From: Terfezia claveryi
Lineage: Eukaryota; Ascomycota; Pezizomycetes; Pezizales; Pezizaceae
Direction of reading: 5' to 3'
Length of the DNA stretch: 64,000 nucleotides
Assembly (NCBI GenBank): GCA_015179025.1
Contig: WHUX01000234.1
Location: 1 to 64,000, forward strand
Shown in pieces: positions 1 to 64,000 of the stretch; position 1 is the stretch's first letter; each line of letters starts with the position of its first letter. A model generated the notes under the pieces. That model saw only the letters and a program-made list of their open reading frames with translations, was not told the DNA's origin and did not search any database. The translations under genes were made by a program, and so were the position numbers.

Positions 1-460
1 ATATATATTACAATACTGAACTCTATATATATCGCAGTACTACAACTATGATTTCCCAATATGACTATTACTAGGTTAGGCATTAAGTATTACAGTACTC
101 ATACATAACAGTAGGCTAAGCAAGGCTAAGCACTATCATGCTATCCCTCTTATTATCTATTATTTCATAGTCATTAGAAAGTCTATATTGTCAACCTTAG
201 TAATCAGGCTTAGCCACTATTATTTTCCGGTATCTATACTTTACTTACTCATACTTTTTTCCTTTACTCTTTATCCAATATCTTATAAAATTTCTAAGGC
301 ATATTATTATAAATATTAGAGTGAGTATTAGAGTGAGTATTAGAGTAATTATTAGAGTGATTATTATAGTGAAGTATTGTACAAGTATTAGAGCAAGTAT
401 TGTAATAAGTATTAGAGTAAGTATTAGAGTGATATTATATTTAACTAACTTTGTATATTA
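1..460. other. AT-rich intergenic DNA with degenerate short repeats
   Basis: No gene is visible. The stretch is very AT-rich and between about 318 and 432 holds a degenerate array of a 12-bp unit of the form GTATTAGAGTGA. It ends at the 9-bp target duplication of the 13-kb element. Confidence 0.6.
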
Positions 461-469
461 ACATTATAC
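461..469. repeat. Left target-site duplication, ACATTATAC
   Basis: This 9-bp sequence is repeated exactly at 13534-13542, directly outside the mirrored TGYTCTCG/CGAGAACA termini. It defines the element boundaries. Confidence 0.85.
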
Positions 470-624
470 TGCTCTCGTGACCAGACTCTTAGTACCTACG
501 CATAATTATTTTAGTGCTACAGTTAAGAGTCTGGTAGTAACCTACTCCGAAATTGCCACGCTAGTTCCTCCGAGCTCAGAGGAACTAGCGTGGAAACTAT
601 GCAATACGCTAGTGGCTTCGGAGC
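470..624. repeat. Left terminal inverted repeat with two hairpins
   Basis: TGCTCTCG starts the element. The first palindrome has arms CCAGACTCTTA (481-491) and TAAGAGTCTGG (524-534). The second is bounded by CTCCGAA (545-551) and TTCGGAG (617-623). It contains a perfect 15-bp stem (556-570 pairing with 579-593, CCACGCTAGTTCCTC) around an 8-nt loop. The same two-hairpin design recurs in mirror order at the right end. Confidence 0.85.
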
Positions 625-796
625 AGAATATGTAATACAGTATTTGTTTTGGAACGTAAATATTTATTTTTGAACATCTCAACAAAAACATCCTGGAACA
701 CGGCGAAATCTAGACTGCTAATCAGAACCAATAACCGTCTTCAAGTGCATCGGGAGATCAGTGAATTAGGTTATTGCAGAAATATAGTTTGCTGTT

Positions 797-3700
797 ATGG
801 ATAGTGAATAGGATGCAATTGCATTGGATGCTGAGGAGGAAATATGGGAACCGAGAGTCTTCAAGATTTGTGAATTACTGAGAAGCAGTAACATGGACCT
901 CAAACTATTTGTTACCAGATGCCTTGGAGCAAAGTCAAAGCGCATGCGAGAGAAGCAAAGGTCCTTTATAGACAATAATGGTGTCGAGGAGGTGTTTGAG
1001 GGGATGGTATCGGTAATCAATTGTAGCAGCAAAAGGAAACAGAACTCGGCAACAGCAATCTCCGAAGTAAAGAGGCGTTTAGGTGGGGGTGTCTGGAGGC
1101 TCGTTCAGCAAATTTTGGACCTTGAGTTGGGGGCCTATTGTAAGCAACCCATTGATAAATGCCCGGTACAGGCGATAACGCCTGACATTGCAACCAATTT
1201 CAACTTTGAAGAGCTTGGTGGGAGGTTTCGTCAGAACTGTCCGCGCCTATATGAGCTCATCAATGGAGTATGCTCAGTCGGAAGCGACAGAGATACGATG
1301 CTAGACAATTCGAATTTGAGAAAAAGGAAGAAGAGTGGTGGTGGTGGGGGTGAAAGGGGTAGAAAGAGTAAAAATAAATTGTTGATAAGTACTGTGGTTA
1401 TGAGCATGATTGCATTTGGGAGATCCAGGATGTGCAACAGTTTACAGACCCCGATTGGATATTATCTGCAGGCTTGCGGGGTTCCTAAAAGGGTGATCGG
1501 TGTTTTAAATCGAGTGGGCCTGAGTGTTGGATATACCACTATATGCGATGCTATGAAAGCTATGGGAAGCGCGAATGGAGAACGGATTAAGAAGCGTATC
1601 ATTCAGGGACATGCGTTCGGGCTTATGTGGGATAATAATGCGATGTTTGAGAATAAAACAGGACAAAGTGTGAAAAATCAAAGGGTGCTGACTCAGTATA
1701 CCTGCGCTGCTATGTGGTTCCTACATATACCGAAGCCAGAAGCACCTGAGAAAATTCGTCCAGTGGTTAGAGTCGAGACAGAAGAAATCCCAGAGAAGAG
1801 ATTGAGATCGGTAGAAGGTTTGGACAATGGAGAAGAGGCAGATGGCGAGGCCACGATTGGAGCGGATCTTAGAGATAATAGTTGTTGAGAATTTGATGAG
1901 AAGATGAGGATTTATATGGATCTTCAGGCATATGAAGAAGGGGTTCCTGGCCTAGACGGACGGTTCTTATTTGCTAGTTGTCCAGACTATACGAAAATCG
2001 ATAAATATTGGTTGTTGTCAAAGGACTCATATGCAGAGCATATGCCCAATAGGTTAGTTGTCCATTTGAGCGACATATTGTGGAAGTATTTTCCCATAGT
2101 CATGCAGGAGTTGGCTGCAAGGGAACCTGGGCACACCCGACCATCGTTTGAATGGATTCATAGGATTCCATGTGTAAGAATGGATGTTAATGCCTTTGAT
2201 ACCTTGGAGAAGGATGAGACGTCCATTCAAGGCAGTGCGGAAGTGATTGATAAACTGTTGGAGCAAACAGGATTGAGTTCGATAAGGTTGGCTGGGAGAG
2301 TGGTTCTTCATGTGGGAGATTTGGGAACTATGTTGAAAGTGTCAGCATTGAAGCAGCTACGTGTGAGAGACTTTGAGCATAACAAGTTAAATTACCTGGC
2401 AAAACTGGATGGGATTTTCCATTTAGAAATGGCGGCAGAAGACTTATTGTTTCGGGGACATTGGGGAAGAGAAGATGGAATGGACCCCGGCTCTCTATGT
2501 CAGTTGAAGCATGTTTTGGCGGTTAAAGGAGCTACGGCAGGGATGCCCGAATACAATGCCTGTAAGAGATTCACTAATATCTGCGGAGAGAGACATGCGT
2601 TAGCAGCGGTAGCGTCAGAATTGAAGGTATAAGAGACCTGGAATTTCGAGAATAGTATGCTAATATTGTTAAGGCAAGTTGTTTGTAGGAACTCGAGAGA
2701 GAGTTGAAAAAAGTAGATAATTACGTGGATTTGTGCAGGAAAGTCGTTCAAAGATTCTTAGTTCCTAGAACAGTGACAATTATGAGAGAGAAAGCAGAGA
2801 ATGCGGGTATTAAAGAGTGGGGATCAATGTTGAAGGAGAAGCATTTGAAGAAGGATAGACACGGAGATGAGCTTGATAGGAATGCATTCATAAAGAGGGT
2901 GGCTTATAGGGAAAGGGATTTAGCATATGAGAACTTTCTGTTGTTTTTGCAACATTATTTCGTGATAAGAGACTTGCATTATAATGTCAGGTAAGTTGTC
3001 CGATTGTAAGACATTTTTATCGTTTTGTTGGAGCAAATATCTATATGAAGTTGAGACATACTGATTCTCGTAGTGCTGGTGACTCGGGAGCTTTGCTAAA
3101 AAATATAGAACCTTTATGCGTGTGGTTCAGTGGGGCTGGGAAACATCATTATGCTAAGGCAACTGCAAATCTGTTAATCGATAAAGAGGTAGTTTGGATA
3201 GATAGATTCAGGTATATTTGGGATAACAATATCCTGGTCAATTTGAGTGGCCGAGAAATGAAATTCATGGGTATTGATAAGGTAAATGAGTTATTGGTGC
3301 GAAAAGTCAAAGATCAACATAATCCGAACAGGAACTGGCAAAGTAAGGTTTTTTTTTTGAAATCAGTATCCAGGAATGCATTCTTATTCCGGTCGGTGCA
3401 GGAGGCAGTACATCAGTCCGCTAGTAAGTACATCAGTCCGCTCGCTAGTAAGTATACTAGAAATTCGTAGGTACCAAGAAGCTTACGTATATGCAGGTGT
3501 TTTGGATATCTCCTATAAACATAGAACCGTGGACGATAAAGAGGATTGTAAAGTTGTTTTCAGGACGCTTTTGCAGCATGATGTATGTAATTTCCGAAAG
3601 GGACGCTGGAAAGCAGGTTCGGTTTATAATCCTGTTGAGATAAAGCCAGCCTTGGACCTATTTACACTTGGTGAACGGATAATCACACGAGGTTCCTTCC

Positions 3701-3978
3701 TTGATGACATAATGAAAGAAAGAGTGGGAGGAATAAGAGGAGATAATGATGCAAGCTCGGAATGTAGTGAAGATCGACTATTCCGTGAGGAGGAGGAGCG
3801 TTATCTGCGAGAACGACCTGGGGCCCCCGGTGATGAGTATGAGAATATAGATTTGGAAATGGAGCAGAATATGGATATGGCCCCGGAGGAAGAAAGAATA
3901 GGTTTGGTTGATATTAGAGAGGATTCGGAAGATGAAGAGGATAGTGATGTTAATTATGGTGAAGTGGAGTATGGATGA
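797..3978 (+). pseudogene. DUF6589-family protein, candidate transposase (nonsense codons)
   Basis: The reading frame opens at ATG 797 but has TAG at 809 and TGA at 1886; both flanking frames are continuous. An intron with GTATAA donor and TGCTAAT branch site fits 2627-2688. Two later junctions (near 2991-3044 and 3342-3470) are less clear. Diagnostic stretches are a GVPKRVIGVLNRVGLSVGYTT-type block (about codon 220), LMWDNNAMFE, VLHVGDLGT, HLEMA, a GDSGALL block, and the RNWQSK segment near the C-terminus, which ends in an acidic tail. This order matches the fungal DUF6589 family, whose biochemical role I do not know. Conserved Asp in WDNN and GD plus a downstream Glu would suit an RNase H-like DDE enzyme, which is inference. 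The gene is convergent with the helicase gene, with a hairpin between them. Confidence 0.75.
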
Positions 3979-4182
3979 GGAATTGAAGGTCAAGAGAGAT
4001 GGTGAGAAGGACAGAGAGAGGAGGAGGGATTTGAGATAAATAGTCTCGGGATGTCTGATGATGAAGATGCATTGAGCATGTCAGGGGATAGTGATTTGGG
4101 CAATGAGGGTTGATGAGATAAATGTATGGGATAAGGTATCACACAGAGTCGCTGAAAGGGCATAAGATGATGTCAGAGGTTT

Positions 4183-4228
4183 GTAATTTTGAGAGTCGGA
4201 TGGATTTTGGTTTGACTCTCGGAATTAC
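4183..4228. repeat. 46-nt hairpin between convergent genes (reverse copy)
   Basis: The arms GTAATTTTGAGAGTC and GACTCTCGGAATTAC flank a loop containing GGATGGATTTTGG. It is the reverse-oriented relative of the three hairpins at 7705-7906. It lies between the 3' ends of the DUF6589 gene and the helicase gene, which would suit a role in RNA 3' ends (inference). Confidence 0.8.
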
Positions 4229-4255
4229 TTGGTTGATTGTTTGTGTTGTACTCTC

Positions 4256-6803
4256 CTATCATTGGTTTTGTTCTTGGGTGCCTGCATTTCGTGGTCCTCG
4301 TCTCTTTTCTTTGTCTGAGCGAGTTTTTCTCTTCTTCATCAGCTGGGGATTGTGTGAATCTACTCGTTCTTGTGAGGCTTGCGCGGTTGATATTATGGGC
4401 ACATTAATGTGAATTGGATTCCCTAATATCTCTGTTAGTGGAAGGTGTTGTTCCGACTGCGTTTGGGTGTCCTCTAAAGTGTTTTGTATCATATACTGCT
4501 GATCGTTGACAATTGTTCGGATTCCGTCAAAGACCTGGTCGAAGAACTCTTGTTTCATTTTCCCATTATAGGTAGCAGGCCTTTTCGATAAAGTTTGATG
4601 AACTTGGTCTGGTTGTTTTATCTTAGGTGCTCGTGCCACGATCGCTTCGGTTTCTTTTTGAGTTAAGAGAGCACTCGCAGATTATGGTACAAATCTGTTA
4701 TTCCCTTTCTGATCCTTCCAATGCTAATTTCGCAGAGTGATTATATGTTCATACAGTGCCTCCTTAGTGCGCTCCGGTAGCTTCGTAGGCCGAGTTCCCT
4801 TTGTTTTGACAACAGTTCCCGATGTGTAAACTGTCATCGGAATCAAACATTTGATCTCAGAAGGGATATCATCTTGCATGCAATGATTACAGTATGGATG
4901 GGTATGAGGATGTGTTGAGGTATCATTGAAATAGTTAAGAATGATATGCCGTCTATACTTGGCAGTATTAATAAAGGAGAGTATAGCTCTGCAGATTAAT
5001 GGTAGCTTCAGTGCTTGTGTCTTTTGGGAGGTACCTGGTTGTACAGATTTGGTAAAACCAGGTTTGTCTTGCGATGCTTCAACAGCACCAGAACCTGAGT
5101 GGGTCGCTTCACTAAATAACTCACCTAGTGCATCTGCTTTGCGTTTCTGTGACCGTGGAGCCGTTGAAGAAGTAAGGCCCATATCAAAGCGGATAATATC
5201 CTGAGATACTTGTTCATAAAGGGGATCATCTCATGCTCTTTTATAAATCTGAGCATTACTGTCATGGTTTCTGATAATCTCGGCGTAGGGAGTATAGAAA
5301 AGGATACCAATGCCCTGGATTTCTGGGTCCCTTACAGCACGACCGAAGCATTGATAGAGTGTAGTTAGGTTGTATCTTGGGGACAATCTCCACTGTATAA
5401 TTCGTTCTATATCTCGCACATCAATACCCATACCACATGCCTCTGTACAGACAAGTATACGACATATACCCTCTATGAATCTCTGCAAATTATATTCTCT
5501 TTTCTCGCTTGTTATAGCAGTGCATACTCTAATATAGCCTCTGGATATTCTTCGAACATATGCTTAGGTATAAGCTTGGATAGCTCTGTTGCAATATTGC
5601 ACGCATCTCGGAGGCCATCAACGAATACCATGGTATTCAGAATATTGATTTGGTGAGTGGAGTAATAGATATCAACCTACGAGGTATCAAAAACTTGATT
5701 TCCTCAAACTTATGTAATGGAGAATGAATGGGATATGCAAACAGACAGAGGTTCTCTCTGTTAATTGATCATTGTATTAGATCACATTGTTTAGGCATGC
5801 GCAGGGCTGTATGTATGAATCCCTGGACATGTAGAGAGATAGTTGCTGATAACCCCATGAAAGTGACTTTGGGAAAGAAAATTCGTAATAACCCAACACC
5901 TGTATAATCTGCTCTGAAGTTCCTCCATTGATGGCAGAGATGCACCTCATCTATTACGAAACCCAACAGTCGAGAAGAGAATACCTTTGACTTGGCGAAT
6001 CTCAGAAATATTTCATTGTTCCTGGTCAATACTTCTAGACAAACGAAGACGACTTGGTAATAGCCGGAAATGATTTTGCTGACTATCGTAGGATCAACTT
6101 GAATGGATTTAGCGTTCAAAGAGATAGCCTTGAGTCCATACCTCCGTGCCGTTGAGACCTGTATATCCTCGTTAACCCGAGAACGGAAGAGTTTCGGCTT
6201 CAACTCACATGAGAATCTTGTAGAGCAATCAGAGGTGTTAAAACTATAATTGTCCGCTCTAGTGCACACAAAGCTGCTAATATAAAGCAGAATGTCTTCC
6301 CGTCCCCAGTTCTAGATATAACAATCTGATCTTTGCCCTCTAGGAATCGGGCTGCTGCCTCGACTTGCCAGGATATAGCTCGAAGTGTAACCCCACATGC
6401 CATGCTAGTTTGCGCTGCCACTTGCCCAATCGTAGCCTTGATGCCACTGAAAATGGAGAGGTCCGAAGGCAACTCATCCGACCGTTTGAAAAGCTCCCCG
6501 GAAAACGATTTTAAAGTGAGGCTGTTATTACTTACCTCGCCCTCGGATGCCATAGGTACTCCGAAGCCTATGTCTAGGGTTGATGTTGAGTTGTACGCTG
6601 TTTGATACAGGTATTGAAGCGGACTGCAAAATGTCAGTTGAGTACAACAATCCAAAATGCCAAGCCCGCCATACCCATGCCCCAAGATCTATCACGAAAC
6701 AGGTGGAGTGAATCAATTCTCTAGAAACAGATCCACTTGAGCCCAATTGCTCTCGGAGAATCTTCATAAATATTTCAATATTAAGGCCAAATTTCTGGCC
6801 CAA
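4256..6803 (-). pseudogene. RecQ-like DNA helicase (several nonsense codons)
   Basis: Superfamily 2 helicase motifs appear in order on the minus strand. They are Walker A RTGDGKT (about 6300), TPLIAL, DEVH box VIDEVHLCHQW (about 5950), MGLSAT (motif III), a TMVFVDGLRDA motif IV, ACGMGID (motif V) and QCFGRAVRD (motif VI, about 5340). A KYRRHIILNYF...YCNHC segment (about 4880-4960) resembles the RecQ zinc-binding domain, with Tyr where the first Cys is expected. A lysine-rich tail follows. Introns fit at about 6449-6539 (GTAAGT...TTTCAG), 6169-6216 (GTGAGT...ATACAG) and 5478-5522 (GTATGC...TTGCAG). In-frame stops at 5231 and 4724 and a TAA near 4684 fall where CGA, CAG and CAA would restore the frame. 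A helicase inside a DNA transposon could unwind ends or replication intermediates (inference). Confidence 0.8.
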
Positions 6804-6807
6804 GAAA

Positions 6808-7616
6808 CCCCTCCTCCGAGGTCAAATCACCACTCCCAAGCTATAATATAGGATAGTTGTGATCCTATGCATCACCGCTAATAACCCCCCCGCGAACAGA
6901 GCAACCCATTATGTACGTACATCTCGAGTCCGGAATAGCTTTCTAGCTTTCTAGTTTTATAGATCACTATGAATAGGAAAAGAAAAGCCTCCTCCGAGGT
7001 CAAATCACCACTCCTAAGCTATAATATAGTAGATAGTTGTGATCCTATGCATCACCGCTAATAAACCCCCTGCGAACAGAGCAACCCATCATGTACGTAC
7101 ATCTCGAGTCCGGAATAGCTTTCTATCTTTCTAGTTTTATAGATCACTATGAATAGGAAAAGAAAAGCCTCCTCCGAGGTCAAATCACCACTCCCAAGCT
7201 ATAATATAGTGGATAGTTGTGATCCTATACATCACCGCTAATAAACCCCCCGCGAACAGAGCAACCCATCATGTATGTACATCTCGAGTCCGGAATAGCT
7301 TTCTAGCTTTCTAGTTTTATAGATCACTATGAATAGGAAAAGAAAAGCCTCCTCCGAGGTCAAATCACCACTCCCAAGCTATAATATAGTAGCTAGTTGT
7401 GATCCTATGCATCACCGCTAATAAACCCCCCGCGAACAGAGCAACCCATCATGTACATACATCTCGAGTCCGGAATAGCTTTCTAGCTTTCTAGTTTTAT
7501 AGATCACTATGAATAGGAAAAGAAAAGCCTCCTCCGAGGTCAAATCACTACTCCCAAGCTATAATATAGTGGATAGTTGTGATCCTATGCATCACCGCAT
7601 CTAGAGTCCGGAATGT
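6808..7616. repeat. Tandem repeat, about 180 bp, 4.5 copies
   Basis: Copies starting CCTCCTCCGAGGTCAAATCA occur at 6810, 6988, 7168, 7348 and 7528, with steps of 178-180 bp and few differences. The last copy is cut after about 90 bp. The array lies directly upstream of the helicase gene and downstream of the glycine-rich gene. It could be a promoter array or protein-binding iterons; the sequence alone does not decide. Confidence 0.9.
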
Positions 7617-7704
7617 TAATATAAAAACGCTGAACTTTTCCTCATTCCACTCTCACCTTTCCATCTAACACTTTGTATAGATTCTCCCATGTCTAGCCCA
7701 GAAT

Positions 7705-7906
7705 GTAATATTGAGAGTCGAACCAAAATCCGTCCGACTCTCAATATTACAAGCTACTACCCACAAAGGCACCTAGTGTAATGTAATATTGAGAGTCAAA
7801 CCAAAATCCGTCCGAATCTCAATATTACAAGCTACTACCCACAAAGGTACCGAGTGTAATGTAATATTGAGAGTCGAACCAAAATCCGTCCGACTCTCAA
7901 TATTAC
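7705..7906. repeat. Three 46-nt hairpins at exact 78-bp spacing
   Basis: The hairpins are at 7705-7750, 7783-7828 and 7861-7906. Each has 15-bp arms GTAATATTGAGAGTC / GACTCTCAATATTAC around a loop close to GAACCAAAATCCGTCC; the middle copy has arm mismatches. They lie just downstream of the 3' end of the minus-strand glycine-rich gene. Confidence 0.9.
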
Positions 7907-8066
7907 AAGCTACTACCTACAAAGACACAATGAGGGTTATAACGACAAACTAAAATCAATTCTGTTCCCAAAAATTCAAACAATAACTAAACATTCAAAA
8001 AACTAAATTGTCTCCATTCCCTCCACGCTTTACATCCTCCTTAACACTTCCAAGAAAAATCCCCCT

Positions 8067-9437
8067 TTATTCCACATCTCCGTCTTCATCGTTGGTAGTT
8101 TCCTCCTTAACTGGAACTGCTTTCATTCTCAATCCACTGATGAGCATTCTCAAACGGCGTGCAATTCGGTCTCCAGGTACCCACTCATCTTCATTCTGAC
8201 TGCCAACTGTACCAAGCATCTCTTTAATCTTCTCAATAAGCTCGATGTCCTCCTTTGTTTCTTCATCCAAGGCCCTCATTTCTTCAGGTAGTGCTACTTC
8301 CAGTAATCTCAGGATTTCTGGATCACAATCTTCATCTTCTGCATTCTCAAATCGTACTTTTTGATATGCTAGGAGTTTCATCTCTGGTGTCCTCTCTCTT
8401 TTTCTCTTTGTTAACTCCCCTCCCTGTCGGGACCTTACTCCCGCCCTCTTACTACTTCTCTTGGTTCCTGTGGCTACTCCTCCACCCTGTGCTACCTCTT
8501 GACTTCCTCCTACCCCTTGACTTCCTCCAGCTGCTACCCCTTGATTTCCTCCAGCTGCTACCCCTTGACTTCCTCCACTTGGTGCCACTGGACTTCCTCC
8601 ACTTGGTGCCGCCCCCCTTGGTCCTGGTCCTCCTTGTATTCCAGCTTGTCTTGCTTCAGCATTCTGGACTAGTTGACTCGTATTCGTTACTCCTTGTGCC
8701 TCGCCAATACTTGTCATCTTTACCACGTATCCTGCATGGTATTTCTTTTGTTCGGCAGGCAACACAGGTGGTAGTTCTCTATCCTGTAGCACCTATCTGA
8801 TGTCTTCGACCATGAGCCAATCGTCCTTCTGTGTTCTTGGCGTGCTTTTTCTATCCTCAATCTCTATTACAAAGCGTGGTAGAATGTCTCTCACTAGGTC
8901 CATTCCATGATCGAATGATAGTTGTTCCGCTGCAAGAGAGCATTGTCGAGCGAACTCGACAGAAGGCCAAGGCGGGTGAAGCTTGTCTAGCAATGCTATC
9001 CAGTTCGGACCCCAAAACTTTTCTGTTAGCATATTGTAGTTCTGACACCATTTCACTGATGCCTTGTACACCTGGCCAAACTTGTTTAGTTCATCTATCC
9101 TAAGTTCATCTCGAGCATCTTCTCTTGTAACACCCCATGCTTGTAATTCCGCCTCCGTTGCAGCTTCTATTAGTGTCGACTATGCTGCAGCCAACGCTCC
9201 AACTATTTCCCCCGCTTGTCGTGTTAATCTAGCAATTCCCTTGAGAAAGTTCCATTGTTCCTTTCCCCCAATAATTGACTTTACCGCACCCTCAAATTGC
9301 GTGTTCACCGTGATCTCACTCCTCATCATTTCCGTGAACTTTACTTGTAGTTCCCCTGCTGCGATAGTTATCGGGCAAGATATAGCTGTAGATCCCGACA
9401 TTGTTTCTGTGATTTCCTGAATGCAAATGAAGTGCAA
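8067..9437 (-). pseudogene. Glycine/glutamine-repeat protein of the 13-kb element
   Basis: One minus-strand frame of about 456 codons runs from 9437 (or the ATG at 9401) to 8067. It is broken only by two TAG codons (9180 and 8793), both explained by CAG-to-TAG change. The N-terminal half is helical without recognised motifs. The middle holds short Gly-rich repeats (GGSQGVAAGGNQGVAAGG), followed by a basic KRSSKRAG...KRKRE patch that could be a nuclear localisation signal, and an acidic C-terminus. I do not recognise the family. Its place inside the element and its lack of introns suggest a transposon accessory protein. Confidence 0.6.
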
Positions 9438-9832
9438 GCGTAGTAGTGTGAGGGATGATTATCGAAATATGAGATTCGCTTGCTGTATGATCAGTTCTAA
9501 AGATCGAAAGGGTAACTCCTCACCCCCTCCCTACTTATATTAACATATTTCAGGCCAAAACCCGGGCCAAAATACAAACAAAAATCTAGACAAAAAACTT
9601 CAAATGCAGTTGGCCTGATGCACAAGGCCATAATGAAAAATCTCCGCACTAGAACGACAAACAAAACACAAACACCCTCCTAGTGTATCCCGTTGCTAGC
9701 GCGTGCATACCTAGCCCGTTTTCGCAGGTATTAGCGTTCTTATAAGCATAAGCGTGCACATTCTCAACGATGATCTAAACACAAATTCCGTCCCCTGTGT
9801 GCATAACCCTGCGCATCTTTGGTAAACAAAAA

Positions 9833-12800
9833 ATGGCGAGTCCCTCAGTAAAGCGGAAGGTCTCACAGCCTGCAGTTAGGCCACAGACTAGAAGCAAGCG
9901 TTCCAAAACCGACGACACTCTACCAGCACCAGTGCCAGTGCATTTGGGGCTTATTGATCCAGACGGCTATATCAATGATGATAGCATATTGGAAGCCTTC
10001 ATGCCCGCTGAAATGACGAAATGGTTACCGAAGCCTCTCGTAGACATGCTGGTATCCTCGGTCGTATGTATGCCCTTGCTGTCAGTTGTGTATTGTTTTT
10101 TTTTGGTGGGTGGGATGATCTTGGATTTCACTGACCACATACATTTTAGAGTCCCGAAGAATGGAGAGCGAAAGCAGGATGGTTGATCGCTATGGTGTGG
10201 TATAAAGTCCACAACTTTAGTAATTCATTCTTGGAAGAGATGCTCCAGACTATTAGACCAGCAAGAGATGGTGTAATAGATGTGACCTCGGAGAAGCATA
10301 CTTTATTGGATTACCAGAAACAATTACAAAATGGATTCTTCGAGGTTTTGTTGAAGTTAGCACGCTATTGGACCAATGGGACTATTGGAAAGGAATATAC
10401 TCGCACCCTGCGCAGTGAGAGGGAAAGAAAGTTACGTTTATCTAAACTCAAGGTTACGGATGTGGAAAGTTGGTTGGAATTGGGACATAAGGTAGTTCAG
10501 GATTCTCTTGATTGGGGTATTAAGCTAACTAGTTTTGTATTACAGGATTATTATGCGATCTGGTACCCGGTCACCTTCGTGACAGATGCTCTACTATGGC
10601 TCACACCCGGAAATTTTGGAAGATCCACTGATAGCGCTGCGAGAGGCTCTGACCAAGAATTGCGGCTTTCTACACTTGCAATGCTGGTCAGGGTCATCAC
10701 AGTGCTAAGTACAGGCAAGGTCAACCAACAAGCTATCAGTAATGCCGCCCGAATTAGAATCTTTGACGCAACAGCGTCGCGGGATATTGGTGAGTGGCCT
10801 TCGTTGGTACCAAAGGCAGAGTGGCCACAGTCTGTAACTGCTTGGGAGTCAAGTGCTACGACCTATACAGCACATCAAAATTGTGAAGAGTATCACGCGA
10901 TGATCAAGAAAATTGAAGAAAAAGTGGAGAAGGAAAGAAAGGTTAGATCTTCTAGTGGGAATAAACTCGAAGATGATGGTGGGGACATCCAGCAAGTCCG
11001 AGGGAATGCAGATAAAGAAGAAGATGGAAGTGGAAAGGAAAGTGAAGTTGTTGAGGGGAATCCAGACAAACCCGAGAAATAAAATATAGAGACTATTCAG
11101 GTAGCGGATAGTGATGGAAGTGATGAGGGTCAAAAGGAATCGGTGAAGACTGTTGATCTTACTAGAGAGGATGGTGAAAACGTGGTGGCTCTCGAGGGGC
11201 AACAGGATAAAAATTTCTTCGAATTCATGAAAGGGGAAGAGCAACAGTTTCTCGAAGGAGGCCTTGAACACATTCCAGTCATGCCTATGGACCTAGGAAA
11301 TGAGTTTAGTGTAGAGACAGCAGGAGCTTTTGGAGAAGAGAAAATGACCAAATCGGGCCTAGTTACATTAGCTCAATTCACGGAGATCGAAAGGGAAAAC
11401 AAAGAAGATTGGGTATTGGACAATCGGATCGCTGAACTGTTGAGGCCTAGTTTGAGTTTGGCGGATATGGCAAAGTAAGTCTTTTGTTTCTCCTAATCAG
11501 GAGTTTGATGGAGAGTCATGCTGATGCATCTATTTGGTAGTTATGTGTCAGGTGAGGCAATTAGGATCGCATTGATGGGACCTATGGGGTGTGCACGGTG
11601 GGCAGCGCTAGCTTGTCAGGAGATTGTAAACCGCAATGATGAACTATGCTTGCTAGTCGACAAAAAAATTGAAAGATAGAAGCATATGGTCACGGAGTTG
11701 CAACTCTCGATGGACGAGGCCATTCAATCTGTGGAAAGGCTGAATTTGCTGAGGCAAGAGTTGAATAATAAGATTGAAGAGGCTCACAAAGAGCAGAAGA
11801 AATTTGCAGATACAAAAGAGTGGGCTGCGCAACAAAAGAATGCCAGGACAAGTGCTGCTGGAACCCTTGCCGGAGGTGGCGGAAGATTGGCTCGCTTGGG
11901 TAGCGCTACCATTGGATTGACTGTGAATGAGACTCCTAGGCGCCAAAGGGACTTTCACCGCAAGGAAAGTGTAGAAGTTAGTTCTAATTTCTCATTCAAG
12001 CGCGAAATTAAGCCTGAGAAGACTGTAATCAAGCGAGAGAAAACTGTAGATGCAGATGCGTTGATCAAGGCTCAGGAGGAAGGACGAAGGGATGTAAGGG
12101 ACAGAAGGGGCAGCCGTGGCTTTTTGAAAACTAGGAATTGGAGTCCCGATAAAGAAAGCATGAGTAGCGGAGATGAAGAAGAGGACTATGTGAATGACTA
12201 CGAATATGGAAGAAGCCGCAGAGATGGTTACGCTCAAGGGCCAAAGCGTGGAAGGGGAGAACCAAAGCGTGGAAGGGAAGAATATAGAGATGGCCGACAA
12301 GGAAGTGGTTACTATAGAAGTGAACGCCGGGAAGGTCGCGCTGGATACGATGATGATAATTCCGACTGGTATTCACCTGAAAGCGGTGATTACCATAACC
12401 TTGACAGAAGATCCCATTATTCGAGTAGCAGAAGGGATGGCGATCGACATCATACTGACCATCTAGTCAGATATCGTCATTGGAGTGATTATGGTTCCCC
12501 TAGACATGGAGACCAGCGTAAAGGAGATCATGATCGGGGAAGGTGTCGGGAAAACGAAGAGGGAAGGGATAGAGCCAAGGGAAAGGAAGATAGGCTCAGA
12601 GCAAGAAGTGGAAGCCTTATGCCTCAGAGGGAATGGTACGGGGGGAGGAACAAAGAACTACGTCATGATCGTGATAGATCTGGGTCTAATTCTCAAATTG
12701 TAGCCTCGGAAAATCCGAGAACAGCGAATATACTTACAATTCCAGGTGGGGACAAGGGTGAGGTAAATTCAACCACAAGTCCTGTAATGGAGGATAAGGG

Positions 12801-12987
12801 GGAAGTTGATCAGGGGGAAGTTGGGGCCAGTACAGTTACAATTCCGGGTGGGGATAAGGAGCAGGTAAATTCAACAAAAAGTCCGGTGATGGAGGATAAG
12901 GGGGTTGGGTGGGCTTGTTGTGGTGGACGAAAGATGCTATCAATGAATGAAGAGGTGGATAATGATGACGATCTGATGCCGGAGTAA
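9833..12987 (+). pseudogene. Large arginine-rich protein of the 13-kb element
   Basis: Translation starts at ATG 9833. Intron 1 fits 10064-10149 (GTATGT...ATTTTAG) and joins two frames exactly. Intron 2 fits 11475-11540 (GTAAGT...TTGGTAG) and also restores frame. Two nonsense codons remain, TAA at 11080 and TAG at 11677, each one C-to-T step from Gln. The restored length is about 1,000 codons. The N-terminal half is helical with no motif I recognise. The C-terminal third (12100-12700) is rich in RS, RD, RE and RG repeats like RNA- or DNA-binding proteins, and ends with two repeated IPGGDK...SPVMEDKG blocks. Its role is unknown; nucleic-acid binding is inferred from composition. Confidence 0.65.
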
Positions 12988-13211
12988 CGACACAAGATTA
13001 ATTTCTTATTTCTTGGCTCATTAGTAGTATGTTATTAGCTTTTTAGAGGAAAGGTCCATTAGTAGATGCCACTTTTGATTGATATTGAGCTTGCTACGCT
13101 ATAGAAACATGCACCAATGACTGGATTCTGAGGTTCGATGTGAATAGCTCATGGAGAGTGCCAAAAGATCTGAAATGTAGAGATGATACGTAGCAGAGTA
13201 TATTTCAAATC

Positions 13212-13241
13212 GAGAGTCAAACCAAATCCTGTCCGACTCTC
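13212..13241. repeat. Short hairpin downstream of the arginine-rich gene
   Basis: GAGAGTC (13212-13218) and GACTCTC (13235-13241) enclose a loop AAACCAAATCCTGTCC. This is a decayed copy of the 7705-7906 hairpins, placed about 225 bp after the stop codon of the gene ending at 12987. Confidence 0.75.
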
Positions 13242-13390
13242 AAAACTAGAGATAATATACAATGCACTAAATGAACGAAATCCCAAACAAATGCATCCGC
13301 AATCAAATGTTTTGGTAGACATTTATTCTGCTGTTGTCATTATGACAATTGTGTATACTTATAAAATATACAGCTCAAAATAACACTAGT

Positions 13391-13533
13391 AGCTCCGAAA
13401 ACAGGCTATGCACGTGCTAGCATCTCTAAGTTTAAAACGTTCTGAGATGCTAGCGTGTGCAGTTTCGGAGCAGTTTAGTACCAGACTCTTGCAGATAAAA
13501 GTTATCACTGCCAAGAGTCTGGGACCGAGAACA
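13391..13533. repeat. Right terminal inverted repeat with two hairpins
   Basis: CTCCGAAA (13393-13400) and TTTCGGAG (13463-13470) bound an inner stem (13411-13426 with 13444-13459, two mismatches). A second hairpin follows, CCAGACTCTTG (13481-13491) with CAAGAGTCTGG (13512-13522), and then the end CGAGAACA at 13533. It mirrors the left end. Confidence 0.85.
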
Positions 13534-13542
13534 ACATTATAC
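13534..13542. repeat. Right target-site duplication, ACATTATAC
   Basis: Exact copy of 461-469. Confidence 0.85.
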
Positions 13543-14569
13543 CACTATTTTCTTTAACCAACTTTAAGTCTTACCAAACTATAAAATTATTACAATCTAG
13601 GATTGCTATAGTATTTTCAGAAGTATATAGTATGACCTAACTTTATTCATAAGATCGATAAAGTTCAGCTACTTGGACAATGCTTTTGGTATTTATAGAG
13701 AAGTAGAATTACCACTCGAGTGATAATATGCTCCTTTTTGGTACAGTACTTATTCTACTTCTCCTATACTATCTATAACAACTACTACTAGCTATTATAG
13801 GTTCTCTAGAGGTCTACTCTATAAGCCTAATTATTATAAACTTAAGCTACTAACTATATATAGAACTATATGTACAGATGAACCTCATTACAAGTATACC
13901 TAATACAAGCATATATTCATTACAAGCATACCTCATGTGTTCCCCCATAGTAAATAAGCATATTTTTATTACAAGAATATTCTTATTTTTTTGGCTTAGT
14001 CACCATACATATGCTTGTAATATGAGTTGCGCGTTACTCAATTAGGTATGCTTGTTACTTAATTAGGTATGCTTATTGATAACAAATAAGCCCGCACAAC
14101 AGAGCACGCACAACTCTATAGATTACAAGTCCCACAAGCAAGCGCATACTTACAGTTTACTGAGTATATCTCTAAACCTAAAGTCCACATGGCGACATAT
14201 CAAACGCTGGTTTGAATCACACCTCCTCCATCCACACCTTGTGCAGCCCTAGCCCATATCGAAAGATTGCTCCTCTTCTCACTTCAAACTGAACCTACAG
14301 GCAATAGTACTGAGCTATAACATGCCTCCACTATGAGAAAAGCGCATTGAGCTTCTGAATCTTCAACACAAGCGTCACCATACTCAGCGCAGGATTACTG
14401 ATTTCCTGGGTCATTCTATATCCAGAACCTCCATCCTCTTCCTGATCTCTCCTATTATTTCTATAATTCCGAAGACCTACATAGAGCCCGAACTCCAGAT
14501 CTAGAGGTAGCTATGATTCCCAATATTTCTATAGCATGTACCTACTAATGTATCCTATACTTAGATGCC
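13543..14569. other. Intergenic DNA, nothing recognised
   Basis: AT-rich with short reiterations of CATTACAAGCATA-type words (13880-13990). No gene or transposon motif is visible. Confidence 0.5.
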
Positions 14570-14833
14570 ATGGTTAACCAGGAAAAAAAAGCCTGTCGGG
14601 CTGCTACTTATGCAAGTCAACTTGCAGTACATCACCATCAACAGAAACACACAGAGGTTCCAGAGCTGGAGGAGCTGAAGGAGCTGAAAGAGTTGGAGGA
14701 TGCGGATATAGAAGAAGAGCTAGAGGACTCAGATATAGAAGAGGAGCTGGAGACTTTAGATCAAGAGTTAATTATGGAAGCCGATGCGTTTGCAAAATTG
14801 AAGGCTTCAGTAATAGAAGATTCAACTGTATAG
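14570..14833 (+). CDS. Small acidic hypothetical protein or fragment
   Basis: An 87-codon frame with ATG start. Its second half is made of Glu/Leu repeats (ELEELKELKELED, DIEEELEDSDIEEELE), which would form an acidic coiled coil. No family is recognised. It could equally be the tail of a decayed transposon ORF, since many fungal transposases end in such acidic stretches. Confidence 0.3.
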   Translation: MVNQEKKACRAATYASQLAVHHHQQKHTEVPELEELKELKELEDADIEEELEDSDIEEELETLDQELIMEADAFAKLKASVIEDSTV

Positions 14834-15331
14834 AGATGGATGTCAATATGAAATAGCAGAGTTTAAAGAGCGTGTATATAAAAGTCATCGTCGGAAACTA
14901 GCTTAGTTATTTGTTCTTATCCTATTTAAGTTAGTTAGTTTTTGTTCCTTTCCTATTTAGGTTAATATATCACCTCTTGGCATGTAACATTCTCAAATTC
15001 TCTCATACAAAATTTTACTTTTCTTTCCCTTATAACTTCTTCAATTTTCAATTTATTTTAATTCTGAGAGCGAAGAGTTCTTCTGCAAGCCTAGTTCTAT
15101 TAATCTACGCTTTGATTTAATGATTTGGATATGTTGTTGTTGTGGAGTTAGAAAAGTTCGTAGATATCAATTTGGGGTCGTTTTCTTATTGCCTGCACCA
15201 TATCAGTGGGAATACAATTACCTGTCGGCAGCACATGCTTGATCATGAGCCAAGACAATAAGCAGGGCCTTGAGAGAAGATTACCCTGAAGCGTGACTGT
15301 GGCTACGGAAGCATATCAAGCCAAGGTATAG
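14834..15331. other. Intergenic DNA, nothing recognised
   Basis: No coding frame or repeat signature was found. Confidence 0.45.
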
Positions 15332-15392
15332 CTATAGGAGCACTAGTCTGGTTGCATGACCCCTCCGTCATGCAATCAGACTATAGGAGCAC
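15332..15392. mobile_element. 40-bp hairpin micro-insertion with direct repeats
   Basis: The insert 15344-15383 has arms TAGTCTGGTTGCATGAC and GTCATGCAATCAGACTA (one mismatch) around CCCTCC. It is flanked by TAGGAGCAC on both sides, and the whole direct repeat is 12 bp, CTATAGGAGCAC, at 15332-15343 and 15381-15392. Confidence 0.75.
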
Positions 15393-15469
15393 GTAATTAT
15401 AGCATGTCTCCATATCGGAGCGTATGGAGCAGTCATCCTTGTATGACTAGAGGCTAGGTGCGTACAGAT

Positions 15470-15519
15470 GTTAAAACCTAGTCTGGTTGGCACAACACCC
15501 TCCACAGGTTAAAACCTAG
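15470..15519. mobile_element. 29-bp micro-insertion with direct repeats
   Basis: The insert 15479-15507 begins TAGTCTGGTTGGCACAACAC. It is flanked by GTTAAAACC on both sides (12-bp overlap GTTAAAACCTAG at 15470-15481 and 15508-15519). Its first 26 bases recur at 33881. Confidence 0.7.
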
Positions 15520-16120
15520 AGAACATGTCTACGGAAGCACGTAAGGTCTAGGTACCGGTATGAGCACGTAATGTTAAGCACAGGAGCGAGTACAGCGATA
15601 GATAAAATTAGCGGAGGCTTCCCGGAAGCTCCAGTCTATAGATATGACCTATAGGAATAGGAATAGCAACAGGCGAGCGGAGAGATCCAAGTGTCCACTG
15701 AAGGAAGGTACGAACAGAGCGAGTTGGTCAAGAGCGAGTTGAATATGAAGAGAAGAAGATGTTCGCATACACAGTGAGTGCATGTATTGTATTGAGTGAA
15801 GTGATTGCTTCTATCCATCACTCGAACAAGTAGGAACATGAACGAGATATATATACATGTATGAGCGTACATCTAAAACATGAAGAAGGAGACGCACATG
15901 TCCGTTGCAAACCGTATAGCTAGGCATGAAGCAACGATATGAGTGCGAGCAAGGTGTGAGTACGCAATATGATGTGCAAGCCGCTGACGGCTACATATGG
16001 TATAGGTAGCAAGGCATGGGCGGAATGTATGTCATTCTAACACAGTCTACATATCGCATCGCGTAAAGAAAGGAATGCGCGGGGTATGCTGGGTATGCTA
16101 GATATGCTATATATACTTCC
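15520..16120. other. Intergenic DNA, nothing recognised
   Basis: No convincing gene. Short open frames lack motifs. Confidence 0.4.
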
Positions 16121-16185
16121 GAGTGTTAGGGCGAGTGTTAGGGCGAGTGTTAGAGCGATTGTTGGAGCGAGTGCGGGAGCGAGTG
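16121..16185. repeat. 12-bp tandem repeat, about 5 copies
   Basis: Units GTTAGGGCGAGT drift to GTTAGAGCGATT and GTTGGAGCGAGT. The unit resembles the array at 318-432. Confidence 0.7.
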
Positions 16186-16226
16186 TGTTGTATGTATATA
16201 TCTATTTCTCAATACTTCTGTACATA

Positions 16227-16795
16227 TACCGTATTAATTCGCAACTAAGAATGCTGTCTTATTCACAAACGGGCGGTCGGAGGGGCCTTAAATTTACTGT
16301 CTTATATGCGATACTAGCTTAAACAGGAGATACTTTCTTATAAAAGAAACTCCAAAAATGACGACAGTGGCATAATTGATATCTTTTTACACGATCTCCT
16401 CTCCAAGCGTAATTGTAGCATATTGCATGGCCTCTTCTTCAGTAATGTAATCTCCCTGCTCATTGTCACTTCCATCCGCTTCCTCCTCATCAAATCGCTG
16501 TCCGCCTGCTAGAATTCTGCAGTTTCAATACTGAGGTTGCGCGAGGTTTTTGACTGGTGGTTTGCGCACTGGGTCCAGGACGAGGTGCCTGCGGAATTGA
16601 AATTGTAACAAGTGATGGTGATGAGTGAAAGAAACCGGCAGCGCCAGTCTACGTTGACATTCCTATACTACTGTCCTATAAGAAAAATTTGCTGTCTTAA
16701 ACACGATTCGGATATCTCGGCCAAGTTTTATTCCTGTCTTATACACTAATACTGTCCCGCCGAGTAGTACTTTCTTAGTTGCGAATTAATACGGT
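16227..16795. mobile_element. Mariner/pogo-like deletion derivative, 569 bp
   Basis: Terminal inverted repeats CCGTATTAATTCGCAACTAA (from 16229) and its reverse complement ending at 16793 are flanked by TA on both sides, as in Tc1/mariner elements. Several CTGTCTTAT words lie inside both ends. On the minus strand near 16390-16510 an acidic tail RFDEEEADGSDNEQGDY can be read. It looks like the C-terminus of a transposase whose body has been deleted. Confidence 0.75.
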
Positions 16796-16801
16796 AATAC
16801 A

Positions 16802-17300
16802 ATGGATATTTCCGCTGCATGCATATTCAATGGCTGCAATAGCGGCTACGTAGCTCGCTGGTGTAATAGCGTCATTGATGCAAGCTGTGAGCGGGTGTGC
16901 ATAGTAGAAGAGAGCGAACTGGGGCCCTGGCCAGCAACGCCAGACGTGGAACCTATAAAGTTAACAACATCAATTGAGTTGATGATGCGAAGGGAACGAA
17001 CCTAACATCCAGACGTTGAGTTTATGTCAATCACCGTCCAGACGGCTTTTGTTGCCCCAATGGCGTCCAGATTGTTTTGCAACCCAGCCGGGCGTCCAGC
17101 TTGTGTTGCGACGCAGGACGCACAGGACGCACTCGCGCGAGCTCTCGCGTCCGGACGCCAATTTTTCTTTCTGATGTGCATAATGATGTATGTACACCAC
17201 AATGTGAAGCAAGATGTGAAGCAGTATGTGTACTACAATATAAAGTAAGATGTGAATCAAGATGTGAATGTTATAAGTGAACACAGCAGTGCATACTTTT
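16802..17300. other. Intergenic DNA with GCGTCCAG and GATGTGAA reiterations
   Basis: Words of the type GGCGTCCAG recur at 17000-17155, and AGATGTGAA recurs at 17205-17270. No gene is recognised. Confidence 0.4.
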
Positions 17301-17308
17301 GTGTTCAC

Positions 17309-17640
17309 TTAAAACATCATATAATGTGTACATATAATAGTGAACCAGAACGTGAATGTCCTTTTACTCACTTTTCTTGTACCATAGTGGTAGTTGAGGA
17401 GCGCTTTCCTGTTCCACTTAAGCACCCTCCCCTTCCCTGTCCCTTCAACCTCCCTTTCTGCCTTCCTCTCCCTTGTCCAGGCCTGCTTTATTCTCCCCTC
17501 TGTTATTAGGGTACAGCGGACTTCTGCCTCTGCTCCCCTCTTAGCTATCCTATCTGCCTTCTCATTCACGAAAATTCCAAGGTGAGCTTTTACCCATCCC
17601 AAGGTCACTGCATCTGGTCCGAGCGTTCAATCATATTATT
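17309..17640 (-). pseudogene. LINE RNase H fragment
   Basis: The minus strand encodes GWVKAHLGIFVNEKADRIAK followed by a helical basic tail. WVxxHxGxxxNEKAD is the C-terminal motif of RNase H domains in fungal Tad1-like LINEs. The frame has no RT upstream in its 5' direction, so this is a solitary fragment. Confidence 0.75.
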
Positions 17641-18050
17641 GACCACCCACTTTAGATGTTTAGTCCGTGCCTTGCCTGTTTTTCCTGACCAACAGGTTAT
17701 GATCTGAAAGATTCCAGAGTGTTTTGCAATTTTCTAACCTCAGAAAACCCTCGTGTCGGAGTTGACTTAACGGGAAGAGTAACCCTGGCTGCCATTGAGG
17801 AGGATCGGATCAAACTACTTTCATTGATATCCATTTCCAACTACAAATTTAAAAAGGAATATTTATAGAGGTCGCCCCACCACACTCTTTACGCCATCTC
17901 AAACAATCACATCCATAGCATCGTCTGACAAAAAGGGATATGAACCAGAAAAAAAAAAAAATACTGCATGCAACAACCTGGCAGATTTCGAACTCTCGAG
18001 CTTCGCTTTGCAGTCATGCCAGTGTATATATTCTCGGATTCCCTTCATCT
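17641..18050. other. Intergenic DNA, nothing recognised
   Basis: No gene or repeat signature is visible apart from the A-run near 17947. Confidence 0.4.
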
Positions 18051-19902
18051 TCATTCTTCATCCACCCAATCCTCATCCTGAATTTTGTTGTCATACTTGT
18101 CATCATCCTCATCTTCAGCATTACCATCCACGTCTCCATCCTCATACTCTTTGCCCCTCTCATCTCCATCCTCCCCCTGTAATCTTTGTTTCTTAAACCC
18201 AATAAATGAGGTGCAGCGATCATTGCCTACCAACACCCCATGCCGCACCCGCTTTCTAGTACTTCGGGTTTTCTTTTCCCCAACTCCTACTACAAGCTCC
18301 TGTCTAACCCTGTTCAATAGGCTCGCACTCCGCTCTCTAACCCCTGCAATCCAATTTTCCAACACCTTTTTTGCTCGAACCCTCGCTCGTTTTTTCCGCA
18401 TATTTAGGCTTTCCTCCAAAATGTCCTGAGCTAATAATTCTAAATCATATTCCACTCCCTCCTGGGAACTGCCTATTTCTGAGTCTGTCCCCAGAATATC
18501 GTACAACCCTAGTACAAACTTAGCACCCTGGACCACCTTGTTATCCTCTAGAAAGGATATTTTCGCTGTGCAGAATAAATCTAGAGTGGGGTCACCATTG
18601 CCATCTATAGTATCTTCCGGGGACCGCTGGCGATAGCGATAGAGTGTTGCGGTTATGGGGCAATCAGGGGTGGAAATAAAATTCCGAGGGCGTCGGTGGC
18701 TAAGAAGTAGGTTTCGAGAGCGAACTCGAGTTTCTCCAGGATAGGGTTATTGTCAATGTCTTTAGGGTCCGGTGGGGGGGGGGGGTTGGTATAGGAGGCC
18801 ATGAGTTTTGGGTATCGGCATCTCGTGGTTCCTCTACTTCCTGCTCCTCCACTGCGTCTCCAGGCCAATGAAACATATTTGCTTTGGCCTTCCAGCATTT
18901 GACCTTCTCTTCGGTGATAGGGTTTGTGTAATCTCCGTTAACCTTCTGCTCCATCAACTTAATCAATAGCACAACTTTTGTAACATTCTCTGTACCTGTT
19001 AAGAATAATCGTGCATCCTCCATCAAGGATGGCCACAACTCCGAAAACCCCACCTCTACCGCCAATATTGGAAAGTTGTCGGAAAGTCGTCCAAATGCTA
19101 CATCTGGAATCTTTTTCGCTGTCCGTGAAAGTTCGGATCCTGTGTCACATTTAGGAGTAAAGTTGCTAAATTCCCAATTAGCCCGACAACGCAAGCCCAA
19201 TTTACGAAGACCACCAGGAGAAATCCTCACTACGCCTTGGATTGCCTCGGACATAATGAATGATGAGCATGCTTCGTGCCAGGGGCTGGGCATGCATTTG
19301 ACTATCAAGCTGGGTATGGAAATTGTTTGTCCGCCGGTGTCCTTGACCAACGTGTATGCATGGGTGAAGTAGTTCAATCGAGCATCGTGAGTATTGGCTT
19401 CGAGAAGCTCGGGGAAGGTTCGCAACCATGCTTCGTATTCATCAGACGAGACATTGGGATATACAATATTGCTGCCGTAGTCAGACGAGATAAGTGTGCG
19501 AAGAATCGTGGGGGTGAGGTCTTGGAGGGAAAGGGGTTCGACTGGAGCAAATGGAACTTCAAGCCTATCCTGAGCAGGCGAGGGTTCCAAATCCAATAAT
19601 GGCAAAACGGGGCCTGGCGAAAATGGGAGGGGGAGGGGCTGTTGAGCAGCAGGGCTGCTTGGAGGAGGTGTAAGGGGTACTGCAACTTGATTGTCTGCTG
19701 TAATTTTGCAGGCACGGATATGGATATCTGGTGCAGCAGGTGCAGTTGCCAGGCTAGGCCTTACAACACTAGACAGATTATCGCTGACAGACAACTTGGT
19801 TCGCCGGCTGTACCGGCAGTCGCTCGGTCTCCATGTCGAGGTGGGGGGCATTTCATAGACACACGGCATAGCGACGGACGTGCACACGGTATACGGGTGC
19901 AT
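18051..19902 (-). pseudogene. Frameshifted gene resembling PD-(D/E)XK-type proteins
   Basis: The longest part (19902 to about 18780) encodes a proline-rich N-terminus, then a folded region with SSDEYEAWLRTFPELLEA and PDVAFGRLSDNFPILAVEVG, then an acidic segment. The spacing of PD and the hydrophobic ExG pair (AVEVGFSE) recalls PD-(D/E)XK nuclease folds; this is similarity by eye, not proof. Coding character continues in other frames (about 18780-18650, then 18640-18051, with basic then very acidic tails). The first break coincides with a run of 12 G at 18770-18781. It is either a host gene with frameshifts or part of an unrecognised transposon. An alternative upstream start in another frame (19988) would also need a frameshift. 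Confidence 0.5.
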
Positions 19903-20139
19903 ATCGCTTCCTCAGGATCTAGATGCAGCGTAATGTAACTTGGGAACGCCGTAAGGAGTCGTAAAATATGTGTGATAGGTGCCGTCAAAATGCTGAATAT
20001 ATTTGAGGTGTTGGGGTGTTGTTGTTTGTTTGTGTGAGTGAACAGGGGAAGTTGTCGGTTTCGCCAAGTGTGAGATTTGAAAGCTTGTCTGGAAAAGCGC
20101 TTGAGTCACATGATGTTGTGGCGCAACGTCACGTGTCAT

Positions 20140-20683
20140 TCATCATACAGGCCTCGTGGCGTATAAGAAACCTCGTGTTATAGAAACCGGTGCCGCCGAA
20201 ATTTGTATGGGAAATTAAGTCTTTGCTTAGTAACACATGAAGTTTCTTATAACGAAGTTGTACCTAGTTGGTCCATGTCGCAACGATTACCTCGTGAAAA
20301 TTGTTTCTCCACCAGTTTACAGTGAAATAAAGTGAATAAAGTCTGATTTTACTTGCCGAAGTTGCCTCTATTCAGATAAACTGTTTTTCAATTAAAGGTA
20401 GCATAGCGCCCTGCCAAAGCCGCGATATATTCATCTGGTGAGAGGAATGTGCAGGAATAGATGGCCTACCTTTAGTACCGAATAACACTAAGATAAGTAT
20501 GTCTACCTAAACTTGTATGTTGCAACCAACCGCCGAACTGTCTCGAGACTTGGAATGCTGAATGTTGAGAGCGAGGGTTTGGACGGTCGATAGGTACATA
20601 GGCCCGCTCTTTTCTGCTTCTTCAATAATTTTAATCTCCATCGATACATGAGCATCACGATCAATACAAACAATCTTCTACCA
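20140..20683. other. Intergenic DNA with a possible decayed inverted repeat
   Basis: TATAAGAAACCTCGTG near 20162 and TGAAGTTTCTTATAACGAAG near 20238 form a weak inverted pair. No gene is recognised. Confidence 0.35.
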
Positions 20684-20734
20684 TGTTCTCGTGCCCAGAC
20701 CGATTTATTTGAGTGGTAGCTTAAATCGGTCTGG
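20684..20734. repeat. Second terminus of the 13-kb element type
   Basis: TGTTCTCGTGCCCAGACCGA at 20684 matches the 13-kb element terminus at 15 of its first 17 bases. A hairpin follows with arms CCAGACCGATTTA (20695-20707) and TAAATCGGTCTGG (20722-20734). A GCGCTAGC word and CTCCGAG follow inside, as in the 13-kb element. No partner end was found, so this is a remnant. Confidence 0.65.
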
Positions 20735-20767
20735 AACTCGAGGGTCTGATCGAGACTATCTGGAACT
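20730..20767. mobile_element. 20-bp micro-insertion with 9-bp direct repeats
   Basis: TCTGGAACT occurs at 20730-20738 and 20759-20767. Between them lies CGAGGGTCTGATCGAGACTA (20739-20758), whose last 19 bases equal one arm of the 46-bp hairpin at 42031. It interrupts the terminus described at 20684. Confidence 0.7.
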
Positions 20768-21240
20768 TAGAACTATGCTTCCCAGATCCTGTTAGCGCTA
20801 GCTGCTCACACTTAGTCTCGTGCCTCAGACTGCTCCGAGGTGGGTGCTCGCCGCGAACTAGGGTATATTCCCTATGGGAACCTTCAGTCTGCTATATACA
20901 CATAAGTAGGCGCCATCCACACCTACTGCGAATAAATCAGAATGACGTCCAAGTGAACGCATAGAGCCAAAATGAGAAGCGATGAACATGAGTCACATGA
21001 GGTCATAACAATATGCATAAAACAAGAAATCAGTACTACATGTGAACAGTACCGCATATGGAATAATCATATCAGCACGTGCTAGGTAACTTAGTTTACC
21101 TGCACAACCACACGAGGGCTGGAGCAGGCTTTTTAGCACCTGAGCAGCTAGTGGCTTTTGCTGGAGCAGTTAGTTGATTGTTTATGTAATACCTAGGTTG
21201 CCGGAGCAGCTAGTGGCTTTTTATGTAATACCTAGTATGA

Positions 21241-21315
21241 TCTATATGCCTCACCCAACCAGACTAGCCTTACCTAGTGAATTTAATATACTGTAAGATA
21301 GTGCCAACCAGACTA
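21241..21315. mobile_element. Two micro-insertions ending CAACCAGACTA
   Basis: CAACCAGACTA at 21249-21259 lies between GCCTCACC and GCCTTACC (7 of 8 identical). GTGCCAACCAGACTA at 21301-21315 is the same terminal sequence as at 32343, but its flanks match only weakly. Confidence 0.45.
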
Positions 21316-21418
21316 CGTTAGACTATGTTAGATAAAAAAGAGTATGGTTTGAAAATATTAAGCTTTCTTTGAATGACTTCTCTTTAGAGAAATAATAGAA
21401 ACTACTTTAAAATGACGA

Positions 21419-24400
21419 TTTTTTTTTTTTTTTTACAAAAACTCAGTACACCTATACAACCTCATAAGGGGGACTATGAGGAGCTACCCGGAAGCCTGGT
21501 GGATTCAAGGGTAAGACAAGTTAGTCAGTCAAACCTATGCAAACTAAATATACTGAAGGACTAAGGAGGAGTGTAGCTAAATGCTGTTACTAACAGACTG
21601 GCCGATGACTTAGAAGCCTGACTGAGTTTATCCCATAACATAAAAAGTATGAGCTAACTGTAAAAACTGTAAACTGAGAACTTTAAAGAACTGATAGAGC
21701 TGAGAAGACAAAAGGGACTTGTGAGAATTCATAACTCATTGCAAGTATCTATATCCTTATATCTTATATAAGCTTTCGGAAAAGCAGCTCAAAAAAAGCC
21801 TCCATGATCTCGTAAGTTTCTTCCTCCTCCTTCCTCCATTCTGCCTTATCGAGTTCATTCCAGCTGCCCCTCCCCCCTAGCAGAGTCCTCCGGAACCGGT
21901 CGAAATGTGGACAAGTGAAGACTATATGATTTCTGGTCTCTAAGAGATATCTATATATGTACTCTAGTAACTCTGTTTTGCCGATATGATGGTGCCAGCT
22001 CTTTTGTGAATCTCTATTTGTCTGTAGCTATGTGTAGGCAGATAAGGTATGGTGATTCCATTCTACTCTCCTAGCTCCATAACCCATCTTTTTTCTTCCT
22101 TCCTTCTGTGATACTTTGGAGGAAGTGTGGAGACCACCTTCTGTAATTGTCTGCTCCTGGCCTGTAACCTCCCCCAAATGGAATTGAAAGTTAGCAATCT
22201 GGTCTGCCTTTTTATTGCTTGGTATACCAAGGTGGCCCCTGATCCACATCAGCAAGAAAAAAGTGGTATCGGGACGCCAGGTGGTGTCTCCAGGAGACAG
22301 GGTTGTCTCTTATGTCTTTTGTGTCTTTTGTGTCTCCTGAGTGTCTCCTGAGTGTCTCCTATGTGTCTCCTGGTGTCTCTCAGTGTCTCTAGGAGACACC
22401 AGGAGATATTCTGCCAATCGTGGAGACACATCTTGTCTCCAGTGGCATTACTGTCTCTAGAGACACTGGAGACAAACTATTTTCTTTCCTGATGCATGAG
22501 ATTTGAAGGTCCCTGTATGGGTTGTTAATCACTGAGGTCTTAATTCCTTTCTTAATGCCGAACCTAGGTAGAGAGGCTGAGCTCATGTTATGGACTGACT
22601 GGATTGCTGCTTATGAGTCTGACATGATTGCTAGCATGACCAAGTTTTCTTTCTGTAGTACTAGTTGTATTGCAAACAGCTTGCCATCTGCCATTGTAGT
22701 CTGCACCTCAAGGTAGCTGCCATAGTCCTTGAAGGTACCTCCCATTTGGTCCTCACTGTGGACCCCGCTTGCCATGATGCCTTTCCATCTAGTGCCGTCT
22801 GTATAGCAGACTCTCTATCCTTCTTTCTGAATCAAACCTATTCCTACTGCCCATTTGCCTAACTATTTGAAGGACTCTGATTTAGGGTCCATGATTTTTC
22901 TATAAATTAGAGAGAAGGGTATAGTGTCTTCTCTATCTCCTTATAAGAGGTCCTTTCAATCAGCTCCATTAAGGTAAAAGGCTTCTGAGATTGGGGTTCT
23001 GGTTAGATGTGGGTCAATATTTGCATACCAGAATGTGTCTCCCTTACTATAGGCCCTTATCTGCCAGTTACCTGTCCTCACTACTCTTGCAGCCTAACAA
23101 TGCTTTATGTCCTCTATTTTGTTCTTGAGGGGTTCAACGTTAGCAATTTAACCTAGTGTTTAATAGCTAGAGCCATGATATCCTCCTATAATCTTCTGTA
23201 GGGCTTGGTACTTATAATATTCTATAGATTGTAGGAGATGTTGGTATTGTGATTTCCAGAGCTCTACTTCTTATATAAAGATACTTCATATGCATCCTGT
23301 GTATAGGGATCTGAGAGCCGTTGGGCTCATGCCTCTATTCTGGTTGCCTAAGCTCATTAGTACCTTTAGTATGCTGGTGGTTTTAGATGTCCTTTATTTG
23401 ATATGGCTCTTTTATGAAAAGTCGCTTGCAATTATAATTCCTAATGTCTTGTAGTATTTGATCTTGTCTTTGCTGTGGAAGTCGAGCCTAGACTCCTTGC
23501 TCGGATCCTATTGGGGTTTGTCCTCTTCTGCTACTGACTTAAGTGTATTGGTGATTTCCTCGACCAACTTGTCATGTGCCCTAGTATTAAGGTTGCTTAT
23601 TATCAAGGGATTGATGTTGTCGACATATGAAAAGAGCTGGATTGACGTCAACTTCGGGATTCTAGCTGCCATTATACTTACTCTTATAGTTCTGAGGTCA
23701 AAAGGCTATGGAAGGCTTGAGGATGCTGCTATTACTTTATTGAGAGTGTTGCCAATATAGATAAGCTATAGAACTGGTAAAAGTAGGCTGCCTTAGGGAG
23801 CTTTTTGGTCCATATATCTGATATCTCTTGTCTCTCCATCCCATAAAACTGGAAATAAGTAGGGCTAAAGGAACCTGTTGATAAACCTCATAATCCTGTA
23901 TGGTATTCCCACTTTCTGGAGGATATTGAAAAGACTTTTGGTTCTAATGTTGTTGAAGGCTAAGATAATATCTCTACCTAGGAGTGTGGCTTTGTTGCCT
24001 TCCTATATGGCTTTTTCTGCTATTGAGATTGTCAGCATCATTGCATCTATAGCTGATCTGCCTTTCTATAAACCATATTGTAGGGGGTAGAATAGTTCTG
24101 TTGTGTGCTGGAGTTCTTTGGCTAACAGCTTCTCTAGGAGTTTGCTAACTGTATTGGCTAGGACTATTGGTCTCTATCCTTTGACTTCTGAGTAGTTCTT
24201 TCCTAGTTTTGGTATCATAAACATTGAGAGGTTTCTCCATGATAGTGGAGCTGCTACCGAACCCTCCATTACTCTAGCCATGTTATTGATGAGTGCCTTC
24301 CCTAGTGGGGTATCTTTGATAAGTTTGATGAGGTGGTAGGAAATAAGATCCGGACCTGGCGCGGAAGAGTTTGACATATGGCTCAGAGCCTGTCGTATTT

Positions 24401-26035
24401 TGTGGATTGTAGCCTCTTCCGCTAGTTGGTACCTTATTGGAGACTCAACAATTGTTGGAGGGTGGGGGGGTGAGGTGTGTCAGTTTTTAGATATCAAGTG
24501 GTGCTTCTGGAAGGCGTCTAGCTTGGCCTGGTCGCTAGAGAGGGTCTTCTTATCCTTGTTAGTCATGTCTCCCATTAATAAGGTGTGCTTGAATGGGTCC
24601 CGTGCTATTCTCATAATATCCCATAGGTGTCTTTGACCGTGTTCTTCTAGAAACCTTTTCCAGCATATCCGTTTCTTGTTCTTTATTAACTTCCTAACAG
24701 CTCCCAGGGAGGGCCCTCCCCCCCCCTGGTATTAATCTCATCATGATCTCCCTACCTTCCTAGATAGGTATGCTCGGACTTATCTTTTGATCATAAATAG
24801 GTTTTGAGTGACCTGTCATCCTATATAGCACTTGCACATAGTGGTCTGGAGCGTTAACCCAGTATATTAGGAATGATACTTTCGTACCTGATGAGAATTA
24901 AATGCGCCCTTTGCACCTTAAGCCCCTTTGCTAAAGCTTCGCTCACTTCAGTGCAGACTATGCTACCCCTCCATCATCGGTGAGTTGCTTTCTTTGCCCT
25001 AACTCCCCTCAGGTGTATTTCGACTTCCGGGAGTCATCGCCTTAGCTCAGTCCCACGATGAGTGCTGGTCTATTATATACGACTGGGGGTGCTTCCTCTA
25101 TGACGAGTTGCTGTCTCTGCCCTAACCCGACCCCAGGTGCATTTCGACTCTCTACAGCCTTCGACTGTCAGGGGCCCCCACCAGGACTCGAAGGGCGGGT
25201 GTAGCAGTTAAGACTATCAGTTGAGTGGCATATACCTGAGTTGCATAGGGAACGGCGACCTTCTGCTCTCACCACTGCAGGGAGGTGAGCACGCTGCGAC
25301 GAGTTCCCGAGGCCCCCACCAGGACTCGAAGGGGAGCTTAACAGTTAAGACTGCCTAGATATTGAGTTCACACGAGTGGCTGATCACCGAAGGATGGAGC
25401 ATAAGGCTCGCTGGCTTTAGAACCGTCCTGTCGAGCCCACCAACCCCCTACGAGATGGTGACTGCCGCTCGGGAGTTTTTAGTCTTCTTTCCGGCTACCA
25501 AGGTATGTCGGGAGATTGTCACAATGGAGAATGGTGTTTCAGACCCGAACTCTTTGTGAAGCTGTATCTCTGTGACACCCATGGCCCTCAGGGTCTCGCA
25601 AGGTGACCCGATGAAATCTGTGAGACGTTTTGGATGCGTCGGCAGGCAACACCCGTCCACACCTTACTAACCAAAGCATATGTCGAAGATATGCCCGAGA
25701 GGTGACCTGTCAGCCTACCTAGCACTTGCACGACTTGGAGTGTTCCCTCCCATTCCCGCCTCGGAAGTTGGTTCATGACTTTGTTGGGGCGGACCCCCCG
25801 AGAACCGAAATGTCAGTTTCCGAGTTGTTGTCCGCCCCTCCCACTCCGACCTCAGCGTTGGTTTTCGAGCTTTTCGGAGCTCCAAGTGGGCCAGGGCGTA
25901 GCTGGTAGGTAGGCTGTCGGTTAGTTATCAGGAGTATCTCCGGTGGCCTTTACTCCTCTCTTCCGGCATACGAATTACTCCGCAGCCGGCTAGCCACCGG
26001 GGGGGCAGCTTCCTAAGAAGGATCGCACCGCCCAC
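21419..26035 (-). mobile_element. Tad1-like LINE with RT and RNase H, heavily mutated
   Basis: Read on the minus strand, the element ends in a poly(A) tract (the T-run 21419-21434). Preceding it are RNase H pieces (YTDGT near 22790, MLAIMSDS, and WIRGHLGIPSNKKAD near 22200). Before these lie RT motifs from about 24370 to 23600, including APGPDLISYHLIKLI, SMFMIPKLGK, a P-stop-GSLL motif and FSYVDN in place of the YVDD box. Stops occur mainly where Gln or Trp is usual. Sequence from 24690 to 26035 is the reverse complement of 43290-44645, so it is the 5' part of this element or a linked repeat. The homology starts abruptly at 26035, which fits 5' truncation. Confidence 0.75.
22258..22490. mobile_element. 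GTGTCTCC-rich insertion inside the LINE
   Basis: About 230 bp of reiterated GTGTCTCCTG words and their complements (GGAGACACCAGG) separate the two halves of the LINE RNase H region. The homologous LINE at 33170-33210 lacks it. The insert starts near AAGAAAAAA and ends near TATTTTCTTTC, a weak inverted pair. Confidence 0.6.
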
Positions 26036-26124
26036 CCACTGACATTACGAGCCAGCTATATTACAAGCAATAATAGTAGCGACATTACAAGCGGCATCAC
26101 TTTTCTAGCCCAGGTCCGCTCTCA

Positions 26125-29100
26125 TGAGCTCTCCCAACCCAGGTTAGCAGGTTCGCTCAGGTTGACTGTTCTGGCTCAGGTTCCCTCAGGAAGGCTCTGC
26201 CGGCTCAGGTTAGCTGTTCCGGTAGCTGCTCCGGCTCAGGTTTGCTCAGGTTAGCTGTTCGGCGGCTGCTCCAGCTCAGGCTTGCTCAGGTAGGCTGTTC
26301 CGGCTCAGGTTTGCTCAGCTCAGATTGGCTCAGCTGAGATTTGCTCAGCTCAGGTTTGCTCAGGTTGGCTGCTCCGGCTCAGATTTTCTCAGGTTGGCTG
26401 CTCCGGCTCAGGTTTGCTCAGGTTGGCTACTCCGGCTCAGATTTGCTCAGTTTGGCTGTTCCGTTGGCTGCTCCGGCTCAGGTTTGCTCAGGTTGGCTAC
26501 TCCAGCTCAGATTTGCTCAGGTTGGCTGTTCCAATGGCTTCTCCGGCTCAGGCTTGCTCAGGTTGGCTGTTCCGGCTCAGGTTTGCTCAGTTTAGTTGTT
26601 CCGGCTCCTTCTCCGACTCAGGTTTGCTCAGGTTGGCTCTTCCAGGTCAGGCTTGCTCAGGTTGGCTGCTCCGGCTCAGATTTGCTCAGGTTGGCTGTTC
26701 CGATGGCTGCTGCGGATCAGGCTTGCTCAGGTTGGCTGCTCCGGCTCAGGCTTGCTCAGGTTGGCTGTTCCGGCTCAGGTTTGCTCAGGTTAGCTGTTCG
26801 GCGGCTGCTCCGGCTCAGGCTTGCTAAGGTTGGCTGTTCCGGCTCAGGTTTGCTCAGGTTAGCTGTTCGGCGGCTGCTCCGGCTAAGGCTCGCTCAGGTT
26901 GGCTGTTCCGGCTCAGGTTTGCTCAGGTTGGCTACTCCGGCTCAGGCTTGCTCAGGTTGGGTGTTCCGGCTCAGGTTTGCTCAGGTTGGCTGCTCCGGCT
27001 CAGGCTTGCTCAGGTTGGCTGCTCCGGCACAGATTTGCTCAGGTTCGCTCATATAGCTGCCAGAACAGCCAACCTGAGCAAGCCTGAGCCGGAGCATCCA
27101 ACCTGAGCAAGCCTGAGCCGCAGCAGGCACCGAACAGCTAACCTGAGCAAACCTGAGCTGGAACAGCCAACCTGAGCAAGCCTGAGCCGCAGCAGCCGCC
27201 GAACAGCTAACCTGAGCAAACCTGAGCCGGAACAGCCAACCTGAGCAAGCCTGAGCCGGAGCAGCCAACCTGAGCAAACCTGAGCCGGAACAGCCAACCT
27301 GAGCGAGCCTGAGCCGGAGCAGCCGCCGAACAGCTAACCTGAGCAAACCTGAGCCGGAACAGCCAACCTGAGCAAGCCTGAGCCGGAACACCCAACCTGA
27401 GCGAGCCTGAGCAAACCTGAGCCGGAACAGCCAACCTGAGCAAGCCTGAGCCGGAACAGCCAACCTGAGCGAGCCTGAGCCGGAGCAGCCGCCGAACAGC
27501 TAACCTGAGCAAACCTGAGCCGGAACAGCCAACCTGAGCAAGCCTGAGCCGGAGCATCCAACCTGAGCAAGCCTGAGCCGCAGCAGCCGCCGAACAGCTA
27601 ACCTGAGCAAACCTGAGCCGGAACAGCCAACCTGAGCAAGCCTGAGCCGGAACACCCAACCTGAGCGAGCCTGAGCCGGAGCAGCCGCCGAACAGCTAAC
27701 CTGAGCAAACCTGAGCCGGAACAGCCAACCTGAGCAAGCCTGAGCCGGAACAGCCAACCTGAGCGAGCCTGAGCCGGAGCAGCCGCCGAACAGCTAACCT
27801 GAGCAAGCCTGAGCCGGAGCATCCAACCTGAGCAAGCCTGAGCCGCAGCAGGCACCGAACAGCTAACCTGAGCAAACCTGAGCTGGAACAGCCAACCTGA
27901 GCAAGCCTGAGCCGCAGCAGCCGCCGAACAGCTAACCTGAGCAAACCTGAGCCGGAACAGCCAACCTGAGCAAGCCTGAGCCGGAGCAGCCAACCTGAGC
28001 AAACCTGAGCCGGAACAGCCAACCTGAGCGAGCCTGAGCCGGAGCAGCCGCCGAACAGCTAACCTGAGCAAACCTGAGCCGGAACAGCCAACCTGAGCAA
28101 GCCTGAGCCGCAGCAGGCACCGAACAGCTAACCTGAGCAAACCTGAGCTGGAACAGCCAACCTGAGCAAGCCTGAGCCGCAGCAGCCGCCGAACAGCTAA
28201 CCTGAGCAAACCTGAGCCGGAACAGCCAACCTGAGCAAGCCTGAGCCGGAACAGCCAACCTGAGCAAGCCTGAGCCGGAACAGCCAACCTGAGCGAGCCT
28301 GAGCCGGAGCAGCCGCCGAACAGCTAACCTGAGCAAGCCTGAGCCGGAGCATCCAACCTGAGCGAGCCTGAGCCGGAACAGCCAACCTGAGCAAGCCTGA
28401 GCCGGAACAGCCAACCTGAGCGAGCCTGAGCCGGAGCAGCCGCCGAACAGCTAACCTGAGCAAACCTGAGCCGGAACAGCCAACCTGAGCAAGCCTGAGC
28501 CGGAACAGCCAACCTGAGCGAGCCTGAGCCGGAGCAGCCGCCGAACAGCTAACCTGAGCAAGCCTGAGCCGGAGCATCCAACCTGAGCAAGCCTGAGCCG
28601 GAGCATCCAACCTGAGCAAGCCTGAGCCGCAGCAGGCACCGAACAGCTAACCTGAGCAAACCTGAGCTGGAACAGCCAACCTGAGCAAGCCTGAGCCGCA
28701 GCAGCCGCCGAACAGCTAACCTGAGCAAACCTGAGCCGGAACAGCCAACCTGAGCAAGCCTGAGCCGGAGCAGCCAACCTGAGCAAACCTGAGCCGGAAC
28801 AGCCAACCTGAGCGAGCCTGAGCCGGAGCAGCCGCCGAACAGCTAACCTGAGCAAACCTGAGCCGGAACAGCCAACCTGAGCAAGCCTGAGCCGGAACAC
28901 CCAACCTGAGCGAGCCTGAGCCGGAGCAGCCGCCGAACAGCTAACCTGAGCAAACCTGAGCCGGAACAGCCAACCTGATCAAGCCTGAGCCGGAACAGCC
29001 AACCTGAGCGAGCCTGAGCCGGAGCAGCCGCCGAACAGCTAACCTGAGCAAACCTGAGCCGGAACAGCCAACCTGAGCAAGCCTGAGCCGGAGCATCCAA

Positions 29101-29213
29101 CCTGAGCAAGCCTGAGCCGCAGCAGCCGCCGAACAGCTAACCTGAGCAAACCTGAGCCGGAACAGCCGCCGGAGGAGACAACCTGAGCAAGCCTGAGCTG
29201 GAAGAGACAACCC
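26125..29213. repeat. 3-kb 29-bp minisatellite with central strand switch
   Basis: From 26125 to about 27050 the unit is GGCTGTTCCGGCTCAGGTTT plus GCTCAGGTT (29 bp). From about 27060 to 29213 the same unit runs on the opposite strand (CAGCCAACCTGAGC...). A 40-bp variant containing GTTCGGCGGCTGCTCC combines with two 29-bp units into a 98-bp higher-order repeat, clear in the right arm. All three frames of one strand are free of stop codons, so very long open frames arise by chance. They should not be read as proteins. Confidence 0.95.
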
Positions 29214-29219
29214 TACCGG

Positions 29220-29624
29220 AGCAGTATTTTTGGCTATAGCTAGCTATTATTATCTTACTATTTGCAAAATCCATGATTTTCTTGTATAAAATGTCGCTCC
29301 GGATCAATGGGTTACCTGCTCCTGAGGTAGAGGATGATGTTTTTTGGAATAGACTACTGTACGAATAGTAGATTTGGGTTACTATTCATGTATCATCCTT
29401 GGAACCTCCTTACAATAGTCTTGACAACAGCAAATCTGCTCCGCTGAGCTCAACATTTAGTCGTCTAGCCCCAGAGCTGGGGAGAGATATTAGGTAGAGC
29501 CAATGAAAGTAGCCATCTTGGAGAAAGTCTGTTCTGGATCTCTGTTAATAGTTGGCTATTCCGGATCTATCTACACCTGTTCTGTTCCATACACCAAATT
29601 CTAAATTGGCCAATCGATCGTTCC
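29220..29624. other. Intergenic DNA, nothing recognised
   Basis: No gene or known repeat. A small palindrome-like TAGACTACTG...AATAGTAG lies near 29350. Confidence 0.4.
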
Positions 29625-29770
29625 GTTGGCCAGTCTGACGAATTAGCAGTTGGAACATTCCATACACCAACTGCACTAAGGCACCATTCCGTTCACCAAA
29701 CTCATGCTAATTCACCGTCGCATGCATCAATGTCACGATATGTTCAACGTACGCTGCATTCAGAACAACC
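29625..29770 (-). repeat. Inverted copy of 41175-41305
   Basis: On the minus strand it begins GAATGCAGCGTACGTTGAAC and is about 85-90% identical by eye to 41175-41305. With the 24.7-26.0 / 43.3-44.6 kb pair it forms a second inverted duplication in the same relative order. Confidence 0.7.
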
Positions 29771-29881
29771 AGCACTACCTACATTGCATACAAAACAAAT
29801 GACCACGCCAACAAATAAACAAACCCAAAACAATGACTGCACGAACAAATAAACAACCACAAAATACGAGTTAATTATCAC

Positions 29882-31310
29882 CACACCAGTAAACAAACCA
29901 ATATTAACCTAAAAACAAAACAAATTAAATTAAAAAACAGAATGCGACAGGCAAAAAATAAGTAAAAATAAAAAAGAAAAGAAAAGAAAAAACCCCAGAA
30001 CGTAGTCTAGGTCTCATCGGGATTCGCAGTGAATATAGGCATGCGGATGAGTAGGCTCAAGATAATTAGTATGTCAAGCTGGTGAATGCATGAATATTGG
30101 ATATATCGGGATTGGCCAGTTCAGGGTAAACAAGGTGGATACGCTGCAGGCTGAATATCCAGCTGGAGAAGGGGTCGAATATTGGGTATATTTTGGGCGG
30201 TACATCAAGCTGGAGAAAGGGCGAATATGGGGTATATTGCAGGCCGAGTATAGCTAAGGAAGTCCCTTCCCTCCCCCGCTGGCTAATGCTGTCCCTTGCC
30301 TCCCCTGCTGACTAATGCTGTCCCTTGCCTCCCCCGCTGGCTACCTCCCTCATTGGCTAATGCTGTCCATTACCTCCGCCACTGGCTAGTGCTGTCCATT
30401 GCCTCCCCTGCTGGCTAGTGCTGTCCTAATACTGGATATATCGCAGGCTGTATATCCAGCTGGGGAAGAGGTAAATAGTGCATATATTGCAGGCCTAATA
30501 TCCAGCTGGAGAAGAGGCGAATATGGGATATATTGCAGGCCGAATATCTAGCTAGAGAAGGGGTGAATATGGGGTATATTTCCCACGGTTTATCAAGCTG
30601 TGGAAGGCGTGAATATTGGATATATCGGAGGTGGCGAGTTCAGGGTAAACCCAGTGGATATACCGCAGGCCGAATATCCAGCTAGTGCTGTCCTAATACT
30701 GGATATATTGCAGACCGAATATCCAGCTGGATATATTGCAGACCGAATATCCAGCTGGATATACAGCCTGCGATATATCCAGTATTAGGACAGCACTAGC
30801 CAGCAGGGGAGCAAGGGACAGCGTTACCCAGTGGGGGAGGTAATGGACAGCACTAGCCAGCGTGGGAGGTAATGGACAGCACTAGCCAGTGGCGGAGGTA
30901 ATGGACAGCATTAGCCAATGAGGGAGGTAGCCAGCGGGGGAGGCAAGGGACAGCATTAGCCAGCGGGGTAGGGAAAGGACTTCCTTAGCTTTACTCGGCC
31001 TGCAATATACCCAATATTCGCCCCTTCTCCAGCTGGATATTTGGCCTGCAGCGTATCCACCGTGTTTACCCTGAACTGGTCAATCCCGATATATCCAATA
31101 TTCATGCATTCACCAGCTTGACGTACTGATTATCTTGAGCCTACTCATCTGTATGCCTATATTCACTGCGAATCCCAATGAGACCTGGACAGCATTCTGG
31201 GTTTTTTCTTTTCTTTTTTATTTTATTTATTTTTTGCCTGTCGCATTCTTTTTTTTAATTTAATTTGTTTTGGTTTTAGAGTTAATATTATTGGTTTGTT
31301 TACTGGTGTG
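29882..31310. mobile_element. 1.4-kb foldback element with long inverted arms
   Basis: The outer ends CACACCAGTAAACAAACCAA (29882) and its reverse complement ending at 31310 begin arms of about 580 bp (29882-30464 and about 30750-31310). The arms contain reiterated GCTGGCTAATGCTGTCC and GGATATATCGCAGG motifs. A central 290-bp segment repeats ATATCCAGCTGGAGAAGGGG-like units. There is no gene inside and no clear target duplication. Confidence 0.8.
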
Positions 31311-31339
31311 TTCCCCAATGACACCACCCCGGACCACCC

Positions 31340-31815
31340 CTCCAAAAAGAAAACAACACAAGGCGTAGGTAGTCCTACATAAAGCCCAAATAAAATACAA
31401 GCCCGGCCTGATGCACCGCTGGCTAGCGACGACAACCAGACGACCCAGATCGTGGGTATCCGCTGGCTGCTACAAGAGGATAGGTGGGCCGGAAAGTCAG
31501 TTTCGTCGCTGGTCATCTACTGGAAGAAAGAGATAATATCAGGCTCGGGCTCCGCATGGGAAGGAATATCTTCCGAACTACAGCATACGACTGGAATATA
31601 TGATTTGTTTGCGGATATTTGAGGTCTTTCACCACTCGAGAGTCATTATTCTGCTTTCCCACCTGCGAGAATTTAGGATTTTTCTTGCAAGTATTTTGTT
31701 TTGCTTTTCCACCTGCAAGAATTTTGGGAATGGGGGTTTTCCGTGTTTCCACCTGCAAGAGTTCGGGAGGGTTTCGTCGGGGCTCCAGTCAGGGGTCTCG
31801 GGCTCATCCAGCATT
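31340..31815 (+). mobile_element. Non-autonomous LINE derivative (ORF1 fragment)
   Basis: Plus-strand coding remnant IVGIRWLLQEDRWAGKSVSS (31431 onward) matches the IRWLLLEGRRVGKAASSLV stretch at 45265 and the C-terminal part of Tad1 LINE ORF1 (gag-like) proteins. After it comes a GTTTTCC...CACCTGCAAGAG reiteration and GGGGCTCCAGTCAGGG, shared with 34640 and 45660. The LINE RT is absent. Confidence 0.6.
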
Positions 31816-32240
31816 TTTTATTTTTTATTTTTAGATACTCATTACTCCTATGCGGACCCTACGTGGGTCCATGAGGAGTCACCTGGAAACCCAGGTGAAT
31901 TCAGGACAAGGCAAGTTAATCTGCCAGGTCCACCGCAAAAGACTTAGATACACAAATATAAGGGAAATCGTCTCGCGGGTCTTCCCATGCTGTCACTAAC
32001 CGACCATGCATATGGGTCCGGAGGCCCTGACTGGAGTCCCGACGGCTCATCCGGCATTGCCGGTTAATGACAGCACGGGAGTCCCATTCATGGTTCCCCT
32101 ATGTGTAGTTAGCTTGCGATGGACCTGGATTAACTTGCCTTGTTCTGAATCCACCCGGGTTTTCGAGTGGCTCCTCATGGATTCCCGTTGGGTCCGCATA
32201 GGAGTAATGGGCAAAAAAAGAAAGAAAAAACCTATGCTAA
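31816..32240. repeat. Two LINE 3' tails head to head
   Basis: 31816 to about 32010 is a LINE 3' tail on the minus strand (T-run, then CCTATGCGGACCC...ATGAGGAGTCACC). About 32010-32240 is the same tail on the plus strand ending in an A-rich run near 32213. Together they form a long inverted repeat. Confidence 0.7.
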
Positions 32241-32333
32241 AACTCGCTTTTCATAAGTTGGGTCCGCTTTCATGCCAGTAGCTTTTTACCGGTGCCAATC
32301 CTGCCAAGTGCTAACAATATAACCTGCATATCT

Positions 32334-32366
32334 TATGCATGCGTGCCAACCAGACTATATGCATGC
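32334..32366. mobile_element. 15-bp micro-insertion with 9-bp direct repeats
   Basis: TATGCATGC occurs at 32334-32342 and 32358-32366. Exactly between them is GTGCCAACCAGACTA, the reverse complement of the start of the inserts at 15479 and 33881. Confidence 0.75.
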
Positions 32367-32452
32367 TATTACAGAGATGATTAGCGCTGTGCTACTCGAT
32401 AGATTGGCCAGTATACGCCAAAACTCAGTTCGGTCAGGCTGCAATGATAAGA

Positions 32453-33950
32453 CAATTTTTTTTTTAAATACTTATTACCCCTATGCGGCGCCATCGGGGG
32501 CCATGAGGAGCCACCCGGAAGCCCGGGTGGTTTCAAGGTTAAGGCAAGTTAGTCTGCCAGAAACACGCAAACTAGATACAAATAATGACGGGGGGGGTCT
32601 CCCGTGCTGTCATTAACCGGCGGGAAGAAAATCCTGATCTAATAGAAAAAACGTGAACTAACGGAAACTTTGATCAAGACACAAAGGAACTCGTAAAGAT
32701 GATGACTGCTTAAATGAACTCGTAAAATAATTGCTTGAAAAAGGCCTCTGTGGCCTCAAAACTCTCCTCGCCCTCCTTTCTCCACTCCATTTTGTCTAGG
32801 TCCTCCCATGTTCGTCTCTCCCCTAATAGGACTCTTCTGAGGTGGGTGAATCGTGGGCAATCGAAGACGATTGGTTTCCTGTCTCAGAGGAGAATCTACA
32901 AGCGCAGGTGGCTGACTCGGCTTTGCCAATGTGGTAGAGCCAGCTTTTGTGGGGGCCTCTATTTGTGCGCATCCAAGTGAAGGCTGATAGGGCGTGGCGA
33001 TCCCATTCTGTCCTCCGAATCCTGTACCCTGGTTTGTTCCAGGCTGCCTTTCGGATCGCCTTAGATGAAGCACGAAGCCCACTCTCAGTTGTTGTGCGGG
33101 GGCTGCCTAAGAGGGTTCCGAGGTGAGACTTAAGGCTGGCGGTCCTGTCCGCCTTTTCATTCCCTTCGATGCCTAGGTGTCCTCTAACCCAAGATAGCCT
33201 GAGATCTCTGTGGGGGTTACCGACTAGTAGCGCCTTAATATCTTTCTCAATACCAGACCTAGGAGGGGCGCCGGTGCTGAGATTGCGAACTGCCTGAACT
33301 GCTGCTTGGGAGTCTGATAAAATTGCCAACATGTCCGCGTCCTCCTTCTGTAGCGCCAGAAACATGGCGTAGAGCTCCCCGTCTGCAACTGTAGCTTGGC
33401 CTCCTAGAAAATCCCCATAGTCTGCTGAAAGACCCCCCTTCCAATCCGCGCTGTAAACTCCACTCGCTATCTCTCTCCCTCGCCCTGTACCGTCAGTGTA
33501 ACATACTCTCCAGCCCTCTTCCATGATACTCCCTATCTTTGCTGCCTAGACACCTAGGAGTTTGGACCTCTCAGACCTCGGATTTAGGATTACCTCGTAA
33601 CTGATAGGGAAGGGTGTGATATCCTCTCTATCACCCCACGATAGCTCTTCTAGGTCTGCCCCAGACAAGGAAAAGGCTTCGGAAATGGGGGTTCTTACTC
33701 GATGTAGGTCATTGCCATAGTGCCATGAGGTATCCTTTTCGATGTATGACTGGACTTGTGGGTCACCCGTCTTGACCATTCTGGCTGTCCATCACCGTTG
33801 CATGTTGTCCAGTTTGTCCTGAAGGGGTTCTATATTGGCTATAAACCCTAGAGCATCGTGGCTACTGCCATAGTATCCTCTAGTCTGGTTGGCACAACAC
33901 CCTCCATGTGATTTTCCGCAGAGCCTGATATTCCAGACGTTGCATGGGGA
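32453..33950 (-). mobile_element. 5'-truncated Tad1-like LINE with RNase H domain
   Basis: The minus strand ends in a poly(A) tract (T-run about 32456-32466). A good RNase H frame spans 33524-32823: CYTDGTGRGREIASGVYSAD, then DGELYAMFLALQKE, AILSDSQAAVQA and WVRGHLGIEGNEKADR. These carry the D-E-D-D type residues expected for RNase HI. Upstream remnants (33546-33935) match the region before RNase H in the 21.4-26 kb LINE. RT is missing, as in 5' truncation. Confidence 0.8.
33881..33904. mobile_element. 24-bp TAGTCTGG insertion in a LINE
   Basis: TAGTCTGGTTGGCACAACAC (33881-33900) followed by CCTC interrupts sequence that is continuous in the homologous LINE near 23190. Only CCTC is repeated at the borders, so a full duplication is not clear. 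Confidence 0.5.
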
Positions 33951-34390
33951 TTAAGAGACGAGGTGTGCCATTACGGATCTTGTCCTTTGCTTTCAACTCC
34001 AAAACACCATAGACTGCCTAATGATGTGCGTCACTTGCTTCTTCCAAACAAAAGGCAAAATCCGGTTCACCCCGACACATAGCTTCTTCAATGCTTGCAA
34101 CGTAGGCTTATACATTTTCTCTTGTGTTTTCATGCCCCTTTCCATCGGCAAAGCCCTGGCTTTAACCATATCCCTGCCAGAGAGTTCATGAGGTAACTTT
34201 ACAGGAAGAGTGTCGGTGCTGCATTGCTGGAAAATCTGTTTCTTCCAACTCGACAGCCAGAACGTATTCTAGTTGCCGCTTGCCGTTTTCCTGCGTGAGA
34301 GCAACAAGGATAACGGGAAGGTGCTTAAAGCAGCTCACTCCTTGGCATAGCAGCATTCTAGAGCAGCCTAAAGTAGACAAGCTGTAGGCA
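33951..34390 (-). pseudogene. Unrecognised coding remnant
   Basis: Two adjacent minus-strand frames have coding-like content: FKHLPVILVALTQENGKRQL (about 34340-34280), then after a frame change MVKARALPMERGMKTQEKMY (about 34170-34110) ending FVWKKQVTHIIRQS. No family is recognised. Confidence 0.3.
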
Positions 34391-34489
34391 GCAGACTTCG
34401 GCAGCAGACTAAGGTAAGCTATAGCCTACAAGGATCCGGATGGGCCTATTTGTATCCGATAGTTATTGAATTAGGACAGAAGGATCATC

Positions 34490-34915
34490 GCCAGCGGTCA
34501 TCTGCATGGCGAAGGAAACCGACACTACACAAGGGTTCCAGAAGATTAGGGGACTCTTCCGCGCCACAGCTTACTACTGAAAGAGATGTGGGTTGAAATC
34601 AGTTGAGTTTTTCCGCCTGCGTGTGGGGGGGCCTGTTTCGGGGCTCCAGTCAGGTCGGGTTCATCGGCCCCCCTCATTTGAGGACAGCACGGGTGTTTAA
34701 TAACGAGTTTCCTGCCTGAGTTCAGCTTGCAATGGACCTGGCAGATTAACCTTCATTGTTCTGATTGTTTCCCCGATTCTACCCCTCCAGACGCCAACTT
34801 TGAACCCCCAAATTCAAGCGTCCCCGATGCCTGTACCTCGGGTTTCTGGGAGGCTCACCATGACCCCTGTTTTGGTCCGCATACGGGGAGCGAGTATTTA
34901 AAAAAAAAAAACAGA
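34490..34915 (+). mobile_element. Non-autonomous LINE derivative with A-tail
   Basis: Begins with the LFRATAYY end of the ORF1 fragment (34543). It continues with CCTGCGTGTGGGGGGGCCTG and GGGGCTCCAGTCAGG and ends in the LINE 3' tail with A-run at 34899-34911. Same layout as 31340-31815 and 44840-45870. Confidence 0.55.
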
Positions 34916-35079
34916 AAAAAGGTATGGATCTCAATATGCGGAGGCGCAAAGGCGCAAAGGCAAAACTATAGCGGCCGTGCTATCCACATAGTTCTCCACT
35001 GATTCAACACAGTAACTAGGTCTGGTCCACTACCAGTCACTATCCGACTCCCAAAAAAACATTCAAGCGGTCCAATATG

Positions 35080-35925
35080 GGAGTTTGGGGAACGAGGCGG
35101 ACATCAAATCAGCTCTGTTCCAGTCAGCAGGGAGAAGATATGTCAAAATTTCCTGGTGAGGGGCCACGCAGGTAATGAGAAGGCAGATCAGAGGATCCAC
35201 CCGCACGGTGACGGAGGGGGCCTACGCCAAAAAAGTTTTGAAAGGAAGCAAGGACGAGCACGGGGTACGGGAAACGGAGATGCAAGTGGAACTGACGAGC
35301 CTACATCTATCTGCGCACCGACTGGCTCCGACAGAAGAGCGGCTACACCACATCCGCAAATGGGAAACCACTAAATGTGCTTGGGATTACCCACTGGAAA
35401 ACATCAACATATCACCGTCGAATGTACATGACTCGGTCGGGCAAGGGCTCTTATATTTGGTAACAGGAACACTTGGGCGGAGCTAGACAAGGCGGACGAG
35501 CAACGAGGGAGGGGATATTTCAGAGGCCCTGGAACCCTTCTTCGACCTGTTACGCTGACGCACGAGGTCAATGTATGCGGGGAGTACATTTCACGAGTAT
35601 CCTTATTGTGTCACATTTCTATTATCATACGAGTCCAACGGGCGGGGGGGGTTGAGGCGATGTTTCAAGAGTTTCCTTCACCGGGTTTCCTTATTATTTC
35701 ACGGGTTCATATCGAGTTCCCTGGCCAGTCGGAGTTCAGTCAGGCCCTCGGGGTCATCCGGCGAAAGCCGCAGCATGGGAGTCCCCCCCAGTCCTTGTAC
35801 CATAGCTTGCGATAGACCTGGCACGTTAACCTGCCTTGCTCTCAATCCATCCGGTATTCCCGGTGCCTCATCATGGACCCTCTTCGGGTACGCTTACAAG
35901 TAAGTAATGAGTATTTATAAACAAA
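35080..35925 (+). mobile_element. LINE fragment: RNase H end plus 3' tail
   Basis: RRYVKISW (35130) then a stop, then HAGNEKADQ remnants correspond to the WxRGHxGNEKAD motif of LINE RNase H. A C-terminal tail follows (LHHIRKWETTKCAWDYPLEN, about 35345), then the LINE 3' tail from about 35700 with an A-rich end near 35925. Confidence 0.65.
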
Positions 35926-36009
35926 AGAATTAGGAAAAAGAAAGTTCTATTATCTCCGAACCAGCCTAGTGAGCTGTTCTGAACATACTACAATACGGCC
36001 CACCCAGCA

Positions 36010-36480
36010 ATGGGCCGCTACTATAGCTGGATGATTCGAATATTGGATATATCGCCGGCTGAATTCCAGGTGGAGACGGCGCGAATGTTGGATATATCGA
36101 GGGTGCAAGTTCAGGGTAACACGGGTTTGGTGGATATGCACAAATACGGTGGCCATATTGCTTGGTGGTTGCACGTCAACCTGGCAAATGGGCGAATATA
36201 TAGCGGGTTGAATATCCACCTGGGGACGGGGCGAATATTGGATATATCGGGGGGGCGAATCCAGGGTAACACGGGTTTGGTGGATATGCAAAAATAAGTG
36301 GCTTGGTGGTTGAACGTCAAGCTGGCGAATAGGCGAATATGCATATACCGCAAGCCGAATATCCAGCTGGGCAAGGGAGGAACTATTGGATATATATTAG
36401 GCTGAATAGAAAGCTGGGGAAGGGGTGAATATTGGATATATCGCAGGATGAACATTAAGCCGGACAAATGGTAATATAGC
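36010..36480. repeat. Degenerate repeats related to the foldback element
   Basis: Units such as GGCGAATATTGGATATATCG and GGGTAACACGGGTTTGGTGG recur. The same GGATATATCG...CAGGGTAA motifs are found in the arms of the element at 29882-31310. Confidence 0.65.
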
Positions 36481-36899
36481 AGGCTGTGGACGGAGTGGAG
36501 GAGAAGGCGCGAGGGACAAAGGAGGGTGGCGGGGACAGGAATGGGCAGGATAATAATATGGGAGAGCAGGGCAAGGGTCAACTATATTCATTGCAGAACT
36601 GGAAAGGGGAACCTCCAGTCCTGGGCATGCTAAACTGGATGACTCTGTTGACCCCAATTGCCGAAGGTATGGCGAGCAAGTAGAGACAGGCAGGCACGTA
36701 GCCCTGGCGTGTGTACACGGGGAAGGGATGGGCAGGAGATGGAGTACCTGGGTGGAGGTATTGACCGAAAGAGGTGGGTAAAATGGGAGAAGGGATATCA
36801 TGGTTGATTTAGGTGAGACCTTCTTTGCTAGCTTGGACCTGCGGTGAGCGGAGGGCCCAGGCAAGGAGACAGTTAGGGGTGGGTGGCGAGGCGGGAGCC

Positions 36900-37201
36900 T
36901 CATCGACGGGGGAGTAGATGGTGTAGTTGGGAACCATCCTGGTGAATGCAATTGCGTTCGTAGGTTCGAATCCTGCCTCCCTCAAAAGATTTCCTAACAG
37001 CCGAGGAGCACGGGTTTGTCCTAAGGAGGTTTCCCCGTGTTTAGTCAGTGAAGTTCATACTGAGACTAGTCCGAATGGGCCTCAGTAGTGGAGGATAGGG
37101 GTGCGCTCTGAATCCACCCGGGTTTCTGGATGGCTCATCATGGTCCCCTCATTGGGACCGAATATGAGTAAATGAGTATTAAAAAAAAAATTAAAAAAAA
37201 A
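36900..37201 (+). mobile_element. tRNA-derived SINE sharing the LINE 3' tail
   Basis: A pol III box A (TGGTGTAGTTGG, 36919-36930) and box B (GGTTCGAATCC, 36963-36973) are spaced as in a tRNA. A tRNA-unrelated body follows. The last part (TCTGAATCCACCCGGGTTTC onward, 37110) equals the LINE 3' tail, then an A-rich end at 37178-37201. Tail sharing is how SINEs borrow a LINE's RT (known for other SINE/LINE pairs; inferred here). Confidence 0.7.
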
Positions 37202-37399
37202 AAGACAGGCGTATTGGAGGCAGGGTCAGACAGGGGGCGCGGCGGCGGAGGAAGGGGGATTTTTTCATATGTATTTCCTTGGTTCGGAAGGCAGGGAGTT
37301 TATGCAGTTTGTTGTCCCGTGGATGTACCGAGTCTTTTAAGAGGAGGGAACGGGCCGTCTCATAGCCTTGGGCTTCATAGACGTATAGACTTCACAAAA

Positions 37400-37871
37400 A
37401 AAAAAAGAAAAAGAAACTACGCACGACCAACAATGCTATAACAGCAATCAGTAGTGTAAGAGACTTGTCAGCTAAAGTAATGAGAAGGATTGTTGTTCGT
37501 GGGTTCTTCTTTTTCCAAGCCTTAAGGAAAGTAGAGTCAGTAAGAGTGGAAGATGTGCCCTCGAATAGGTAAGTCTTCCAGGTCATAAGAGTCCAGTAGG
37601 AGTAGAAATTGTTCAGACTAAGCGTGATAGCCTGCACCATCATCTGATAGCCTTTTGATATGTTCAAGCCTACTCAAAATAATGTCAACTTCGTACTGTG
37701 AGATTTGTCTCTGACAAGATTCGGGTTAATTCTCTCTGATCTTTGGCTTTTGTTGAATGATGTCATTCTTGGAATTATATAGTATTTTGATGTCATGGCT
37801 AGAAACAATATCCCCCGTACATTTTCAATTGCCTGGTTGAAAAAGGAGGCCAAACGCGGACACGTCGACAT
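37400..37871 (-). pseudogene. Unrecognised minus-strand frame with one stop
   Basis: One frame runs from ATG 37871 to about 37400 with a single TGA near 37674. It contains LASFFNQAIENVRGILFLAM and ends with a hydrophobic stretch. No family is recognised. It may be chance or a fragment. Confidence 0.25.
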
Positions 37872-37919
37872 AAATAGCCACTACATATCTTCTTCCCTCC
37901 TGGTAGTTTCGGTGGTAAT

Positions 37920-38235
37920 ATGCAACCAAATACGAGGTGGGGGTGTTCCGGCCCAGCTGCAAGAACTCAATATTCGCGAGAGGCCCAGGCCACTCTGGAG
38001 AACATGAGAGCGCATAATTACCCAAGTAAGTAAAATTGATATATCGTAGATATGTTCTGTCCTGCCCAGGAATTTTGCTGATTTGCGAATGGGACGTCCC
38101 ACCCGGGAACCCACAGGATTCTTGGGGAGGGATGTTCCACCCGCGAATACTGTCCTGCCCGGGAATGCAAAAATGAAATTCCTCCGTAGGACAGATCATG
38201 AGTTGTCCTCCCCGGGAATGCGATAACCAAATGTA
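37920..38235. repeat. CCGGGAA-rich repeat related to the LTR at 51785
   Basis: GTTCCGGCCCAGC...CAATATTCGCGAGAGGCC followed by GCGCATAATTACCCAAGTAA matches 51828-51965. Nearby CCCGGGAAT words are reiterated through 38235. Confidence 0.55.
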
Positions 38236-39600
38236 GTAATTCAGTCAGGGTAGAATACCGAAATAGTAATGAGTGTTAAAAAAAATTAAAACAAAAACAG
38301 GGAAGATGAAGTAAATCAGTGCGGACGAACATGAATTGTACTCAATAATAAATTTTCACCGACAATGATTATCAGCGCGAATGAACACGAACTGTACTCT
38401 AGAATAAAATATCACCGACAATAATTATCGGTGCGGGTGAACATGATAGTTAGCTCGGGAGGAAAGGACTCATAGGGACGGTGATTTCGAGGTCATATGG
38501 ATGGGAATATTCAGGTCGTTTTTCACGGGGATACTAGGCTCAATTTGGAATTCGAGGCTCATATGGATGCGAATATTCAGGACTGAAACTGTTGGTACTT
38601 TCGGAGGTATTAATCAACAGGCAGAATAGGTTGCTGCATGCTTTGAGCAATTCGTGATTATAGATAACAGCATCTTCATTGAATTTCAACTATACTTCTG
38701 CACTTTCCGCTACTCCAGGATCTTGTACAGTTACTTGTCTGTAACTTCTGCAGTTTCTAACGTAATAATATCAGGATCCGGAGCACTAGCCAGCAATTTA
38801 AAAACACTCTTGTGGCTCTCTACTCCCTCCAGGTTTACTTACTTTCCTCCTTCGGAGATTTTGTGCTTGGGGGGGGAAAAATGGATACGCCGCCCCAGCG
38901 CTGCAAATGTGCTTTACCAGATCCTGAGTTGAACGGGACGGCCGGGGTGAGATTGGTATAGCTAGGTTGTTTAACTGTTTTGTGTTTTTAAACTCTGCAC
39001 CTATTATTCACCTTATCCCTCCAAGTTTGTTATTTGGCAACACTAGTTCAGGCATACGGTACAGTACCATCTTGTGACTTGACAATCTGTGCGCTCGGTA
39101 GAACTATAGGCTATCCCTATGCATGATGCTGGCCGTTTTGAGGTGGAACTGACTCGGAACTTAAGTTTCAGGGGCGTTTGGCCAGTACCTGCCCACAGGG
39201 TAACCCCCCCCCACAGCACCACCGGCTGCATCCATTCACTTCCTCCTCACCGTTTGCGAACCCTACCACCCCCGTCACCATAGGTTTCTATCGTCTATTC
39301 TTCCGCTACCTATGATCAAACGCTTGGTTGAGTTGATAGACAAGTGTATGTAACTTGGGGATTTAATGTAATGGCGATCGCCACCCCTTCAACTATATAT
39401 CCTGAACGCAGGATTGTGCACCGGCTACATTCCCAGAACCATGGGCATGCGGGATTCAAGACAGCATGTGAGCAGATAAATGGATTATTGAGTAGAGATA
39501 CAAGTGTATGTTATACTGTGCAAATTTGATAAAGAATAGAATAAGGAGAGAAGTAACTTGTTCCACAGACGTACCATGGATAGAGGGTAAAGAGCCACAA
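38236..39600. other. Intergenic DNA, nothing recognised
   Basis: A short duplication (GAATGAACACGAACTGTACTC-like units at 38320-38440) is the only structure seen. Confidence 0.4.
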
Positions 39601-39626
39601 AACCGTTGAATGTCTCGTCCCTCTAC

Positions 39627-40435
39627 TTACCATCCTTTCTCAACTTTCCTCCTCTTGACTCTGGTCTGGTCATTCTGGTCATTTTCCACATCCACGTCCA
39701 GGAGTACACCTCCCACATTCTGTATGCCTATGGTTGCATTGTGATTTTCCTTAGTCCCATTGTCCAACTGTGTCCAATCATCATCCTCCGATTCCTCGGC
39801 CACCTTACTCTGCCATCCATCGAACCCCACTCCCTCAGTTAGCAGATACCCCCACACCCACACCGTCATAGGCACATTTATCCAGATTGTTCCTCGTCGA
39901 TTCTGGGGAATTTCATTGGGGGAGGCCAAATCGTCGAGGTAGAGCGTAAAGTATTTATTTTGCTGGGTTGTACAGATAGCGGAGCGGGGGATTGGAGTGT
40001 GGTCTTGTAATACGTGGAAGGTAGTGTGGGTCCCATCACGGAAATCCGAGAGATATTCCCAAATCCAAGTATCGAAAAGCTGTTTGGTTGTGATGCTGTG
40101 TGTGGAGATACATACTAGGATAGTACAGGTTGGGCGATTGCGAACCGTGTGTTCACGTTTCAATTCTCCGGTAGTGTCATACTTCTCATTCCGCCAAATT
40201 TCCACTGTTAGTACATTTGATTGTAGAGCTGCCTTGGACAGAAATGAGGTGGGATCTGACGCAAGATCCCGATTGACATTGAAATTGTTCTTCTCAAATG
40301 CTTGTCGAAATGCAGGGAGCCAGTGTTTTGAAAGGCTGTCTTGGGTTTGGTGTTAGGCGCGGTGACTGCGCGCCGGGCGGTTGGTTGCCCACTGGGATAC
40401 ACATCACAGGCCCCCATCATTGCATAGGCGGCCAT
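39627..40435 (-). CDS. Unrecognised protein, two exons, apparently intact
   Basis: ATG at 40435 begins a 35-nt exon (MAAYAMMGACD). A 65-nt intron at 40336-40400 (GTATCC donor, CCTAACAC branch site, ACAG acceptor) joins it in frame to a long second exon ending at 39627, giving about 247 residues. Features include HWLPAFRQAFEKNN, EIWRNEKYDTTGELKREH and a Trp-rich segment (WVWGYLL), then an acidic stretch and a basic C-terminus VKRRKVEKGW that could be a nuclear localisation signal. No family is recognised. It is one of few frames in the window without nonsense codons, so it may be a host gene or a recent accessory gene. Confidence 0.55.
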
Positions 40436-40764
40436 GGTTTAGCGCAAGTACCTCACTTCCATGGGCGAGTGTAACAGCTGTCGAGAGTAAGACTGCCGGG
40501 CTTGTAGAGGATCGTGGTATGTATCTCGTACGTGTACGTTGTGGAGTACTTAGTACAGGGGAACAGCTTGGTTGATGTGGTAGGTTGTTAAGGAATGTTA
40601 AGACCAGGGTGTGTTTACTCTCTATACATATACAGCTTTCTTGAAGGGTTTTCTCGTTCTCTGTGAAAGCAATTCTGTTTCCAATGCTTTTATCCTCCAG
40701 CCCTGGCAGTACTAGAAAGACCGGTACTCTCTATTCCTCCGGGCAGGCTGGCGGTGATCTACGC

Positions 40765-41110
40765 TGAATTTGCCAGCAAAATATATATGCCTCGTAAAGA
40801 TATAGAGATTCATTGACATGTGCATTTCGCAGGATGGGTTTGGATGGGTTAATAGATGAATTTTTGAGTGGCATCTAATATTCCGAGGACAAGCAACTGA
40901 CCCGCAGTACTGACCAAGTCTTGGGAATATACATGAATTGAGGTTTGAATGGCATAATCTAGGGTGTATAGATGCGGTTTAAGTTCCTTAAAAGTGATAA
41001 AGCGATTAGTCTGACTTTGGAAGGTGAGCGAGAGTTAGTGCACTTTTCCAAGATATGTTTGTATTGAAACCCGAACCAGCCTGAGCCACCCTGAACTCCT
41101 GTAGACTAAT
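40765..41110. repeat. Partial copy of the 47-kb foldback arm
   Basis: From GCCAGCAAAATATATATGCC to GAACCAGCCTGAGCCACCCT it is closely similar to 47235-47585 and, inverted, to 48530-48865. It lacks the terminal inverted repeat. Confidence 0.75.
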
Positions 41111-41174
41111 ACTGGTGGACCCGGCCTCTCACGTTCAAGAGCCTGGGTTCGAGGCTAACGTGGATGGTGGAGGT

Positions 41175-41305
41175 TTTTTTGAATGCAGCGTGCGCTGAAC
41201 ATATATTGACATTGATGCATGCGACGGTGAATTAGCGTGAGCCTGGTGAATGGAATGGGGTCTTAGTGCAGTTGGTGTTTGGAATGTTCCAACTGCCAAT
41301 TCGTC
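41175..41305 (+). repeat. Inverted partner of 29625-29770
   Basis: Begins GAATGCAGCGTGCGCTGAAC and contains TTGGTGTTTGGAATGTTCC. See the entry at 29625. Confidence 0.7.
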
Positions 41306-41327
41306 CTCGCCAGAAAGCTCAATCAGT

Positions 41328-41356
41328 ATCCAGCACTAGTCTCGATCATCCAGCAC
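41328..41356. mobile_element. 11-bp micro-insertion with 9-bp direct repeats
   Basis: ATCCAGCAC occurs at 41328-41336 and 41348-41356, separated by TAGTCTCGATC, which equals the first 11 bases of the hairpin inserted at 42031. Confidence 0.7.
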
Positions 41357-41468
41357 CAACACCACCATATCCCCTCCGCACCCCGTCAACTCCCAGCCGT
41401 CTCCCACACTTCCATTCTACTTTACCTATAGAATTATTCCTCGCCTATCTGGAACTGTACGGTCAATA

Positions 41469-42578
41469 ATGCCGAAAGCACCTTTGTTTCGGGCACCCCC
41501 CCCACCGAACAGTGGCCCTCCCCATCCATTGTGGCCCTCCCCATCCATTGTCCTCCTTGCCACCGGTTCTATTTGGGGTGCATGCCCAATAACAGTCTAC
41601 AACATCGATCGATCCGCTTCAAATGCACGGAACAAGCACCGAATAACTCGGTTATACTTTTCCGACTGCCTCCAACTATTCGACAGGGACGAACACGGCG
41701 AGGTACAGTTCCGCCTGTGTGAGCGTCTCTGTGACGGAGTCCTGTCGACTCCCCGGGGCTATCAGCATGTAGCCATCGTTTTTGGTAGGCTCCGTGCCAT
41801 GGCAGGGGGAAACTGGGAACTAGACTTGGAGAGCGACCAAGATATTAAAAGGGCCGCGGAGTATCTACAGCAATTCCAGAAACTTATTCCCAAGGTATCA
41901 GATAGAGCCCTTCCACAGTTTTCAACACCGACTGGAGAGGAGCGTACAGCCGCCAATGAGATCTTTCAGCGGGTGTTCTTCCACAGCCAAGCAGTGGACG
42001 ATCACAAACTAGTCCCTTGTTACCCAGAGGTAGTCTCGATCAGACCCTCATAACTACGAGGGTCTGATCGAGACTACCCAGAGGTGCTTCGTTACCTCTT
42101 ACACAAGTTGCACGAGCTATTGATGGATGGGCAACGAGCCATTACCCGTCAGAGTGCTCGGAGAGTGGTGTCAGAAGCCTGAAACAACGCCAGTGCAATA
42201 CTCCCAACTCCAGGACGGCTGCCACTAGTCGAGGTAGACCAGAACTTCAATATCCTCAATACTCAGAATATGGCAGAAGTGACAGGCCGAATGGCCACAC
42301 TTACTATTCCATCAGCGCCCTCAGCAACACCCTCCGCTTCAAGCTCGTCCAGCGCCTGTGGGACTGCGGTCCAATTGATCGTTCACAGCATGGAGCATAC
42401 CAAACCAAACCTGGTGAAGCCCGTCTTCAACCTTACAATCATGTCATCCTTCGAGGATCTCCTCAGTGCGATACGTGGTGCTTGGTCGATAAAAGGTAGC
42501 ATTGGAGGAGCAGACATATGTGTCCTGGAGCACCTGGGCTCAGCAGCACCATTATATCAGCATGTCCGTATTGGGTGA
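41469..42578 (+). pseudogene. Unrecognised gene broken by a hairpin insertion
   Basis: One frame of about 370 codons runs from ATG 41469. It has two breaks: a TAA inside the 46-bp hairpin inserted at 42031 and a TGA at 42180 (one step from CGA). The insert plus duplication adds 54 bp, so frame is kept on both sides. The sequence has a proline-rich N-terminus, then helical regions (YFSDCLQLFDRDEHGEVQFR, LRYLLHKLHELLMDGQRAIT), then a Ser/Ala-rich linker. No family is recognised. A gag-like ORF1 of a retroelement is possible, because LINE-like sequence follows. Confidence 0.45.
42023..42084. mobile_element. 46-bp perfect hairpin with 8-bp target duplication
   Basis: The insert 42031-42076 has 19-bp arms TAGTCTCGATCAGACCCTC and the exact complement, around ATAACTAC. 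CCCAGAGG flanks it at 42023-42030 and 42077-42084; the total direct repeat is 11 bp, TACCCAGAGGT. Confidence 0.85.
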
Positions 42579-42940
42579 GGGGGGGGGTTGACTGCCATGA
42601 GCGTAACATCAGAAGAGGGGAACCACCTTGACAGGACGAGCGCTTGGTCGGATCTCAACAACCAGAGCACCGACAGACAAGAGGATAGCACCACGAGATA
42701 GCCCTCGCTGTCCACATCAAGAATATCTATACAGACCTCGGGGGAACAACTATCGCGACCCTTTCCCCCTCTTCTGAAGCTTTTCGTCTCTTCCTCGCTC
42801 TTCTTCTTCCTCGCTCTCACTGAAATCTCTCTCTCACGGGCATTGGTCCACGATTCCGCGAGAGCACTCAAACCAAGTCGGCACCACCAATCAGGGAAAT
42901 TATAACTCCCACACCAAACCACAGCCAATCGACGACAAAC

Positions 42941-44645
42941 ATGCCTCAGAAAAAGAGTGAAAGACAACCCGGGCAAGCTCGACAAGCGTAACCCACCACG
43001 CAAGACTCAGGTGCCAGTTACCGGGAACCCACAGCCACCTCATCCACAGTTGGCAACAGCCACCACTCCCGCTCAGCCATATCAGCCACCGCCCCTCGAA
43101 ATAGCCACCCAAGTCCACCACGGCACAGATAATGCAGGCCACTGTAGCCAACTACGATACCGACGACGAGGAGTCAATTGAAACCGAGTCAATTGCAAAC
43201 GACACCAACGAGTGCTCCGAAGAGGATCCCCCCGCTACATCAGCAGCCCTTCTATTTGCTCAGAGGATTTATCGCAGCCAGAAGAAGCGGGAGTGGGCGG
43301 TGCGATCCTTCTTAGGCAGCCGCCCCCTGGTGGCTAGCCGGCTGCGGAGTAATTCGTATGCCGGAAGAGAGGAGTAAAGGCCACCGGAGATACTCCTGAT
43401 AACTAACCGACAGCGTGCCTACCAGCTACGCCCTGGCCCACTTGGAGCCCCGAAAAGCTCGAAAACCAACGCTGAGGTCGGAGTGGGAGGGGCGGACAAC
43501 AACTCGGAAACTGACATTTCGGTTCTCGGGGGGTCCGCCCCAACAAAGTCATGAACCAACCTCCGAGGCGGGAATGGGAGGGAACACTCCAAGTCGTGCA
43601 AGTGCTAGGTAGGCTGACAGGTCACCTCTCGGGCATATCTTCGACATATGCTTTGGTTAGTAAGGTGTGGACAGGTGTTGCCTGCCGACGCATCCAAAAC
43701 GTCTTGCGGATTTCATCGGGTCACCTTGTGAGACCCTGAGGGCCATGGGTGTCACAGAGATACAGCTTCCCAAAGAGTTTAGGTCTGAAATACCATTCTC
43801 CATTATGACAATCTTCCGACATACCTTGGTAGCTGGAAAGGAGACTAAAAACTCCCAAGCGGCAGTCACCATCTCGTAGGGGGTTGGTGGGCTCGACAGG
43901 ATGGTTCTAAAGCTGGGGTCGGTCCCAGCGAGCCTCATGCTCCATCCTTCGTTGATCAGGCACTCGTGTGAACTCAATATCTAGGCAGTCTTAACTGTTA
44001 AGCTCCCTTTCAAGTCCTAGTGGTGGCCTCAGGAACTCGTTGCAGCGTGCTCAACTCCCTGCAGTGGTGGGAGCAGAAGGTCGCCATTCCCTATGCAACT
44101 CAGGTATGTGCCACTCGACTGATAGTCTTAACTGCTATACTCGTCCTTCGAGTCCTGGTGGGGGCCCCTGACAGTCGAAGGCTGTAGAGGGTCGAAATAC
44201 ACCTGGGGTCGAGTTAGGGCAGAGACAGCAACTCGTCATAGAGGAAGCACCCCCAGTCGTATATAATAGACCAGCACTCATCATGGGACTGAGCTAAGGT
44301 GACGACTCCTGGAAGTCGAAATACACCTGGGGGGATTTAGGGCAAAGAAAGCAACTCACCGATGATGGAGGGGTAGCATAGTCTGCACTGAAGTGAGCGA
44401 AGCTTTAGCGAAGGGGCTTAAGGTGCAAAGGGTGCATTTAATTCTCATCAGGTATGAAAGTATCATTCCTAATATACTGGGTTAACGCTCCAGACCACTA
44501 TGTGCAAGTGCTATTTAGGATGACAGGTCACTCAAAACCTATTTATGATCAAAATATGAGTCCGAGCATACCTTCCCAGGAGGGTAGGGAGATCATGATG
44601 AGATTAATACCCGGGGGGGGGGACCCTCCCTGGGAGCTGGAGAGA
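42941..44645 (+). mobile_element. 5' portion of the LINE seen at 21.4-26 kb
   Basis: A frame-broken coding start (MPQKKSERQPGQARQA at 42941, then a second frame YDTDDEESIETESIAN) precedes a long segment, 43290-44645, that is the reverse complement of 24690-26035. The last part encodes REIMMRLIPGGG, which continues into the RT-leading region in the other copy. Here homology stops at about 44645. The 43.9-44.4 kb part contains a twice-repeated GTCGAAATACACCTGGGG motif. Confidence 0.5.
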
Positions 44646-44839
44646 TGGTAATGGGTTTGAGTATAATAACACATGCAGAGCAATTTGGTGCTTACAGGAA
44701 CTCATGAAGTTCATAAACCTCGATCTCGAAGCTGTTTTCAATGACGAACCTTTTCGGATTGCCGCTCAAGAGTTTACCATCTTAAATGATTGTGGCGCAG
44801 CATAGGTTAACCGTGCCATACCAATTAGTTCTAGTACCA

Positions 44840-45870
44840 GTCACAGAAGCACCCAGACAACACCTCTAGCTACCCTTTATTCCCGCCACCGCCACCACCG
44901 CCAACCTATACAAGCACACAGACTATACCTCCGACCCCGGCACAGAAGCCGATGACCAACAGCGTCTCCACCAATACGGATCACCCAGTGCCCACATACG
45001 CAGAGGCAGCGACTGGCCAGAAACAATCGGTCAAACCACAAAAGGGCAAAGGCAAAGGCAAAGAGTCAGCAGCGGCCTCATCTCCACCCGCCCCCCACAA
45101 CTCACAAGAAAGTGACGCCACCCCTGAACCCATCTCCCAGCCTCAGAAACAATCAGACAACACAGGTACGAACACAAGCAGTAGTCTTGCATGCTGCCCC
45201 AACCAAGTAGAAACCCGGTCTGATGCGCAGATAGATCGAGGATGATAATAAGAATGCCCAAATTAAGGGGATTCGGTGGTTGTTGCTAGAAGGGAGAAGG
45301 GTCGGTAAGGCGGCGTCGTCACTGGTAATCTACTTGGCGGAAGAAATCAACCTCAAGGACGGGTTCCGCATGGGCAAAAGACTCTTCCGGACCACAGCCT
45401 ACAACTGGGATGCGTGATGGGATACATTTTGAGCGGGATTTCTTCCTTTTCTACTGGCGAGGGGTTATTATGGGATAATTTTGTTCTACAAGTGTGCGGT
45501 TTTTAATTTTCTTCTACCTGCGAGGGGTTTGTTAGGGTCGAGGTTATACTTGTGAAGGGTCTTGTTCATGGGGTTTCTACTGGCGAGCGGTTTCCAATTT
45601 GCTCTTTCTCACCTGCGCGGGGTTTTTCACATTCACAGGCCGTAAGGCACTCTTTTGTTCTTCGGGGCTCCAGTCAGGGCCCTCGGGCTCATTCGGCACT
45701 GCCGGTTAATGACAGCATTGGAGTATCCCATTCATGAGTCTCCTTTTGTTTCGTGTACTTATCCGCGTCCACTTGGCAGATTAACTTGCCCGGTCCTGAA
45801 TATCCTCATGGCCCCCCTAATGAGGCCGCCTAGTAGTCACAAGGTTTAAAAAAAAAAAAAAAAAAAAAAG
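44840..45870 (+). mobile_element. Non-autonomous LINE derivative with ORF1 ends and A-tail
   Basis: A clear ORF1-like N-terminus (ATG 44952: HPVPTYAEAATGQKQS, then a KGKGKGKE patch) is joined to an ORF1 C-terminal part (IRWLLLEGRRVGKAASSLV, ending FRTTAYNWDA at 45415). It is followed by repeated CTGCGAGGGGTTT boxes, GGGGCTCCAGTCAGGG, the LINE 3' tail and an A-run (45847-45869). The RT region is absent. This is the longest of three similar copies. Confidence 0.65.
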
Positions 45871-46965
45871 AGGTGGCGATGGTTCGTGGAGCAGGAAATC
45901 TTTCAGGGGCAGGATTCGAGTAACGGTGTGAAGCATGTGATGTTGAATGACAAATTGCCACTGGTAGTGGAATGGAATCAGTGACTGTCAGAATATGGAA
46001 GGGAGGAATTGTAGCGGTGGGCAAGGGTTCTTGCGGTATTCTACCTGGATTTTAGAATTCATGTTATTTCGTTGTGCGCCGGTAATAATAGTAAGATGTG
46101 AATGATAGGACTGCTTGTGGTGCTTGCTTATTCTTCTATACTAGCTACGATATCAGATATATATACATGATATCCCTCTTCTTCATATAAACACATGAAT
46201 GTGTTGAGAAGCACATGTTTCCACATATATGCGTGTATGCGCTCATGTGTTACCACATAGTGTCACCGAGTATATCTAACATATCTTTGTATTTATTCTG
46301 ACATATTTTGTTGGCTTAGGTGCACTGTCTAAGATACACCCATGCCTCAAGTTGTCTGTCGTCGATGAGGGCTAGCGTGGGTACATGTCAGTGAGTTCAA
46401 CCAGAGTTACTGTTTTAACTGTGTCTTTGCATACTTTTGTTATTTCACTAAACTGATTTACCTACTTTGCAGACTTGGTTTTTCAACCTTCGTGCAAGTT
46501 CCAGTCCTTTTTTGTAGTACTGTTCTTATATTTTTCACAAGCATACTAAGTAGTTAGGTTAATTATGACATTGCCGAGTGGAATTTGATTTGTTCATTTG
46601 AATTGCTGCCAGACCGGGATAAGGACCATCACAGGGATGTGGGACAACATGGTAAACGAGTCCCACATACAAACGAAATAGGCTCAAAATATCATGACAT
46701 CGACAACAACTTCGGACCGAGCGATTACAAGAACTCGATGACCAGGACGCCCCACCACTGTCGGCGGAAAGCTTAAATTCAGCCCCGTGCGTACCATGAC
46801 AGTGATCCAATTTATTTGTTATTTATCCAATCCCCGAGGGTAAAGTTTCCGAACTTTCACCTGGGCGATTTCCATACCACTGACATACGGCCCCAATCTA
46901 GGTTGGTCTGGTTGACCCACACCAGTTTGGTAAGTTAAGTAAGTTGCTTTGCTGGACCCTGTTTT
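45871..46965. other. Intergenic DNA, nothing recognised
   Basis: No gene or repeat identified. Confidence 0.4.
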
Positions 46966-46969
46966 CGAA

Positions 46970-47120
46970 TTTTTTTATTTTTTTTTTTATTTAATACTCT
47001 TTACTCGTATGCAGCCCTATAAGGGGGGCCATGACGAGCCACCTGGAGTCCCGGTGGATTCCAGACAAGGCAAGTCAATCTGCCAAGTCGACACGGATAA
47101 ATACATACCCCCATGCTGGC
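46970..47120 (-). repeat. LINE 3' tail, minus strand
   Basis: A T-run (46971-46992) is followed by CTCGTATGCAGCCC...GGCCATGACGAGCCACC and GGCAAGTCAATCTGCCA, the reverse complement of the LINE tail. It is cut by the foldback element at 47132. Confidence 0.7.
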
Positions 47121-47131
47121 ATTAACTGCTA

Positions 47132-48976
47132 CCATACATCACCGGGTAATGCATCATCACCGGGATATGCATCAGCCCCCACGCAAACCCTGTCGGTCCA
47201 TTCTTGGCGGCATAGCGGACTGCAAAATGAACGGAACCATTGCCAGCAAAATATATATGCCTCGTAAAGATATAGAGATTCATTGACATGTGGTGGGAAT
47301 GCGAAATGGACAGGTTTGGATAGGCTAATAGATCGATTTTTGGGTGGCATCTAATATTTCGAGGCAAAATAGGGACAAGCAACTGACCCACAGTACTGAC
47401 CAAGTCTTGGGAATATATATAAATTGGGGTTTGAATGGCATAATCTAGAGTGTATAGATGCAGTTTAAGTTGCTTAAAAGTGATAAAGTGATTAGTCTAA
47501 CTTTGAAAGGTGAGGGGGAGTTGGTGCACTTTTCCGAGATCTGTTTATATAAAAACCTGAAACAGCCTGAGCTACACTGAACTCAGCTGGGCTAATTAGG
47601 CCTTGCCTATGCGAGCCCAAGTCTGTCTTGGTCCGCCTGAGTTTGTCTGGCTCGCCTGAGTCTGCTGGACTAAATCTGAAGCTGCCTGAACTCGTCTGTA
47701 TAAATTATATAGATGCTGGGCATTCCTGACCTTGTCTGACAAATTGTGGGCTAGACTAGGCACACTATAGCAATATTGAACTTCAATAAGCTAATATATA
47801 TTTGCTTGAAGCTGCTTGAGATGTCCCAAACTAGTATAAACTCTTGTGAATTACTATTAGGTTACCTCAAGTCGATTGAGCTCGCCGAAGTATACCAATA
47901 TATATCTGAACTACTCTAATCTCACCAGCATTTATTTTTGGCCTTCATATAGTAACTCGGGGTTGGCTTCAGCAGGTCTAGTTTGATTCAGTATACTTGA
48001 GAGGCAGTACCTCCAGAAGCAAGCTCAAACTTCAATTAGGATAAGTCACTCAAATTAGCTTAGGCTGGCTTGACTTAGTATATATGCTTGTAACTATCTT
48101 AATGTACTGAAGATTATCTTCTTTACCACTGTGTACAATTACGGACCCTCAAATGAGTTGTCCAAACTCAGGTAGATTCAGGTAAGTCTGAGTTAGCTTA
48201 TGCGAGCCTAAATTAATATGCATGGGGCTGTATAGGGCTGCATAAGGCTAGGCTGGTAAAGAGAAGCTCAAGCGAAGGTCCAGTGGCCTCACACAGTTTA
48301 GAGGTAGTACCCATTATATTATAGAAGTTCAATATTGTTCTGGTGTGCCTAGTCTAGCCCACAATTTGTCAGACAAGGTCAGGAATACCCAGTATCTATA
48401 TAATTTATACAGACGAGTTCAGGCAGCTTCAGATTTAGTCCAGCAGACTCAGGCAGGCCAGACAAACTCAGGCGAACCAAGACAGACTTGGGCTCACATA
48501 GGCAAGGCCTAATTAGCCCAGCTGAGTTCAGTGTGGCTTAGGCTGTTTCAGGTTTTTATATAAACAGATCTCGGAAAAGTGCACCAACTTCCCCTCGCCT
48601 TCCAAAGTTAGACTAATCACTTTATCACTTTTAAGCAACTTAAACTGCATCTATACACTCTAGATTATGCCATTCAAACCCCAATTTATATATATTCCCA
48701 AGACTTGGTCAGTACTGTAGGTCAGTTGCTTGTTCCTATTTTGCCTCGGAATATTAGATGCCACCCAAAAATCGATCTATTAACCCATCCAAACCCATCC
48801 ATTTCACATTCCCACCACATATCAATGAATCTCTATATCTTTACGAGGCATATATATTTTGCTGGCAATGGTTCCGTTCATTTTGCAGTCCGCTATGCCG
48901 CCAAGAATGGACCGACAGGGTTTGAGTGGGGGCTGATGCATATCCCAGTGATGATGCATTACCCGGTGATGGATGG
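47132..48976. mobile_element. 1.85-kb foldback relative of the pogo elements
   Basis: The ends CCATACATCACCGGGTAATG and (reverse complement) CCATCCATCACCGGGTAATG are flanked by TA, and closely match the terminal repeats of the pogo elements at 53011 and 58903. Unlike those, inverted similarity continues for about 650 bp (to about 47790 and from about 48325). There is no transposase inside, so it is probably mobilised by the pogo transposase. Confidence 0.8.
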
Positions 48977-49264
48977 TAATGCCGGACAAGCCCCCTCCAG
49001 AAGTACGAGTAGGAGACTGAAGGGAAAATTCTCGCAGATGGTAAGTAGGGCTCGAGTGAAAATCGCTCCTCTGCCAATCGTAATCTGTGATGCAGAACAG
49101 TGTCCTGACCCATCCAGCAAGGGGGCCCAGCCCATTCACCAATTCACTATAGCAGGTACCAGTCAAACGAAAGGTCTATGCGCCTTGGCTCTGAACCGAC
49201 CCACAAAACTATTGAAAAGCACTTGTGTGATGCCACACACGTAACTTCAGCACCTACGTAGTAC

Positions 49265-49485
49265 TTGCTTTCTCTAGCATACCCCTATTCATGTATATAT
49301 ACTTGTGTTGGGGAAACACCCTTCTATGGAGTAGACGAGGGTATAGAGATATACCTGCACACACATATACATTCGCACCTATTCTCACATATACTATGCA
49401 TATACATTACTTGCACATGCGTGTTACTCACGTACTCTCGCACACATACGCACACACATACCTTTCGTATATATCTCAAGTAAAG
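49265..49485. repeat. CA/CATA-rich simple repeat
   Basis: Dense CACA, CATA and ACAC words, e.g. ACACATACGCACACACATAC near 49441. No gene. Confidence 0.6.
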
Positions 49486-49499
49486 TTCTTCCCGCCGAA

Positions 49500-50240
49500 G
49501 CCTCATCTGTAACCCTCAAAGTCTCCTCCTCACCTCTGTGATTCCTCTCGAGTTGGAAGATATAACGAAACCAGTCTCCTTCCCCACTCCAGCCTTTCCT
49601 AGCATCCTCGGTATTCGAGACCGCCTTACCTAGGGCTTACATCCCCTTTTCACTAAATTCTGGTACCACAGTCCAGCTCGTCACGTTTTCCAGAGTATAT
49701 TGTCTCCGATGTATTAGTCTGCCCTCCCTATTATATTCCAAAAGGAGCTCACAGCTCCCTTTGCCGTAGTCCGAAACTGGTCTAAAGACGACACCCTTTG
49801 GGGGTGGTGCCATGTCCTATTCCATACAAACAACCGGACTCAAGATTGAACTCAAAATAAGTCTTCAATCGAGTGAGAATTGCAGATTGGTTGCTTGAGA
49901 CAAAAAATAAACCAGGGTCTGACGATTGCCTTGGCAATGGTGAGAACCTGTAGAACAAATGAAGCCTGTGAGACCTTGTGAGACAACTGGACCAAAACGG
50001 GTTGGGGCGGTTGTCACGAAGGTGAAACACAGGGTAATTGCCCCTTTTCGCTTATCGAGTTGAAAACTTGACCCTTGGAGGGAATGTGTAGATTATGCGA
50101 TTGAACCTAGAATCTTTGGATAGCAATGCTCACCAGAGTGCGCTGAACAATTTGTACTTTTTACTGACATCGGGGTCGTCCTGGTTGGTGAGTTCATCTA
50201 ATCACTCAGTCCTTGGACGTTGATGTTGGTGAGTCGCTGG
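49500..50240. other. Intergenic DNA, nothing recognised
   Basis: No gene family or repeat seen. Confidence 0.4.
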
Positions 50241-50432
50241 CGAGCAAATCAGCCTGAAATCGAGCGAGCAAAGCAGCAAGAAAATGAGTGAGCAAATGAG
50301 CAAGAAATTGAGCGAGCAAATGAGCATAGAATTGACAGTCCAAATCAGCTTAGAATTGAGCGTGCAAATCAGCCTAGAATCAAGAGAGCAAATGAGGAAG
50401 AAAATGAGCGAGAAAATGAGCAAGCAAACAAC
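50241..50432. repeat. 24-bp tandem repeat, 8 copies
   Basis: Units such as CGAGCAAATGAGCAAGAAAT plus TGAG occur eight times at exact 24-bp spacing. The minus strand reads through as an 8-residue repeat of the LICSLNFL type within a 120-codon frame (50202-50564). It may be part of a gene or only an in-frame satellite. Confidence 0.85.
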
Positions 50433-50724
50433 TTCCGTATAATGGTGCAAATAAGCATCGATATCAATGTATACTGGTATTCTGAAGCAATGACAGGAAA
50501 AAATCTCTAAGTCCCAGGCGGCCACACTTTTGAAGTAGGGTACCTGCGTGCCCCCTATTCTCACGAGCCCCCTAATGTCGAATCCAGTACCTGCTGTCTC
50601 AGAACCAGTTCCTGCTCTCTGAGGACCAGCCTCCGCTGTCTAACAATCAGCTCATAGCTGGTGTTGGCATAATCCCTGTGGTGTCGGGTTTGAGCTCCTC
50701 CAGGCATGGGCACCACCTAGTACG

Positions 50725-51039
50725 GTGGAGGAAATAGCTGTACTGGATTCAGCCGGTAATAGACTGGATTGTAGTAGTCCGATAGGATTGCAGTGGTCTG
50801 ATAGAATTCTAGTTGTTCTGGTAGATGAAGCATTAGTAGTGCGCAACAACAGGGTCAAAAATATGAATCTTAAGATGTGGACAACGGACATGTATCGGAC
50901 TCTCAAAGTACAAACTTATAGCTCTGAGTATGATGATGTACAGAGAGAACTCGTTAGGAACAGGTTTCGAGGAAATATGGTGTTGGGAACGACGTTGCGC
51001 CAACTTATAAACAAATTTGAGAATGTGTACGCAAGGTAG
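50725..51039 (+). CDS. Hypothetical small protein or fragment
   Basis: A 104-codon frame containing DRILVVLVDEALVVRNNRVK and ELVRNRFRGNMVLGTTLRQL. No family is recognised. AT-rich, probably mutated DNA follows. Confidence 0.25.
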   Translation: MEEIAVLDSAGNRLDCSSPIGLQWSDRILVVLVDEALVVRNNRVKNMNLKMWTTDMYRTLKVQTYSSEYDDVQRELVRNRFRGNMVLGTTLRQLINKFENVYAR

Positions 51040-51189
51040 TTGGTAACGCACATAGGAGGATCTGCATGGGTAAGCGTTAGCAATGCTGGCAACATCAACA
51101 AGACAAATGGACGTTGCAATGCCTGCTGGCACGTTACAACGTAAGAACATTTTTGTTGATGATATTCCCAATAGTAGTGCAAGACCTTG

Positions 51190-51784
51190 AAGTTACTAAA
51201 TATATTAGTACTAATTCAGATAAATTATAGTTAATAAAATAATATAATATATTAATACTAATAAATATTATATTTACTTGTCAATTTAAATTATAGTCAA
51301 TATAAAATAAAATATCTCTATATTACTCTATTTTACTTCTAAGTTTAATTATAAATATATATCTTACTTAATAAAAGTATTTAGGCAGTTATATAATAGA
51401 TAGTAACTACTACTATAATATAAGTTAGATTTTATATACTTATATTAAGTTTAGAATTACTTGTACTTAGTATTAGCTCAGACTTATAAGATTCTAAGAT
51501 TCTACTCTAGTAGTTGTATACTTATTGAAATTAAAATTACTAAAGCTAGTACTATTACTCTTAATACCCTTAGATCATACCTGTCTCATAGGAGAAAGGC
51601 TTATATCTTTACCTTTACCCTTGACTTGAATACTATATAGTATTGGGTTACTACAAGTATATAAGGAAGTTAGGTACTAATAGTCTAATTGGTACTGTTG
51701 GAACTAAGTACATTATACTAGATAGAAATTTTATTAGAGTATGACTAGTTGGTAGTAAAGTTAAATTATTACATATATAGTAAC
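51190..51784. other. Very AT-rich, TpA-dense DNA
   Basis: Dominated by TATTA, TAATA and TATAA words with almost no CpA or CpG in the first 300 bp. This suits heavily RIP-mutated repeat DNA (inference). Confidence 0.5.
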
Positions 51785-52206
51785 TGTTACGGCTGAGATT
51801 ATGCAGACCGGGCCTATATGTTCCGGGCCAGCCGCGAGAAGGCAATATTCGCGAGAGGCCTGGCTCGCGGCTGGCCCGGTCCTGCCGCGAGAACAGTTTG
51901 TTATCTCGCGGTGGGCCCGGGCACCGCGGGAGAACACGGGAGCACATAATTATCCGAATAAGTAAAATTTGATAAATAGTAGTAAATACAAGGTGGAATA
52001 AAGCACGCAAGGGAATACAAAGTGGGAGTAAAGTAAGAAATGAGATTGGACATTAAGCAGAAGGGCCAGCAACATGTATTGTGTCCTCTTTAGAGAATTC
52101 GAATGAGGACGAACTAGAAAGCGATTTGTTGGTATATATAACATTTGCAGGATGACATCGGGTGTACATTCTCGGCTTAAACGAGAACAGGAACAGCGGC
52201 GGGTTT
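51785..52206 (+). mobile_element. LTR fragment split by the copia element
   Basis: TGTTACGGCTGAGATTATGC at 51785 equals the reverse complement of the LTR edge at 63042. The body is GC-rich with reiterated CGCGAGA and CCGGGCC words, related to 37920-38235. The copia insertion at 52207 cuts it; the remainder may be 62718-62753. Confidence 0.55.
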
Positions 52207-52758
52207 TGTTAGTGATTGAATGCCGTACATTCATTCATTCCGCCCATGCCTTGCTATTCCACACGCAGCGACCTTCGGCCTGCAGATCTTATGGCGTACA
52301 TTCATTCATTCCGCCCATGCCTTGCTATTCCACACGCAGCGACCTTCGGCCTGCAGATCTTATGGCAAGCAACGGCCTTCTCAGGCATTGCGTGCTTCGG
52401 CCTTCACAGGCATTGCGTGCTTCGGCCTTCACAGGCATTGCGTGCTCTGGCCTGCAGATCATATGGCAAGCATCGGCCTTCACAGGCATTGCGTGCTTCG
52501 GCCTTCACAGGCATTGCGTGCTACTCATATGTCCTTCTTCTTCTTCACTTTCTTATGTATGTTCATTCATGTATATATATCTCGTTGATTCTCCTGCTCG
52601 AGAGAATATAAAGTAATCACATCACAACGCATCTCTTCGCTGCAATACAGCTCTCACTTCTTCATATCTCTACGTGACAATCTCACTTCGCTCATTCGTA
52701 TTATCCTTCAGTGGACATTTGGATCTCACTGCTGCACTTCCCTCCTTTATCATTTAAA
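52207..52758 (+). repeat. Copia left LTR, 552 bp
   Basis: Nearly identical to the right LTR but 76 bp longer. The extra segment is one more unit of the internal CTTCGGCCTTCACAGGCATT repeat plus a CTGGCCTGCAGATCATATGG unit. A 72-bp unit is also duplicated near its start. Confidence 0.9.
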
Positions 52759-52803
52759 GGTTCTGAGCCCTCTACGCTTTGACTCTCTACGAATAAGCAC
52801 AAC

Positions 52804-53010
52804 ATGTCTTCCGAAGCAGGACCATCAAGGCAACCATGAACCCGTTCGAGAGTTCACCAAAATCAGCCTGATAGCGAAGAAGAAATCCTCGAAACCGTTG
52901 TACTCTCGCAACCACAACTACTAGCTATTCCACAACCACAACCACTAGCTATTCCACAACCACAACCTCTAGCTCCTGAAGCTACACCACCTCAAGTTCA
53001 ACCGGCTTTA
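52804..53010 (+). pseudogene. Start of copia gag, before the first pogo insertion
   Basis: ATG 52804 opens a short frame with a stop after about 11 codons. It continues as a polar region with three copies of QPQPLAIP-like units, ending at the TA where pogo copy 1 is inserted. Confidence 0.55.
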
Positions 53011-55256
53011 CCATACATCACGGGGTAGTGCATCATCACCGGGAAATGCATCAATTTACGCACTCAACTTCTAGCAGCCCGAGACCTAGTTACACGATAC
53101 ACAGGTGATCCAACGCTTCTTCCAACAACAATAGGAGATACATGACGAGGCCTGACAGGTGTTTGGGGCAATGAGGGTGCTTGCCGCCTCATGGGTAGGG
53201 GGGTAGCCACCATAATAACCGACTCAATTGAGGTGTCCTCATCGAATGGAGCCTCCAGATCAGACTCCCAATCTTCCATCTCCAATCCGAACTCATCTAG
53301 TGATTCCTCAGTTGTACTAGATCCCTCCGACTCTTCAAAGTGGACCGATACCTTGCGTGGTTGCATTGCTTTGCCTTTATTCTTCCGAGACAGTGGCTGA
53401 GACATGCGTTGTGCACGGGCCTCCCGCGCAGCTTCTTTCTTCTTCTCAGCACGATCTCTTTGCAAATAGAGCTGATGGAGGACAGTACCATCAAGTACCG
53501 TACCCTCCTCAGTTGATAGTTCCTTCCTATTAACTGGAGCTGCTAATTTTTGTGCTTGTTGCCACTTTCTGAGGGTATCTCGTTCAAGTTGTAAGTCTTG
53601 ATCAGCATTGAGAGCGAACCTCTCTAGGGAGTTAATCAACTCTGCCAATTCAACTCGATTAATTTCCTGATCCTTTTGTTGAAGTAATAGCTTAGCTTGC
53701 CTGGCTTTGCGTAGCATTGCAGCAGAATTTCGAGGTGTAGGAGGTACTGGTGGTGGGGATACCGGTTTCGATTCCTTCTCCGGGTCTCGATAGGTTGGTA
53801 ATTTGGTTAAAACCTTTCGTGGATTAAATGGAATTAGTCCACTACCCCTCCATGCACCTAGAATATTTTCTTTCGTATAAGCCTGACCTCAAGCCTTTAC
53901 CAACAGTGGTAGAAAATTTCCCTTGTTGATCGCTACATTACCAAAACGAGTTAGCCGATCAACCTCCTTCCCATATGCCTTCTGTAGTGGCGAAAATATA
54001 CCAACATCCAACGGTTGAAGGAGATGTGTTGTATGAGAAGGAAGACAATATGCAACAATTCGATAATCTATACAATATTCAATGAAATCAATATGAATAT
54101 GAATCTCACAACCATCAAGAATAAGAACTCGGTATTGTTGTGGTGATACTAAGCGCCCTTTAGTAATATTATCGAAATGCTTTAACCATGCAACACTCAA
54201 AAAGCTATTATTCCATCCAGTCCTGCTATAAGTAAACTTCCAATCCTTGGAGATATTAATTAATGAATCCAAGTGCTGATACCATCCTATATAATATGCA
54301 ACACCTTTATATATAATAAGGGGAGAAAGAACAATACCATCTCCAGAAATAGTCTCCACTACAGTAATCAACTCCCTTGTACCATCAGTAGCCATCTTTC
54401 CAGTCATACCACGTTCACGGCGTTGACATATAACCTTAGCCCTATCAGATATCCCCTATCTAAATCCCTTTTCATCCATGTTGTAGGTATTGCTCTCGGT
54501 TATCGAATATTTCTTCCGTACTCGCTCAACCTTACTAAAATGACGCTGGATAACTCCTGGATCACTCTGTTTGATACGCCGCTTGTCAAAGTTACTGCTG
54601 AGCTTAGATACTAGATTCGGATGTCGATCTAGAAAGCGGGTTAAATAATTTTTGCCGAGTGTCTTATCAAAATATGTCTCAATAGTTTTCTCTGCTAAAC
54701 CAAGCTCTGGATGCTTCAATAGTACAATTGCTTCCTTGACATGGTTGACCCGAGGTGGGAATCCAAACTCCTCAAGTCGCACTATCCACCTGACAATTGA
54801 TCTCTCTTCTGCCGGCGTCAATAGCTGTTGATGCGTATGTGCTAATTTCCGTGGTTTTGCTCCTTTTAGACGCCTCCGTACAGTAGAATAATGAACTCCA
54901 TATGCTTCCGCTGCCTTTCGCATTGATTTAAACCGTCCTTGTTGTACTCCGGCACATGCGTTCTTAATGGCTTTCTCTCGATCGGCCTCCTCTTTAGCCA
55001 CCTGAAGTCGGCGTTGCTTTAGCTTGCCCATTGCGATAACTAGCACTTTATTAGCACCAAACTTAATTATATATAGCCAGAATTCGCATACCGTCAGTTC
55101 TATTGCGTTCTCTGAGTTGTATTTGACCAAAGATCGATCGCACCGGTGGGGATTTGGTTGATATTTACCTCGCATGTATGCTTACAATTCCGAGATAGGC
55201 ATAGCGTGGGGGCTGATGCACATCTCGGTGATGATGCACTACCCCGTGATGGATGG
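53011..55256 (-). mobile_element. Pogo/Fot1-like transposon, copy 1 (inactive)
   Basis: Terminal inverted repeats CCATACATCACGGGGTAGTG and (other end, reversed) CCATCCATCACGGGGTAGTG lie between TA dinucleotides. It is 2,246 bp long, the same as copy 2, and lies in opposite orientation to it within the same copia element. Confidence 0.9.
53064..55031 (-). pseudogene. Pogo/Fot1-like transposase, two nonsense codons
   Basis: Same protein as the intact copy at 59128. ATG is at 55031. The frame has TAG near 54456 (CAG in copy 2) and TGA near 53887 (CGA in copy 2). Both are C-to-T changes on the coding strand. The rest of the frame is open, including MDEKGF, LDGCEIHI and QPLDVGIF. Confidence 0.9.
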
Positions 55257-55257
55257 T

Positions 55258-56197
55258 AGCGCTTGCTGCACAAGCACCATAAGCGGCAGTACCTATTCCT
55301 GTCCATCGGGACTTCAGGTCTAGTATTAAGCTAGAAAAGCTAGCAATTCTTGAAGGTGCAAAGAACTATGATCTTTGGTCACAACAGATGCTGATGATCT
55401 TTGACGCTCTAGAAGCTACACAAGTAGTTGTCAACAGCTTTATTCCTCCGCTCATAGCAACAGCTGCTGAAATAACACATCATAAGCATATACAGACAGA
55501 ATCTCTTCTGCTCCTTATTCAAGTTGTTTCGCCGAAAATCATGCTGCAGATTGGTAGGCATAGGTCTGCAAATAAGATCTGGCATTATCTCCACAAAACA
55601 TACTACAAAGATACCCTACTGTCCTTTGTACATGAGATTCATGCTTTTAATTTGCTTGCTACCACACTTGATACCTCACAATCAATTTCTCAGTTCATTG
55701 ACACTTTTGAGATTCGATGGATGCAGTTGCACCAATTTACCTCGAATGCACGTCCTGGCAGCTTCAAGGCTGTATATAGGACTTTGCTAGAACTTGAAGA
55801 TGCTAAGTGCAAATACCTCCTTACTTCCTTAGTCACTCACTATCCCAATGTGGTAGTTAACCTAACTACTAAGGAAAATCTCTCGTATGATGATTTGAAG
55901 GAGAGGCTACTAGGTCTAGTAATCAATAACTAACTCTCTAGCTACAATGGCAGAAACCAGACCAATACGGCGCTACTAGCCAATAGTCGTCCGAATAAGG
56001 CTAGAAGCAAGAAATTTGTGCAATTCCAGCAATAAGCCACAAAATCTCAATCCCAACAAGCTTCACAAGCTTCGCAAGCCTCTGCAGATCCAGGCCCTCA
56101 GTCTTGTACCTACTGCAAACGACATGGACAGCGATTCAAAGGTCATGTCTGGCAACATTGCCGGAAGCTAAAACATGATCAAGCTTATAAGAAATAA
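55258..56197 (+). pseudogene. Copia gag with zinc knuckle
   Basis: The frame 55388-55933 encodes a copia gag domain (LEGAKNYDLWSQQMLMIFDA, then WHYLHKTYYKD, SISQFIDTFEIRW). After a TAA comes a polar linker and a zinc-knuckle-like CTYCKRHGQ...HVWQHCRKL (about 56107-56172), then TAA/TAG stops. It would form the virus-like particle shell in an active element. Confidence 0.85.
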
Positions 56198-56339
56198 ATA
56201 GCACAGGCCTAAGCTACTATTGCTCAAGTTGTGCAAGCCTCTGTTTCTAAAGCTCAAGTTGCACAAGCCTCCATTTCTCAAGCACTTGTCTCCCAACAAC
56301 TCGATCCCTCCGGTTTTGTCTCTGAATCTGTTCAGACCA

Positions 56340-57900
56340 ACCCACAGGTTAGTACAATATACACCTGGAAACTAGACACATATGCAACAGCTTACATAAC
56401 ATCTGATATAGGTCATTTCTACCACATCTACCCGCATCACGGAGTTGTGAAGGTTGGGAGTAACAACCTCCTTCCTGTCGAGGGGAAAGGCACTGTAATA
56501 ATACATGCCTCTATACCCAACAACACAATCAACCGTCTGTTCTTAAAGGATGTGTTATATGTGCCTACTCTAAGTCATAGTCTGTTTGCCTGAGATATCA
56601 TTAAGTTTAAGGTTGTTATGGTCACTAGGGATAATGTTATTCATATGTTCAATAAAAGTGATCTTCAGACTCCGATCTTAGTTGCAGACATTAGGGACAA
56701 GCTTCCCTGGTTGCGAGAAACTGCGAATTCGCAATCTCATATAAGCCTTGTGAGCAATCCTAATGCTCATACCGGCCTTATGAGCTCTTCGCTTACTTCG
56801 AAACCTCATATAAGCTCTATGAGCTCTTCGCTTACTTCGTAACCTCATATAAGCCCTATAAGCTTTAATACTCATACCGGCCTTATGAACTCTTCGCTTA
56901 CTTCACAACCTCATATAAGCTCTGTAAGCAGCTCTAATGCTCATATCAGTCTTATGAGCTCTTTGCTTACTTCGCAACCTCATATAAGCCCTATGAGCTC
57001 TAATGCTCATACCGACCTTATGAGCTCTTCTTCATATATTCATTAGCATAATGCATTTGAGCATGCAGCCAATATATACCCAGCTGCATATGCTGATGGC
57101 GAGCTCTTACCCAAGGCACCTGCCAACTTCGTATGCAATGCATGTATTATGTCAAAATCAACAAATAATACCCCATTTGCTCTTTCTCATGCTCACTCTA
57201 CTAGGGCATTTGAACTCATACATAGCGATCTAAGTGGCAAGCAGCCTATCGCATCTTATGGTAACTCTCTCTATTACATCACGTTTATAGACGATTTTAC
57301 CAGCATGGCATGGATGCACTATCTAATAGCCAAATCTGATGCAAACCAAGTAATTATTGATTTTATCACCTTTATCCAAAGGCAGTACAATACCACTATT
57401 CTGGCTGTTTTAACTAATAACGGTGGAGAATATATCAAGGTTAATATTTACTTCAAACAACAAGGCATATACCATAAAAGGACACCACTTTATTTTCATA
57501 AATTGAATAGTATTGCGGAACGCTTTAACTATACAATACAGACAATGGTCAGAGGCATGCTCACCAATATCTCAAATGAGAGGTTGTGGGCGGAAGCATG
57601 CTCAACCACTGTATATTTGAAGAACTGCCTTCCGCATTCACATCTCCAAGAGATAACACCCTATGAAGCCCTGTATAAGCCAAAACTATCAATTAGTTAT
57701 TTACATCCTTTTAGACATCATTGCTTTGCTCACATCTACGAGGAAAATAGACCAAGTGGCAGCAAGCTTCTCCCACGGGCAGAAAGTGCAATATTTGTTG
57801 GCTATATGGACAGTACCTCTATATATAGGATACAGCTTAATAATAAGCACATTAAGACAATCAGAGCGGCTCTTTGCTCCTTCCCTCAAGAAAGCACGAG
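56340..57900 (+). pseudogene. Copia protease and integrase remnant
   Basis: The protease motif, usually DSGAT, reads LDTYATAYIT (56373) and VLYVPTLSHSLFA ends the domain, so the active-site Ser-Gly is lost. Integrase follows: HSDLSG, FIDDFTSMAW, LTNNGGEY and SIAERFNYTI. The second catalytic Asp of the usual TDNGGEY motif is Asn here. Repeated CTCATATAAGC...TATGAGCTCT units lie between the two domains (56735-57035). Confidence 0.85.
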
Positions 57901-58165
57901 CTCACAAGCAAGCTTACCAGCAAGCTTACCTGCGAGCAATCAAGCAAGCTTACCAGTGAGCAATTAAGGAAGCTTACCAGCGAGCTTACCAGTAAGCAAT
58001 CAAGCAAGCTTACCAGCAAGCTTACCAGCAAGCTTACCAGTGAGCAATCAAGCAAACTTACCAGCGAGCATACCAGCAAGCAATTAAGCAAGCTTACCAG
58101 TGAGCAATCAAGCAAGCTTACCAGCAATCTTACCAGCAAACAATCAAGCAAGCTTACCAAGCTTG
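57895..58165. repeat. AGCAAGCTTACC tandem repeat in the copia linker
   Basis: A 12-bp AGCAAGCTTACC unit alternates with AGTGAGCAATCA. It expands the hydrophilic linker between integrase and RT and is largely open in both strands. Confidence 0.85.
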
Positions 58166-58902
58166 AGGTATAACCTAAGACCACGGAAAAAGGCTAAAAT
58201 TGCTGTTATTGCTGAAAACTTGCCAATCGATACTGAAGCTCGAACAAGCGACCCTACCCAGCTACTAAAGGCAATCCCACATGAGCTAGCCTTGCTTGCC
58301 GCCAATATTACTAATGAACCCAGAACTTACTTACAAGCTTCTATAGGGCCTGATGCCCATAAATGGTATGCGGCAATACAAGTAGAGCTGCTAGCTTTAA
58401 CCAACCAAAATGTCTGGGATATTGTGCCTATACTTTCTAACTGCAATATTGTTGGTTCTAAATGGGTATACAAAATACAGCGAGATGCTGCTAGTAATAT
58501 TAGCCGGTATAAGGCAAGGTTAGTAGTACAAGGGTACTCTCAGCAACCGGGAACGGATTTTGATAAGGTTTTCACTCCAGTTATCAGATATGACTCACTG
58601 CACTTGCTCATTGCCCTATCAATATGCTCAAACTGGACAAAACCAGACCAGCTTGATATCAAGGGCGCATTCCTATATAGCTATCTTAATAAAGAAGTCT
58701 ATATACATCTTCCTCCTGGTTTCTTCGAAGATCAGCTGGACTCATGCCCTCTATTAAAACGATCTATATATGGACTAAAACAAAGTCCAAGGCAGTAGTA
58801 TGCTAGGCTGACTGGCTTCCTCATACCGCTGGGCTATAAAGCAACCAACTTTGACACTTGCATCTTAGTACATACCAGTCATAATATTATTATTGCAATC
58901 TA
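58166..58902 (+). pseudogene. Copia reverse transcriptase, N-terminal part
   Basis: Contains SKWVYKIQRDA, YKARLVVQGYSQQPG, FTPVIRYDSLHLLIA, DIKGAFLYSYLNKEVYIHLP and SIYGLKQSPRQ, the classic copia RT blocks. A TAG follows at the Trp normally found after RQ. The frame ends IIIAI followed by the TA where pogo copy 2 is inserted. Confidence 0.9.
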
Positions 58903-61148
58903 CCATCCATCACGGGGTAGTGCATCATCACCGGGATGTGCATCAACCCCCACGCTATGCCTATCTCGGAAATGTAAGCATGCATGCGGGGTAAATATCA
59001 ACCAAATCCCTACCGGTGCGATTGATCTTTGGTCAAATACAACTAGGAGAATACAATAGAAGTGACAGTATGCGAATTCTGGCTATATATAATTAAGTTT
59101 GGTGCTAATAAAGTGCTAGTTATCACAATGGGCAAGCTAAAGCAACGCCGACTTCAGGTGGCTAAAGAGGAGGCCGATCGAGAGAAAGCCATTAAGAACG
59201 CATGCGCCGGAGTACAACAAGGAGGGTTTAAATCAATACGAAAGGCAGCGGAAGCATATGGAGTTCATTATTCTACTGTACGGAGGCGTCTAAAAGGAGC
59301 AAAATCACGGAAATTAGCACATACGCATCAACAGCTATTGACGCCGGCAGAAGAGAGATCAATTGTCAGGTGGATAGTGCGACTTGAGGAGTTTGGATTC
59401 CCACCTCGGGTCAACCATGTCAAGGAAGCAATTGTACTATTGAAGTATCCAGAGCTTGGTTTAGCGGAGAAAGCTATTGAGACATATTTTGATAAGGCAC
59501 TCGGCAAAAATTATTTAACCCGCTTTCTAGATCGACATCCGAATCTAGTATCCAAGCTCAGCAGTAACTTTGACAAGCGGCGTATCAAACAGAGTGATCC
59601 AGGAGTTATCCAGCGTCATTTTAGTAAGGTTGAGCGAGTACGGAAGAAATATTCGATAACCGAGAGCAATACCTACAACATGGATGAAAAGGGATTTCGA
59701 CAGGGGATATCTGATAGAGCTAAGGTTATATGTCAACGCCGTGAACATGGTATGACTGGAAAGATGGCTACTGATGGTACAAGAGAGTTAATTACTATAG
59801 TGGAGACTATTTCTGGAGATGGTATCATTCTTTCTCCCCTTATTATTTATAAGGGTGTTGCACATTATATGGGATGGTATCAGCACTTAGATTCATTAAT
59901 TAATATCTGCAAGGATTGGAAGTTTACTTATAGCAGGACTGGATGGAATAATAGCTTTTTGAGCATTGCATGGTTGAAGCATTTCGATAATATTACTAAG
60001 GGGCGCTTAGTATCACCACAACAATACCGATTTCTTATTCTTGATGGTTGTGAGATTCATATTCATATTGATTTCATTGAATATTGTATAGATCATCGAA
60101 TTGTTGCATATTATCTTCCTTCTCATACAACACATCTCCTTCAACCATTGGATGTTGGTATATTTTCGCCACTACAGAAGGCATATGGGAAGGAGGTTGA
60201 TCGTCTAACTCGTTTTGGTAATGTAGCGATCAACAAGGGAAATTTTCTACCACTGTTGGTAAAGGCTCGAGGTCAGGCTTATATAAAGGAAAATATTCTA
60301 GGTGCATGGAGGGGTAGTGGACTAATTCCATTTAATCCACGAAAGGTTTTAACCAAATTACCAACCTATCGAGATCCGGAGAAGGAATCGAAACCGGCAT
60401 CCCCACCACCAGTACCTCCTACACCTCGAAATTCTGCTGCAATGCTACGCAAAGCTAGGCAAGCCAAGTTATTACTTCAACAAAAGGATCAGGAAATTAA
60501 TCAAGTTGAATTGGCAGAGTTGATTAACTCCCTAGAGAGGTTCGCTCTCAATGCTGATCAAGACTTACAACTCGAACGAGATACCCTCAGAAAGTGGCAA
60601 CAAGCACAAAAATTAGCAGCCCCAGTTAATAGGAAGGAACTATCAACTGAGGAGGGTACGGTACTTGATGGCACTGTACTCCATCAGCTCTATTTGCAAA
60701 GAGATCGTGCTGAGAAGAAGAAAGAAGCTGCACGGGAGGCCCGTGCACAACGCATGTCTCAGCCACTGTCTCGGAAGAATAAAGGCAAAGCAACGCAACC
60801 ACACAAGGTATCGGTCCACTTTGAAGTGTCGGAGGGATCTAGTACAACTGAGGAATCACTAGATGAGTTCGGATTGGAGATGGAAGATTGGGAGTCTGAT
60901 CTGGAGGCTCCATTCGATAAGGACACCTCAATTGAGTCGGTTATTATGGTGGCTACCCCCCTACCCATGAGGCAGCAAGCACCCTCATTGCCCCAAACTC
61001 CTGTCAAGCCTCATCATGTATCTCCTATTGTTGTTGGAAGAAGCGTTGGATCACCTGTGTATCGTGTAACTAGGTCTCGGGCTGCTAGAAGTTGAGTGCG
61101 TAAATTGATGCATTTCCCGGTGATGATGCACTACCCCGTGATGTATGG
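58903..61148 (+). mobile_element. Pogo/Fot1-like transposon, copy 2 (intact gene)
   Basis: 2,246 bp between TA dinucleotides (58901-58902 and 61149-61150). The ends are CCATCCATCACGGGGTAGTG and, reversed, CCATACATCACGGGGTAGTG, with similarity over about 43 bp. It splits the Tyr codon of the copia YVDD motif. Confidence 0.95.
59128..61095 (+). CDS. Pogo/Fot1-like DDD transposase, intact
   Basis: I chose the ATG at 59128 (MGKLKQRRLQVAKEE), giving 655 residues; the frame extends upstream only from a non-ATG codon. Order: psq-type helix-turn-helix (FKSIRKAAEAYGVHYSTVRR, residues about 35-60), CENP-B/Tc5-type HTH (ERSIVRWIVRLEEFGFPPR), then the DDE_1 domain. Its catalytic Asp residues are NMDEKGF, LILDGCEIHIH and LLQPLDVGIF (about residues 190, 310 and 350). 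A long coiled, basic C-terminal region ends in an acidic segment. It would bind the terminal repeats and cut and paste the element at TA. It has no nonsense codons, unlike copy 1, so it may be functional. Confidence 0.95.
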   Translation: MGKLKQRRLQVAKEEADREKAIKNACAGVQQGGFKSIRKAAEAYGVHYSTVRRRLKGAKSRKLAHTHQQLLTPAEERSIVRWIVRLEEFGFPPRVNHVKEAIVLLKYPELGLAEKAIETYFDKALGKNYLTRFLDRHPNLVSKLSSNFDKRRIKQSDPGVIQRHFSKVERVRKKYSITESNTYNMDEKGFRQGISDRAKVICQRREHGMTGKMATDGTRELITIVETISGDGIILSPLIIYKGVAHYMGWYQHLDSLINICKDWKFTYSRTGWNNSFLSIAWLKHFDNITKGRLVSPQQYRFLILDGCEIHIHIDFIEYCIDHRIVAYYLPSHTTHLLQPLDVGIFSPLQKAYGKEVDRLTRFGNVAINKGNFLPLLVKARGQAYIKENILGAWRGSGLIPFNPRKVLTKLPTYRDPEKESKPASPPPVPPTPRNSAAMLRKARQAKLLLQQKDQEINQVELAELINSLERFALNADQDLQLERDTLRKWQQAQKLAAPVNRKELSTEEGTVLDGTVLHQLYLQRDRAEKKKEAAREARAQRMSQPLSRKNKGKATQPHKVSVHFEVSEGSSTTEESLDEFGLEMEDWESDLEAPFDKDTSIESVIMVATPLPMRQQAPSLPQTPVKPHHVSPIVVGRSVGSPVYRVTRSRAARS

Positions 61149-62090
61149 TATGTTGATGATATTACTATATTTGGATCCAGTCCACTTAGACAGGAGCTAA
61201 AGGAATCGCTAAAGAGAGAATTTGATCTCAGTGATATGGGCCCTCTAAACTGGCTGCTTGGGATCTAAATAGAATAGCAACATCAAGATTCGGTGACCTT
61301 GTCGCAACACACATATATAGACCAATTACTGGCGAAATTTGGGATGGACTCTTGCAACTTGGTCGTTCTTCCTCTCAATCCTTACTACAAGCTGTTAAAG
61401 GCTGATGAAGGAAACAATAACCTTGCTGATGTCTCCCTATACCAGGAAATTATAGGCTCTCTAATGTACCTTGTAATTGGCATACGACGTGATCTGGCAT
61501 ATACGGTCTCAGCACTCTCTCAATTCTCTTCGAAGCCGACAACAGCTCATATGGGGGCACTTAAGCAAGTCTTGCGATACCTCAAAGGCACTTGCAACCT
61601 TAAGCTTTCATATACTCCAAACCCTATTCATCTAGCTGGCTTCTCTGATTTAGATTATGCATGTGATCGATCCGACCGAAAATCTACCACGGGCTATATC
61701 TTCCAGATAGCAACTAACACCATTTGCTGGCGGGCTATTAAACAGTGCTGTATCACTACTTCTACAGTTGAAGCCGAATACATTGCTCTCTCAACAACCG
61801 CCAAGCACCATGTGTGGCTTCAGTCTGCTCTGAATGAGCTCAGAATTACTGCCCCAGCCGCCCTAAACACTGATAATGATGGCTCTATTGATCTGACATC
61901 TAATCCTTGAATCAGTGATAAGAGCAAACACATCGAAGTGGCTTATCATCATGTGCGAGACCTTGTTGAGTCTGGGAAACTCACGGTCCTATATGTTACT
62001 AGCCATGATAATTTAGCTGACTTATGCACTTAACCATTTCCCCAGCCACGACTCTCTTTGCTAAGAGATCTCGTCCAAGGCAAGTCATAA
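61149..62090 (+). pseudogene. Copia RT C-terminus and RNase H
   Basis: Begins VDDITIFGSS, the second half of the YVDD box, then LLGI followed by two stops. Next are YQEIIGSLMYLVIGIRRDLAY, LKQVLRYLKGT, GFSDLDYACDRSDRKSTTGY (RNase H), VEAEYIALS and HIEVAYHHVRD. The order matches the end of copia polyproteins. Stops lie at usual Gln positions. Confidence 0.9.
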
Positions 62091-62241
62091 AAACAATCAA
62101 ATTCAACACTCTTTTCCCTATACATATTTTTTTTTTCCATATCCATGGTTTTTTATAGGTTTTTTAATGAGGTTGACTTGATTGCGTACATTTAGGAAGA
62201 TAGGAGGGGCTTGAGTCTAGCAAGTATGAGCTGAGGAGGGG

Positions 62242-62717
62242 TGTTAGTGATTGAATACCGTACATTCATTCATTCCGCCCATGCCTTGCTATTCCACACG
62301 CAGCGACCTTCGGCCTGCAGATCTTATGGCATACATTCATTCATTCCGCCCATGCCTTGCTATTCCACACGCAGCGACCTTCGGCCTGCAGATCTTATGG
62401 CAAGCAACGGCCTTCTCAGGCATTGCGTGCTTCGGCCTTCACAGGCATTGCGTGCTTCGGCCTTCACAGGCATTGCGTGCTACTCATATGTCCTTCTTCT
62501 TCTTCACTTTCTTATGTACGTTCATTCATGTATATATATCTCGTTGATTCTCCTGCTCGAGAGAATATAAAGTATTCACATCACAGCGCATCTCTTCGCT
62601 GCAATACAGCTCTCACTTCTTCATATCTCTACGTGACAATCTCACTTCGCTCATTCGTATTATCCTTCAGTGGACATTTGGATCTCACTGCTGCACTTCC
62701 CTCCTTTATCATTTAAA
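62242..62717 (+). repeat. Copia right LTR, 476 bp
   Basis: Preceded by the purine tract ending at 62241 and followed by GGTTT (62718-62722). Only a few substitutions separate it from the left LTR, apart from the 76-bp repeat difference. Confidence 0.9.
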
Positions 62718-62753
62718 GGTTTGACATTTGCCTTTACATTTACATCTAGTTTC

Positions 62754-63042
62754 TGTTAGGGGCGAGCTAGTGATATCGGTGATATCTGTCGGTATATCGA
62801 TATTTGAGGCCTACGAGGGCACAATCACTAGGCTCGAGCCTAACTGGGCTAACATAGAGCGAAGAATATAGACTGATTCATTCGATAAAGTAAAGTAACC
62901 CAGCGATACAAGACTTCGCTTGAGTCTTAGAGAACAAGAACTAGATACAAGAAGTGGGCCAATATATAAGAAAGCGGGGCTGCCTTCAGGCCACCCACCA
63001 TCGGGTGCCGCCGGTCATGCCTGCATAATCTCAGCCGTAACA
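62754..63042 (-). repeat. LTR of a second retrotransposon
   Basis: On the minus strand it reads TGTTACGGCTGAGATTATGC to CTCGCCCCTAACA, with TG...CA ends. Immediately upstream on that strand is a purine-rich AGAGGGGGAG tract, as expected before a 3' LTR. The body of the element should therefore lie to the right. Confidence 0.7.
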
Positions 63043-64000
63043 TTACTCCCCCTCTGCTAGAGGGCGTCCCGACCGACCAACTTCGCTCACCCTACCCCCT
63101 ACACGTGCGTATGTATATTGGCAAGCAATTAGGGCACGGGGTCCCCACTCAGGATAAACCGCCCTGAGCCCACTAACCCACTCAGACATCACTGAGGACC
63201 TCGGGTTATCAACCTCTGTGGAAAAGAGCCTTTACATCTGGCAGCAAGGGCTAGTAAGGTAGCTCGGAAGGATGGGGTATTCTCTCAAACATCGTGGCGT
63301 CATGCCAGAACATAAACATCTGTGGACCAACTGATCCGAGTATCTCAACATGAGGTGCAACATATATATGGATCGTAGATCCGGGGTAATCTCATTGGGG
63401 GGGGTATTCCCACATGCCATTGCCATTAAAAACCTCTGCGCGGCAAAACCCTGTGGGAAAAAGCCAACGTCACAGGAAAAGGTTCAATGCATGCTTTCCC
63501 AGCTATCCCAGCTATCCAACCCGACTTGCCAGTGCAAGGGGGGGGTCTTGTTCATTTGCACGCTCGGGGTGCTCGTTCGGGTCTTTAGCGCTCGCAGCGC
63601 TCGTTTGGGTCTTTAGCACTCAGAGTGCTAGCTTGAGTCTTCGCCCAAGGCGGGGGTCTTTGAGCTTATGAGCTCGTTCGGGGGCATGTAAGCTCGCTCG
63701 GTGGCTTGTAAGCTCGCTCGGTGGCTTGTAAGCTCGCTCGGAGGCTTGTAAGCTCGCTCGGAGGCTTGTAAGCTCGCTCGGCCTTATAGGCTCGTTCGGG
63801 GCCTTAGAAGCCTGGCTAGGAGCATGTCGCTCGACATCTAAGACTTAGCAGATCCGGAGATCTCAATATAGGATTAGTAGGTCATTTAGAACAAGCTAAT
63901 AAGCATATAGGAGGGGGAAATAATTATTTCCGACGTCGCTCATATTAGCAAATAATCCAGCGACATCCCTTTAGCCATATTCCGGCTGTCCGACAGTGTA
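63043..64000 (-). mobile_element. Internal region of the second LTR element, non-coding here
   Basis: No gag or pol motif was recognised; the element continues beyond the window. A 20-bp tandem repeat CTCGCTCGGAGGCTTGTAAG is present about five times at 63685-63785. Confidence 0.45.

Follow-up and report, generated by a model that had tools for sequence, protein, structure and literature searches.

Helitrons are characterised by an HUH Rep with a Pif1 helicase, Polintons by a protein-primed DNA polymerase with an integrase, and Starships by a tyrosine recombinase. Kolobok transposons duplicate TTAA at their targets, and the nuclease of AcademX transposons is XPG. According to the summary in PMC10045372, AcademH (Kojima 2020), of the Academ superfamily, comprises DNA transposons with a helicase and target duplications of 9 or 10 bp, and AcademX, which belongs to the same superfamily, has duplications of 3 or 4 bp and a nuclease. 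AcademH is reported in PMC10799480 to be known from Ascomycota, Basidiomycota, and Mucoromycota and to be present in low copy number. PMC9587614 describes KolobokH, DNA transposons of fungi that carry a RecQ helicase in a position downstream of their transposase domain, and PMC4522978 describes subtelomeric RecQ-like genes of fungi, which are repeated and located at chromosome ends.

In the window, a stretch of 64,000 nucleotides of Terfezia claveryi contig WHUX01000234.1, we identified a mobile unit of 13,064 bp (positions 470–13533), which is flanked on both sides by a perfect 9-bp target duplication (Table 1). The inverted ends are imperfect, with the outermost 25 bases on the left and on the right agreeing at 19 positions. 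Each end folds back into two hairpins, one terminal and one subterminal, with z-scores from −3.4 to −7.4 in DNA folding with 200 shuffles per hairpin. An Rfam scan of the window gave no match.

Table 1. Features of the element and its target site, in window positions.
Feature	Position	Strand	Remark
Target duplication, left copy ACATTATAC	461..469	.	Perfect, 9 bp
Left terminal inverted repeat TGCTCTCGTGACCAGACTCTTAGTA	470..494	+	19/25 against right end
Left terminal hairpin	480..535	+	DNA-fold z −3.4
Left subterminal hairpin, CTCCGAA stem and inner hairpin	545..623	+	DNA-fold z −7.0
DUF6589 gene, predicted transposase	797..4113	+	Several exons; both outer limits approximate; Pfam DUF6589
Candidate catalytic acid motif WDNN	1628-1639	+	DUF6589 gene
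Candidate catalytic acid motif HVGDLGT	2309-2329	+	DUF6589 gene
Candidate catalytic acid motif YENFLLF	2926-2946	+	DUF6589 gene
RecQ helicase gene	4259..6688	-	Tail-to-tail with DUF6589; limits approximate
RecQ motif VIDEVHLC	5934-5957	-	
RecQ motif RTGDGKTF	6290-6313	-	
Array of ~180-bp tandem repeats	6802..7598	.	Shifted self-similar matches; copy number differs among sister copies
Array of ~78-bp repeats with GAGAGTCG...CGACTCTC hairpins	7702..7928	.	
Gene 3, without known family	8067..9401	-	Relatives on 36 other contigs
Gene 4, without known family	9833..12987	+	Common to both transposon families
GAGAGTCG...GACTCTC hairpin, behind gene 4	13212..13241	-	
Right subterminal hairpin	13392..13471	+	DNA-fold z −7.4
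Right terminal hairpin	13478..13525	+	DNA-fold z −5.8
Right terminal inverted repeat, last letters CGAGAACA	13509..13533	-	Alignment to left end
Target duplication, right copy ACATTATAC	13534..13542	.	Perfect, 9 bp

Across all ten scanned reading-frame pieces, Pfam gave only DUF6589 (above the cut-off in 2 pieces), the helicase family DEAD (above it in 1 piece and just under it in another), and a sub-cutoff match to Med28; none of the scanned pieces of genes 3 and 4 reached a cut-off. The helicase is, judged from its sequence, of the RecQ type: the C154 copy exceeded the Pfam cut-off for RecQ_Zn_bind and matched 36 PDB sequences at E ≤ 0.01, 33 of which are named RecQ, RecQ1, RecQ5, BLM, or WRN, with the other 3 named only “ATP-dependent DNA helicase”. 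The search with gene 4 met no PDB sequence, and that with a relative of gene 3 gave 2 matches (best E 0.27), which we take as chance. In the window copy, the DUF6589 frame contains premature stops at 809, 1886, and 2686, and the gene 4 frame contains one at 11080; the long copies are decayed, mainly through C-to-T changes.

Besides the window copy, 3 full-length sister copies with all four gene regions (93–97% DNA identity) are present in the genome. The target duplications were counted in the 27 copies in which both ends are present (26 of the window family and 1 of a second family, described below): 16 were perfect, 4 matched at 8 of 9 bases, and 7 did not match. Left and right flanks paired between different copies agreed at 8 or all 9 bases in only 3 of 702 pairings (2 of these involve an insertion that occurs twice, C597/C379, and the third the C201 pair), compared with 20 of the 27 true pairs; therefore, the duplication is not due to chance. 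The duplicated 9-bp words differ between copies, with no fixed word. Empty landing sites, sought as repeats elsewhere in the same genome, were found for the window element in two genomic repeats (C222 and C645), for the C154 copy (57 of 61 bases matching), and for the second-family element. In addition, the genome contains more than 20 short copies of 1.2–5.2 kb without the genes; in 22 of 22 inspected, the likeness to the long copies is confined to the termini (~235 and ~330 bases) and some internal repeat, a structure that fits mobilisation in trans. The first-pass annotation had read the locus as a single mobile unit with a DUF6589 gene, a RecQ gene, and two genes without known family, and had looked to other loci with the same ends, duplications, and four genes, or to an empty site in a related strain, for support. 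That reading is borne out by the flanking repeat, ends, and hairpins, by the Pfam and PDB matches, by the sub-cutoff scans of genes 3 and 4, and by the sister copies; the empty sites, which have the target word but no element, come from the same genome rather than from a related strain.

The second family, represented by C31, has window-type ends around DUF6589, RecQ, and gene 4, with the orientation of gene 4 reversed and gene 3 not detectable. Its DUF6589 is 39–70% alike to that of the window family in aligned blocks. In the C31 boundary scan, a rival pair (24642/38620) in an AT-rich repeat scored above the chosen pair; we took as boundaries the pair whose ends match those of the window element. 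DUF6589, RecQ, and gene 4 also lie between such ends at C778 and C792. Gene 4, a third gene common to two diverged transposon families, is possibly new. The pairing of DUF6589 and RecQ is recurrent: of the 11 helicase-like loci that do not belong to the window family, 7 are convergent to DUF6589 and at most 12 kb from it. No candidate ends were seen within the 9 kb examined for the C268 element, and the 12 pattern matches to DUF6589 in viral contigs yielded none that was confirmed.

DUF6589 is predicted to be an RNase H-type DDE transposase. In an alignment from truffles to Mycena (residue numbering of P0004), D261 and D448 are invariant (8 of 8 rows), as is E635 in the 5 rows with a letter at that column. 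Since D413 and E414 are equally conserved acidic columns (8 of 8 rows), the assignment of the catalytic triad is a guess. The fold is likewise unproven, because the structure prediction of a DUF6589 homologue from 8 aligned sequences had a mean pLDDT of 43.9 and the DUF6589 profile matched no PDB sequence at E ≤ 1. That DUF6589 is encoded within a bounded element for which target duplications, empty sites, and derivatives lacking the genes were found points to a transposase. This role is possibly new: DUF6589 still has no assigned function in Pfam, and text searches of the literature for DUF6589 or PF20231 gave no description. If DUF6589 is a transposase, fungal annotations of DUF6589 proteins would refer to genes of transposons rather than of the host. 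Diverged elements in which DUF6589 and RecQ are paired tail-to-tail offer a system in which to test why some DNA transposons encode a helicase.

We consider it likely that the element is a large AcademH-like DNA transposon with DUF6589 as its transposase, which would place it in Academ. DUF6589 would recognise the TGYTCTCG inverted ends together with their hairpins, cut the element out, and join it to the target with a 9-bp stagger in a cut-and-paste manner, and host repair would fill the stagger and leave the target duplication. RecQ would have this DNA as its substrate too and would probably serve to open or resolve either the foldback ends or an excision intermediate. Gene 4 may be an accessory of the mobility machinery, and gene 3 was probably acquired from a multicopy gene family. 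The 7 of 27 copies without a matching duplication weigh against this explanation. The same element could instead move replicatively, with RecQ peeling or unwinding a strand from a foldback end and the donor copy staying in place, a route to which we give a minor share of the probability. The hairpin ends and the retention of the helicase beside the transposase in both families are consistent with it, but paired inverted ends and a target duplication of fixed length are usual in cut-and-paste elements. No observation made here separates the two routes.

The placement near Academ can be doubted in another way, namely that the DUF6589 transposase is unrelated to Academ and represents a separate superfamily that acquired RecQ and reached a 9-bp duplication by convergence. 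The genome has 4 XPG_I places, none on a contig with DUF6589, so that the AcademX nuclease is missing from all of these contigs, and the absence of a described function for DUF6589 agrees with a separate origin; however, a helicase, a 9-bp duplication, and a fungal host are together the combination reported for AcademH in the summaries cited above, and we think such an origin improbable. The fuller form of this proposal, in which DUF6589, RecQ, and gene 4 form a conserved three-gene module with foldback ends and the resemblance to AcademH is convergent, is to our mind no less improbable. Most strongly disfavoured is a composite, in which a second element with genes 3 and 4 inserted into a small transposon of DUF6589 and RecQ. 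The relatives of gene 3 on 36 other contigs stand away from DUF6589, and the reversal of gene 4 in the second family would also fit, but the same four gene regions occur between the same ends in the three sister insertions, matching ends also enclose gene 4 in C31, C778, and C792, and the gene 3 relative L061 has no window-type ends within the 3.5 kb read; a composite is thus very improbable.

Comparison of the AcademH-like element with the known systems revealed that (i) its target duplication speaks against a Helitron, and the first-pass exclusion of Helitron, Polinton, and Starship agrees with the Pfam matches of the ten scanned reading-frame pieces; (ii) its RecQ gene lies inside a bounded element, whereas the subtelomeric RecQ genes of fungi, likewise repeated, lie at chromosome ends; (iii) like KolobokH it is a fungal DNA transposon carrying RecQ, but its RecQ is a separate convergent gene on the opposite strand rather than downstream of the transposase domain, and its 9-bp duplications are varied rather than TTAA, and KolobokH is rejected on both grounds; and (iv) as a DNA transposon in the inferred Academ superfamily it resembles AcademX, which is rejected because of the 9-bp instead of 3- or 4-bp duplication and the lack of an XPG place on any DUF6589 contig. 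The first-pass annotation had proposed an undescribed class of large fungal DNA transposon; this proposal did not hold, since AcademH, as summarised in PMC10045372, is already described with a helicase and duplications of 9–10 bp. We use the name AcademH-like, the comparison with AcademH covering its helicase, duplication length, and hosts. The more than 20 short copies in T. claveryi differ from the low copy number reported for AcademH and count against the assignment. The helicase, of RecQ type in both Terfezia families, the 9-bp duplication, and the fungal host are shared with AcademH, and the element would bring this described kind of transposon to the desert truffles.

The window element is a unit of 13,064 bp enclosed by two copies of the word ACATTATAC (table). 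The outermost 25 bases of its left end match the right end in inverted orientation at 19 positions, and each end carries a terminal and a subterminal hairpin, all four of which fold more strongly than shuffled sequence (z = -3.4 and -7.0 for the left pair, -5.8 and -7.4 for the right pair). Together with its sister copies, these features bear out the first-pass annotation, which had read the region as a single mobile unit with a 9-bp duplication and mirrored ends.

A left-end query (window 400-700, covering the element's first 231 bases) matched at least about 40 places in the genome of the host, the desert truffle Terfezia claveryi (Pezizales) (70 rows; best 40 of 137 candidates scored), and most matches started a few bases or less from position 470. 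The right end matched at least about as many places (46 rows; best 40 of 70 candidates scored). Both ends were paired for 26 window-family copies, a count that omits single-end places and a long copy on contig C62. Four of these, the window copy and those on C6, C42, and C154, are long copies of 13.1-14.0 kb, and the other 22 are short and gene-less (1.2-5.2 kb). Full-length alignments with the window element cover all four gene regions in C6 (96-97% DNA identity), C42 (93-94%), and C154 (97%), so the further loci with the same ends and genes that had been anticipated do exist. The fifth long copy, on C62, keeps its left half and terminates at the site of a short copy; its DUF6589 gene is interrupted by an LTR retrotransposon. 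In the short copies listed among loci L023-L044, the interior is taken up by tandem repeats (units of about 20, 40, and 83 bp), the number of which varies among copies with near-identical ends. A separate hairpin, GAGAGTCG...CGACTCTC, recurs 3' of the genes of the element and of a gene 3 relative; a similar one is held by the LTR retrotransposon in the C62 copy, and it is perhaps a common 3'-end signal.

Coordinates of features in the window and on other contigs of the genome
Feature	Location	Remark
Target duplication ACATTATAC	window 461-469 and 13534-13542	9 bp, identical on both sides of the element
Hairpin GAGAGTCG...CGACTCTC	window 7713-7742, 7869-7898, 13212-13241, about 4185-4225	3' of the element's genes
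Hairpin GAGAGTCG...CGACTCTC	L061 (C82), about 1820-1855	3' of the gene 3 relative
Copia-type retrotransposon-like frames	window 55283-61910	named by eye from translations
pogo/Fot1-like transposase frame	window 59047-61095	within the Copia-type stretch; named by eye
Second, broken pogo/Fot1-like frame	window 53064-55181	named by eye
Second-family element	C31:24866-37963	13,098 bp; ends TGTTTTCGTACC and GGTACGAGAACA; duplication 8/9
Stretch between C31-type ends	C778 (183530, 209207)	about 26 kb, read in part
Stretch between C31-type ends	C792 (131372, 168033)	about 37 kb, read in part
Short copies L039, L040	C201:394889-397834 and 351346-355155	opposite orientation; without own duplications

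The 9-bp duplication was tested in 27 copies, 26 from the window family and 1 from a second family. As the first-pass annotation expected, it recurs at other copies: it is perfect in 16 and matches at 8 of 9 bases in 4, with no match in the remaining 7. Two of the perfect cases, C597 and C379, have identical flanks and represent one insertion present twice. When the left flank of one copy was compared with the right flank of another, only 3 of 702 pairings matched at 8 or more bases; two came from C597/C379 and one from the C201 pair. The C201 copies have GTAGCCTCG in common crosswise, in the right flank of one and in the left flank of the other, and their remaining two flanks do not match, as if the arrangement were a product of recombination between copies.

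The insertion site of the window element is a dispersed repeat. A search with the two flanks joined gave at least 46 genomic rows, 36 of which cross the junction (best 40 of 459 candidates scored). The junctions on C222 and C645, read letter by letter, are uninterrupted, with no insert, and carry ATATTATAC at the position of the window's duplication. The C154 element lies in a tandem repeat, an uninterrupted unit of which agrees with the C154 site, its flanks joined, at 57 of 61 positions; the C31 element also lies in a repeat, an uninterrupted copy of which, compared by eye, is located within the flanking sequence left of the C154 element. These empty sites are paralogous, elsewhere in the same genome. 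The proposed search for an empty site in a related strain was thus answered in part, by insert-free paralogous junctions in this genome, the one strain covered.

Two pieces of the window element passed the Pfam cut-off for DUF6589. Homologues occur in Terfezia (a T. boudieri protein is 97% identical across 72% of the query) and Kalaharituber (46%), with more remote ones in Mycena (23%). In an alignment of 8 sequences, D261 and D448 (numbered as in the homologue P0004) are invariant in all 8, and E635 is invariant in the 5 having a letter there; because D413 and E414 are likewise invariant, the choice of D261/D448/E635 as the triad is a guess. All three candidate motifs are found in the window copy. 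Of the 36 PDB sequences matched by the helicase, 33 bear RecQ-family names and the other 3 are simply called ATP-dependent DNA helicase.

DUF6589 and RecQ are associated across the genome. There are 22 DUF6589 loci (43 rows), some with no helicase detected nearby, and 22 helicase-like rows were grouped into 16 loci, 5 of the window family and 11 outside it. Eight of these 11 lie within 12 kb of DUF6589; 7 are convergent to it, and C154:34085 is not convergent and lies outside the C154 element. Random placement yields at least 7 of 11 with p about 3e-13, a figure that ignores clustering and the common descent of copies. The other 3 have no DUF6589 on their contig; they include one on C788, within a 1,403-codon frame where RecQ_Zn_bind also has its best match, and this locus may represent the host's own RecQ.

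Gene 3 gave 59 rows, 5 in the four long copies and the rest on 36 other contigs, of which 2 have DUF6589, at hundreds of kilobases. Its relative on C82 (L061) is an intact 544-codon open frame with no Pfam match. Gene 3 belongs to a multicopy family, and this member is not linked to DUF6589. The 11 rows for gene 4 comprise the four long copies and, beyond them, C792, C778, and C31 (these three at 31-35% identity), C218 (31%), and C98 (64%); among 7,994 candidates scored in a protein search, homologues came only from Terfezia (4 proteins).

The second family is represented by the C31 element. A boundary scan gave two candidates, of which 24642/38620, in AT-rich repeat, scored higher; the boundaries in the table were picked for their likeness to the window's ends. 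Both C31 ends are repeated across the genome, with 40 and 41 rows. A translated comparison with the window recovered DUF6589, with aligned blocks 39-70% alike, together with RecQ and an oppositely oriented gene 4, and no gene 3 counterpart. Because C31, C778, and C792 carry DUF6589, RecQ, and gene 4 between such ends, these three look like the shared set, and gene 3 appears to have been added in the window family.

Private differences of the long copies are mostly C-to-T or G-to-A (window, 153/184; C42, 536/563; C6, 160/187; C154, 85/116; C62, 101/134), and 64 of 74 C-to-T changes in the window copy precede A or G, a bias that resembles repeat-induced point mutation. Stops lie within the DUF6589 and gene 4 frames of the window copy, which is probably not autonomous.

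In a cut-and-paste process, DUF6589, the predicted transposase, would cut and join the element DNA, RecQ would assist at the foldback ends or during repair, and gene 4 would be accessory. Movement by a replicative route is a less likely alternative. The assignment of DUF6589 as a predicted transposase is possibly new, text searches of the literature having found no description of DUF6589, as is possibly the third gene, gene 4, common to two families.

The kind of element is already known. The first-pass annotation had suggested an undescribed transposon class, a suggestion that we do not retain, since a helicase with 9 or 10 bp duplications is reported for AcademH (PMC10045372). AcademH is also reported to be of low copy number in Basidiomycota, Ascomycota, and Mucoromycota (PMC10799480). 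The window element and AcademH share the duplication length (9 bp here) and a helicase, whereas AcademX is reported to encode a nuclease and to have duplications of 3 or 4 bp (PMC10045372). Because the helicase and duplication length fit and no XPG place was found on the DUF6589-bearing contigs of the genome, we designate the window element AcademH-like, the transposase homology being putative; it is probably AcademH itself.
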